A DNA stretch of 64,000 nt from Eucommia ulmoides (Eukaryota; Streptophyta; Magnoliopsida; Garryales; Eucommiaceae), in the NCBI GenBank assembly GCA_016647705.1, contig CM028335.1, forward strand, positions 37,330,712 through 37,394,711. Direction: 5' to 3'. The position numbers and the translations under genes were made by a program. Under the pieces are notes generated by a model, which was given only the letters and a program-made list of their open reading frames with translations, did no database searches and was not told the DNA's origin. Below, piece by piece: positions 1 to 64,000 of this stretch. Positions within the stretch are counted from its first letter, which is position 1, and the number at the start of each line of letters is the position of its first letter.

Positions 1-1140
1 GAGTTCATTTCGGCCATCAGCATGAAGGGCGCATTGTAGAGGGCTTTAGGCGCACTGTAGAGGGCTTTAGGTGCGCTGGAGCACACCCTTTAGGGTACAA
101 GAAGCTAAGGAAAGTGGGTTGGAGCATGCTAAAGCATGCCTTTCAACATGCTAGACACTGCTGGAGGTGCACTAGAGCATGCCTGGGTGTGTTGGAGTAT
201 GCCCTTCAGAGTGTTGGCCACTGCTGGAGTGGGCTGGTGCGCACCTAGGTGCGCTGGAGTGCGCAATTGGCTACTAAGGCCATTTTTTGGCCAATTTATA
301 GTGCCCTTTGATGCCAGATTACTTTGGTGGCTCATGGCGCTTCCCAATAAGTTCCAAAACTCCCATTTTGCCATATTTTCACTTTTTTTCCCAATTATTT
401 ATGATTCCTACAAAACAACACAAAAATACATTAAACTAACAAAAATACTTGAAAACTCACAAATATTTGAACTCAAAAGTACTTGATTTGTTGGTAAATA
501 AGTTCCTCATAAAGATGATTAGACACATTTGGGACGGTGCCTAGTCAAGGTAGCTAGGTTTCGATTTTTTCCCTATGAAAAATATTAGGGTTTGCTCTTT
601 GTCTTGGTAAAAAAGTTAGGTTATTCTTTTTCCTTGAAAAGAATTAGATTCTTATTCATCCTACAATTGAATTATTTTTGAATGATTTGTAAAGTTTCCT
701 ACTTCCCTGTGAAAAGGATAAGTGAGAGAGTGTTAGTTTTATCTTTAGCCTGGTAAAAAGATAGAGTTCATCATTGGCTCGTAAAAAGGGTAAATTGTAA
801 AGGTTGATTATGTGCCTGTAAAAGAATCATGAATTGTAAATGTTTGATTTCTACTTGATAAAATAATCAAAGGGTTTAGTGGATTGCAAAACTCCGTGGA
901 GCTCAGGGGACTGGACGTAGGCATGATTAGTTTGACCGAACCAAGATAAATTCTTATGTGCTGTATTGATTTTTTTTCAATCTTGTGTTTGGGTGTACAC
1001 TTAGTATTAAACATATATCTGCTATGTATAAAGATAATAATTGATTTAGGAAAATTAATCATTTATGTTTAAGTGTTTGATTGTTAAATATTTAGTGACT
1101 ACCCAATTCACCCTCTCTTGGGTAGCTCTTTAGGCCAACA
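1..1140 (+). mobile_element. 3' part of a SIRE-like Copia LTR, cut by the window edge
   Basis: From about 500 onward the sequence follows the plan of the other 2.1-2.4 kb LTRs in this window. It has a run of short units of the type 'cctggtaaaaagat...gaattagg', then a CCAATTCACCC block, then a terminus GGCCAACA. The start of the LTR lies left of the window. No primer-binding site follows position 1140, so the piece is a truncated or solo LTR. It is oriented opposite to the D element on its right, so it is not D's partner LTR. Confidence 0.7.
29..290. repeat. 21-bp GC-rich imperfect repeats inside the LTR
   Basis: Positions 29-49 and 50-70 are near-identical 21-mers of the form gcgcaYtgtagagggctttag. 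A third, diverged unit starts at 71. Looser copies of 'gctggagcatgc' continue to about 270. This block sits where the other family LTRs carry GGTCGACC/GGTCAACC palindromic clusters, so it looks like a replacement U3 repeat. Confidence 0.6.
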
Positions 1141-1979
1141 ACCATTATTTCTTAAATTTTCAAAATCTACTGGCCTACCACATACTATTTTTTTTATTGT
1201 TAAGATCATTTTCAAACTTCCTTTGGTTTTCTTTACTTAAAATTTTTTGGGCATCATATCCCGACTTTTGGATTTTCTTGGCTTTGTCCTTAAATCCTAA
1301 AGCCCATCTTTTCTTAGCCACTTATTTTCGAACTATTTTAAAAGCAAAAGAAATGACACAATCTAAGAAACCTTAAAGATATGATTTTGATAGCTAACTA
1401 GTAATCACGATGATGACGACAAGAAGTTTAACACCTGAAATAAAAAAATAAAAAAAAATAAAAAAAAAAGAACAAGGAATAGATCTAAATCTTACCAAGA
1501 ATGATGGATTCAAAGAGAGCCACAGAGATCCAATAATGTTTGGCTTGAAATCACATTTACGCCCTTCAAATCAACAAGATCTAGCCTATTTATGGAGAAA
1601 ACTTCAAGATCGAATGAAGATGAAAGGTTTTGGGGGGTTGAATCTTGAAGAAGACGGAGAATAAACCGAAAAATAAAAAAGAACTGAGGTTCATCGAACA
1701 TATACTTCTGACATTTGGTTGAACGGCATATAGGGTGGTCGATCAACCCTCATAACACATGACTATCTTAAAACCATACCTCACTTTTGCAGTCAACTGA
1801 TCATTTTGTTGGTCGACCAAATAGGCTTCATTTTGACAATTTTGTTATCTTCGCCTCCTTCATTTCTCAAGTGATCCACATAAAATGGTTATTAAAAACA
1901 CATAAAATACTAAATTAAAATATTAGTTTATGTTATTTTAAAATGCTCAATTAGTAGAATAATGTGATGCATTTGTTTC
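1141..1979. other. Unassigned, degenerate retroelement-like stretch
   Basis: No intact gene is visible. On the minus strand 1160-1330 reads as a lysine-rich, partly open peptide, similar in composition to the tail of the C/D gag-like protein. Positions 1720-1830 contain 'ggtcgatcaacc' and 'ggtcgaccaa' motifs like those in the U3 of the SIRE-like LTRs. I could not place a boundary, so this may be further decayed D interior or a separate fragment. Confidence 0.35.
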
Positions 1980-2563
1980 TCTAACAAAATTTATATATTT
2001 AAACTTAAGGAAATTAGACATACATTTTTCATCCTTAGAATCCACTAGTGTATGCACCTTATTTCCTTGATCAATGCAATTCTTGATCTCTTTTGTAGCA
2101 ACTAATTGAGTTGTCTTGTCATCTTTTGAAGGTTACTCGTTGATTTATTTTCGTAGCACTTTTGGTCACTCTGCAAAATTCTAGTTTAAGATCAGTAACA
2201 ATCTCCTAGTCTTTCTTTGACATTTTTAATCAATGAGTCTTGTTTCAATCTGCAATAATCTTGTAACCCAGCTTCTGCTGATATTGAGGTTGTATTCTTT
2301 TCTTATGATAATCATTATTTAGCTTGATAAACTAAGCATGCCCCTTGTATATTTCTTTAATTCATCCTTCTTGGCTCAACATAATTTGTATTTTTACTTG
2401 CATGAAAAGTTTATTTTCTTGGTATCCAATTATTTATAGATCCGGTTGGATAACTATATAGGTGATAACACCATTTCTCAAGGTTACCATATTTTTCACA
2501 ATAATAGTAGCCAAAAACATTTGAGTGCTTCTTAGAAAACTTATTAGAATTAGTTCTCTGTAC
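1980..2563 (-). pseudogene. D element gag-like protein, distal part with decayed zinc knuckle
   Basis: Read on the minus strand from 2563 leftward, the peptide includes a tract that looks like a C-x2-C-x4-H-x4-C zinc knuckle (YYCEKYGNLEKWC). The first Cys has become Tyr and the His has become Asn. A 'WIPRK' motif follows, as in the C copy (KWIAKK). Stops and frameshifts then accumulate. The proximal coiled-coil half lies at 17604-18342, on the other side of the Tat insertion. This is probably a nucleocapsid-like structural protein, now broken. Confidence 0.5.
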
Positions 2564-2568
2564 ATGTG

Positions 2569-3205
2569 TAATATTGCCAAAAAAATCCTCGGTACGTGCT
2601 ATAGCTCCTCACGTGCCAAAAATCTCTGCATCTTACAATCTGATCTAGAAAACCAGTTAGTTCTATAGGGGGCACACCGGTGTGGTGTCGGCTAAAAAGC
2701 CTCCGGTGTGAGAATAAGATCGTATTGATTTAAGAGAGAATAAAAGCTTTAGAGTATTATGAATGTAATATTGAGAGTTTTTTTTGTTATACCTCATCCC
2801 CTTCTGCATATATAGACCTTACCCTTGGTAACCGTCCCCGCCATGATCTCCTTCACGTTCCATACTTAACTACTATGAATATTGCCTGAGATCCTATTAC
2901 GGGATATTACATTAATCACGTTCATGCATAGAGAGGGTGTTGGTGAGGTAATAGCTACCGCTGACCTATTATCCTTGGATCTGATGATCGAGCCTTCCAT
3001 AGGAGGCCTTGTCTCATACTAGATAAGCCTATGTGTGGCTGAGCTTTATTAGCGGGCCAAATACCTCATTTTTTGGGCTGTCAGAGTAGTCGATCCATGA
3101 ATAATTACTGGATCGCTTCTCCCAGGTTGGGTCTCACCGAACGCCCCAACCCGGTGTTTCACCATCGTTTGCTCCAACTCGTGGCTAGGAATTTTCCCCA
3201 TATCA
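2569..3205 (-). repeat. Tat element 3' LTR
   Basis: This 637-bp copy matches 16965-17598 along its length, for example 'ccagttagttctat' and 'gagaataagatc' blocks at matching offsets. Its right edge is preceded on the minus strand by a purine-rich tract (aaaggttaagagggcaaa), a plausible polypurine tract. The terminal TG has become TA. Confidence 0.85.
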
Positions 3206-3352
3206 TTTGCCCTCTTAACCTTTGTGGTGGTTCACTGAAATGAGACAAAAGGTCATCTATTACCTATAAGTTCTCTTCTTCTCCTACTCTGTTGCTTGAT
3301 TTCTTTACTGCATTGTGTTCTCTCGTGCTCCCCCAAGCTCTTGATTCCAATA

Positions 3353-5895
3353 ATGGCTTTTACCCCACCACCTAGTCCGACTAAGGTGGTTCTTCATCCA
3401 TGCTTCTCTCTGAGAGGGCGTCGACGACTGTGACTCACGCATCTATCAATTTTTTAGTGAACTGGGGTAACCATGGGGCGAGCGTTTTTAGAAATGAATG
3501 GCACAAGTCATTTTAGAATACATTCGAAATTCCCTCCTCGATTGAAATTAGGGTTCCTTCAGAAAATGAACTCCCATATTCCTGTAAAGAAGATAAAATA
3601 TGTTTCTTTGTTTGGAAGTTTGAATACAGTCTCAAGCTTTCTTTCACTCTATTTTTTTTTTTCAATTGTTTTCGCCAACTGGAAATTACCCTAGCCCAGT
3701 TGGTTCCTAATGGATTTCTCCAAATTATGGGTGCTCTTGTGCTGACCCGTTTAAAAGGCACCCTTAACCCTAGAAATGATAAGAAGTATGTGTCATCTGA
3801 AATGCCATAATGACTTTGGGATATTCTATTATTCTGCCATGAAACAGTATACCTTTCTTACTGACCTTCCACAAGCTATAGAGAATTGGTAGAATTGTTA
3901 TTTGTTCTTTAAAGAGAATTGAGAATTTTTCTCCGAGGGGATAGCGCATCCCCCGGTCATACTACAATATTTCAATTACCAGAGTAATCTTCTTTTTCCC
4001 ATCTTTATAATTTCTAAGCTTTATGGCCTTTGTGTCATCCTCACCCTTTCGTAAATTGTTTTATATAGGTAGGAATATCTGTCAAGGATTTTGTTTAACG
4101 CAGAAGGTTGTCGATCAATTGGAGAAGCTTTTGATACCGAAAGATAGACCTTGCCAAGAACTTGCTTACAAGCTGTTTGTACCCCCAAAGATGAAGATCA
4201 ATAAAGCTCATGTCTCCCAATTGCATGAGTTGGCATTGGGAAATAGGAAGAAAGCGCCCAAGAAAACCTTACAATCTATTGTGTCTACCACTGCCATCCA
4301 GACAGCCGTGCTTTCTCTCCAACCTGCTCAGCCTCAAGAACCTCAATCTGTCCTTTCTATATCATCAAACTCTGATAAGGACTCACAGCCCTTGCATATA
4401 AAGCAGCGTGGAGTAGTGTCCATCCCTGTTCCTAATACTCGTGTCCCAATCCCTATTAAAATTTGTGGATTGGAATTGGATACTCGAGCAGCTAGGATTC
4501 CTATAGTCTAGATTTTTTAGGCCACAATAGTTTGTGCTCAGCCCATTCCACCTGTTCTTGCGTCTAGAGTTGGTACTTCTACAGCCCCAAGCCTGCCAGA
4601 GGATTCTAAAGAGCAAATGTGTCAACTGTTGAAAGAGGTAGGTCCATTAGTTTTGAAGCATCAACAAATCTTTGAGAATACCATTCAGTTTCTCTATGAG
4701 AAGTCCTGGGAGAGAAGTCATTCTAGAGTTGAGAAGCATAGTCGAGCAGAGCTCTTTTGATCTCTCATTTGCGCACTCCTTCAGGTAATCTTGAATTTAT
4801 CTTCGTAAATCATTTTATGTGCTGAATGAGATTATAAGTCAGTCTAGGTATATTGTAGAGTATTCAAATGTCCTCTGCCTTAGCTAGGAGTTCAAATAAT
4901 ACAACTGAATTGGACACTCAACTCTTGCATCAACTGACTGAGTTCAGTCAGCTGGAAGAAGATCTTCGAACTCTACAGGAGAAGAAAGTGTCCCTTGAAG
5001 CCGAACTGGCGTTGAAAAGGTATTCAAAAGAACAATCTAAAACTAATTTGTAAACGGCTCGTGCTCAGTGCGAATTCTTTCAAAGTAGCAATCAGTCTCT
5101 AATAAATGAGAACTCCAGGCTCCTAGTTGGGGTTAAAAAACTGTCAACTAAGAACTCTACATTGGGAGAGAAGCTCAATAAACAGCAATCCAAGCTTGAT
5201 TTGAAGAAGAAAAAGTTGGATGCCAAACCAAATACCCTCCAGCAATCATAGAATGAGAAAAAACTAGTCTCTGACGAACTGAGCTTGAGAAGGTTAAGAG
5301 CGCAGCGCTTGAGGCTAAATTAGTTATCCTAGAGGTAAAGTTAGTAGAGCAAGCTAAGGCTTTAGTAGATCTGATCGCAGCAGCAGAGTAGAAAATGATT
5401 GAGCATGAGGAGGGGGTCAAAGAGCTCTTGGAACACTTTGAATTGCTCAAAGAGAATATTCAACTTGTTGGTTTCTAGGTTTGTTGAATACAAGTGCAAC
5501 AAGTACATCCTAAGCTAGATCTTGCCTTTTTTGACCAATTTGTCCCTGAAGATGAGGAGGGTCCCAGTTCCACTTCGGCACAACCGCCAAGTATAGAACT
5601 CCCAGGCTTTGGTACAATAGATCCGTCTCTTCCTCAAGGTTTTCCTTTCAGTGATCAAACCCAACCGAACCTTGACTAAGTCAAGCTTGGTTGCAAACAT
5701 GTTCAGCCCACCTCCAATCAGGCCTGCCCTGCTTTTGAACTAGCTCAGCCTGTTTCTGTCCAAGCTCAGCCCATCCTCGAACTAGTTCAGCTTAACTCTA
5801 CTCTAGCTCTAGTCGCTTCTCACCAAGTTCAACCTCTGCTCAGCAAATCAACTTTGGTCACTGTCGATGTTCTTTTTGTACCTATGCCAAATGAT
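3353..5895 (+). pseudogene. Antisense Tat-element ORF: 'putative gypsy-type transposon' N-terminal region plus coiled coil
   Basis: A possible start at 3353 reads MAFTPPPSPTKVVL. After frameshifts the conceptual protein continues with a region resembling the plant 'putative gypsy type transposon' family (PF04195 style): RVPSENELP near 3560, a FFVWKFEYSLKL tract, then an LAQLVPNGFL tract in the next frame near 3690. Downstream come a basic/proline tract (4023-4511), a long coiled coil (about 4870-5450) and a Gln/Pro-rich tail (5494-5895). It is antisense to the element's own gag, as in other Tat elements that carry antisense ORFs near the 3' LTR. Several stops show it is dead. Its function is unknown. 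Confidence 0.6.
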
Positions 5896-6225
5896 GTGGA
5901 TTAGCTAAGGATTGTTTAATTGGTCGGTTGTCTTTTCAATTCCTATTTTCACCAATTTTGTAATGATGGTACTTTGTAATTATGACTAGCTTTAAACATC
6001 TGCCGTATTTAATCTTGGGGATCGTCATCTTTTTTCTTTCAATATTGGTTGTCGTCGTTTTATATCTGGCATCATAAATGCTTCAATGATTTGGTTTTGC
6101 CTTTTTTGTTATTTATTAGACGTTGGTTTGGCTCTTTAAAACCAAACCCTCTTGAGGTTTCTTTGCGTTTTCTCCTAGTGTTCTTTCTTATTCTTACTTC
6201 TATTTTCTTTTGTCTCATATTAGTT

Positions 6226-6573
6226 ATGGCTTCATCATCTTCAGTATCAGACATCTTTGATGTCGTTCAAGCCAAAAGAAAGAAGGAGGTTGAACTAGGA
6301 CGATGGTTTCGAGAGCTTATGGTGATGGCCAAGGTTCTCGATGAAGAGCATCAACGGCTTCGTGATCTTGAATATGCCTATACTGCCTTCGCCTCCCTTG
6401 ATGCTGGCCATTTTTGTGCGGTGTCTCAAATCCACAAACTCCGTGATCATCTGAAGTTGGCAGAAAAGAAGATCGATGATTTGTGGGCCCAAGTTCAGCT
6501 CCATAAATCCTACAACGGCGTGCTGAAGATAAAGAGGGACAAGCTTTTAAAGAAAAATAATAAGAAGAAATAG
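6226..6573 (+). CDS. Intact 115-aa ORF of unknown function inside the Tat element
   Basis: The ORF is uninterrupted from ATG at 6226 (MASSSSVSDIFDVVQ) to a stop at 6571-6573. The product is strongly charged and heptad-like (RLRDLEYAY, KLAEKKIDDLWAQVQ) with a lysine-rich end, so a coiled-coil fold is likely. The frame stays open upstream to 6049. That extension would add a hydrophobic tract (LVFFLILTSIFFCLILV), so a membrane-anchored longer form cannot be excluded. It is antisense to the element's gag, like the ORF before it, yet lacks the stops seen there. I do not recognise a family. Confidence 0.45.
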   Translation: MASSSSVSDIFDVVQAKRKKEVELGRWFRELMVMAKVLDEEHQRLRDLEYAYTAFASLDAGHFCAVSQIHKLRDHLKLAEKKIDDLWAQVQLHKSYNGVLKIKRDKLLKKNNKKK

Positions 6574-7099
6574 AAGATATGCTCTCTAATCCAAGTGTTG
6601 AATCGGTATGAAGAACACGACTTCTACCATTCAAACTTAGATTTTGAGAGCTTAGGTCCAGTGTCTTCTCCCAGATCGGATTAGCTCCTTCCATTTTTTC
6701 TATTTTCTCTTTCTTTTTGTGTTTTTTGTTTTTCTTGAAAAGACTCAAGAGTATTTTTTGAACAGCATGGGCTTATTAGTCACCAAATAAGCTCCTAGAA
6801 TACTCTTGTAATGGCTCTATCAAATATGGAATGTTCATTGGTAGGACTCATGTGATGGTAAAATATGATTTATGTTGGAAGAAAGATGTAATGCACCTTC
6901 TGATTTCGTGATCGGAAGTGACAAGTTCAAGATTTTCCTCTTTTTTAGGATTGTATTAATGCGTTTGTTGTGTATGAAAACTATTGGGGCATCATATGTT
7001 GTGTGTTAAATGATCTTCCAAAATAATAGTTTCACCGAAATGGGATAGATATGGAACAAGGGTCGTCACATATTGAGTATTAAATTGTGCATTTAACTT
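6574..7099. other. Tat element spacer with no recognised gene
   Basis: AT-rich sequence with T-runs near 6700 and no open frame that looks real. It joins the antisense ORF block to the tandem-repeat block. Confidence 0.5.
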
Positions 7100-7369
7100 T
7101 GTAAATATATCATAAATGAATGTTTTTAGAAATGAACTGGGCGTATTAGGCGTATTAATACTCCTCTTGCCTTCCTCCGTAACAAGTTTAAGAAATAAAC
7201 ACGTTATGGATTGCCTGAGTCTTCGAGATTTGTGGCTGAACTAATCTTAGCAGCTCGGTTGATAAATTTCCTTAGTTAACTTGGTTTGCAAATGAACTAT
7301 CTAGGTTGTTTATTTAAGTTGAGCCCGATCAGCCTGCGAATGAATTGATCCAGGTTATACTGTGAAGGT
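7100..7369. repeat. Diverged edge of the Tat 82-bp tandem repeat
   Basis: Fragments such as 'aatgaactgggc', 'cagctcgg' and 'aatgaactatctagg' match pieces of the 82-bp unit at 9833-10713, but spacing and identity are poor. The solo LTR that follows splits this decayed edge from the regular array. Confidence 0.5.
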
Positions 7370-9832
7370 TGTTGACCTTGGGATTTTGATGGATAATTAA
7401 GTGTTGATATTTTTTGTGGAACTAACATTTTTATTGAGTTTTTCAATTTAAAGAATTCCAATGAAGATAACATCATGAAGTAATTATGAAGGATGCAGAG
7501 ACAGACATTAAGAGATTGAAGATTTTGAAGAATCTAAGAGAAAACAACTTAAATTTTTTTTCCTCTTAATGTATCCCGATTAGGATCATACACGACACAA
7601 GTTACATGATTTATATTTATGTGTGTTTGAATTAAGGATCTAATTAAGTTCAAATATTTGCTCCATTGTGAAATTGAAAAAGAAAAATTGACCTAGGCAA
7701 GATTAGTGTTTAAAATTGATTAATAGTGTCAATTTAGTTAATCGAGAAAAGAAATCAATTCAAGGGTTTAAAACGTCGAAGATTGGAGTTGAAATGAATT
7801 GAGGAGTAAGTGTTCCAACAATAATCGGTCAATCGACCATGAAGGATAGGTCAACCGATGGGTAAGGGCTGGAGAATTGGAAAGTCTTTGAGTCGATCGG
7901 TCAACCGATCATGGGAGATCGGTCAACCGAGGGCTGATAGCTAAACTCTCTATATCGATCGGTCAACTGACCATTGGAGATCGGTCAACCGACCAAGGCC
8001 GAAATTTTGCATGAGTTTGCATCCTGTATCGATCGGTCAACCGAGCCATGGGGATCGATCAACTAACCGTTGTTTGACAAATAGCTTGGGCTATAACATG
8101 AAACGATCGGTCGACTGATGGTACAGCGGCTAGTCAACCGACTGTGCTGTTTGAATTTCGAGGCTTTTAAGGATCATATCTAAATATAGCCGTTACTAGC
8201 CGTTTTTAGCATATCTTTTGGAGATATTCTGGGGATTTGCATATATTGAATATATAATACTTTTATTTAGATATCCCTATAGATATGGTACATTAAATTA
8301 AAGTGTTTCTCAATTTAGTTCATTTAATACTTCTTATCTTTACAATTTGAGATTGAGAAATAATTTGGGAACTAAATTGAATATTTTAAAAGCCATATTT
8401 AAGTCAAATATATCAGGAATGAAAGGTAATGATATATGGGGTCTATAAGTGCCTTTTAGAGGCATATCATTTGAAAACTAGTCGTAAGAGGGCTTGTTCT
8501 AATTCCTTATATATATAGACCTATGAATTTTGATAAAAATACATCCTAATCCATCAAGAACTAAGTGTTCCTAAACTTTCTAAGAGTTGTTTTTCTTATA
8601 TTTTTTTAGCGATCATTTGTGAGATCTATTGTGAGAAAAATTCTCAAGTTAAAGCGCTAATTGATTTGGCGTCACCGATCTGGGCTACTTAAGCGATTCA
8701 ATTTTCAATCTGTTGGTGTTATACTAGTGAGATATTTCCAAGCTTTTGTTTTTAATTGTGAATTTACATTATCATTGCCTGCTTGGTTATAAGATCGTTG
8801 TGAAATCATTTTTGAACTTTATAGAGTATAAAAATTATTTTAAAAATGATTTTTGTGATAATCTGATTACGTGCTTATTTTTGTGCTACCCATATCTATT
8901 ATAAACAGATTTTGATTTCCTCACATAAATTCTATCACTAGTAAATTCAGGATATTAATTGAGTTTAATTGATTTGAGGTGGTAGAAGCTTCGAGTGGGA
9001 AGAAACTTATTGATTTTTATAATTGGTGAGTTTGTGCGGATTAAATACTGTTGGGAATATCTAGTCAGGGGTAGCAAGGGTTTTAATCTCTTCCGGTAAA
9101 GAGATTGAGGTTTGATATTTACCTAAGGTACAAAAAGGTTAAGTTACTCTTTTTCCATGAAAAGAGTTAGGTGTGATTCTACCTGATTAGAATTAAATTT
9201 GAGTGAATTATAACAGTTCCATCCTTACTGGTGAAAACAATACTTGGAGTGTTTTTGGTAAAGTTTGATTCTTAGCCTAAAATATAAAAGAATTAAGTTT
9301 GATCCTTAGCCTGTGAAAAGATTAGGTTAGTCTTGATTTTGGTAAAAAGATAAGGTTATTCTTGCACCTAGGAAAAGGATTAGGTAGTGATTCCTCTTGT
9401 AATAGAATTAGGTTAGTCTTTAGCCTAAAAAGGATAAGGTTCTTCCTTAGCCTGTGAAAAGGGAATTATAAAAGTTGATTCTGTGCCTGTGAAAATAATC
9501 ATTGTGTAAAGGTTTGGTTCCTACCTATTAAAGGGATTAAGTGGTTTAGTGGGTGCGAATCTCTGTGGGGCTCGGATGACTAGATTAGCCAAGAGTAACT
9601 TGGTGAACCAGGATATATCCTTGTGTGCTACATTGATTTACATTATTTATATTTTTGTTGTTTGGGTGTGCATCTAGATTAAATACACTTATCTACTGCC
9701 TTATAAAGATAAATAATTGATTTAGGATAAATTGATTATTTGATTTAATAAGTGTTGAAAGAAAAGAAATTTGTTTAAATTTTTTAGAACTACCCAATTC
9801 ACCCCACTTTTAGGTAGCTCACTAGGCCAACA
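7370..9832 (+). mobile_element. Solo SIRE-like Copia LTR (2463 bp)
   Basis: It begins TGTTGACCTTGGGATTTTG and ends GGCCAACA, the same termini as the other long LTRs here. There is no primer-binding site and no coding sequence on either side. The flanks are AAGGT (7365-7369) and AAGTT (9833-9837), a 4/5 match that fits an old 5-bp TSD. It has the U3 cluster of GGTCAACCG/GGTCGACTG motifs (7830-8150) and a downstream run of about 30-bp 'agcctgtgaaaagattagg' units (about 9100-9500). A solo LTR arises when the two LTRs of an element recombine. Confidence 0.85.
8508..8517 (+). promoter_or_regulatory. Probable TATA box of the solo LTR
   Basis: TATATATATA is followed by 'gacctatg'. The same position in the other family LTRs has TATAAATA or TTTAAATA followed by a similar 'AACCTGCG/GACCTGTG' block, so this is the likely U3/R promoter. 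Confidence 0.5.
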
Positions 9833-10713
9833 AAGTTGATTTTCGCAGCTCGGTGCATGAACTGGTCAAGCAGTTCGGTTGAGCTAAGTTAGGCAGCTCA
9901 ACTTATGAATGAACTAGGCTGGGTAGTTTAGTTTGTGAGTGAAATGGTCTAGGAAGTTTGTCAGAGCTGAACTAGGGAGCTTAAATCATGAATGAACTGG
10001 GATGGGTAGTTTAGTTCATAAGTGAACTAATCTAAGCAGTTCGAAAGAGCTGAGCTAGAAAACTTGAATTATGAATAAACTAGGTTGGGCAGTTCAATTC
10101 ATAAGCGAACTAATCTTGGAAGTTCGAGTGAGCTGAGCTAGGAAGATCGGATTATGAATGAACCAGGCTAGATAGTTCAGTTCATGAGCGAACTAATCTA
10201 GGCAGTTCGACTAAGCTAAGCTAGGAAGCTCGGATATGAATGAATTAGGCTAGATAGTTCAGTTCATGAGCGAACTGATCTAGGCAATTCAACTAAGTTG
10301 AGCTAGGAAGCTCGAATATGAATGAACTGGGTTGGGTAGTTCAGTTCATGAGTGAACTAATCTAGGCGGTTCGACTAAGCTACGCTAGAAAGCTCGGATA
10401 TGAATGAATTGTGCTGGGCAGTTCAATTCATGAGTGAACTGATCTAGACGGTTCGACTGAGCTGATCTAGGAAGCTCAGATATAAATAAACTAGGCTGGG
10501 CAGTTCAGTTCATAAGCGAACTAATCTAGGTAGTTCGAGTGAGTTGAGCTAGGAAGCTTGGATTGTAAATGAATTGGGCTAGGCAGTTCAGTTCATGAGT
10601 GAACTGATCTAGGCAGTTCGACTCAGCTGAGCTAGGAAGCTCAGACATAAATGAACTGGGCTGGGCAGTTCAGTTCATGAGCGAACTGATCTAGGCAATT
10701 CGACTAAGCTGAG
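9833..10713. repeat. 82-bp tandem repeat array of the Tat element
   Basis: The marker 'ttcagttcatgag' recurs at 10176, 10258, 10340, 10422, 10504, 10587 and 10669, giving a period of 82 bp (one step of 83). Units contain related sub-blocks ('ctaggcagttcgactgag' and 'ctaggaagctcggatatg'), suggesting an older, shorter unit. About ten units lie here. The array resumes at 14715 after an inserted element. Tandem repeats between coding region and 3' LTR are common in Tat/Ogre-type elements. Confidence 0.9.
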
Positions 10714-12062
10714 TGATAGGTGTAATTTACCTATCTATTTTCAAACCAAACTTGTTAGTTTTCGAGTGTTATTATAGTATTTTAATACTTTTTAATTTTT
10801 TTTTATAAATCAGGTGTGTGAGGTAAAAATGGATCATAAACGGTCAAATCGGATCAAGAGGCGTGGAAGAACGGTGGGAAAACAAGCAGAAGGGCAAAAT
10901 TCAGAACCTGCAGCCCACCACCGCGAAGGTCAAAACACAGAAAAAGGCCTAAACTTTCTGCAAATCCACCAGCATAGCGGTGAAACAACATAAATGTCTT
11001 TGCTCCCACCACTGTATCCACTGCCGCAGTGGTGACATTACCGAAATACCCACCGCCGCGGCGGTCACTCTGCACAAATTTTAGATATTTTGAGCCCTAT
11101 ATCTTCTCTCTCCTCTCTCTTTTGGCCAGAGGAGATCATTTAGGAGTAGGATAGAGTAGAGAGAGTTTAGGGAGTACTCAACCAAATCCGAAGGAGAAGA
11201 ACACGTTGCAAAGAAGGAGAAGCAATCTCGGAACAGTTTTAGCGTTAAATCTTTGGACAACGGCTAGTTTATTTCGTTTCTCTCTTCATTTCTTAACTTT
11301 AGTTTATTGTTTAAGCATGTTTAGCTTGATTCTTATTGTATAAATGGTTATGGCCATGAGCTAAATAGATTTTGTCTAAGGATTAATAATATTTATGAAA
11401 ATGTCATTTGTTTGAGTTATATTTCTTGAATGGTTGCTCTTCGCTATACGATTGTGTTTATTGTTCTTGTATTTCCATTATATGCTTGTTTAGATATACT
11501 AAGAAATAGGGGTTTGACACTCAAAAGAGGTAACCCCAAATTCAGACTAGGGTAAACACAACGCAACGATCCAATAACCCAGAAGGGAGTTAGAAAGTCT
11601 GCAATCCATGACGTTGGGGCAAGACTCATGTGACCTAGTGTCGTTAAGACATTGAAAGGGACTTCATCATTGACGTGAAGTCGTATATTCACTCATCTTT
11701 CACTCGGGAGAGGTGGTGAGTAAGTTTACGATACAAAGATTGTCGGATAGGTCGAACAACGTTATTGATAACTAAACAAGATCAAACACGTTTTTGTAAA
11801 CGAAGTTAATTCCTAGATAATATTTTTCCCTAAATATCTCATATTAGTAGTATAGTATAATTAGATTAATTAACTTAGTATTAGTATTAATTAATTTTAA
11901 ACACATTTTTATCGCCTAGATAAAATTAGGTTATGAGAATCACGATACTCAATAATAATCTCAACCAATCCCTGTGGACACGACAATCCTTATTCTTTCC
12001 ATCTATATTAAAACTTGACCGTACACTTGCGGTGAAAGTGGCGACGTGAAATTTTGCCACCA
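10714..12062 (+). repeat. 5' LTR of the Athila-like element
   Basis: It starts TGATAGG and ends near ...GCCACCA just before the primer-binding site. Its last 130 bp contain 'ccctgtggacacgacaatcc' and 'gtacacttgcggtg', both common near Athila/Tat LTR ends. Positions 10900-11070 are unusually GC-rich, with repeated 'ccaccgc' blocks. Confidence 0.7.
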
Positions 12063-12068
12063 AGTTTT

Positions 12069-12088
12069 TGGCACCGTTGCCGGGGATT
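12069..12088 (+). promoter_or_regulatory. Primer-binding site of the Athila-like element
   Basis: TGGCACCGTTGCCGGGGATT differs at one early base from the usual plant TGGCGCCGTTGCCGGGGA primer-binding site, which is usually assigned to tRNA-Asp in Athila-type elements. Confidence 0.8.
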
Positions 12089-12201
12089 GTGTTTTAGATT
12101 ATTGTTGATATTGTGAGTAAATAACTTGATTTTAATTTAGGCATTTCTTTTGTTTATATTTTTTTCTTTGTAGTTTTGTTTTTAATTTTCCTGCAGGGTA
12201 C

Positions 12202-13109
12202 TTGATGATGTTAGATCAACAAGTTCTTTCGCATTTCTTTCAACAAGATTCCAAGTCCTTTTACCGTGCTTGGGATCGATATAAGGAATTGCTATTCCAG
12301 TTTTTGAATCATCATTTCCCGAAGGAGTGTCAACTACTGAACTTCCTCGATAGGTTACTAGCCGCAACAAGAAATTGGGTTGAAAAAGGAAATGGTGCCA
12401 CCTCTTTCGACCAATTAACCATGGACGAAGCCTATCAGTTTTTGGAAGATATGGCTGAGTTTGATTTTTAGTATTGGAATTACTCACCAAGTTATCAAAT
12501 TTTGGGGAATAGTTTTACCACTTTGGAGCTATGGATTGACATCCCAAACCAACAGGAGAAGTCTTCTCCTGCCCTGGAAGATATATTTACTATAGTTATG
12601 GGGGAGACTCAGGCTTTTTGGAGGGTAACAAATGATCGGCTAAATGAGCACGAGGTTCGTCTTGATATATTTAAGACAACCTGCACCGAAATCGATGCAA
12701 CCGTAACGTCTCTTCATATGCAAATCGGTCAGCTTATCTGCTTGATTGAGGCCAAGTCATAGTGGTGGTACTGGGAGATATTAACGCCATATCATGCGAA
12801 AGCCACAACGAGGAACCGAAAACGAGCAGAAAGAGCTTGGGAGAGTTCAAATATGATTATTCAAATAAGACGAGAACCCAAGCCAGGATTAACAATTGTG
12901 ATTCTTCACCATTGGAGATCCAAATTGTTATGCCACCTTCGATCCCAGACGATCACATCTACGAGAATCCGATGTGGCTCCCTTGTCCTTTGTCGCCATT
13001 AGTAACGTTCTTCCATATCCACCAAGTACATGAGCCAGTGAAGAATCTTGTTGAAGGTTTGAGCCAAACAATGTCATATCTCACCAGTCTTGAGGGCGTT
13101 CTAAATTAA
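12202..13109 (+). pseudogene. Athila-like gag remnant
   Basis: The first frame (12202-12471) has the gag-core pattern RAWDRYKELL...LNFLDRLL...GATSFDQLTMDEAYQFLEDMA, as in plant Ty3/Gypsy capsid proteins. After a stop, 12502-12762 has a coiled tract ending IDATVTSLHMQIGQL, matching the usual gag segment after the capsid core. A third frame (12762-13109) is less certain. Full-length Athila gag is several times longer and continues into protease/RT, which are absent. The product would be a capsid-like protein. Confidence 0.6.
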
Positions 13110-14714
13110 GGCCCGTATGTGGTGTTGTATGACACTTACTACGAGCGGAAGCCTCTCTTTAACGAGCACTTCTCTGTGTCAGGCTGATGACCTTAAATCA
13201 AGCTCTTCTTGGAAGGCAACATAAGTAAAAAATAAGTTAAATTCGTTATCGCCGACTTGATTTTGGAGGCGAGCTTGTCTCGCCTCCCAGGTATGTGTTC
13301 TAAACCCCCTTCGTCAGCATACTTTATTTCTATATGTTGAGATTGATGATTGGGTCGCTGAGGACACTGTCCGTTTTAAGTTTGGCAATGATGTGTAGTA
13401 TTTTAGTATGTTTAATTGTTGTTTTATATGTTTGTTTAGGGTAGAAGGTGTTTATGTTTGTTGTTATTGTTGCATGCTGAGTTTTGCATTCATCTAGGCC
13501 ACAACCCAATGATGATATTACCCCTGGTTGTTTTCGAGGTCAAGGGTAATGCCCATTCATGTGTGTTCTGTGTGCTTGACAATATCGTTTTGGTAAAAGT
13601 TATTGTGGATCCTAATTTGCATGAGCATGTAGACTCAATGTATTTCTATTCAATTGATTTGAGATAGATTATTGATTAGCCAAACTCATGGCAATTTAAG
13701 GATTCTAGAACCTGATTGGGAGAAAGCTTGAGGCGAAATCCTAGGTGAAGTAGTTCAGGAGATATGATTTAGGCATTCATTTGATCGCTAGTGCCTTTAA
13801 AGCTTACTATGCAATATGTTTATCCCTTGTTACCCTATCAAATCCTATTAGCCGTTTCAATTCTGAACACATAAACAAATACCCTGGCCAATTGATCTTA
13901 TCGCTCAATTAAAGGCACAATTTGAGTGAATCAAGTTAGCATTTGTATATAATACTTTAAGTGAGCAGTTGGGTTTAGGGCAAATTTTTAATTGGTTTGG
14001 TATTCGAGTATTTACTTGTCGTTTTTCTTTCGTTTTAACCACACCCATGAAATTCTAATAATCGAATAAGTTTGGGGGTATAGTAAGAAAAAAAAAAACA
14101 TGTAAATATTGTTAAATTCCATTTCTTTTGACAAGTGAGTACGTCGGCCTTAAATGATTGTTCAAAGTTGTTTCAATTCATCTATGGGGGTTCTAGTGTA
14201 AATGTGCCAAGCGTTGTGCCTTGGGTATCATTAAGTTAACAACGTTAACCTGTATTATATTCCTAATATACCCTTGTCCATGTTCCTAAACCAAACCAAG
14301 ACCTATTGATCTTTTTGAACCTCCGAGCCTACATTAGTGGAGAATGGAACCCAATTAGGCATATGGATATCCTAGTCCTTTACGGTCTAAGTCATGAGTT
14401 TCGTTGGTGGATAATTCAATCTGATTGTTGGATAGCTATATTATTGAGTCTCGCACATACACGTTGAAAGGATCTAGAATGGCATTTACCTTTATTGAAT
14501 GTCGAAATTCTAGAACATCACATGGTGCGTTTTACCATCTAAACTCAATATGATTGGGGGTTGTTGAGAGAAAAATATTTTGGTCGGTAAAAGAATTCAA
14601 AACTTGCATATCGCTACGTTTAGATTGTTTATGTTTATGTTGTTCATGTTATTTAATTTAGTTGTGTTTTTTATTTTAGTGTGAGTGTTTTGCTCGAGAA
14701 CTAGAAAAATTCCA
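13110..14714 (+). other. Noncoding 3' interior of the Athila-like element
   Basis: No supported ORF. A 'gaggacactgtccgttttaa' motif (13359) and 'aagtttgggggt' (14068) resemble the spacer/polypurine features of Athila elements. Pol domains are missing, so this fits a large derivative that depends on helper proteins. Confidence 0.5.
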
Positions 14715-14935
14715 CTGAGCTAGGAAACTTGAATTATAAATGACCTGGGCTGGGTAGTTCAGTTAATAAGCAAACTGATCTAGGCAGTTCAACTGAGCTA
14801 AGCTAGGAAGCTCTAATTATGAATGAACTGGGCTAGGCAGTTCAGTTGGGCTAAGCTTGGCAACTCAATTTTTAAATGAGCTGATCTTGGTAGCTCAGTT
14901 TATGAACGATCTAATCTAGGAAGTTTAGTTTGGTC
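14715..14935. repeat. Continuation of the Tat 82-bp array
   Basis: About three units ('gggtagttcagttaataagcaaactgatctaggcag' type) resume directly after the Athila-like insertion and fade after 14930. This confirms the insertion split one array. Confidence 0.8.
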
Positions 14936-15194
14936 TTGTTTATTGTTTTGTCTATAAGACTGATACTTCTTTGTAAAGATAAGTGGCTTTCATTGCATTT
15001 CAGAAAATAACAAGGAACAATTCTTCTTTTAAACTCGAAACGGGAATTCACAAAACAAAAATTAGAAAACAAAAACCCACAAAAAGTTCTTTAAATTAAA
15101 CTAAATGAGCTGGGTTGTTGATTCTAGTTCTATAGAACTTATATCCCTGATCTGGGCTACTGATCTATACTTCTTCATGCTTCTACGTTTGTCA

Positions 15195-15695
15195 TCATTT
15201 TATAGCTCCCTTCCCCTTCATAGATATCGCAAAACACTGCCTGGACATGACTCTATCTCCTCTAATTATAGTCACCCTGCCATCTTTCACATACTTGATG
15301 CGTTGATGGAAATTCGATGCCACAACTCCTATTTCTTGGAGCCAGGGTCATCCTAGGATAGCGTTGTATAGAGATGTAGAGTTTATTACCATGAACTCAG
15401 TATCTTTGGTCACTCCACTTTCATCTTTGTTCGCAGTGACGAATAAGGTCATTTTTCCCTTTGGGGAGCTTAGGTCCTCGTTGAAGCCTACCTTTACCAT
15501 TTGGGTTGACGCAATGTCCAAGCTGGGAACACCTATCTAATTAAGTATATTAAAAAAATTATGTTGGCTAAACTGCTGATGTCGATCAAGACCCTCATTA
15601 CCTCAAAACTGGTAATCCAGAGTGTTATTACTAAGGTGTCATCATGAGAGTGAGCTACCCCCTATAGTCTTCATCATTAAAAATTATCATTGGCC
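15195..15695 (-). pseudogene. Tat element aspartic protease remnant
   Basis: On the minus strand the peptide has the Tat/Gypsy retropepsin layout: an HDDTLVIT tract, then VLIDISSLANI where the catalytic D-T/N-G-S motif is expected, then FMVINSTSLYNAILG, a stop, and PWLQEIGVV, ending in RVTIIRGD. The catalytic Gly appears replaced by Ser, and the Arg codon in the G-R-P-W motif is a TGA stop. Downstream, where RT should begin, only spacer and tandem repeats follow. The enzyme would have matured the gag polyprotein; it is inactive here. Confidence 0.65.
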
Positions 15696-15957
15696 CAGCA
15701 TTGCTGGTTAGAGCCATTACTTCTCTATAGCATCGGTCCTATGCTGCCTTGTGGACTTTCCTCTTTTGCTAGCGGTTTGACTTTCCAATATAGGGACTTA
15801 CTATGTTTATCATGTATAAGACCCCACGAGTGTTGTTCAAGTCATCACTCTTCTTTTCATTGTTGCGGCTCTCTAGACGAGCTTCGTTTCTTGGTCTCTT
15901 GCTTTCTCTTGTTTGCTCTTGTAGGTATCCGCGCAGTTATCCCATGTCAATCAATCG

Positions 15958-16951
15958 CTAGATCTCCCTTTGAAGTTCCCGGCAATCGTCAGTATCATGT
16001 CCATGATCTTTGTGGAACTCACAATACTTGTCCTTATTCTTGGTAGATTTCTTTGGGAGTTTAAGAGGCCACTGCATGACCTCGGATAATCTGATCTCAT
16101 GAAATATTCTGGAGATCAGTATATATAAGCTTGGAAGGTGCTTTGTTAGTGAATCCTGGAACAGACCTAATCTCAATCCTAAGGTGAGTGCATTTATAAT
16201 GAGATTTGAATCACAACCCTCAATTCACATCAGCTCTTCATTGAAGTAGTTCATGTATTGACATAAAGATTTGCCATTTTCTTTTCGCAACGTTAACAGG
16301 TAGTCAACGCTATTCATCAACCTTGGCACATGATAAATCGGCCAATAAATTGCTTCCCAAAATCCATTAGGGTCGTTGCAAAGGCTCTGCAATGCGCAGA
16401 ATTACCTGGTCCATAGAGCGACATCAGATGTTTAAACTATTGGATGTGCTCCACCGGGTCTGTCTTTCCATCGTACTTCTCAAATTTGGTGGGGTTAAAT
16501 TTGTCGGACAGCGGTACTTCTAGGATGTCCAAGGTGAAGGGCATCTTAGTTCTCCTTAGAAACACGTTGAGATCATCCATCGATAGATCTCTGCCCTCTA
16601 ACGCTCCACCTAGGTGGGTACTCATATCCCTCTAATCTGTTCACCCTCCCTGAGACGGGTCTAGAGACTCTGGTGACTCTGCATGTTCCCCAAAGCCATT
16701 TATTGACGGGAAGGGCTGCTGGGCCATCCTCATCAACATTTCTTCTATGGCAGCATCTTCTTTATTAAGGCATCGATTCTTGCATCTGTGGTTTGAGCTT
16801 CAAGGGGAGGAACGGTATGCGCTCCGCCTGAGGCCTCTATATGCGCTCCCATACTTACCAACGGTAGGATTTCACTTCCCTGACTCAGACCAATCATTCT
16901 TGATCGTAATTGTCTTATCTCGTCGAAGAACTTTTTATTCAGATTTTCCAC
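15958..16951 (-). pseudogene. Tat element gag remnant
   Basis: The minus-strand reading starts at ATG 16951 (MENLNKKFFDEIRQL), just after the primer-binding site. It continues in pieces: a segment with LSDKFNPTKFEKYDGKTDPVEH (16437-16625), the usual start of plant Ty3/Gypsy gag cores, and a segment with YCEFHKDHGHDTDDCRELQ (15958-16176), the CxFHxxxGHxTxxC signature typical of Tat gag. Stops and frameshifts separate the parts. The product was a capsid/nucleocapsid precursor. Confidence 0.75.
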
Positions 16952-16964
16952 AAATGGCGCTAAA
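16943..16964 (-). promoter_or_regulatory. Tat element primer-binding site
   Basis: Minus-strand TTTAGCGCCATTTGTGG is immediately 3' of the LTR end (...TTGGCAACATCA). It resembles the plant Gypsy site TTGGCGCCGTCTGTGGG with a few substitutions. It fixes the element as minus-strand. Confidence 0.7.
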
Positions 16965-17598
16965 TGATGTTGCCAAAAAATCTCTGGTACGTGTTATAGC
17001 TCTTCACATGCTGGAAACCTCCGCAACCTGCAATTCAACCTACAAAACCAGTTAGTTCTATGGGGGGACAGTGGTGTAGTATCGGCCAAATAACCTTCCA
17101 CGTGAGAATAAGATCAGATTGTTCTAAAAGAGAATAAAATCTTTAAAGTATTATGAATGTAATATTGAGATTTTTTTGTTATAACTCATTCCCTTCTACA
17201 TATATAGATCATACCCCTAGTAACCTCTCCCATCATGATCTTCTCCACGTTCTATACTTAACTGTCTTGAATGTTGTCTGAGCTCCCATTACGGGATGTT
17301 ATGTTAATCACGTTCGTGCATGGGGAGGGTGGTAGGTGAGGAAACGGCTACCGTTGACCTACCATCCTTGGATCTGATGATCGAGCCTTCAATAGGAGGC
17401 CTTGTATCATACTGGATAAGCCCATGTGTGGCTAAGCTTTATTAGCAAGCCAGATACCTCTTTTTTTGGGCTGTTAGAGCAGTCGACGCATGAATAATTA
17501 CTGGATCGCTTCTCCCGAGTCGGGTCTCCTCGGAAACCCCGACCCGGTGTTTAACCATCGTTTGATCCAACTCGTGGGCAAGAATTTCCCCTACATCA
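16965..17598 (-). repeat. Tat element 5' LTR
   Basis: Intact TGATGT...ACATCA ends, 634 bp, aligned to 2569-3205. ATGTG follows at 17599 as the TSD. Confidence 0.88.
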
Positions 17599-17659
17599 AT
17601 GTGCATGTTACAGATAATGATAATATGAGGTTGTCTTGGAGTCTATTGGGTTTTTCAAA

Positions 17660-18268
17660 AAACTTAGTTTCTCAGAATTCTTGAATTTTTCAACAGTTTC
17701 TTTAAGCTCTTTTTGAGTCTATTCAAGCGTGTGTTCCATAATGCCAATATTCACTTGAAGACCAACATTTTTCTTATTGATAAATTCAATATTATTCTTC
17801 TGAATTCTATAATCATTTTTAACTGAGTGAATTCTCAAACATTCTCTATGAAGTTCACACTTGAATTTTCCAATTCAATGTTAAAAGCCTCATTTAATTT
17901 TTCAAGATTTCTAAATTTTTTGGTCCCTTGTTGAAGATTCGTAACATCATTTTTCAAAAAATAATTTTCTTCATCAAGGGATTCAATGTTATCAAGTAAG
18001 TTCTGAATTTCGAAAAAAGCATTTGACAAATTTTCAATTTCAAGATATTTATCCAAATTCTTCTTTTTGCAAGATAAAACAGTACCAAACTTTTTATATT
18101 TAAGAATAGCAAACTTTTAGGAAAGTTGTAAATTTTCTTTAGCAAAAAACCTTGTGAAAATAATAAGTTTCTCAATAGCCTTAGGAACAACCCTATCATC
18201 ACCAACTTTATCATTTCCACTTATAGAGCACTAATTTTGAGAACAAGCATGAGACACACAAACATTTA
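17660..18268 (-). pseudogene. D element gag-like coiled-coil protein, proximal part
   Basis: Minus-strand peptide with EKLIIFTRFFAKENLQL near the start and long coiled-coil tracts (LDEENYFLKNDVTNLQQ, LEKLNEAFNIELE). It parallels the C element protein at 37082-37500 block by block (EKLLSYTLLFAKESLSL; SLENENRVLKNKF). A start equivalent to MDYVFCVS of C appears as VDKCLCVS. No enzymatic domain is visible. It is broken by stops and by the Tat insertion to the left. Confidence 0.6.
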
Positions 18269-18342
18269 TCCACACTGCAATCTATGTAATCATGTTAACT
18301 AGGATGTGATGCCTATTTATCTAATCTAGATTTGGTACCAAT

Positions 18343-19081
18343 TGTTGCCCCAAAGATCTACCCAAGAAGGGGTGAATTGAGAAGTTAAAAAATTTAAACA
18401 AATAACTTAAGTAAATCAAACCACTTCAATTTCCTAACTAGCGGAAACGTGTTTAACTAAGTGCACAATCAAACGGATAAGGATAGAGAAATTGCTACAA
18501 AGATTTATAGAGGTTCGACAAGTTACGCTTGCCTACATCCTCTCACTTGAGCTCCTATAGAAAATTCACAATCTACTAACTCTTGACCCTTTCCTAAATA
18601 GGAACTAAACCTTCACAATTTTTTTCACAGGCGTAGGATTAACATAATTATTTTCCCAAGCTCATAATCAAACCTATTTTTTTCCCAGACTCAAGAAAAA
18701 CCTTTTATTTTTCCTAGGCTCAAGATTAACCCAGATTAGGTAATGTCTCTTTATGCATAATCGACTCTCACTCAAACCAAGTACATTTATGTCTAAGATA
18801 CAACTCAGAAATAGAAAAAACAATACAAGTTTCTTATAGGAGATTCTACTACCTCAATTCAAAATTAAGCTCAATTAATGTCCCGATAGGGTAGTGATAG
18901 AAATATGTGAGATAATGAGTCTGATTTATAGAATTTAAAGCACAAATGTTCTCGCAATCAGATTTTCAGGAAAAATCATTTTGAAAGATTTTCAATATAT
19001 TCAGAAATAAAAATGATTTTCGATCATAAGAATAACAAGATCAAATTATCAAGATATATATGAATCAATCATAGCACAATC
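18343..19081 (-). repeat. D element 5' LTR, inner (3') portion
   Basis: Reverse complement ends ...GGGGCAACA, followed on the minus strand by ATTGGTACCAAATC, a degenerate initiator-Met-type primer-binding site. It contains the CCCAATTCACCCC block in reverse. It is cut at 19081 by element O, and 19077-19081 is the CAATC TSD. Together with 40912-42100 it makes an LTR of about 1.93 kb. Confidence 0.75.
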
Positions 19082-21402
19082 TGTTGATCCTAAGATTTTG
19101 ATGGATAATTAAATGTTGATATTTTGGTAGAACTAACAATTTTATTGCATGTTTCAGTTTATTAGTTCCAGTGAAGAGATTATCATGTTGATATTGAGAA
19201 AAATGCTAAAAGGATGCTAAAGACATTGAAAAAGATGATGCATGTTAAGAGATCGAAGAATTTGAAGAACTTAGGGGAAAACAATTCAGGTTAAATTTTT
19301 ACTCTTAATGTATCCCGATTAGGATAACACACGACATAAAATGTTTTTACAATTACGTATGTTTTTTATAAAATCCTACTTAGCTAACATATTTGCTCCT
19401 ATGTGTAATTGAAGAAAAAATATTGATTAAAAAAGATAAAAAAAAAATTGAATTTAAGGATTTAGTGGAGTTAACCTAGAAAAGAAATCGATTAAAGGGG
19501 CAAAAATGTCGAATAAATTTAGTAGAAAATTAATTAAGGAGAGGTATTCAAGTAGGGTAGGTCAACCGATCAATATGGATCGGTCAATCGATGGAATGGA
19601 GCTGGGAAGAAGTTTCAATCCCTGAATTGTTCGATCAACAGGTAGGTCGACTTATGAAAATGAGACAAACTCTCTGAATCTTCCGGTTGACAGGTAAGTC
19701 GACTTATGGTTAAAAGGTGAACTTTCTGAATCGTTAGGTCGACAGGTAAGTTGACTTATTAAACTCTTTGAATCGTTCAGTCGATAAATACAAAATGAGC
19801 GATTGACTAATGGCGAAAGAATTTTGGCTTGGGCTACGTCCTGAATTGGGCGGTCGACCGATGGGTGTTGGTCGGTTAATCAATGGCTAGTTTCAGGATT
19901 TGAGATTTTTATGATTTTGATCCAAAAACTAGTCGTTTTATGGTTAAGATATGTGAGATATCTTAGGGATCTGATAATTTTTGAGCTATTTAGTTAATAT
20001 TTTAATATCCCTAGAGATATGGTTCAAGTATTTTGGATATCTCTCAATTTGATTCATGAAATTCTTTTTATCTTATCTAATTGAGATTGAGTATAAGTTT
20101 GAGGGACTAAATTGAACGTTTTAAAAGATATAATTAAGTGAATTATACCAAGAATGAGTCTTAATTATATAAGGGGGCTATTGGAGTATGTATTTGTCAT
20201 GAAATATGGGAACTAGTTGTTGGAGGGCTTGTTCTAATCCCCTATAAATAAACCTGCGTTTTTTACGATTAAAAAATCTCATTCATTTTTTCAATTCTTA
20301 AGAACTATTCAGGTCTTATGCTTTTTAAGAGTTATCATACTGAGAGTATTATGTGAATTTTCTTGAGAATCATTCTTGAGATATTTGGAAGTGGATTATT
20401 GTTGATTGTCGACTTGAGGTTTCATTGCTTATCATATTTATCGATGGATTCCTGGTGAGATTGTTCCAAGTTGATTACTATTAATTAATTTTTTTCACTA
20501 TTATTATATTCTACTTGGAATTTGATCTTTGAAATTGTTTTCCTGTTTTTAAATTGAAAATTATTTTTGACACAATTTCTTAAGAAAATTTGATTACGTG
20601 TTAAATTACTTGCTACCCATTTTTTGTTTAAAATCAGATTTTGAATTTCTCACTATATTTTTATCACTAGTATCAGGACATTAATTGAGTTTAAATTTAT
20701 CTGGGGTGGTAGAAGCTCCAAGTGGAAAAATCACTTATCAATTTTGCAATTGGTGAGTTGAGTGTCGGATTAGATACCATTGGTAGTGTCTAATCAAGGG
20801 TAGCTGGTTTCAATCTCTTCTAGTAAAGAGATTGAGGTTTTGATTTTTATCTAAAGTATAAAAAGATTAGGTGTTAATTCATCCTTGATAGAATTAATTT
20901 GAATGATTTTGTAACGGTTCAATCCTTACTGAATAAAAGGATATTTGGAGTGTTTTTGTGAGGTTTAATTCTTAGCCTAAGTATAAAAGAATTAGGTTAA
21001 TTTTTAGCCTGTAAAAAAGATAAGGCTATTCCTCAGCCTGTGAAAAAGAATTGTAAAGGTTGATTCTGAGCTTACGAAAAGAATGTTTTTGTAAGGGTTT
21101 GGTTCCTACCTGGTTAAAAGGATAATAGTGATTAGTGGGTACGACTCTCCACGGAGCTCGGGGAACTAGATTAGCCAAGAGTAGTTTGGTGAATCAGTAT
21201 AAATTTCTGGTGTGCTGCATTCTTTTATTTATTTATTTTTGTGTTGTTTGGTGTGCACCTAGTTGATACTTAATTTTCGCTGCTATATAGATAATAATTA
21301 ATTTAGGGTAAAAAATAATTATTTGATTTTTGAAGTTTTTTATTTGAATTAATTTTTATCAACCCAATTCACCCCCATCTTGGGTAGCTCACTGGGCCAA
21401 CA
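19082..21402 (+). repeat. Element O 5' LTR
   Basis: TGTTGATCCTAAG...GGGCCAACA, 2321 bp. The U3 has repeated 'aactctctgaatcgtt' plus AGGTCGAC units (19560-19880). About 20820-21080 carries the short 'agcctgtaaaaaagataagg' units. Confidence 0.9.
20243..20250 (+). promoter_or_regulatory. Probable TATA box in the O 5' LTR
   Basis: TATAAATA followed by AACCTGCG. The same string is at 39764 in the 3' LTR. Confidence 0.6.
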
Positions 21403-21452
21403 ATTGGCATCGGAACTGGTTTAGCTCGACACACTAAGTTAACAAAGATCAC

Positions 21453-21605
21453 ATTGCGCACATAATGGGCACACTATCTGAGAGGCAGTCTATGCATCGA
21501 CCACCATTGTTTGCAGATGAAAATTATGCATTTTGGAAAGACATAATGATTACATTCCTTTAGGACACAAATTATGATGTTTGGTTAGCAATCGAGGATG
21601 GTCTG
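21453..21605 (+). pseudogene. Element O gag, first fragment
   Basis: This matches the A gag start (23745) but the ATG is now ATT, so the start codon is lost. The conceptual peptide has LFADENYAFWKDIM, like the N-terminus of the copia-type gag domain. It ends at 'gaggatggtctg', where element A inserted. The homologous continuation starts at 30830. Confidence 0.65.
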
Positions 21606-23693
21606 TGTTGATCCTAAGATTTTGATGAACAATTAAGTATTGATGTTTTGGTAGAATTAATGTTTAATTAAGTGTTTTAGAGATTTAAAGTTCCAGTGAT
21701 GAAAACGTCAAATTGAATGAATGCTAAATGAATATATCAAGATGATGAAGATGAATTAAAAGTTTGAAGAAATAGGAAAAACAACTCAGGTAAATCTTAA
21801 CTCTTAATATCCCATTTAGGAACACACATATGGAGGAAAATAAATTTGATCTTTTATGTGTGTTTTGGTTAATTGTAATTATTTGCTCCTATGTGAATTG
21901 AAAAGAAATATTTTTGAATGACTAAAATAGAATATAAGAATATTAGTGGAGCTTATTTAAAGATAAAGAGACAAAATAGTAAAAGAAAATGAGTAAAAAA
22001 AACGAGATCAGAGAAAAAATACAAAAGAGAGAAGTCGACTGAGGAGTTGACTGGCTAATAGTGGCTGAACTCTCTGAATCGAAGAGTCGACCGACAGGTC
22101 GACCAGTGAAAATAACTGAACTCTCTGAATCGAAGATTCGACTGACAGGTCGATCGGTGAAAGCATGACAAACTCTCTGAATCGAAGAGTCGACCGAGCG
22201 ATCGACCGATGAGCTGCATGGGCTACTTCCAGTATTTTTCAGTCGACTAGGCAGTCGACTGAACGCGTAGTTTCAGGATACTGTTTGATCCGACTTTAAA
22301 TCTAAAAGTAGTCATTTTTTGTTAGGATTTGAGAGATATTTCGGGGATATTCTCTATATTTAAGATATGGTTCATGTACTAATTAAATTCTTTTAATATG
22401 GTTCATTAAATATTAATGTTTCTCAATTTGATATTTAAAATGGATTCTATACTTATTTATTTTGATTGAGAAATATTTTGGGGTTTAATTGAGTGTTTTG
22501 AAAGTTGTTATTAAGTGAAATTGAACTTAAATGAAATCCTTATGTTATAAGTGGTCTATAAGAGTTTTTTATTATCATGACACTTGTAAACTAGCCGTTA
22601 GAAGGCTGATTACATGTTCCTTTAAATAGACCTGTGAATTTTATTAAAAAAGCTAATCATTCTATATCATTTTGAGAGAGCTTTTATAAGAGTTAGTATT
22701 CTACGTTATTGTGAGTTATTCTAAGAGTGATTCTGATAATCAATTGCGATCTATTCTTGCTGATACCGGATTTGAAGTTATACTATTCTAATCATTATTT
22801 CTTTGAATTCCGGGTGAGATCTTTCCATATTATTCATTGTTTATTATTTTATATTTTGGAAATTGATGTTAGAAATTATTTTTGATTTTTGAAGAAAATA
22901 TTCTTTCAAACAATTTCTTGAATCTAATTATGTGCTCCAATTTGCTACCCATATTCTTGTTAAAATTATATTTCTGTATCTCACATATTTCTATCACTAG
23001 TTGGGATATTAATTGAGTTTTTATTTATCTGAAATGGTAGAAACTCCGAGTGAGATTTACTACTTATCAATTTTTGTATTGGTAAATTGTGACGGGTTAA
23101 ATATCATTGGGGATATTTAATCAAGGGTAGCTCGGTTTTAGTCTCTTCCTGTAAAGAGATTGAGGTATTAATTCTTCCTGAATAGAATTAGTATGCGTGA
23201 TTTGTAAGTGTTCCATCCTTACTTGGTAAAATGATAGTTGGAGTGTTTGTGAGAGGTTTTGATTTTTGAGCCTTAGTGTTAAAAAGAATTAGGTTATTCT
23301 TTAACCTGTAAAAAGTAGAGGTTCTTCCTTAACCTGAAAAAAAAATTGTAAAGGTTGATTCTGAGCCTATAAAAGAATCAGTGTGTGAGTTTGGTTCCTA
23401 TCTTTAAAGGGATCTTGAGAATTAATGGGTGCGAATCTCCATGGGGCTCGAAGAACTGGACTAGCCAAAAGTAGCTTAGTGAACCAAGATATATCTTGGT
23501 GTGCTGCATTGTTAATTTGTTTATTTTTGTTGTTTGGGTGTGCACGTAGATTAATTATAATTCTGTTGTGGTATAAAGATAATAATTAATTTAGGCATAA
23601 AATTAATTATTTTATTTATTCAATTTTTATTCTGATATATTTTTTTAATTACCCAATTCACCCCCCCCTCTTGGGTATTATACTAGGCCAACA
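21606..23693 (+). repeat. Element A 5' LTR
   Basis: TGTTGATCCTAAG...AGGCCAACA, 2088 bp. U3 contains three repeats of 'actctctgaatcgaagagtc' followed by GACC(G)ACAGGTCGA (22070-22200). A TATA-like TTTAAATA is at 22621. Confidence 0.92.
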
Positions 23694-23694
23694 A

Positions 23695-23710
23695 TTGGTA
23701 TCCGAGTTGG
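23695..23710 (+). promoter_or_regulatory. Element A primer-binding site
   Basis: TTGGTATCCGAGTTGG directly follows the LTR. It resembles the TGGTATCAGAGC site complementary to initiator tRNA-Met used by many plant Copia elements. Confidence 0.75.
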
Positions 23711-23744
23711 TTTAGCTCGAATCTATTTTGCTAACAAAGATCAC

Positions 23745-25216
23745 ATGGCACACATAATAGGTACACTAGCTGAGAGGCAGTGCACTAACCACCCTTGTTT
23801 GCAGGTGAAAGTTACTCGTTTTGGAAAGACAAGATGATAGTCTTTCTTCAGGCTACAAATTATGATGTGTGGCTAAAAATCTAGGATAGTCCATTCATTC
23901 CAATGGAAAACGGAGTTGAGAAGAAGAAGGAACAACTCACTGTTTCCGATAAGCAGAAACTCTCTATTAATTCTCAAGCTATCAATATTCTCTTTTGTTC
24001 TTTAGATACTAATGAGTATTCTAGAGTTTCAGGTTGTAAATCCGCAAAAGAGATGTGGGATAAGCTACAAGTCACCCACGAAGGGACAAGTCAAGTGAAG
24101 TAGTCAAAAATCAATGCACTTATGAGAAAATTTGAGTTGTTCAGGATGGAGGAGAATAATTCAATTCATGAGATGTACACTCGCTTCAACAACATATGTA
24201 ACAGTATGAACCAACTTGGAAAACCATACTCCATGAAGGATAGAGTACGAAAGGTCCTAAGGTCCTTGACGAAAATATAGGAGTCAAAGGTGACGGCAAT
24301 CAAGGAAGCCAAGGATCTTGGCAAATACGACATCGATGATCTAATTGGTAATTTCATTACTCATGAATCGGCGATTAAAGGCTACAAGGATGATACCGAA
24401 AATAGCAAGAGGAAATCCTTGACACTAAAAGTTCAAAAAATTGAAGAAAATGATAACAGTGATGATGAAAGCCTTGATAATGAGCAAGACAAGAATGTAT
24501 CACTTCTCACAAAAAAATTTAGAAGAATGACTTGGTGCACATTCTATGGGAAAATAAATCTCAACATGTCCAAAGTGGAATGCTACAACTGCCATAAAAC
24601 CGGTCATTTTCAAAATGATTGTCCCGAACCAAAGAAGGATAAACAAAAGGAAAAGAAGAAGAAATAAAAGAAGAAAGTAAAGAAGAGTAAGAAGAAATTG
24701 ATGAAGGCTACCTGAGATGATACCAATTCAAGTAGCTCAGAAGAATCAAATAGTGAGGATACGTCCATGCTTGCATTAATGGCCACTGGTGGTAAGGTAA
24801 CCGATTGTTCAAGTTCATGGACTTTAAATTTTGATGAATTGTTTGATGTTTATCAAGAACTTTCACATGATTATAAAAACCAGTGTTCTAAAATAAATGC
24901 CATTCAAAGTACAATTAACATATTAAACAAGCAAGTGGTGAATTATGAATTTGAAAATAATGGGTTGAAATCTAAATTGATGAATTTGCAATCAATTGTT
25001 CTCAAATTTACTGGCTGTGAAAACAATTTGAAAATTCTTTTGGGAAGTTCACGTAGAGTTTTTGATAAAGCCAGTGTTGGATTTCAGAAAAATCTTAAAC
25101 AAAAACGCTTTCAAAAATTCTTTTCTGAAACCAAGGATCTTATTAGATGTTTTAAATGTAATATTGTGGGGCATACTATTCGTAGATGTTTTGCAAAATT
25201 ATCTAACAGTAGATAA
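23745..25216 (+). pseudogene. Element A gag
   Basis: Starts MAHIIGTLAERQ. It has a copia gag core (KLSINSQAINILF, SAKEMWDKLQVTHEGTSQVK, VTAIKEAKDLGKYDIDDLIG), a lysine-rich tract, and a first zinc knuckle CYNCHKTGHFQNDC near 24580. A coiled-coil region and a second knuckle CFKCNIVGHTIRRC near 25150 follow. Two knuckles separated by a coiled coil fit the SIRE/Maximus-type gag. Stops at several sites (for example after TSQVK) make it non-functional. Its role was capsid assembly and RNA packaging. Confidence 0.75.
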
Positions 25217-25323
25217 GTTTGGGTTCCAAAAAGAACTAAAATTGTCCCGACTAACAAGATCGGACCCACGTAGGCTATGTACCACTTAGGAACTATTTGA
25301 GATGCTCCTTGTAGGTTATTCTA

Positions 25324-28300
25324 AAAGTATCAATAAGTAAGGACAAATGGTTCCTAGATAGTGGTTGTTCTCGACACATGACCGGAGATAAAGGAAAATT
25401 TACATCTTTCACAGCTAAAGATGGAGGTCATGTGACTTTAGGAGACAATGCGAAGGGTAAAATTATCGGTATAGGTAATATCGGAAATGGTACTACTAGG
25501 ATTAAAGATGTGTTACTAGTTGATGGACTTAAACATAATTTGCTTAGTATTAGTCAACTTTGTGACAAGGGCTATAATGTTATATTTGATCATGATAGAT
25601 GTATCATTAAAAATAGTCACGATAGTAGTATCTTGTTAATTGCATCACGTTTTGAGAATGTGTATACTTGCTCTTTTGATGATTTTAATTCTCAAAATTT
25701 ATCTTGTTTGAATGATTTATCTGAAAATAGTTGGTTATGGCATAGAAGACTTGAGCATGCTAGTACAGAGTTAATTTCTAACTTATCTAAGAAGAGTCTT
25801 GTACGTGGCCTACCTAATTTGAAATATGTGAAAGATAAAATATGTGATGCATGTCAATTAGGCAAGCAAGTTAGATCATCATTTAAGAAAAATATGCACA
25901 CGTCTATGTCTAGATGTCTTGAATTATTGCATCTTGATTTATTTGGGCCTAACTCTGTTGCTAGTTAGGGTGGTAAGTTTTATGCATTTTTCATAGTTGA
26001 TGATTATTCTAGACTTACCTGAGTATATTTTCTTGCCAAGAAAAGTGAGGTTGCTTCCGTTCTTGCTAAATTTTGTAAACGTGTTCAAAATGAGAAGCAA
26101 TGTTCTATCATTAACATTCGTAGTGACAGAGGAAGATAATTTAAGAATGATGAAATGGTAAGTTATTGTGATGAGCATGGTTATGCTCACAACTTTTCTG
26201 CACCAAGATCACCTCAATAAAATGGTGTAGTGGAAAGGAAGAACAGAACGCTTCAAGAGATGGCCAGAACAATGCTAAATGAAAATTGTTTACTAACCTA
26301 TTTCTAGGCTAAAGTAGTAAGTACCGCTTGTCATGTTGTAAACCAAGTATTAATTCGTAGAGGTTTTAACAAAATCCTATATGAAATCTGGAATGGTAAG
26401 ACTCCTAATATTTCTTATTTTAAAGTCTTTGGATGCAAATATTTTATTTTGAATGACAAGGATAATCTTGGTAAATTTGATGCTAAATCCGATTATAGAA
26501 TTTTTCTTGGATATGCTACTAATAGTAAGGTTTATAAAGTTTATAATAAACGTACTTTAGTAGTGGAAGAAACTATGCATGTTATTTTTGAGGAAGTTGA
26601 TCTATACTTGTCGAGAAAGGTTTTGGATGATGATGATGCAGGTATCTTAAAGAACCAAAACTAAGGTAATGATGTACCAAAGGAATCTTACCAAAAGGAA
26701 GAACCTAAGGAGAAGGATTCGACTTTACCAAGAGCTATAAAGAAAGTACCAGGACATTCAATTAAAGAAATCATCGGTAATTTCGAAAAAGATGTAAGTA
26801 CTCGATCTTCTCTTAGAGATATAATCAATCTTACTTTCTTATCTCAAATTAAGCCTAAAAATATAAATGAGGCATTAATTGATGAATCTTGGATTTTCGC
26901 AATGTAAGATGAATTAGTTCAATTTGAGCAGAACAAAGTATGGTGTCTTGTTCCAAGATCGGATTTTCATCCAGTTATTGGTACTAAATGGGTATTTAGA
27001 AACAAAAATGATGAATCTGGTATGGTAATTAGAAATAAAGCAAGATTAGTGGCACAAGGTTATAATCAAGAGGAAAGAATTGATTATGATAAAACTTATG
27101 CTCCTGTTGCTAAACTAGAAGCAATTAGAATGCTACTCGCCTTTACATGTTCACGTAATTTTAAGCTATATCAAATGGATGTAAAGAGTGTATTTCAAAT
27201 GGTTTTCTAGCTGAAGAAGTTTATGTGGAACAACCCTCGGGATTTGAAAGTGATAAATTTCCCGATCATGTATTTAAACTTCGCAAGGCTTTGTATGGGC
27301 TCAAATAATCTCCGAGAACTTGGTATGAAAGACTTAGCCGATATTTGATCGAAAATAGTTTTCGAATGGGTATTTGTGATATTACACTATTTGTTAACCA
27401 AACTGATTCTAATATCCTATTAATACAAGTATATGTTGATGATATCATTTTTTTAATCTACTAATGAAGATCTTTGCCAAGAGTTTGCTAAGATAATGCG
27501 GGTTGAATTTGAAATGAGTATGATGGAAGAGTTGAATTTCTTTCTTGGTTTGCAAATTAAGCAAACCAAATAAGGGAAATTTATAAACCAAGCTAAATAC
27601 ACCAAGGAGCTATTAAAGAAATATAGCTTGGAAGGAGCTAAAGAGTACAAAACTCTCATGGCAATGGCTACAAAGATAGACAAAGATGATACAGGTAAAA
27701 GTGTTAATAAAAAAATGTATCGAGGTATGATTGGTAGCCTGATGTACTTAACTACAAGTAGACCTGAGATTATGTATAGTGTTTGTTTATGTGTTAGATT
27801 TCAGTCTTATCCTAAAGAATCACACTTGACTGCGATTAAGCAAATTTTTCGATATTTAAAGGGGACGATTGACCTAGGATTACGGTATCCTAGGGAGAGT
27901 GATTTTAAATTAATAAGTTACTCCGATGTTGATTTTTCCAGTTGCAAAGTCGAGAGAAAAAGCACAAGTGGGTCATGTCATTTGTTAGGACATGCTTTGG
28001 TTTCTTGGTTAAGCAAGAAACAGAATTCGATAGCCTTATCTACTATTGAGGCTGAATACATGGCAGCTGGTAACTGTTGTGCTCAAATTTTATATATTAA
28101 GTAACAGTAAAATGATTTTGGAGTTTGAATGGAGGAGGTCTCGATCTTGTGTGATAATAAAAGTTCTATATGTCTAAGTAAAAATCTTACACAGCACTCA
28201 CGAACTAAGCACATAGAGATTAGACATCATTTTATTCGTGATCACATTCAGAAAAGGGATATTATTATTGAGTATATTGATACCTCCGACCAGCTTACTA

Positions 28301-28392
28301 ATGTTTTTACCAAACCACTAGCAGAAGATCAATTTGTGAAAATCATTCGCGGTTTGGGTATGGCTAGGTATAATGATGTTTGTCTAGACTAA
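25324..28392 (+). pseudogene. Element A pol: protease, integrase, RT, RNase H
   Basis: Protease motif WFLDSGCSRHMTGD is at 25345-25390. The integrase zinc domain has WHRRLEHAS...CDACQLGKQ (25735-25870), and the core has LHLDLFGP, IVDDYSRLT and NGVVERKNRTL (25930-26255) with stops. RT has WVFRNKND (from 26989), YAPVAKLEAIRMLLAF (from 27097), YVDDIIF (from 27430). RNase H has SYSDVDFSS, STIEAEYMAA and DNKSSICLSKN up to 28210, then IEIRHHFIRD. Domain order is Copia type. Many stops look like C-to-T or G-to-A changes, as in LK*SPRTW where CAA became TAA. Confidence 0.8.
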
Positions 28393-28717
28393 GTTACATG
28401 TGTTGTGTTCCCCCCTCCCTCCTACATTTGTTTTTGAAGATGACAAAGGAGAAAAAATTAGTGATGTTTTATTAAGGGGGAGTAAGTAATGTTTTATTAA
28501 GGGGGAGTATTCTAAAATTGTGTTTTAATCAAAAGGGAGAAATTTAAAAAACAATTGTTGTGCTTTATTGAGTACTTTTAAATTATGCATTATTGAAATC
28601 TTCATTATGATACTTTAACGAGTTAAAGAACCCGTCCTCGGATTCAGGAAAAGTGTGGTTATATTTTATTTTGAAGAAAACATCAAAGTTAATTGTCATC
28701 ATCAAAAAGAAGGAGAT
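28393..28717 (+). other. Element A 3' untranslated region and polypurine tract
   Basis: No env-like frame. A short duplication 'atgttttattaagggggagta' appears twice (28464-28510), giving two purine-rich tracts. The final tract aaaaagaaggagat abuts the LTR. Confidence 0.7.
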
Positions 28718-30829
28718 TGTTGATCCTAAGATTTTTATGAACAATTAAGTGTTGATATTTTGGTGGAACTAATGTTTAATTGAGTGTTTCAGAGATTTAA
28801 AGTTCTAGTGATGAAGACGTCAAATTGAATGGATGTTAAATGAAGATATCAAGATGATGAAGAGGAATTAAGAGTTTGAAGAAATTAGAGAAAACAACTC
28901 AGATAAATCTTAACTCTTAATATCCCATTTTGGAACACACACATGGCACAAAATAAATTTTATCTTTATGTATGTTTTGGTTAAGTGTAATTATTTGCTT
29001 CTATGTGAATTGAAAAGAAATATTTTTGAATGACTAAAATGGAATATAAGAATATTAGTGGAGCTTATTTAAAGATAAAAATAGATAAAGGGACAAAAAA
29101 GTAAAAGAAAGTGAGTAAAAAACGAGTTCAGAGAAAAGATCCAGAAGAGAGAAGTCGACTGAGGAGTCAACCGGCCAATGGGGGCTGAACTCTCTGAATC
29201 GAAGAGTCGACCGACAGGTCGATCGATGAAAACAACTGAACTCTCTGAATCGAAGAGTCGATTGACAGGTCGACCGGTGAAAGCATGACAAACTATCTGA
29301 ATCGAAGAGTTGACCGAGCGGTCAACCGATGAACTACATGGACTACTTCCAATATCTTTCAGTCGACTGGACAGTCGACTTAACACGTAGTTTCAGGATA
29401 CTGTTTGATCTGAGTTTAAATCCAAAAGTAGTCATTTTTTGTTAGAATTTAAGAGAGATTTCAGAGATATTCTCTATATTTAAGATATGGTTTATATACT
29501 AATTAAATCCTTTCAATATGGTTCATTAAATATTAATGTTTCTCAATTTGATACTTAAAATGGATTCTATACTTATTTATTTTGATTAAGAAATACTTTG
29601 GGATTTAATTGAGTTTTTTGAAAGTTGTTATTTAGTGAAATTGAACTTAAATGAAGTCCTTATTTTATAAGGGATCTATAAGAGCTTTTTATTGTCGTGA
29701 CACTTGTAAACTAGTCGTTTGAAGGTTAATTACATGTTCCTTTAAATAGATCTGCGAATTTTATTAAAAAAGCTAATCACTCAAAGAGAGTTAATCATTC
29801 TATACCATTTTGAGAGAGCTTTTACAAGAGTTAGTATTCTACGTTATTGTAAGTTATTTTAAGAGTGATTCTGATAATCAATTGCGATCTATTCTTGTTG
29901 ATACCAGATTTGAAGCTATATTGTTCTGATCATTATTTCTGTGGATTCCGGGTGAAATCTTTTCATATTATTCATTGTTTATTATTTTATATTTTGGAAA
30001 TTAATCTTAGAAATTGTTTTTGATTTTTGAAGAAAATAGTTTTTCAAATAATTTCTTAAATCTGATTACGTGTTCTAATTTACTACCCATATTCTTGTTA
30101 AAATCAGATTTCTGTATCTCACATATTTCTATCAGTAGTTGGGATATTAATTGAGTTTTTATTTATCTAGGTGGTAGTAGTTCCAAGTGAGATTTACTAC
30201 TTATCAATTTTTGTATTGGTGAGTTGTGACGGGTTAAATATCATTGGGGATATTTAATCAAATGTAGCTGGGTTTCAGTCTCTTCCTGGAAAGAGATTGA
30301 GGTATTAATTCTTCCTGAATAAAATTAGTGTAAGTGATTTGTAAAGGTTCCATCCTTACCTGATAAAATGATAGTTTGAGTGTTTGTGAGAGGTTTTGAT
30401 TTTTAAGCCTTAGTGTTAAAAAGAATTAGGTTATTCTTTAGCCAGTAAAAAGTAGAGCTTCTTCTTTAACCTGAGAAAATAAAATTGTAAAGGTTGATTT
30501 CAGCCTATAAAAGAATTGATGTGTGGATTTGGTTCCTACCTTTAAAGGGATCTTAAGAATTAGTGGGTACGAATCTACGTGGGGCTCAGAGGACTGGACT
30601 AGCCAAGAGTAACTTAGTGAACCAGGATATATCTTGGTGTGCTATATTGTTAATTTGTTTATTTTTGTTGTTTGGGTATGCACGTAGATTAATTATAATC
30701 CCGTTGTAGTATAAAGATAATAATTAATTTAGTTATAAAATTAATTATTTGATTTATTCAAGTTTTATTCTGATATATTTTTTTAATTATCCAATTCACC
30801 CCCCTCTTGGGTATTCAACTGGGCCAACA
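28718..30829 (+). repeat. Element A 3' LTR
   Basis: 2112 bp, same termini and internal repeats as 21606-23693. Its TATA-like TTTAAATA is at 29741. Confidence 0.92.
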
Positions 30830-32125
30830 GTCTTTTTGTCACAACAGAAAACAGGGTCGAGAAGAAGAAAGAGCAGCTAACTGCTTCCGATAAGCAGAAA
30901 CTTTCTATAAACTCTCAAACTATTAATATTATATTTTGTTCTTTAGATACTAATGAATACTCGAGAGTTTCAGGTCATAAATCGGCAAAGGAAATATGGG
31001 ACAAGATACAGGTTACCCACGAAGGAACAAGTCAAATGAAGCAATCGAAAATCAATGCTCTTATGAAGCAATTTAAATTGTTCAAAATGGGATAAATGGA
31101 ATCGATTTAAGAGTAGTACACTCGATTTAACAACATTTGCAATCAGTTGAGTCAACTTGGAAAGTCATACACCATGGATGATAGAGTTCGAAAGGTCTTG
31201 AGATCTTTAACAAAAATATGAGAACCAAAGGTGACTTCAATTGAGGAAGCTAAGGATCTTGTCAAATACGAAATTGATGACCTCATAGATAACTTGATGA
31301 CGCATTAAATAGTGATTCGATGATATGAGGATGACACCGAAAATAGAAAGAATAAATCCTTGGTGATATAAGCTCAGAAAACTGAAGAAGATGATGACAC
31401 TGATGATGAAAGTCTTGACAGTGAGCAAGAGAAAGACATGGCACTTTTCACAAAGAATTTTAGAAAAATGACTCGGCGTACATTTCGTGGGAAAAGAAAC
31501 TTCAACATGAACAATGTGCAATGCTACAACTGTCATAAGTCCAGTCACTTTCAAACTGATTATCCTAAACCGAAGAAGGATAAAGAAAAGAAAAAGAAGA
31601 AAAAATGAAAGAAGAGTAAGAAGAAGTCTATAAAGACTACTTGGGATGATACTGAATCAAGTAACTCAAAAAATCAGAAAGTGAAGATACGTCCATATTT
31701 GCATTGACTGCCACTGGTGGTAAGGTAACAAAATGTTCAAGTTTTTGTCCTTTAGATTTTGATGAATTATTTTATGTTTATCAAGAACTTTCGCTTGATT
31801 ATAAAAACTAGTGTTCTAGAATAAATGTTCTTCAAATTACAATTAATACATTAAACAAGCAATTAATGGACTACGAATATGAAAACAATGAATTGAAATC
31901 CAAGATTTTGGATTTACATTCAATTGTTCTCAAATTCACCGGTGGTGAGAATAACTTGAAAATGCTTTTAGGAAGTTCACGTGGTATTTTTTATAAAGCC
32001 GGTATTGGGTTTCAGAAACATCTTAAACAAAAACATTTTCATAAATTCTTTTCTGAAGCTAGAGGTCTTGTTAGATGTTTTAAATGTAATATCGTGGGGC
32101 ATACTATTCGTTGATGTTTTGCTAA
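30830..32125 (+). pseudogene. Element O gag, second fragment
   Basis: Continues O gag after element A. The homologous order to A is clear: LTASDKQKLSINSQTINIIF, KEIWDKIQVTHEGTSQMKQS, a zinc knuckle CYNCHKSSHFQTD in which the last Cys reads Tyr (near 31530), the coiled coil, and a second knuckle CFKCNIVGHTIR followed by a stop. Several stops are present. Confidence 0.7.
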
Positions 32126-32239
32126 AATATCTAACTGTAGACAAGTTTGGGTTCCAAAATGAACTAAAATTGTCCCGACTAACAAGATTGGACCCATTTA
32201 GACTGGGTACCACTTAGGAACTATTTGAGGTGTACCTTG

Positions 32240-34922
32240 CAGGTTATTCTAAAAGTATCAATAAGTAAGGACAAATAGTTCCTGGACAGCGATTGTTCTC
32301 GACACATGATGGGAGATAAAGAAAAATTCACATCTTTGACACCTAAGGATGAAGGTCATATGACTTTTGGAGACAACGCAAAGGGTAAAATTATTGGTAT
32401 TAGTAATATCGGTAATGGTACTACTAATATTAAAGATGTGTTATTAGTTGATGGTGTTAAATATAATTTGCTTAGTATTAGTCAACTATATGACACTGGT
32501 TATAATGTTGTATTTGATCATAATAGGTGCATTATTAAGAATAGTCATGATAGTAGTATCTTGTTAGTTGCATCACGTTTTGAGAATGTTTATACTTGTT
32601 CATTTGATAACTTTACTTCTCAAAATTTATCTTGTTTGAATGCTTTATCTGAAAATAGTTGGTTATGGTATAGGAGACTATGGCATGCTAGTATGGAGTT
32701 AATTTCTAATTTATCTAAGAAGAGTCTCGTACGTGGCCTACCTGATTTGCAATTTGTGAAAGATAAAGTATGTGATACATGTCAATTAGGCAAGCAGTTT
32801 AGATCATCATTTAAGAAAAAGATGCACACATCCACGTCTAGATATCTTGAATTGTTGCATCTTGATTTATTTAGTCCAAATTTTGTTGTTAGTCTTGGTG
32901 GTAAGTTTTATGCTTTCGTAATAGTTGATGATTATTCTAAACTTACCTGGGTATTTTTCCTTTCCAAGAAAAGTAAGGTTGCTTCTGTATTTGCTAAATT
33001 TTGTAAACGTATTCGAAATGAGAAGTAATGATCTATTATTACCATTCGTAGTGACAAAGAAAGCGAGTTTAAGAATGATGATGTTGTTAGTTATTGTGAT
33101 GAGCATAGTTATGCTCATAATTTCTCTGCACCAAGATCACCACAACAAAATAGTGTGGTGAAAAGGAAGAACAAAACGCTTCAAGAGATGGCCAGAACGA
33201 TACTTAATGAAAATCGTTTACCAACCTACTTCTAGGACGAAGCAATAAGTACAGTTTGCCATGTGGTGAATCGAGTATCGATTCGTAGAGGGTTTAACAA
33301 AATCCCATATGAAATCTGGAATGGTAAAACTCCTAACATTTCTTATTTTAAAGTATTTGAGTGTAAATGCTTCATTTTGAATGACAAGGATAATCTAGGT
33401 AAATTTGATGTTAAATCTAATTATGGGATTTTTCTTGGATACGCTACTAACAGTAAAGCTTATAAAATTTACAATAAACATATGTTAGTAGTAGAGGAAT
33501 CTATGCATGTTATATTTGAGGAAGCTGGCCTATTTTTGTCGAGAAAGGTTTTGGATGATGATGATGCATGTATTTCAAATAACCAAAACCAAGATGATAA
33601 TACGACTAATTAGTCTCAAAAAGAGGAGGAGGCTAAGGAAGAGGATTCGACTTTACCACGAGCTATAAAGATAGTACCAGGACATTCGTTAAAAAAAAAA
33701 AAAATCATTGGTAATTTCAAAAGAGGTGTAAGTGTTTGTTCCTCTCTTAGATATATAATTAATCTTGCTTTCTTATCTCAAATTGAGCCTAAAAATGTAA
33801 ATGAGGCGTTAACTGATGAATCTTGAATTTCCACAATACAAGATGAGTTAGTTCAATTTGAGCGGAACAAAGTATGGTGTCTTGTTCCGAGACCGGAATT
33901 TCATCCAGTTATTGGTACAAAATGGGTTTTTCAAAATAAAAGGGATGAATCTGGAATGGTAATTAGAAACAAAGCAAGATTAGTAGCACAAGGCTATAAT
34001 CAAAAGGAATGAATTGATTATGATGAAACCTATGTTCTTGTGGCTAGATTAGAAGTAATTAGAATGCTACTCGCTTTTTGCATGCTCACGTAATTTTAAA
34101 CTATATCAAATGGATATTAAGAGTGTATTTCTAACTGGCTTTCTAGAGGAAGAAGTTTATGTAGAACAGCCCCCGGGATTTGAAAGTGATAAATTTTTCG
34201 ATCACGTATTTAAACTTCATAAGGCTTTGTATGGGCTCAAACAAGCTCTTAGAGCTTGGTATGAGAGACTTAGTTGATATTTAATCAAAAATGGTTTTCG
34301 AAGGGGTATTTGTGATATAACACTATTTGTTAAGCAAACTGATTCTGATATCCTATTAATACAAGTTTATGTTGATGATATTATTTTTGGATCTACTAAT
34401 AAGGATCTTTACCAAGAGTTTGCTAAGATAATGCAGGTCGAATTTGAGATGAGCATGATGGGAGAGCTGAATTTCTTTCTTGGGTTGTAAATTAAGAAAA
34501 CCAAATAAGGGATATTCATAAACCAAGCTAAATACACCAATGAGATGTTAAAGAAATATGGCTTGGATGGCGCTAAAGAGTACAAAACTCTCATGGCAAT
34601 GGCTACAAAGATAGACAAAGATGATACGGGCAAAAGTGTTAATGAAAAAATGTATCGAGGTATGATTGGTAGCCTGATGTACTTAACTACAAGTAGACCT
34701 GATATTATGTATAGTGTTTTTTTATGTGTTAGATTTCAGTCTTGTCCTAAAGAATCACACTTGACTGCGGTTAAGCAAATTTTTTGATATTTAAAGGGGA
34801 CGATTGACCTAGGATTACGGTATCCTAGGGAGAGTGATTTTAAATTAATAAGTTACTCCGATGTTGATTTTCCAGTTGCAAAGTCGAGAGAAAAATCACA
34901 AGTGGGTCATGTCATTTGTTAG
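32240..34922 (+). pseudogene. Element O pol, truncated in RNase H
   Basis: The protease motif survives as DCSRHMMGD near 32310, with earlier Gly changes. An open stretch at 32306-33028 covers protease end, integrase zinc domain and the start of the core (LHLDLF, IVDDYSKLTWVFF). RT motifs follow (YVDDIIFGS near 34370) with many stops, one at the QGYNQKE region. Homology with A ends after 'gtcatttgttag' in RNase H, where the LTR of C begins at 34923. Confidence 0.75.
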
Positions 34923-37012
34923 TGTTGATCCTAAGATTTTGATAACAATTAAGTATTGATATTTTGATGGAACTAATATATAATTCAGTATTTCAGTGAT
35001 TTAAAGTTCTAGTAATGAAGATGTCAAATTAAATGGATGAGAAATGAAGATGTTAAGATGATAAAGAAGAATTAAGAGTTTGAAGAAATTAGGAAAACCA
35101 ATTCAGGTGAATCTTAACTCTTAATATCCCATTTAGGAACACACACATGGCACAAAATATATTTTATCTTTTATGTGTGTTTTGATTTAGTTAAATTATT
35201 TGCTCCTATGTGATTTAAAAAGAAATAATTTTGAAAATATAAGAATATTAGTGGAGTTAATCAAGAGAAGAAAATGGTTAAAGGGGCGAAATCGTAAAAG
35301 AAAATGACGTAAAAATGTATTCAGAGAAGATATCCAGTGACAATAATCGACTGGTGAGTCGACCGGTGAAAGAAGATTGAACTCTCTGAATCAAGGGGTC
35401 GACTGATAGGTCGACCGATGAAAGAAGGAAGAACTCTCTGAATCTATAAATCGACCAGGCGGTCAACCGATACAGCGATAACTTGGCTATAACCTGAATT
35501 GGGCAGTCGACTGAACACGCTGTTTCAGAATACTGTTTGATTCGAGATTATATCCAAAAGTAGCCATTTTTTGTTAGGATTTGAGAAAGATTTCGGGGAT
35601 ATTCTCTATATTTAAGATATGGTTCATATATTAATTAAATTCTATTAATATGGTTCATCAAATATTAATGTTCCTCAATTTAGTACTTGAAATAGATTCT
35701 ATTCTTATTAATTAAGATTGAGAAATACTTTGGGGGTTTAATTGAGAGATTTGAAAGCAGTTTTTAAGTGAAAATTGAACCAAAATGAAGTCCTTATGAT
35801 ATAAGGGGTCTATAAGAGCTTTTAATTGTCATGACACATGTAAACTAGCCGTTATAAGGCTGATTTCATATTCCTTTAAATAGACCTGTGATTTCATACA
35901 TCGTTAAGCAGTAAGAAGAGAGAGAAATAATATATTATCAAGAGAGATCAGAATATATTAATTGAGTGAGATTTTCTAAGAGATATCTTATTGAGAATTG
36001 AGTGAGCTATTCTAAGAGTGATCTTGAAGATTAATTGTTGTTAAATATTTGCTACTATCGAATCTGAAGTAACATTGCTTATCTAATTATTCTGTGGATT
36101 TCGGTTGAGATATTTCTAATTATATTCTTTCATTGCATTATTTGATTATTATTTGAAAATTGATCTTAGAAATTGTTTATGATTTTTTAAGAAAATATTT
36201 TTACAAACAATTTCTTGAATCTGATTGCGTGCTCCAATTTGCTACCCATATCTAATTAAAATCAGATTTTTGTATCTCACGTTTTTCTATCACTAGTTGG
36301 GATATTAATTGAGTTATTATTTATCTAGGGTGGTAGAAGTTCTGAATGAGATTTCCTACTTATCATTTTGTATTGGTGAGTAGTGTGATGGATTAAATAC
36401 TGTTGGGGGTATTTAATCAAGGGTAGCTAGGTTTCAGACTCTTCTTATAAAGAGATTGAGGTAGTAATTCTTCTTGGATAAAATTAGTTTAAGTGATTTG
36501 TAAAGGTTCCATCCTTACCTAGAAAAAGGATACTTGGAGTATTTTGTGAGATTTTGATTCTTGAGCCTTAGAGATAAAAAGAATTGGTTAATCTTTAGTC
36601 TGTGAAAAGATAGGTTATTCTTGAACCTGTAAAAAGTAGAGGTTATTCCTGAGTCTTGAAAAGAAAATTGTAAAGGTTGATTCTGAGCTTGTAAAAGAAT
36701 CGGTGTGTGGGTTTAGTTCCTACCTTTAAAGGGATCTTGAGAATTATTGGGTGTAAATCTCCATGGGGCTCGGAGGACTGGACTAGCCAAGAGTAGCTTG
36801 GTAAATCAAGATATATCTTTGTGTACTACAATATTCACTTTGATATTTTTGTTGTTTGGGTGTGCACTTAGATTGATTATATTATTCCGTTGTATTATAA
36901 AGATAATAATTAATTTAGGCTTAAAATTAATTATTTGATTTATTCAGTTTTATTCTGATTATCTTTAATTACCCAATTCACCCCCCCTCTTGGGTATTCT
37001 ATTAGGCCAACA
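34923..37012 (+). repeat. Element C 5' LTR inserted into O RNase H
   Basis: TGTTGATCC...AGGCCAACA, 2090 bp, closest in sequence to the A LTRs rather than to the O LTRs. It is followed by ATTGGCATTAGAGCTGG, an initiator-Met-type primer-binding site, so it is a 5' LTR and not a solo LTR. No matching 3' LTR of this subtype is found downstream. Confidence 0.85.
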
Positions 37013-37081
37013 ATTGGCATTAGAGCTGGTTTTAGCTCGTTAGGCTTCACATCCTAGCTAAATCGATCACGTGCACACACC

Positions 37082-38245
37082 ATGGATTATGTGTTTTGTG
37101 TATCCGCTTTTGATAGTGGTAAATACGTATATGATAATGTGGTTTATGATTCTTGTGATTCGTGTGGTAGTGATGGAGATAATGATAATGAAAATGTTCA
37201 TACTGTTATGGAAAAATTACTTTCTTACACACTACTTTTTGCTAAAGAAAGCTTGAGTTTAAAAAGAAAAATTGCTTTTTTTGAGAATAGTGAAAAAAGT
37301 GTTTGAAAATCTAAAATGCATTTGGATGATTATTATTATTGTGGTTCAAAAGAATTTTCAGAAGTTGTTTTTTAAATTAATAATTTGCTCTCTAAAGTGA
37401 ATTCTCTTGAAAATGAAAATAGAGTTTTAAAAAATAAATTTGATATGATTTCCAGGCAAAGGTCAGATTTTGCTTCTAAAATCGATTTATTCAAGAAAAA
37501 TTTTGAAAAATCAAAATTCGACCTTAAGTCTATTTCGAGAGATTCTGAAAATAATTTTTCTAGACAAAGTGGATATACTTTATCGTCTCATCTTTCATCA
37601 CAGGCCAGTGATAGTTATGCTTCTATTGTTAGAAATTATTTATATTTTACATCTCGTGCTATTTATGTTAAATCAGATTTGAGATGTTATTATTGCAATA
37701 GGGTTTGGCATTTTAAAGTATCATGTCCGTTTCGGAACCTTAAGTTTATGTCTAACAAGAACGGATCCAAAATTAAATGGATAGCGAAGAAAATTGTTGA
37801 AATGTCTTGTGCAGAATTACAAAATGTCAAAAGTGGACCTGAAGAAACACTCAAAGAGTTTATATCAAAGCCAAAATAGAATGTCACTTGAGATCCACAA
37901 GAGACGTGTGCAAAGTGAAAAGATGCACCAAAGACAATAGGGAAAGTTGTAAATGAACCACAAGAGATATGTGCTAAGAGAAAATTTGTACCAAAGCCAA
38001 GATTGAATATCACTAGAAAACCACAAGCGATACGTGCAAAGGGAATCATCAATAAATCGAACGGCAAAAATCAAAAGAAGAGAAGATACGATCAAGCCAA
38101 GAAGAATTGCGCACCTAAATCAATTATGAGCTCAAATAAGGTAAAAGGTAAAGTCACCCCGAAAGATAGAAAAGGTACTCCTAACCCTACGCATTTTAAA
38201 TTTATTAAATTTGTTAAAGAGGGAGAGTCCCGACTTACCAAATAG
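37082..38245 (+). pseudogene. Element C gag-like coiled-coil protein with one zinc knuckle
   Basis: Starts at the ATG at 37082 (MDYVFCVSAFDSG). It has an acidic tract, VMEKLLSYTLLFAKESL, and coiled coils (SLENENRVLKNKF). A C-x2-C-x4-H-x4-C knuckle CYYCNRVWHFKVSC follows near 37684; the usual Gly before His is Trp. Next come KWIAKK and a lysine-rich tail with 21-aa repeats. In A, a similar coiled-coil plus knuckle is only part of gag and pol follows; here pol is absent. Two or three stops are present. This may be a captured gag half that packages a helper-dependent RNA. Confidence 0.55.
37895..38083 (+). repeat. Three 63-bp in-frame repeats in the C gag-like protein
   Basis: 'ccacaagag/cgaYRYGTGC' starts at 37895, 37958 and 38021, an exact 63-bp step that encodes a 21-residue lysine/proline-rich unit. 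Confidence 0.7.
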
Positions 38246-38606
38246 GTAAGTTGGTAATTGTTTCTAAGGCCTATTCTAAATTATGCGTTCTCCTGTTGTC
38301 TTAGAAACATTTTATGGTGATTATGACAATCACATTTTGGTAGGGGATATTTACATATTTTTTATAATGTGCTTAAATCTTAAAGGGGAACTTGAATTAT
38401 TTTGATGAATATCTTAAGAGGGAGTTTATCATATTTTGAAATTTGTGCTTTGTTAAATATCTTATGATTATCTTCATTACTATGCTTTAATGAGTTATAA
38501 AACCCATCTTCGGATTTAGGGGGAGTGTGGTTACATATTACTTTGGCAAAAACATCAAAGTTGATTGCTATCATAAAAAATAAAAAAAATAAAAAAAAGG
38601 GGAGAT
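38246..38606 (+). other. 3' untranslated region and polypurine tract before the O 3' LTR
   Basis: Contains 'gagttataaaacccatctt' and 'gggggagtgtggtta' blocks that also occur in the 3' UTR of A (28620-28660). It ends in an A-rich tract and AAGGGGAGAT next to the LTR. The switch from C to O sequence must lie in or before this stretch. Confidence 0.6.
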
Positions 38607-40906
38607 TGTTGATCCTAAGATTTTGATGGACAATTAAATGTTAATATTTTTTGTGAAATTAACAATTTTATTGAATGTTTCAGTTTATTAGTTCCAGTGA
38701 AGAGATTATCATGAAGATATTGAGAAAAATGCTAAATGGATGCTAAAGACATTGACAAAGATGATGCATGTTAAGAGATCGAATAATTTGAAGAACCTAG
38801 GGGAAAACAACTCAAGTTAAATTTTTACTCTTAATGTATCCCGATTAGGATCACACATGACACAAAATATTTTTACAATTATGTGTATTTTTTATAGGAT
38901 CCTAATTAGCTAACAAATTTGCTCTTATGTGTAATTGAAGAAGAAATATTGATTTAAAAAAGATAAAATTTGAATTTAAAGATTTAGTGAAGTTAACCGA
39001 GAAACGAAATCGGTTAAAGAGGCAAAATATCAAAGAAATTTAGTAGAAAATTAATTAAGAAGAGGTGTTCCAATAGGGTCGGTAAACCGATCAACATGGA
39101 TCGGTCAACCGATGGAATGGAACTGGGAAGAAGATTTAGTCCCTGAATTGTTCGGTCAACAGGTAGGTCGACTTATGGAAATGAGACAAACTCTCTGAAT
39201 TTTCTGGTTGACAGGTAAGTCGACTTATGGTTAAAATGTGAACTTTCTGAATCGTTAGGTCGATAGGTAAGTCGACTTATTAAACTCTCTGAATCGTTCA
39301 GTTAATAGATATAAAATGAGCGGTCGACTTATGATGAAGGAATTTTGGCTTGGACTACATCCTGAATTGGGCGGTCGACCGATGGATGTTGGTCGGTTAA
39401 CCGATGGCCAGTTTCAAGATTTGAGATTTTTATGGTTTTGATCCAAAAACTATCCATTTTATGGTTAAGATATGTAAGATATCTTAGGGATCTGATAGTT
39501 TTTTAGCCATTTTGTTAATATTTTAATATCCCTATAGATATGGTTCAAGTATTTTGGATATCTCTCAATTTCATTCATGAAATTCTTTTTATCTTATTTA
39601 ATTGAGATTAAGTATAAGTTTAAGGGACTAAATTGAATGTTTTAAAAGATATAATTAAGTGAATTATACCAAGAATAGGTCTTAATGATATAAAGGGGCT
39701 ATTGGAATAATTATTTGTCATAAAATGTGGGAACTAGCCGTTAGAGGGCTTGTTCTAATCCCCTATAAATAAACCTGCGTTTTTTAGGTTTAAAAAATCT
39801 CATTCTGAAGAACTATTCAGTTCTTGTGCTTTCTAAGAGTTATCATACTAAGAGTATTGTGAGAATTTTCTAGAGAATCATTCTTGAGATATTTTAAAGT
39901 AGATTATTGTTGATTGCCAACTTGAGGTTTTATTGCTTATCATATTTATCGGTGGATTCCTGGTGAGATTATTCCAAATTGATTACTATTAATTGATTAT
40001 TTACTATTATCATATTTACTTGGAATTTGATCTTTGAAATTGTTTTCCTGTTTTTAAATTGAAAATTATATTTGAAACAATTTCTTAAGAAAATCTGATT
40101 ACGTGCTAAATTGCTTGCTACCCATTTTTTGTTTAAAATCAGATTTTGAATTTCTCACTATATTTTTATCACTAGTATCAGGACATTAATTGAGTTTAAA
40201 TTTATCTGAGGTGATAGAAGCTTTGAGTTAAAAAATCACTTATCAATTTTGCAATTCGCGAGTTGAGTGTCGGATTAGATATTATTAGGAGTGTCTAATC
40301 AGTGGTAACTGGTTTCAATCTCTTCCGGTAAAAAGATTGAGATTTTGATTTTTGCCTAGAGTATAAAAAGATTAGGTGTTAATTATTCCTTGATATAATT
40401 CTTTTGAGTGATTTTGTAACAGTTCAATCCTTACCGAGTAAAAAATATTTGGAGCGTTTTTGTAAGGTTTGATTCCTAGCCTAAATATAAAAGAATTAGG
40501 TTAATCTTTAACCTATGAAAAAAAATAGGGTTATTCCTGAGCTTGTGAAAAGAAATTATAAAGGTTGATTCTTGGTCTGCTAAAAGAATCGTTTTATAAG
40601 GGTTTGGCTCCTACCTAGTTAAAGGGATCATAGTGATTAGTGAGTGCTACTCTCCGCGGAGCTCGGGGGATTAGATTAGCCAAAAATAGTTTGGTGAATT
40701 AGTATAAATTTCTGGTGTATTACATTCTTTTATTTATTTATTTTTGTATTGTTTAATGTGCACCTAGTTGATACTTAATTTTTGTTGCTATATAGATAAT
40801 AATTAATTTAGGGTAAAAATTAATTATTTGATTTTTAAAGTATTTTATTTGAATTAAGTTTTATTTACCCAATTCACCCCCTCTTAGGTAGCTCACTGGG
40901 CCAACA
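38607..40906 (+). repeat. Element O 3' LTR
   Basis: 2300 bp, matches 19082-21402 from its first bases (GATGGACAATTAAATGTT), so it is not a C/O hybrid at its start. TATAAATA is at 39764. CAATC follows. Confidence 0.9.
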
Positions 40907-40911
40907 CAATC

Positions 40912-42100
40912 AATTTGAGTAATCCAAAATAAATAGACTGATCTTACTGGGATTTTCTTGAGAAAAATGTATAGAATAGCAATGTAGAATCAAACCCAGC
41001 TTTTTCACAAAGATAGCCTTGATCAAAAATTTCTTAAAAACAATTCTCTAAAAAACATTTCAGAAAATATATGTGCTATCTCTTATAAATTTCTATTTGA
41101 TTTGTATTCTTGATAATTTAAAAGATAAAATTTGCATGCCTTTATATAAACCATGCCCATAACGGTTATATTTTGAAACATATGCTAAAAAATAGCATAT
41201 ATAGTTTCATATATCAAATAGATTTAAATCAACTTTATTTGACCAAGAATAGAATTTTTAAAACACTTAGTTTAATCCCAAAAATATTTTAATTTAAAAC
41301 CCCAAAGAATAGAAAGAAGTTTATTTGATATAAATCACCAAATCGAGAAATACATGCACTAAATTAAAAGATCTAAAAAATATATGATATATCTTTGAAA
41401 AGCAGCCAAAACCCATTAAAATAATATTTTTTAACATTCAAATGCTTGAAAAATGGGTGGAAGATCTTTGAAAAAAGTTATGGCAAAAAGCTGAATTTTA
41501 TCAAGTTAGTCAACCGATGCATCAAGCAGTAACCGGGTAGCCTTCAACGTATAGCTTTCTAACCGTTGTAGGGTCGTCAGTCATTTTAGGCTCTCAAACA
41601 ACCATCCACCCTATCGGTCGACGAGATGGCTTAAAACCATTAAACTATTATCCTGAATCAAACGGTTGATCGATCTACCAGTCGATCGATCGTCTAGATC
41701 AAAAATTCATTTTTTTTTTCAGATTTTAAAAATATTTTTTTGATCAAACACTTTGGAAAATCATTTCTTCCCTTCAATTTATAAATTCTGATCACTTTAA
41801 AAAAAAAAATTTCATGTTAATTTCAAGTGTTGCGTTTGATCCTAATCAGATTGCATTTGATCCTAATCAGATTGCATTAAGAGATTAAGAAGAATTGAGT
41901 TGTTACCCAGAAATACAAAAAGTTTCTTCTTGCTAAAAAATTCTTCAATATCTTCATTGCAACCATCTCGATCTTTATCATTCATATTCAACAATTTTCT
42001 CATTCAAGTATTGGAACTAAAATCTTAAATACTCGATAAACACATTAATTTCTCAAAGACATTAATGCTAATTAGTTTATCAAAACATCTAAGGTAAAAA
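40912..42100 (-). repeat. D element 5' LTR, outer (5') portion
   Basis: Continues the reverse-strand LTR cut at 19081. 'ggtcgacgag' and 'gatcgatctaccagtcgat' motifs (41615-41690) are the U3 cluster in reverse. The outer end 'atcaaaacatctaaggta' resembles the reversed family start (ATCAAAATCTTAGGATCAACA) with changes, so the edge is approximate. Confidence 0.65.
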
Positions 42101-42164
42101 ATATTATGATGACGAATTAATCCGTATCGTAAAAATACAGGTCCTTGACTAGTAGTTAAAATAA

Positions 42165-42595
42165 AGAATATTTACCATTAATCTCACCTGTCATTTTATC
42201 CAAAATCACAAAGCTCCCTTTTCATTTGAAAAATATCAATCATCCATTTTACCCATTTTTTTGTTAAAAGACAAATGTCATTCTCTTATTTTAAAAAAAA
42301 AAATGTTTTTATTCTTTTATTTTTTTTCAAAAATTCATTAACATCCCTTATTTTAAAAAACTTATGTTTTACTCTTATATTTTGTTTTCACCTCCCACTT
42401 CGCTGGAACAACAATCCTCACCTCATTTCGTCGGAAAAATCTGCTTTCTTTTTCTTTTCTCTCTCTAGTTAGATTTGTTCTTATAGCGAGATGTTATTTG
42501 ACCAAAATGATAAAATGATAGCTAATATTTTTCAAATGATAAGAAAAATGTGTGATTTTAGGCAAACTGATACGGAAATAGGTGGTAAATACACT
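42165..42595. mobile_element. MITE with long terminal inverted repeats
   Basis: The left arm (tatttaccattaatctcacc, then ATCCAAAATCAC, then CATTTGAAAAATAT) is mirrored in the right arm (ATATTTTTCAAATG, then GTGATTTTAGGCAA, then GGTGGTAAATA). Each arm is about 90 bp. The length and arm size fit a Mutator-like MITE, but I could not define a 9-bp TSD. Confidence 0.5.
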
Positions 42596-42599
42596 TGAA

Positions 42600-43915
42600 A
42601 TAATAAAAGGGAAAAATACCAAAAAATCTAGGTAAAACACAAAATCTACCATATGGTCCCATATTTTTTTTTTTTGCACACAATGATCCTAAAAAAGGCA
42701 GTACTATGTACCAAAAAGTCCTAATTTTTTTTATTTACCCATTTTACCCTTCTTTATATTCATCACCTTCACACAATCTCAAATCTCGATCTTCTTCTTC
42801 CTCTACAACAGTCGCCGCTCCAAGCCTCCACCAGTCCACCGTTTGCCTCCGCCATCCTTGCTCACAGTCGTCACTTCGATTTCATCTCCGTCATCTCTTC
42901 GATTTCGTTGGTGGAGGGTTACCGTCGCTGTCGTCTCTTCAATATTTTAACTTATATCTTCCTCCACCATTGTTCCGCGACGAACCTTCAGATCCTATTT
43001 CTGCGACGAAGCTTTAGAGCTAGCAATGTTCCAGATCCAATCTCTCTCTTGTGAACAGAAGACGTCGGTGTTCTAGATCCAGCGTCGTGATTTCCTATTG
43101 TTATTCGTGGTGATTGGTCACTCTATCTCTCCACCCAAGATTACGAAAACCCTAATTTGTTCGTTCTCTCTCCCCATGAACATTCTGATTGAAGCCTAAT
43201 TCGTCGAAAGAGAAGCTGAAACCGTGTTGCGTAGTCGAGAGAGTAGTGGCGTTTAAGGTACATGGAGTGGTTCCCAACGAGAAAATTCCCGACGCTGATG
43301 ACAGAGACAAAGAAAACAGTGAAAAATTTCCCCTACGATTCAACACAATTTTCTAATTCAAATTGATTTTTCTAGGGTTTGTATTGATTTGGTTGATTTG
43401 AATGAAATTTAGGGTTCATTTGGTTGAATTGATTTGATTTGTATTGATAAAAATGAAGCATATGAATGTAGGAGAGAAAATTATCAATTTAAATGAAAAA
43501 ATTAGAATGTAACACGATCTCGGGTTATATTCAACACAAGATCGTGTTGAATATAACACGATAGCGGTGACCCCAAACTCGTCGTCCTAAACAAATGTAA
43601 GAGATTGAGAAAGAGAAAATGAACTTGATCAATGCACCTGGTGAAATAGAGCTTATGTTGAGTATATTGTATAATTGTTTTGGTTTGAGAGAATGGGTAC
43701 GACGACTTAGTAGAATTTGAACGACAGTGAAAGTGAAATATAGTACAATCTCGTGCAATATTCAACATGAGATCGTGTTAAATATAACACAAGTCCGTGT
43801 TATATTCAACGAGAGAGGCAAAATCGTTAAAAAAGATAAAAAGACTATTTTGTAATATGTTCTTTGAAAATGTGTATTTGATAATTTTGTAGGATTTTTT
43901 TAGTAACTACCCCCT
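42600..43915. mobile_element. Second TIR element (about 1.3 kb) with GC-richer interior
   Basis: The left end 'gaaaaataccaaaaaatcta' and right end 'tagtaactaccccc' / 'taggatttttttagtaac' are imperfect inverted matches. The interior 42780-43140 is CT-rich and serine/arginine-rich in translation but has no convincing gene. Positions 43500-43810 carry repeated TTATATTCAACAC palindromes. It may be a Mutator-like derivative carrying host DNA, but no source gene was recognised. Confidence 0.35.
43525..43556. repeat. Perfect 13-bp palindrome arms
   Basis: TTATATTCAACAC (43525-43537), a 6-base loop, then GTGTTGAATATAA (43544-43556). Related half-copies recur at about 43757-43812. Confidence 0.85.
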
Positions 43916-43947
43916 AATAAAATAAGAAAGGGGTAAAAGACACTTAG

Positions 43948-44445
43948 GTCCCGTTTGGTAACCCATTCGTTCCCAGAATTTTTCATTCCATTCCCAGATT
44001 TTTGGGAAATCTGTTTGAAAATAGCGTTTGATAATTTTTGTTTTCGTTTCCATTCTATTCCTATTTTAGAATTGTGGCTATTTTTTTTCTTAAAAAATGA
44101 GAAATAATAAAAAGTTATTTCTCATAATTCCCATTCCATTCCTAAAATCATTGGGTACTGTTCATATGTCGGCCGACCACCATCCACCGCCGCCAGCCAC
44201 CTCCGGCTACCGTCTAGCCACTGCTGGCCGTCGTCGCCGCCACCGCCAAAAAAAAAAAAAAAAATCTCAAAAAATGATTTTAGGATAAAATCGTTACTAA
44301 ACACAATTCTATCAAAAAAAAAAAAAAAAAAAAATTATCGTTACCAAACGCGATTCTATTATCAAGAAGGAAACAAAATTTTCATCCCATCCCATTCCAT
44401 TCCATTTTACTGGAATGGAAATAGAAACAGTTACCAAACGCCAAA
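43948..44445. mobile_element. hAT-like MITE upstream of the transporter gene
   Basis: The left end has GGTCCCGTTTGGTAAC and the right end GTTACCAAACGCC; CGTTTGGTAAC (43954-43964) and GTTACCAAACG (44430-44440) are exact inverted copies. Sub-terminal 'cattccattcc' and 'ggaatggaatgg'-type tracts are also inverted. Such ends are common in plant hAT MITEs. It contains two long A runs (44249-44263, 44313-44332) and ends about 270 bp before the start codon. Confidence 0.65.
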
Positions 44446-44639
44446 TTTTGCCGTAATTTTCTAAATCCCCTCGGCGTCACGCCGCCAAACCCTTCTGCTT
44501 ACCTCCATCACCGGCCTCTGCTTACCTCTACATTTTCTTTATTATTTCGGAATTTATTTTCTCCTATCTTTTAATCAATTCTCTCTATCTGCTAATTGGC
44601 TTTGTACTACAGTTACTTGCCTTTTGGCGTAGAGTCTTG

Positions 44640-44711
44640 ATGAGTAATGCAGAAGGGGTTGGATTCTTTTTAACACACAGGGTTTCGAGAAAGCGAATGC
44701 TGGGTTTGTAG
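44640..44711 (+). promoter_or_regulatory. Upstream ORF of the transporter gene
   Basis: ATG at 44640 opens 23 codons (MSNAEGVGFFLTHRVSRK...) and stops at TAG 44709-44711, 7 bases before the main ATG. If it is in the mRNA leader it could reduce main-ORF translation. Transcription start is unknown. Confidence 0.4.
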
Positions 44712-44718
44712 TGGGAAA

Positions 44719-44791
44719 ATGTTGAATTTTTTGGTCAGAAAAGATGTCAGGAAGATACTCAAGCGCAAAGACAGTGATGCTGGAGAGAGAG
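44719..44791 (+). CDS. Transporter exon 1
   Basis: 73 nt from ATG; the donor is G|GTATTT. It encodes the basic N-terminus ending DSDAGER plus one base of a Gly codon, completed by exon 2. The join is supported by phase and by the conserved GERG-(K/R)-ALEELR tract of this family. It lies 12.9 kb from exon 2. Confidence 0.8.
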
Positions 44792-45468
44792 GTATTTCCC
44801 GATGGTCTCGTACTCATTTCCTGTAGTGCATTTGTCACAAAGGACCATTCCTTTTACGATTTGCATACTTTGTTTCATGTAGTCAGTCTCTTACTGGATC
44901 GTGGACGGCTTTATTGTTGATTTATCTGATCTTGACAAATAATGCAACTTAGTGAAATACTTTTACATTATATTTCGAAATAGAGGAGAAGAAAAAGGAA
45001 ACATTATTCTCTCCATTTATTAATAATGTTCGAGAAGAGGAATGTGGAGAATTTGGAGGGTGAATTTCTTCAGAAAATATTACAAAGCTAAGTTCCCCCG
45101 AACTTGGGAAGATTGTGGAGACACATGAACGATGAGATTGTATGTGCTGATGCATTCCATTTTCTTTAATCTACGTATGAATTGATCCCTATAAAAATGC
45201 ATATGGCATATAAATCATCGATCCTATATATCAAGAGTTTATTTCTAGTTTAAAAATGTTCAATGGGTGCTCATTGTTATTTGCTTTCCCTTCTGAAAAT
45301 TGTAATATTAATTATTCTTGTCATTGATTTACTTATTTCAGAACCACCCCTCTCCTATTCTTCATTCAGCCTCTCTTATGTATATATCAATATTAAAAGT
45401 TTAATTGTCATCATCGTCAGTTATATGATTTGAAGTTTCTTGCTTTTGTTTTTCCTCTTTGATTAACG

Positions 45469-45513
<45 letters not shown>

Positions 45514-48500
45514 ATAACGGGTGTTGTAGAAGTGATAGTTGGATTCCAATCCTGGTGATTCTTCATCCTGAAACCAATTTGCAGGTGGTGTGCCACCCTT
45601 ACCTCAGTGCCCAAGAACATATTTAGTATCTTGTGTTGCGTGATTTATAATTACTGGGGTAAGGTTATTGCCCCCCTCTATTGATGTATTCTCTATACGT
45701 TCAGTTTAACCCCATATATACTTATATTTTTGGTGGTTAATAAAATTTTCCTTGTTCCATCGATCTTTTCTTGAAAAAAAAAAAAAAGAAAAAAAAAAAA
45801 CTCAAGAAGATCTTTGTTCTTTTTTGTTTTTTTTCGGTAACTCCATTTTGTTGGGGAGCATGAATGCAAGAAGACTGATGAAGATTTCTTGATTGGGCCA
45901 TAAAAGAACTAAATGCTTACGTAGAATATTCTTTGGGCATTATATTTATCACTCCCAAAGATACACAATGAAACATAAAATTGGGTTTTGATTTCAGCAT
46001 ATGAGGCACAAAAAATAGAAAGCAACTTAGAACAATCTTTTATCAAATAAAGGCAAGTGACTGGTGAGAAATTATCCACAAAGGTGACAAAGTATTGAAA
46101 CTCCAGTGTGGAAGAAACACAAGGACTCCAAATATGATAGTGAACTATAATAAAAGGGCCTGATTCCCACTTTACTTGAGAAGGAAATGACACTCGGTGA
46201 TGCTTTCCCAAAAGACTCACAATGTGTAAGATGGCAGATGACTTACACTAGGGACAAGAGGTTTGAAATTGGTTAAGAATGGGTGACCGAGCCGACAATG
46301 AATTTGGGGGGGGAGGAGAGGTATAACGGGATATGTTGTGGTAGAGGTAGAGGGTTACACAATCATCAAAGTAGTAGAGTCCATTTGCATGATTGCATCC
46401 TTCACTAATTGTCTTCCTATCCTCAAATATTTAATAGAATTATAAAGAAAGAAATTGGTAATTATGATCTTTGGTAAGCTTACTAATATACATTAAATTA
46501 AAAGGAAAAGAAGGGATATACATGGTAAATGACAAAGAAAGAGATGGAGTAAGTTGCATTGTCCCTATAGGCTTTACAAGAGTGGTTGAACCATCCACTA
46601 AAGTGACAAGTGGTAAAGAGGAAGAAGACTAACAATGAGTAACGTGTGACACATAGTAGACATATGATTAGTGATAGCAGAATCTACGACCCATGGTTGA
46701 GAACAAGAAAGACAAGTGGTATAACTAACTTGCTGAGTGGACGATGCAACAAAGAAGGATGTGTGATGTGAAGCCTTATAGTGAAAATACTCTGCATTTG
46801 AAAGCACCATATTTGCAAATGTGGTAGGGCTATGTAACTTTTGGGTAGTGAATGGTGGAGGTGGTATCACTGTAGACATAACACAACACCAAGCGAAACT
46901 GAACAAATGAAAAACTATGAGGTTGTCCTAGACCCAACCAACAAATTGTGAAGAAAACAAACTATTCGTTAATCTCAAGAAGATAACAACATAAATGAAC
47001 TAAAACAAAAAACAAAGGAAACAACCACATGTAACAAAAAACCCTAGGCATAATGAAGAACATTAAAATCACGAAAACTGATTTTTATTTTTTATTTTTT
47101 GCTTTTTTTTTTTCCTACTACTTTTTTTTTTTTTTTAATTTTTAAATAGACTTAAAGTAGGTGCCTAGGGCACATGACGGGACTGGTGTAGGTTGGAATA
47201 AGGCCAACAAGGCATGGAATCAAAGCTGAAAATTCTTGTCAACAAGTTTTTTCGTGTACTATCATCTGCTGACACAAACACGATAATACGACACAATGAA
47301 ATAGTGTCAGAATTTTGAAATACGAACACGATAAGATATATTATCTTGTTGATATGATAATTAATCGCGTTACATATTAACACAATATGATGACTTGGCA
47401 TAATAAGTATTCACGTAGGAAAGAACTTGTTTAATTCATTACAGATTAATTTAATTGCTAACTTATATTTATTTTTAAAATAATTTATTAAAATACCCAA
47501 TAAATTGATTAATTAATATCCTGTGACTTTTTGTGTCACCTATTAATGGATAACCCGAAACACCATTCAAAATTATTATATCATTTCGCAAAGTTATTAG
47601 GTTAGCAGTTCTACCCAAAACACGACATGTTTATCTTATGTGAAACACGAACTGTTTATCTTATGTTAATTGAGTCTGACAAGATAACGACTCAAAACCT
47701 GATAATGCTAAACAAGATAATTTTGTGCCGATTACAGATAGTATTTTCGTGTCGATACCCATATTGGAAGCTTTGTCAACGAAGGGATGGCGACGAGACT
47801 GGTGGAGGCTTTGATAGGGATGGCGAAGCTTGGAACAAAGGTGTAGTGGCCACAATCATTCATGTAAAAGTCCAATCATTTTTTAGGGAATTCGAAGAAC
47901 TTACATTCGAGGATCTACCCAATAATCTGCCGTTCATGAGAGATGCACAACATCACATTGATTTGTCCCACGGTGCTTCTTTTCCCAATTTATAGCACAC
48001 TACAGAATGTATCCGAAGCAAAATGATATTTGAGGAGGAAGCTAAAGGGAGATGCTTTGAATGGGGTTTATTCGAGAAAGCATGAGTCCGTTTGCGATCC
48101 CAACTCTCTTAGTTCCAAAGAACGATGGAACTTGGCCGATTTGTGTCTATAGCTGAGCCATTAAGAATATCAGGATAAAATAACGATTTCGTACTCCTCG
48201 CTTGGATGGCATGTTGGATATGTTGGAGGGTTCAAAGATCTTTCAAAGACTGATTTTCTTAGCTGATATTACCCGATTCGAATCAAACCAAGACATGAAT
48301 GGAAGACAAGTTTCAAGACCAAGGATTGCTACTATTAGTGGCTCATTATGTCATTTGGTTTGTAAATGCACCCAATTTTGATAAACTAAGTACTAAGACC
48401 ATTCATTGGCAAGTTTGTTGTCGTATTTACAACATGTTTGAAGAAGAGCATATTCGTCAAGTATTGCAAGTCTTACTGGAAAATAATCTCTTTATCAATA

Positions 48501-51500
48501 AGAAGAAATATAGCTTATTGACAAATCGACTGGTATTCTTGGGTTATGTTTTCAGTTTTGAAAGAATTCATCTAGATGACGAGAAGTTTTGTGCCATGCG
48601 AGAATGGCCTATGTCCAAGACGTCACTGAAATCCATAGTTTTCATGGACCCGCCATTTTTTTATTTGCTATTTATTCGAAATTTTAGCACTATCATGGCT
48701 CCAATTACTGTATGCTTGAAGAAAAGAAAGTTCAATTAGGGTGACGAAACAAAGCGTAGTTTTGCACTAATTAGGGAGAAACTTTGCACAACTCCAATTT
48801 TGGCCTTACCAAGCTTTGAGAAAATATTCGAGGTGGAGTGCGATGCAAATAATGTTGGGATTGGGGTTGTGTTGTCTCTGCAAAATCAACCAATAGCTTT
48901 CTTTAGCGAAAAGTTGAGTGAATCAGAAGCTTGACAAAAGTGGAGCATTTATGATAAGGAAATCTATGCAATTTTTCGTGCTCTAAAATAGTGGGAAAGT
49001 TACTTGATCCAACGAAAGTTCGTGCTTTATATTGACCACCAAGCCATGAAGTAGCTTTAAAAGGGAAAAAAAAACAAAACATTTGGATGGCATACATGCA
49101 AGGTGGGAAACAACCTTACAGAAGTTTCAATTTGTCATCAAACACAAATCTGGAATGGGGAACAAGATTGCAGATGCTTTAAGTCAAAGAGCTAGTTGTT
49201 GATTACACTATCCCATGAGATTATTGGGTTTGAGTGTTTAAAGACGCTTTACAAAGAAGATGATTTTCATGAAGTATGGACAAATTATATGTAAAGTTAA
49301 CCAGTTAGAGACTATCGCGGGAATCTTTTTAAGGGTAATCACTTATGTGTTTCCAAGTCATCTTGAAGGGAGAAGTTGATCCAAGATATTAATGGTGGAG
49401 GTCTTGCTGGTCATCTGGGGAGAGATAAAACAATAGCAGGAGAGGTTTTACTGGCCACATTTGAAGGAGAATGACAACAATTTCATGAAAGATGCTATAA
49501 TTGTCAGACTTCGAAAGGTCAGTCCCAAAATACTGGCCTTTTTATGCCTTTGCCTACTCCTGAAAATATATGGGAAGATTTATATATGGGTTTTGTGTTG
49601 GGCTTACCTTGCACACGACTAGTAGATCCCGTACTTATAGTGGTCAATAGATTTTCAAAAATTGCTATTTTTTCTACCTTGTCAAATGACATTTGATGCC
49701 TCCCTTATAACACGACTATGCTTTAGGGAAATAGCACGTCTTCATAGTTTACATTGTTCCATTACCTCAGATCAAGGCACAAAATTTATGATTCATTTTT
49801 GGATCACCTTGTGGAAAAGGTGTGATACTACTTTGAACCTTAGTTCCACCGCCCATCCACAAACTGGTAGCCAAATTGAAGTGACTAACAGGGCTTTGGG
49901 TAATCTGGTCTGAAGCATTTGCCAAGGTCATGAAGTCTACCCAAAAATCTCCACTATCACAAATAATGGGAATACAAGTCCTCTCTAGTTCCAACGAGAG
50001 GTATGCAATCGCAATACTTCAAGATCAAACGAACATTGACATTAAATAAGATCTACAAGAAGAGAATTAAAGAGATCTTACCACAAGAGGTTCAAAATAA
50101 CCTTGTAACAGTCCCGCCGAAAATAGTGGCTGCCAAACTCAAAACGTGATCTCCACCGTTCAGATTATAAAGCTCTAAGTCGCAAACTTGTTATCCAAAT
50201 TTCAGCCCAATCGGACGGCGGATCGACCTCCGATTGACGTCCAATCGGAATAGTGTAATGGGGGTTTGAAATGGACAGTTTTCTCTCTTCCTCTCTCTCT
50301 TCTGCGACTGTTCTATTTTTTTCCCACTCTAAAGGCTGATAAAAAAATTTAGAACAATTGAGGTTTGAAAATAGGCTCAAGTGAAATTACCATTTTGCCC
50401 TTTGGCAATTTCCATAAGCCTAACCAACTTTGTTGGGCCTCTCCACATTTAGGAAAACCAAAGCCCAACATATTTATTGGATATGGCCAAAATGAGTTCG
50501 GTTTTAGGTTTTATGATCCGGTACAGAAGAAACTTGTAAGAAGCCGAGATGTTGTGTTCATGGAAAACCAGACCATACAAAACATTGAGAAGATAGATGA
50601 AATGGTGCCTCAAAATTATGATGATTTGGTTGACTTGGATCCAGTTCCTCTGACACAAGTGCCACGCCTGTTAGAGATGGTATTCAGGACAATCAGTTGA
50701 GTCCAGGTGATGCCGATACTTCGTTAGAGGATGAGACTAATCATGAGTCTCTTGATCAGCTGCAAGTACCACAAACACCACCAGAAGCTCCACTCAGGAG
50801 GTCTACCAAAGACCAAAATCCTTCCACTCGGTATTCCGCAGATGAGTACGTGTTGTTGATTGACGGGGGAGAACCCGAGTGTTATGATGAAGCCATGAAA
50901 GATGAACATAAGAGAAAGTGGATTGAAGCCATGCAAGATGAGATGTAGTCATTGTATGAGAATTACACTTTTGAATTGGTGAAGTTACCTAAGAACAAAA
51001 GAGTTTTGAAAAATAGGTGGGTTTATAGGGTAAAGCAGGATGAATATACTTCACTGCCATGATACAAAGTTAGATTAGTTGTCAAAGGATTCAACCAGAG
51101 GAAAGGTATTGATTTGGAAGAAATTTTCTCTCCACTTGTGAAAATATCTTCTATTCGTGTTGTTTTTGGCTTAACAACTAGCCTGGACTTGGAGATTGAA
51201 CAAAGGGATATGAAAACTGTTTTTCTTCATGGTGACTTGGAGGAAGATATTTATATGGAGCAACCAGAGGGCTTCAAGGCAAAAGGAAAAGAGGATCATG
51301 TGTGTCGGCTGAAGAAAAGTCTTTATGGTTTGAAACAGGCACCTAGACTCTGGTACAAGAAGTTTGAGTCGGTTATGGGGGGAGCAAGGCTACACGAAGA
51401 CTACTTTAGATCATTGTGTATTTGTGCAAAAATTCAGTGATGGTGATTTTATCATCTTATTGCTTTATGTTGATGACATGTTGATTGTTGGCAAGAATTC

Positions 51501-54500
51501 CTCGAGAATTGACAAATTAAAGAAGCAGTTAAGTAGGTCTTTTTCTATGAAAGACTTGGGGCCCGTAAAACAGATTCTTGTATTTGAATTTATCGAGATA
51601 GAAACGAGAATAAATTATTTATTTCACAGGAATAGTACTTTGAAAAAGTGCTTGAAAGATTCAATATGAATAAGGCTAAAGTGGTTAGTTCCCCTCTTGC
51701 TACTCACTTTAAGCTAAGCACTAATCAATGTCCTTCTACAAACAAAGAGAAGGAAGACATGGAAAGAGTTTCATACGCCTCAGCAATTGGAAGTTTAATG
51801 TATGCAATGGTTTGCACGAGGCCAGATTTAGCTCATGCAGTTGGTGTAGTCAGCCGATTTCTTTCAAATCCAGGATGAGAGTATTGGGATGCAGTGAAAA
51901 GGATAATGAGGTATTTTCGAGGCACTTCCAAGCTGAGACTCAGTTTTGGAAATGGAAAGTCAGTGCTGGTAGGCTACATAGATGTAGATATGACAGGAGA
52001 TGTGGATGCCCGTAAGTCTACTTTGGGTTATTTGATTACTTTCACAGGTGGGGCTGTTTCGTGGCAGTCAGGGTTGCAAAAATGTGTTGCACTTTTTACA
52101 ACAGAGGCAGAATTCATTGCAGCTACAGAAGCCTTGCTAGGAGTTGTTATGGATGAAGAAGTTCTTGATAGAACTTGGCTTCAATCAGGAGCAATATGTG
52201 TTATTCTGCGATAATCAAAGTGTTATCTATTTGGCGAAGAACTCTGCATTTCATTCGAGATCGATGCACATTGATGTGAGTTACCATTGGATAAGAGAAA
52301 CTCTTAATGACAAGTTGTTAAAACTTGAGAAGATTCACACGGATGATAATGGTGTCGATATGTTAACGAAGGCTTTAGCAAAAGGAAAGTTTGAGACTTG
52401 TTGCTCGATCACTGGAATGAAGAATCTCCACATAGTTGGAAAGGGGGAGATTTGTTGGGCTTTGGTTTTCCTCAATGTGGAGAGGCTCAACAAAGTTGGT
52501 TAAGTTCATGGAAATTGCCAAAGGGCGAAATGGTAATTTCACTTGAGCCTATTTTCAAACCTTAATTGTTCTGAAATTTTTTGTCAGCCTTTAGAGTGGG
52601 GAAAAAAATAGAGCAGCCGCAGAAGGGAGAAAGGAAGAGAGAAAGCTACCCATTTCAAACCCTCATTGCATTGTTCCGATCAAACATCGATCGGAAGTCA
52701 ATCCGCTGTCCGATTTGGTTGAAATTTGGATAACAAGTTCGCGACTTGGAGTTCTACAATTTGAATGGTGGAGATCGGGTTTTGAGTTCGACAGCCACTA
52801 TTTTCGGCGGGACTGTTACGAGATTATTTTGAACCTCTTGTGGTGAGATTTTTTCAATTCTCTTCTTGTAGATCTTGTTTATTGTCAAGGTTGGTTTGAT
52901 CTTAAAGTATTGTAATTGTATGTCTCTAGTTGTAACTAGAGAAGACTTGTATTCCCATTATTTGTGATAGTGGAGATTTTTGGGTGAACTTCGGTCCCGT
53001 GGTTTTTACTCCTCGCCTTAGGAAGGTTTTCCACGTTAAAATCGTTTGTCTCGTGTGATTATGATTGTGGTGTGTTGATTCAAGTATCACTCTAATTTAA
53101 TTCCTACAAGGTTCATACAAAAAAAGGGATAAAATTGATTTCCGTTGAGCGTACTTATTCGATAAATTATTTCGAGTAAGTTGTTTTATCCCATCAAAAT
53201 ATGCATTGTGTCGCGTTTTGACATCAAGTTTGGACCTCTCATCTTTGGGAATATGCACAAAATCCTTGCGTCCAAAGACTTGTAAGTGATTGTAAATAAT
53301 TTCCTTTCCTGACCAAACTTTATCTAGAACATCAAACTCCAAGGGAACACATGGTGTAAGATTCAACACATGTACAACTGTGCTCAAAACCTCACCCCAA
53401 AAAGATCTTGGTAACTGTGCTTGTGAAAGTAAACATTTCACCCTTTCAACTAGCGTTTTGTTCATTCTCTTTGTCAAACCATTCGACTGAGGAGTTTTTG
53501 AAGGTGTCTTTTGGTGACAAATGCCTTGTTGTCTGCAGTAATCATCAAAGGGACCCGAATACTCACCGCCGTTATCTGTTCTGATACACTTTAGCTTCTT
53601 CCCAGTCTGTCTCTCAACTGTGGCCTGAAATTGTTTGAACACATCTAACACTTGATCTTTAGTCTTCAAGGTATAAACCCACATCTTCCTTAAGTGATCA
53701 TCTATGAAAATCACAAAATAGAGAGCACCACCCAGAGTTTTTGTTTTCATAGGACCACAAACATCTGAATATACCAAATCAAGTATATCTTGTTTTCTTG
53801 AAGAAGAGGACGACTTGAAGACGACTCTGGTTTGCTTTCCCGCCAAGCAATGAGCACACTTCTTCAAATGTGCATTCTTCATTCCTGAAAGGAGATTCTT
53901 TTTGGCCAAAACCATCAACCCTTTCTTACTCATGTGACAACTTCTTGTGCCGAAGCTCAATTGTGCCTTCATTTTCGACCATGTTGATATTGTAATTCGA
54001 AATCTTTGCTTGCATGAAGTACAAGGAAGAACACTTCTTCCCTCTAGCCACAACTATGGAACCTTTAGTGAGCTTCCATTGACCAACACTAAAGGTGTTG
54101 CAAAACCCTTCATAATCAAGCTTGCCTGTAGAAATCAAATTCAAGCAGATATCCAAAATGTGTTTGACATTTTTCAAGACCAACATTTTACTATTATTGG
54201 TCTCCAAGCACATGTCCCCAATGCCAATAATTTTTGCCAAACCATCATTTCCTATCTTCATTGTCCCAAAGTCACCAGCGGTATAGGAAGTGAAGAAATT
54301 CTCTCGAGATGTAGCATGAATAGAGGCGCCACTATCAATGACCCAATTGGTCTCATGACATGCTAGATTAATAACATCGTCATCGTAAATACGAGAAAGT
54401 CTTTGGAAGTAGTAATGGCGACAACCCGATCATCCTCCTTTCCTTCATTATTCTTATTCTCATTCTATTTTTCCTTGTTCTCTTTCTTCAATTTTCTACA

Positions 54501-57500
54501 GTATTTCCTAATGTACCCCTTTAAGCCACAATGATGGCACTCCACATTAGCGAACTTGTTGGACTTACTTCTGCCTTGATATCTATTCTTTAAACCTCTG
54601 CTCTTGCTCCTCCTCCTATTTTCTAGTAACCAAGATGTCCGACTCTGAAGAAGAACCATGTGATTTTTTTCTTCGTTCAAAATACTGCTTTTGGCAAAGT
54701 TCATATTGATTATACCGTTAGGAGTTGAATTACAAATCGATGTTCTGAACGTTTCCCAAAAGTTCGGCAAAGTACCAAGTAATCATAACCCACGAATCTC
54801 TTCATCGAACTTGATGCCCATTCCATCTAGCTGATTAATTAATCCTTGAAATGTGTTCAAGTGATCTGTCAGTGGAGTTCCGTCTTGGTATCTCAAACTC
54901 ATCAATTTATGTATCAAATACATTTTATTGTTTCCCGTCTTCCAGACATACAACTCCTCAAGTTTAGTCCAAAGTGTACGTGCATGTTTCTCTCCATCAA
55001 TGTGGTTCAAAACTTTATCATCCACCCATTGTCTAATGTATCCACATACTTTCCGATGTAGCAAGTTCCACACTTCATCGGATTTATTTTCTAGCTTTTC
55101 AGTGGCAAATACCAGTAAATGAAGTTCGTTCGCATAAAGAAGATCTTCCATTTTTCCTATCCAAGTGTGATAATTAGAACCATTTAAAATAATCATTCTC
55201 CTCAAATTTGCTTTCATTGTTCAACACAAGATATTTGACAAAACCAACCTTGTTCTGATACCAATTTGATGGGATAAAACAACTTACTCGAAATAATTTA
55301 TCTAATAAGTACGCGCAACGGAAATTAATTTTATCCCTTTCTTGAGTGAACCTAGTAGGAATTAAATTAGAGTGATACTTGAATCAACACACCGCAGTCA
55401 CAATCACACGAGACAACCGATTTTAACATGGAAAACCTCCCTGAGGCGAGGAGATTTGCTTATAATAGTGTGGTTCACAGTGCTACAGGAAAGTCACCGT
55501 TTGCTGTGATTTATGTCTCACCCCCTCGACATGCTGTTGATCTGGTCTGGTTACCATAAAGGAGGCTGCAGATAAAGCATAGGTGGCAGAAATGGTTTGA
55601 AGGTGACTCGGCCATCGTTTTCTTGCATAAGGAGAGGTTTCCAGTGGGGACTTACAAGAAGTTAAAGCCGATGAAATATGGTCATCACAAAATCTTGAAG
55701 AAACTCAATGATAATGCTTACATAGTGGATTTGCCTGAAGATATAGGAATTTCTCTCACTTTTAACGTGGTTGATCTCTATGAATTTCATGCTGAGGAGT
55801 CTCTTATTATTAATACAACTTGAGGACGAGTTCTATCCAAGTGGAGGGGACTGATTTGTGACAACTTGCTGAAAAATTCATAGAACAATTGGATCGTTAA
55901 AAGAATAAGAAAAAGGCCCATTAAATTTCATGCCGAGGAGTCTCTTATTATGAATACAACTTGAGGACGAGTTCTATCCAAGTGGAGGGGACTGATTTAT
56001 GACAACTTGCTGAAAAATTCATAGAACAATTGGATCGTTAATTAATACGAAAAAGGCCCGTTAATTAAAGCCCGAGAGTAAGAAGTCCCGTTAGACTTTG
56101 CTTTTCAGAAGTAAGTTTACTTAGTAATTAAGTTTTGTTTCTTACACTTAGTAGCTAGATATTTTATCTACTTAGTAGGTAAGTTTAACTTTACTTAGTA
56201 GCTGAATTTTGTTTATTTAATATTTTATATATTTAGTGGTTAAGTTTCCTGGGTCTATATAAGCACCACCTTGTAAGCTCGTAAAGCATAAAGTTTTGTC
56301 AAGCATTTGGTGTCATACATTCCTTTCTTAAAAACACTGTGTTTGTCTTATGAGGGAGTGTTCAGAGATTTGACGTGATCAATCTCTTTTCTTACGCTTC
56401 TGTTCTGCGTCAACTTACTAGTTTATCTAAACTTTCGGGGATAAAACAAAATTGCACCAGACTTTTTTATAGTGAAGTTCCATTGTGGACGTCAATTCCC
56501 AAAACCCACCAAATTTTCACCAAAAATGAAATTGTAATGAGTACTTTAATCCATATATTCATTGGATTAGAACCAATCTCGACTGGCCGGCCATGAAGTA
56601 TGTCAGCCCAATTCCCGACCACATTGTCCCTGCCAACAATGTTCTCGAGGTTTATGTTGCTAAAGTGTTCTAGAAGAAGGTAGCACCAGGAAATGGGAGG
56701 CTCGGTCCAAGCCAGTGTTGGTATTTATGGTGTTTCGCTGAAACTTGTTTTCCATTAAAGGTCCATTTCATGAAGCTTTTGTGTATTTGCTTTGGTATTG
56801 TGTCGACCAACTTGAATTCAAAAAGGGACAAAAGTCATGAAAATAAGATTTATTTGAAAGAGTCTTCAGCTTGAAAAAAAAAGAAGTACAATTGACAAGT
56901 TCTTGCACCATCAAATTTCTTCAAAAAAAAAGTCTTCAACTTGAAAAAGAAAGAAAGTACATTTGACAAGGTTTGCTAAGTCAATGTGAGTTTCAAAATT
57001 ACCAATTACAATTATGGAGAACAATACTTTCTGGAAAATTTACATTGAATGTTTTGCTTCACCCTTTCTCTTTGTCATTCTCTCCATCTAAATTGTTCTC
57101 TGTGTTTTTTGGTGGCATTTAATCAACCCACTTTTTACTTACGCCATGTGAAGTACCACCAAAAAAACTACTTACGATCACTAGCCGAATTGGCGTTATA
57201 CATTTTCATTTATTCATGCAACATTTCTTTCTGTTAAACACTAAAATAAGGTTTTGAGTGCCTCTTGTTAGCGGATATTTCAATCTGCTTCCGTGCTAGG
57301 GAGGCAAATGTTTCAGATAAAGTTTTGAGAAGCCTCATTTGTTCTTTAAGAGGCACGGAAGATTTTCTAGTTTTAGAAGTGTATATTTTGCTCTACTGTT
57401 TTTAATTATAATTTGCTCCATTAGCACTCAGCCGAGAGGCCCAAGACATGCAGTCTATTCGTGCTGTTGATAATGAGTGTGAAATTATGTTCTCCAATTC

Positions 57501-60334
57501 ATTTTTTTTAATTCCAGTAATCTCGTAGAAGCTTTTGGTATATATGGTCATTGGTTACATGTATTGCTTAGAAGAACCTTGATTGTTGTGAGATCTTTTA
57601 AGGCCCTTGTATTTCTCGAAGAAGTTTTCTCAAGGAACATATAGCTGTGCATCCCTATAGATGTATATATTATACAGGTTTGTACTTCTTTTCTACAATT
57701 GATGACATGTCATGTCCTTTGTGTTAATCTAGGGAAAGCACTGGAAGAACTACGGGCTTCTTTGTTTAACAGATTCCAGTCATTTGGAAGTTCGAAGCGT
57801 CAACAGCAAACATTATTGCAGCCTAGTGTGGCTCTTACTTTCAATTTTCTGGTTTCTGTTAGTATTATCTTGATGAACAAGTTGGTCAGTTTGCTGGGCA
57901 TTTCTCATGTTAGTTCTCACATTATAACAGATTTTTGATATTTACTTGCTAATTTTTATATTTTTTGAAATTCAGGTTCTTGTCAAAATTGGATTCAATT
58001 TCCCAATTTTCCTCACCTTCATTCATTACATATGTAGCTGGTTATTGATGGCTCTTCTAAAGGCTGTATCTGTCCTTCCTGCATCTCCTCCATCAAAGTC
58101 GATAAAATATACTTCACTGTTGGCTCTTGGTATAGTTATGTCCCTCTCCACTGGTCTTGCGAATGTCAGCTTGAAGTATAATAGGTGAGGTTTTCCATTC
58201 CTGATATTTTTGCTTAATAAACTCAAATTCATCAGACTAAATCAACATATGCTTTCAGTGTTGGATTTTATCAGATGGCTAAGATTGCTGTGACGCCAGC
58301 AGTTGTTTTAGCTGAATTCATTCTGTTTCGGAAAATGATTTCTTTCCAGAAGGTATTTACTTTCTGTTTGAAGTACACATAACTTTAACGTGCATTCAAA
58401 ACTTAGATTTTTGTTGCTTTTCATTCTAAAGTAGAGTTCATAAACGTTACTTCATATCCCTCCAGTGTTTGTTAGTTTCATTAATATTTTTCCAAAATAA
58501 TGAAATGGTGGGACTAAATAAGTCATTTCCACTTAAATTTGGGTCAATTTCACCATTGGTTCCTAAAAGTTGGACCAATTGAATTCCGTCCCTATCTACT
58601 TTTTTTTTACCCAATTTACTCCCTAAAACTCAGTTACGTATTTCAATCAAGGACAAAGTGGACGGTCCATTAGACTTTTTATGCAAATTGGCATGTTCAG
58701 AAAATCTAATCTCTAATTCCAGGGTACATTCATCATTTAAAGCCCAAATTAATTTTCTAGGGACCATTTAACATTCACCGAAACTTAAGGTGTCAACAAT
58801 GAGATATTTACGTTCTTTTACATAAACTCATATGCTTCTGCTCCTACATCCTGCGCTGCAAGTAGAAGAATTGTATTATTTCCAAGGTATTAAATCGTTG
58901 TATTGGGTTATGTAACAGTAACAGTTGTAATGTGACAGTATCAAGAGTATCGGCCTGTCCGTAATGAGAATCAACAGTAACGGTCGTGAATTTTTTAAAA
59001 TCACCAAAAAATTCTTTAAACTCAATAATGGTAATTATTCTATTCATTTAACCATTATAAACACATTTCAATAGATATTATGATATTTAATTATACATTC
59101 AAGTTTATAACACATTAAAAATATAAAAAAGACGAAAAATAGAAATTAGGAAATTAGGGCTAAAATTAAACCAAATATGGACAGAAATTTATATTTAAAT
59201 ATATATACCAAATATGGGCAGAAATTTAGTATATATAAACTATATATATACACATATTACTTTTTTCTGCAATTTCCACAATCCAATTTCCATTTATTTT
59301 TTCTAAAGTTGTTTGTAGGACTGAAATTAACCCAAATATGGGTAGAAATTTAATATATATTATATACACAACAACGAAAGATCATCCCCCAAAATTACAG
59401 ATCTAGCCAAAACTTGGAGTGGATCGTTTGGATCTGGCTGAAATTGGAAAGGGCATCTGGACGAAATTGGAGTGGAGGTTTGGATAGCCTTTATCTGGCC
59501 AAAACTTGGCTGGTAGGTTGGAGGGATGGCGAAGGCCGTATGTTCTGAACAAATGAGCTAAAATGAGCCCAAATGGGTCAGATCATCCCGAATCAGACGT
59601 AATGGCCATTACACTAACACATAGCGCCCCTTACTCCTGTTTTGGGCTGTTACTGCCAGATATTGTACCGATACTGGCCGATTCTCTCATGAATCAGCCT
59701 GCAACCGATTTATCGGCCTATAACTGTAACGGCCAATTTACACTACTGTTGCTAAAAGTTCTGAATGCCAATTTCCTATGTGTGAAGAGTTTTCATCTCT
59801 TCAAAAACAAGGCACCTGGTCCTTAGTGTCTCCTGCATGTAACGAAATGTGGTTGGTTGTTGGTGGGGGTACAATATCAAATATAATGCTGATGGTAGTA
59901 TTTCTACGTAAGGCAAGGTTGGTAGCCAAGGGATTTCATCTGGAACATGGGCTCGATTATGATACGACCTTTAGTCCAGTTGTCAGGCACACTACTGTTT
60001 GTCTTGTTCTTGCCATTGCTGCTCAGTATAAGTGGAACTTGAGATAACAAGATGTCAGGAATGTCTTTCTTTATGGGCTTCTCAAAGAAGAGTTTTTTTA
60101 TGACAACCCTTTGGATTTGTTGATCCCTCATGCCCTATATGTTTTTAAGCTTGACAAGCACATTTATGGTCTTAAACAAGCACCTCCTGCTTGGTTTATC
60201 CTGTTTCGGTCCTCTTTCCCATTACTTAGAAAAAGTGAGCCACCAGTTCAAGTACAAGATACTGTCAGTATCAATATAAAATGATATTTCCCTCACGTTC
60301 GGTAAAGAGAGGGGTTATCACTTTCAAACTCAAA

Positions 60335-60365
<31 letters not shown>

Positions 60366-63300
60366 AAAAATCTACTCCTTACTCAAGTTCCAAATGAAGG
60401 CCAAGAAAGATTTCGTCGATTCCACCTTCTTTTTTGATTTTCTAGCCATCTTTTCGCCCTGGGTTTTGAATCTTCCTCTGTTGATACCTCCTTGTTTCTT
60501 GAAGCCACTAATTCTTACTTTATTCTTCTTCTTTTGTATGTGGATGATGTGACTCCACATACATTGATTCTCTCATCTCTCAATTACATCAACAATTTGA
60601 TATGAAAGATCTTGGTTCTTTGCATTATTTTCTTGATCTAGAAATTGTTTCAACTTCTTTTGGTCTCTTTTTCCATCAAGAAAAATACAACAATGATCTT
60701 CATAAATTTCAAATGACTGTAAACCTTATAAAAGACCTTCTGCGGCTAGTACTAGGTTAAATCTGATGGTATTCCATTACATGATGCTACTACTTATCGC
60801 AACTTGGTTGCTGTTCTTCAATAGTTGACTTTCTCCAGACCAGATATTGCATTTTCTGTGAACCATGTTGCTCAGGTCATGCATTGTGTTACTGACACTC
60901 ATCTCGTGGTTGCGAAGAGAATTTTACGCTACCTTAAGGGTGCAACTACTCAAGGCATCCTTATAAATCCTGTTCCTTGTCTCTTTTAGCTTTGTGATGC
61001 CGACTGGGCTAGAGAACCTAATGACCGAAGATCTACAATTGATTTCTTTGTGTTGTTTTGGTGATAACCCTATTCATTGGGGAGCTAAGAAACAGTCCAC
61101 TGTTGTTTGTTCTTCCATTGAGGCAGAATATCAGGCACTTGCTACAACTGTGGCAAAAATGTGTTGGCTACGAATGCTTCTTTGTGATCTTCATGTTTTT
61201 CTTCCTCGCATTCCTCTGCTTTGGTGTGTCAATCTCTCTGCAATGCATATTTAAATTGATTATCACTACATCTGTGAGAAAGTCACCCGCAAAGATTTGA
61301 ATGTTCAGTTTGTTGCTAGTGAAGATCAAATTGCTGATATTCTTACTAAAGGTCTTAAGGTTTCTTAAATTCAAGCACAAATTTCCAGTTGTTTCACCTA
61401 CTATCAGTTTGAGGGAGAGTATTAATCCATAAGCTCATGTCATCAACATATAAGCGTAGGAATATTCTGTTTTTATTGTTAATTGGCTAAGCTATTCTGT
61501 TAGTTGGCTAGCTTTCTCTTTTGTTTTACTTTCCTGTACATTTTCTGTTTAGCTTAGTCTATAAATAGTGAGGGAGAGATTCAGCTTTTTACTCCAAAAA
61601 TATTCCTTCTGCATTTGATATGAACCATATGAATCTCTTATTCCTGTTCTTCTTCTTCTTCGTTCCTCTTTGATCCTTTCAATTACCGGTGGCACAACTT
61701 TTTGGAAAGGTTCAACTTGGTTGCAATTTGAAGCCGATGGCTTTGATAATTTGATTAGTTAATGGATTTAACAAGGGTTGCATCTGCAATTGAGGCAGGG
61801 GACGTTGGTTCCAGGCATGAAGAGAGAGAGAGAGAGGTTCATTGGATATGTGTGAGTTGGGTTGGAGAGGGTTGGGAGGGGGTTTTGCGAGGAAGAAAAG
61901 GGAAAAGAAGAGGCGAGAGGAACTGAAAAAGATAAGAAAAATAGATAGAAGTAGAAAAGAGCGAGATTTACTAGGCAACCCCCTTTTTAACACTTTAGCG
62001 GATCTTAGCATTATCTTGGAATGCAATGACAATCAATCAAAGAAGAATCAAAGCCCATAGCTCCCAAACAATGGGGCAGAATAAAATCAGTTGAGCTATG
62101 AATACCTCCTGATAATGAATGACACTAGAAGAGAAAAAGTCCACTTCAGGATATTTATGTGATATGATCTGATTCCGACAAAAAATCCGTCTATATAAGA
62201 TTTAGACTCACGTCATTTGCGTACGAAAAAAAATCATTTACGAAATTACAATTTTAACATAAAGTACCAGCATTTCAGGGGCAAAATGATACCAGTGACA
62301 TGGCTAAATCTGAACATAGACAAGAAATTCGTCTTATATTAAAGTGAATCATTCTTTCCAGCAAGTTCACTTTGATATAAAGAAAGATATATAATTGAAG
62401 AACAATTTCTCTGTCCGGAACATTGAAAAGCCTGTTGAGTTCATAATTTCTGAATATTGCAAACTGATATTGTACTTTTTTTTTTTCTCTCTTTTTTAAA
62501 GTATCATGTGGACATAATCTCACCTTCAGCATCTAGCTTTTACTTTTTATCATGTACTATACTATTATCTAGTGCTTTAATTTTTTCTTATTTATTTTCC
62601 ACAGCCATTCATATGATCCTCAAGATGGTACTTTTCAGGTGCTTGCACTTGTTGTTGTTTCCATTGGTGTTGCTATTGCAACGGTGACTGATGTTCAGTT
62701 CCACTTCTTTGGTGCGTGTATAGCATTGGCGTGGATTGTACCAAGTGCAGTCAATAAGATATTATGGTCCAATCTTCAACAGCAGGAGAACTGGTCTGCA
62801 CTAGCGTATGTAACAATTTCTATTGAAATCCTTTTTTCCTTCCTCTCTTTGGGGGTTCTAATCGTCGACATTCCATGATACAAATTGTATTAATAATTTT
62901 TAAGTAATTTAACTTCTGTCAGGTTGATGTGGAAGACCACGCCAATTACGTTGTTCTTTCTGGTAGTTATGATGCCGTCTCTTGATCCTCCAGGCATTGT
63001 GTCCTACGATTGGACCTTATATAATTCTGCTATTATTGGTGCTTCTGCTATCCTTGGCTTCTTGCTTCAGTGGTCAGGTGCTCTTGCCCTTGGGTGAGTG
63101 GCAACTCTTCCTTTTTTCTTAATATTGGGCTTCACACATGAAATTCCTTAACGGTATGTTTGGTTAGAGGTAATGAAATTGTATTTTGATGGAACATAAT
63201 TGAATTTTGAATGGACTCCTGTTCATATATATAGGAAGATTAGTTAATTTTCGTTCCTTTCAAATTTTTTATCCATCCCATATCGAATTTGTGAGGTTTC

Positions 63301-64000
63301 CCAAAATAGTATATATATGAAAGGAGTTTCTCCGCTTGATAACATATGGTATCAAGTTGGGTTTGGGAAGTCTTGTTTGTTTGTCTCTAATTGAGTTGTT
63401 TGTCTTTTCTCTTCTGTTTGTTTGAGAGTATCACGTGCTAAATGGAGTTACACGTGAGTGTGAGTATGAGAATCCCACATCGAATTTGTGAGATTTCTCA
63501 AAGTAGTCTTTATATAAAAGGAGTTAATCCACTTGACCATATGGTTTTAGGTTGGAACATGGTATCAGAGTTAGATTTGGGAAGTTACGTTTATTTGTCC
63601 CCGATTTTTTGAATGTTTGTTTTTCATTTCTATTTGTTTGATCGCATCACGTGCACATGAGGGTGGGTGTTGAATCCCACATCGAGTTTGTGAGGTTCCC
63701 CAAATAGTCTATATACGAAAGGAGTTATTCCAATTGATACCATATGTTTTAGGTTGGAACCTCCTACCAGGCTCAAATCTTTTAGATGTCCTCTTTAATT
63801 TTCCATCGATAACATTTCACTCCGAAAGAACATGGTATGGCGGGGTAGGTGAATAAGCTTGGGCAATTCAATTTGTGATAAGAGTCTAAGAGAAGTTTGT
63901 TCTTTGAAGCAATCTTGTTTTATAGAGCTCATTTTTTTGGTCTCACTGCTTGCGCAGGGCCACCTCCGCAACTACACATGTTGTTCTCGGGCAGTTCAAA
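44719..64000 (+). CDS. Nucleotide-sugar/triose-phosphate translocator family protein (7 exons visible, 3' end cut off)
   Basis: Joining seven GT-AG exons gives 303 codons without a stop, with all phases correct. The N-terminus ([20 protein letters not shown]) is basic and cytosolic-looking. It is followed by hydrophobic helices of the drug/metabolite transporter fold: [134 protein letters not shown]. Family members exchange nucleotide sugars or phosphorylated metabolites across Golgi, ER or plastid membranes. The NSVGFYQM-type motif and the closing THVVLGQFK favour the NST-KT group. Substrate cannot be told. About 40-60 residues are missing beyond the window. Confidence 0.9.
44792..45880 (+). 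other. Start of intron 1, no gene seen
   Basis: AT-rich intron sequence with a GA microsatellite and A-runs near 45773-45800. No transposon ends or coding remnants were recognised. Confidence 0.6.
45473..45508. repeat. (GA)n microsatellite, 18 units
   Basis: Uninterrupted GA dinucleotides within intron 1. Confidence 0.95.
45909..46906 (-). pseudogene. Copia protease-integrase fragment in intron 1
   Basis: Minus strand. Around 46690 a [13 protein letters not shown] motif matches the Copia protease active site (D-S-G-A-T-D-H) with key residues changed. At 45909-46220 an integrase core piece reads [13 protein letters not shown]...[20 protein letters not shown], with the Asp of the FVDD motif shifted to FVDN. 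No RT or LTRs were recognised. It is an old truncated copy in antisense to the host gene. Confidence 0.6.
46907..47859. other. Intron 1 sequence with no recognised gene
   Basis: T-rich runs at 47084-47138 and AT-rich sequence with 'acacgataatacgacac' and similar tracts (47275-47380). There may be a decayed repeat, but I see no defined ends. Confidence 0.5.
47860..49938 (+). pseudogene. Gypsy RT, RNase H and integrase remnant
   Basis: Motifs in order: [27 protein letters not shown] (47900-47975), [15 protein letters not shown] tract (48210-48245), [22 protein letters not shown] (48490-48555), RNase [18 protein letters not shown] (48829-48880) and [23 protein letters not shown] (49016-49051), integrase [20 protein letters not shown] (49550-49610), TSDQGTKF (49767-49790), and [21 protein letters not shown] (49845-49907). 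Stops and frameshifts abound and the RT YxDD box is not intact. It is an ordinary plant Ty3/Gypsy pol. Confidence 0.7.
49939..50470 (-). repeat. 5' part of the opened LTR (L5)
   Basis: Reverse complement of the LTR 52453-53196 from its first base (TGTTGGGCTTTGG) to 'gagatttttgggt'. Its TG terminus at 50470 abuts integrase sequence instead of flanking DNA. The other edge meets Gypsy integrase at about 49938. Confidence 0.88.
50471..52452 (+). pseudogene. Copia integrase C-end, RT and RNase H (inverted half)
   Basis: Begins in the integrase tail with [20 protein letters not shown] and [13 protein letters not shown]. Then come the linker and [11 protein letters not shown], a KARLVxKGF-like tract, [47 protein letters not shown] (catalytic YVDD at about 51466), then [14 protein letters not shown]. 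RNase H has [21 protein letters not shown] and [14 protein letters not shown], then [12 protein letters not shown]. It ends near a polypurine tract (AAAGGGGGAGAT) before 52453. Stops and frameshifts at about 50946, 51061 and 51380 show decay. Confidence 0.8.
52453..53196 (+). repeat. Full 744-bp LTR (L3) of the captured Copia element
   Basis: Preceded by the polypurine tract, so it is the 3' LTR. Starts TGTTGGGC and ends TTTTATCCCATCA. Instead of flanking DNA its end meets minus-strand integrase sequence at 53197. Confidence 0.9.
53197..55217 (-). pseudogene. Copia gag, protease and integrase N-terminal part (non-inverted half)
   Basis: Minus strand from ATG 55217: [19 protein letters not shown], a gag core ([37 protein letters not shown]), and a zinc knuckle [14 protein letters not shown] whose His is Tyr (near 54540). 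The protease region near 54350 has [17 protein letters not shown] sequence. The integrase has a zinc domain ([20 protein letters not shown]) and DDE core ([34 protein letters not shown]; the E of the usual NGVAER is Lys-shifted). It ends at RHNAYF, where L3 joins. Confidence 0.8.
55247..55266 (-). promoter_or_regulatory. Primer-binding site of the captured Copia element
   Basis: Minus-strand AATTGGTATCAGAACAAGG directly follows the LTR 3' end at 55267. It matches the initiator-tRNA-Met type site, so the adjacent LTR piece belongs to the 5' LTR. Confidence 0.85.
55267..55453 (-). repeat. 3' part of the opened LTR (L5)
   Basis: 187 bp matching the end of L3, from 'ctcctcgcc' to TTTTATCCCATCA, on the minus strand. 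The edge at 55453 meets Gypsy integrase sequence (TTTGCTTATAATAG). Confidence 0.88.
55454..55820 (+). pseudogene. Gypsy integrase C-terminal remnant
   Basis: Resumes the host Gypsy frame with [20 protein letters not shown], then after a frameshift [38 protein letters not shown] and [10 protein letters not shown], the usual C-terminal integrase tail of plant Ty3/Gypsy elements. The frame stops soon after HAEESL. Confidence 0.75.
55784..56065 (+). repeat. 141-bp tandem duplication across the Gypsy 3' end and LTR start
   Basis: 'aatttcatgcYgaggagtct' occurs at 55783 and 55924, and the following 'aacttgaggacgagttctat' and 'acaacttgctgaaaaattca' blocks repeat at the same offset. Both units include a 'ccaagtggaggggac' purine tract and the likely LTR start. 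Confidence 0.85.
55850..56450 (+). repeat. Probable Gypsy 3' LTR
   Basis: Follows the purine tract AGTGGAGGGGAC. It contains TATATAAG at 56255 as a likely TATA box. The 3' edge is a guess because no 5' LTR was found for comparison. Confidence 0.45.
56451..57732 (+). other. End of intron 1, no recognised gene
   Basis: AT-rich intron. A 70-bp direct duplication starts at 56861 and 56931 ('agtcttcaRcttgaaaaa'). Nothing else could be assigned. Confidence 0.55.
57733..57884 (+). CDS. Transporter exon 2
   Basis: Acceptor CTAG|GG, donor TTG|GTCAGT, 152 nt. Encodes [18 protein letters not shown] and the first membrane helix ending MNKL. The frame stays open past the donor, but family alignment and the next exon require splicing here. 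Confidence 0.88.
57976..58184 (+). CDS. Transporter exon 3
   Basis: Acceptor TTCAG|GTT, donor AATAG|GTGAGG, 209 nt. Encodes [15 protein letters not shown] through LANVSLKYN. Intron 2 before it is only 91 bp. Confidence 0.9.
58259..58352 (+). CDS. Transporter exon 4
   Basis: Acceptor TTTCAG|TG, donor CAGAAG|GTATTT, 94 nt. Encodes [19 protein letters not shown] and FRKMISFQK, with the first codon split across intron 3 (74 bp). Confidence 0.9.
58353..59759 (+). other. Intron 4, left part with a possible TIR element
   Basis: Positions 58500-58760 resemble common plant intergenic repeat sequence ('ttcaccattggttcctaaaa'). From about 58880 ('gtaacagtaacagttgtaat', 'gtatcggcctgt') to about 59750 ('ctgtaacggccaatttacac', 'cgatactggccgat') the ends look weakly inverted. 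AT-rich repeats 'accaaatatgggcagaaattta' recur at 59170-59360. No coding sequence is supported. Confidence 0.35.
59760..61419 (+). pseudogene. Copia RT-RNase H remnant in intron 4
   Basis: Pieces in several frames: [16 protein letters not shown] (59780), [25 protein letters not shown] (59914-59990), IYGLKQAP (60163), [12 protein letters not shown] (60530-60550), [16 protein letters not shown] (60595), [16 protein letters not shown] (60838), [14 protein letters not shown] (60920), [19 protein letters not shown] (61095-61150). A C21A15 run and short extra sequence interrupt RT at 60230-60370. It lies in the same orientation as the host gene and ends at a polypurine tract (GAGGGAGAG). Confidence 0.7.
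60335..60370. repeat. C21-A15 mononucleotide runs
   Basis: 21 C followed by 15 A. Such runs are error-prone in sequencing and assembly. Confidence 0.9.
61420..61685 (+). repeat. 3' LTR of the intron 4 Copia remnant
   Basis: Starts TATTAATCC directly after the purine tract (TG probably mutated to TA). TATAAATA at 61560 is a clear TATA box, followed by a CT-rich leader. The length (about 265 bp) fits small Copia LTRs. The right edge is approximate. Confidence 0.55.
61686..62638 (+). other. Intron 4, right part, no recognised gene
   Basis: Purine-rich 61818-61950 with a short (GA)n and a lysine/arginine-rich open frame that looks like low complexity, not a gene. The last 180 bp are T-rich with a normal acceptor tract. 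Confidence 0.5.
62639..62805 (+). CDS. Transporter exon 5
   Basis: Acceptor TTTTCAG|GTG, donor CTAGC|GTATGT, 167 nt. Encodes [18 protein letters not shown] through [17 protein letters not shown]. It follows the 4.3-kb intron 4. Confidence 0.9.
62923..63093 (+). CDS. Transporter exon 6
   Basis: Acceptor TGTCAG|GTTG, donor CTTGG|GTGAGT, 171 nt. Encodes [15 protein letters not shown] through [11 protein letters not shown]. Confidence 0.9.
63094..63274 (+). other. Intron 6 start
   Basis: Contains 'ggtatgtttggttagagg' near 63151, which resembles a hAT-type MITE end, but no partner end was found. No gene. Confidence 0.4.
63275..63761 (+). mobile_element. Tandem TRIM array: three LTRs and two interiors in intron 6
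   Basis: LTR units at 63275-63344, 63461-63559 and 63664-63761 share 'aatcccacatcgaRtttgtg', 'aaaggagt' and 'ggttggaac'. The first two are followed by TATGGTATCAAGTTGG (63345) and TGGTATCAGAGTTAG (63560), initiator-Met-type primer sites. Interiors are about 116 and 104 bp with no coding capacity. The first LTR lacks its start. LTR-interior-LTR-interior-LTR arrays are known for TRIMs. Confidence 0.75.
63958..64000 (+). CDS. Transporter exon 7, cut by window end
   Basis: Acceptor CGCAG|GG, 43 nt visible, encoding [14 protein letters not shown] after the split Gly codon. It ends on a whole codon at the window edge. Confidence 0.88.

Follow-up and report, generated by a model that had tools for sequence, protein, structure and literature searches.

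At positions 49932-55453 (5522 bp) of a window of 64,000 nucleotides from Eucommia ulmoides, the window being the whole stretch of DNA that was analysed, a retrotransposon lies with one half inverted relative to the other, and the question is how a single element could have come to carry both of its LTR ends at one site within its own integrase gene. A preliminary description, made from the letters alone, took the locus for an inverted product of autointegration. The explanation preferred here, to which as a whole we assign a probability of about 0.88, is a concerted inverting autointegration, with the circle opened in LTR1 and end-joined into a gypsy gene. To the first reading the present analysis adds the split LTR with its circle topology, an integrase-free capture, sister copies with an uninterrupted site, and an age.

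Anatomy and junctions of the permuted element

From the left, the element begins with the 5' part of LTR1 (LTR nt 1-540; 49932..50470, minus strand; 88% identical to LTR2), whose TG terminus at 50470 adjoins the motif TATTT at 50471..50475 (plus strand; junction 1, copy 1 of the duplication). The C-terminal part of integrase, RT, RNase H and the PPT occupy 50471..52452 on the plus strand, with Pfam matches to SH3_retrovirus (profile positions 38-71) and RVT_2. The PPT (52438-52449, plus strand) was assigned by position and sequence, and RNase H was placed by position and by alignment in sister elements; the RNase H/PPT stretch (52141-52500) gave no match in Pfam. LTR2 is complete, with 744 bp from TG to CA (52453..53196, plus strand), and its sequence runs TGTTGGGC...TCCCATCA. 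Its CA end adjoins 53197, where TATTT recurs on the minus strand (AAATA on the plus strand, 53197..53201; junction 2, copy 2 of the duplication). The N-terminal part of integrase extends over 53197..54053 on the minus strand (Pfam rve and SH3_retrovirus 2-34, with a match to gag_pre-integrs slightly below the Pfam cut-off), followed on the same strand by the protease region, gag and the PBS (54054..55266; Pfam Retrotran_gag_2 and Pol_BBD). The PBS adjoins the 3' part of LTR1 (LTR nt 557-744; 55267..55453, minus strand; 92% identical to LTR2).

Read along the minus strand from 55453 to 49932, the first half gives the LTR1 3' part, PBS, gag, protease, the integrase N-terminal part and TATTT, and the second half gives LTR2 backwards, PPT, RNase H, RT, the integrase C-terminal part, TATTT and the LTR1 5' part. 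By Pfam, gag, Pol_BBD and the integrase core lie on the minus strand and RT on the plus strand, and the SH3 domain of integrase is interrupted at the junction, with profile positions 2-34 on one strand and 38-71 on the other. The integrase/RT/RNase H half is inverted relative to gag/protease, as had been claimed, though only the C-terminal part of integrase lies on the plus strand and its N-terminal part is on the minus strand. The matches to Retrotran_gag_2, Pol_BBD, rve and RVT_2, together with the gag-PR-IN-RT-RH order seen in sister elements, place the element in the Copia superfamily; from motif likeness we take it to be Tnt1-like (Tork/Tnt1 lineage).

Each internal segment matches the window exactly once. 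With the 16 lost bases added and the 5 duplicated bases subtracted, the 5522 bp correspond to a unit length of 5533 bp (5532 bp if the edge is set one base earlier), and the sister elements L010, L012 and L013 measure 5494, 5497 and 5538 bp. The preliminary description was right that every domain occurs once, and the total is that of one element.

The LTR ends at both junctions are true termini, and sister LTRs have ends of the same kind. The earlier claims that both Copia LTR ends are attached at a single site within the integrase gene that the element itself carries, that the TG end abuts 50471 and the CA end 53197, and that TATTT stands at both junctions all held on re-examination; the motif is doubled here and single in 12 sisters with an uninterrupted site. 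Target duplications of 5 bp in the family, judged by eye in 7 of 11 aligned copies, were exact in four, had one mismatch in two and two mismatches in one. Left out were L010, in which the 3' LTR is followed by PBS-like sequence and not by flank, L021 and L028, in which the start of the 5' LTR lies outside the aligned bounds, and L023, a lone 3' LTR.

A normal copy might have been rearranged later by recombination or repair, and plain inversions are, as is generally known, frequent in repeat-rich DNA. Against this, breakpoints that fall exactly on LTR termini, beside a doubled TATTT, are the signature of an integrase, the direct LTRs of one element are unable to invert its interior by homologous exchange, and the outer edges carry neither LTR ends nor a target duplication. 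We regard such an origin as barely credible.

When a 120-base query across junction 1 was compared with the genome, the window alone matched from end to end among 40 scored of 95 candidate places. Of the other 39 scored places, 38 end no more than 3 bases from the junction, and one, on C9, extends 12 bases past it at 84% identity. An artefact of assembly could be suspected, as repeats are prone to mis-joining, but the LTR copies are about 11% different, the structure lies inside a contig of 43.8 Mb with both junctions precise to the base, and a mis-join is not expected to create a 5-bp duplication. This makes an artefact extremely improbable.

The integrase site in sister copies

A search of the genome (947 Mb, 391 contigs) for sister LTRs gave 451 candidates at first look, and 40 of them were scored. 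The 25 regions taken around scored candidates amount to 23 loci, L011/L018 and L019/L020 being one element each; at six of the 23, nothing beyond LTR sequence is present. In 13 sister elements the integrase site can be seen with both of its sides. In 12 of these the site is uninterrupted: the two halves from the window align adjacent to each other, overlapping by exactly five bases, at a single TATTT. The search for normal copies with an uninterrupted integrase site, which the preliminary description had proposed as a check, was thus answered by 12 of 13 sisters. The inverted arrangement itself was absent from all 23 sister loci, including the six with LTR only.

In the 13th sister (L019/L020, on C15) the site region is broken by an unrelated TG...CA insertion of about 9.5 kb (L019 7485-7500 / L020 2630-2645), 3-4 bp from the autointegration site and with near-matching 5-bp flanks (CCGTA / ACGTA). 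Its ends gave no match when compared with the window. A shared target preference is possible, as is coincidence.

Another scrambled copy, L027 4669-7594 on C9, is arranged otherwise than that of the window and was rejected as a second inverted copy; visual inspection shows a solo-type LTR that has TGATT as its target duplication and holds an IN-RT-RH-LTR fragment. It also has a repeated LTR stretch of about 60 bp. At L010 1329 (C16) PBS-like sequence directly follows the 3' LTR, which suggests a tandem LTR-internal-LTR-internal copy.

Garfinkel et al. 2006 are said to provide a precedent in Ty1 for a central polypurine tract or flap near the autointegration site. In the window and the six sisters examined, no purine run of at least 12 was present within 580 bp of the site, and such a tract is not supported.

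The split LTR and the chromosomal insertion site

The preliminary description gave bounds of 49939..55453, of which the right edge was confirmed and the left edge was corrected to 49932. It had also taken the outer edges for LTR ends, which they are not: both break in the middle of an LTR, and the two pieces belong to one LTR. LTR1 breaks off after nt 540 and is taken up again at nt 557, so that nt 1-540 and nt 557-744 complement each other with 16 bp missing, and the two cut points are the outer edges of the insert. That the outer pieces are the two parts of one LTR indicates a product that was topologically circular and got into the chromosome in a second step, independent of integrase. The insert is therefore an inverted autointegration circle in circularly permuted form, with its opening inside the 5' LTR (LTR1).

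According to the available text of PMC4751563, linear cDNA that integrates into itself ends up either as a pair of smaller circles or as a single circle of inverted structure. In the inverted single circle LTR1 would stay whole in a molecule without ends, and opening at one point of LTR1 leaves the split that is observed. Whether LTR1 broke before or after autointegration makes no difference to the final molecule, and either order is compatible with what is observed.

The proposed course of events would begin with a linear cDNA of the Tnt1-like Copia element, whose own integrase would have joined both LTR ends to one internal site in the integrase gene. Joining with a 5-bp stagger in the inverting configuration would yield a two-LTR circle with one half inverted; this chemistry we infer from known integrases, and the anatomy is directly observed. 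The circle would then have broken inside LTR1 with a loss of 16 bp, unless that break preceded autointegration, and a break in a resident Ty3/gypsy integrase gene would have taken up the opened ends, at the cost of about 36 bp of that gene and without a target-site duplication.

One gene flanks both outer edges, which we take from its motifs (a Pfam match to SH3_Tf2-1 on the right side) to be a Ty3/gypsy integrase. Its left part (49437..49931, plus strand) was recognised by homology to L015 and L038, and the pieces of it tested in Pfam gave no match. The reading breaks at the left edge, at the codon before the lost ones, and resumes at FAYN; the right part, from FAYN to SH3, occupies 55454..55820 (plus strand), with SH3_Tf2-1 matching 55560-55820 and codon spacing taken from L038. 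Twelve codons (about 36 bp) are missing relative to L038, the single relative against which this loss was measured and 64% identical on the left side. The gypsy flanks gave 15 and 2 matches genome-wide. Among the relatives examined none close to the window has an uninterrupted site, L038 alone showing one at 64%. L015, a closer relative, shows the continuation just beyond the left edge; it has a deletion of its own near the same codons, with different breakpoints, and was rejected as sharing the deletion of the window. Just outside the insert, at the 3' end of the gypsy element, two direct 141-bp copies (55783-56064) are 94% alike.

When the outer edges were compared, neither shared flank sequence nor a target-site duplication was found, and with no sequence common to the edges there is no sign that integrase made the chromosomal insertion. 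The edges lie in mid-LTR and about 36 bp of the target were lost, which also speaks against integrase at this step. The right edge is ambiguous by 0-3 bases (a possible overlap), and losses of 16 bp and about 36 bp with little or no microhomology are those of capture by end-joining. The circle probably entered the chromosome at a break that was repaired by end-joining, which, judging by breakpoints and losses, would be the simplest pathway. Had a circle entered a resident solo LTR by homologous insertion, two full LTRs would be expected; they were not seen, and this route was discarded.

Exact LTR termini and a 5-bp duplication at an integrase site would equally be produced if the integrase gene of a resident copy had received a second one in reverse orientation, with an inversion between the RT regions and loss of the surplus to follow; nested insertions are known in this Copia family, as in L019/L020, where an unrelated one lies 3-4 bp from the site. 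This course requires an inversion and two deletions that by chance left single segments and unit length. Moreover, the LTR pieces are complementary to within 16 bp and flush with one gypsy gene that misses only about 12 codons, and we hold an origin from two elements to be very improbable. Exact termini at one internal site, the 5-bp duplication with one half inverted, the single set of domains and the unit length therefore lead us to prefer autointegration over the rivals considered, and they support the inverted reading of the preliminary description, which had overlooked the split LTR.

Age and relation to known autointegration products

In a tree of 24 LTR rows, from which the 3' part of LTR1 (LTR1b) was left out, the 5' part (LTR1a) and LTR2 are sisters (97/87) on a short inner branch (0.0098). 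In the same tree five of eight sister intra-element pairs were resolved as sisters, the other three being L010, L011/L018 and L028. The nearest sequence to LTR1b (187 bp) is LTR2 (92.5%), with L010 almost level (92.0%), and for this reason it is chiefly their complementarity that argues for a common origin of the two LTR1 pieces. K2P distances to LTR2 are 0.131 for LTR1a and 0.079 for LTR1b; by inspection of the top rows of the comparison, the 3' part of the LTR appears less diverged from other sisters too. Combined, LTR1 and LTR2 differ by a K2P of 0.117 (726 sites, 63 transitions, 14 transversions), and the eight sister intra-element pairs by 0.136-0.197. The age would be roughly 4.5, 8.4 or 23 million years under three general substitution rates. 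From its LTR divergence the copy has been inherited and decaying for millions of years, and its age implies that such a circle was once present in cells leading to the germline.

In the parts of PMC4751563 and PMC9694575 available, autointegration circles of retroviruses, Ty1 and a fungus are reported as extrachromosomal. The inverted two-LTR product of Ty1 and retroviruses is named '2-LTR inverted Ty circle' in the portion of PMC4751563 consulted, and resembles the present copy in having both LTR ends at one internal site and an inverted structure; that form is extrachromosomal, whereas the Eucommia copy is opened in LTR1 and chromosomally fixed. The yeast data in the same portion contain one mosaic read that fits the truncated-circle class of autointegration and none that fits the inverted class. 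Circles of Magnaporthe oryzae (PMC9694575) likewise point to LTR retrotransposon autointegration, inferred there from LTR-internal split reads, but in the text available they are modelled as extrachromosomal one-LTR circles of various lengths, and a chromosomal copy is not described. For EVD in Arabidopsis epigenetic mutants, the accessible part of PMC10462705 reports plant Copia circles (truncated or chimeric eccDNA) and odd insertions in one genome; the latter are truncated insertions with two LTRs, two of them with clear target duplications, and that part describes no inverted unit-length copy. A plant review states, in the section available, that mechanisms of eccDNA formation in plants remain to be explored (PMC12786077). 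No inherited chromosomal inverted autointegrant was found in the available parts of the literature searched, from which subscription papers mostly fell outside.

On the preferred reading, the locus is a base-resolved record of two steps, a concerted suicide integration by a Copia integrase and then the host's recapture of the circle, which the accessible portions of that literature describe only extrachromosomally or not at all. Its signature has three parts: both LTR termini joined to a single internal site, a duplication of 5 bp, and outer edges that are the parts of one split LTR. Any assembly can be searched for this signature, which makes it possible to measure how often 'dead-end' circles return to genomes.

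Autointegration might not be purely a dead end: break repair might bring inverted circles back into germline chromosomes at a frequency that makes them a separate source of scrambled LTR elements carrying LTR pairs in inverted orientation, and the integrase-gene site, at the midpoint of the cDNA, might in addition be favoured as a target. We put this forward as speculation and consider it unlikely. In three complete sisters the site lies at 0.50-0.51 of the length.

The window holds other repeats. A further family of Copia elements, whose LTRs measure about 2.1-2.3 kb, extends over 19082-40906; within it an apparent LTR-internal-LTR-internal-LTR arrangement of that long-LTR Copia (21606-37039) is nested between the LTRs at 19082-21402 and 38607-40906. 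A tandem array of about 10 copies of an 82-bp unit is located at 9870-10713, with related copies at 14715-14930.
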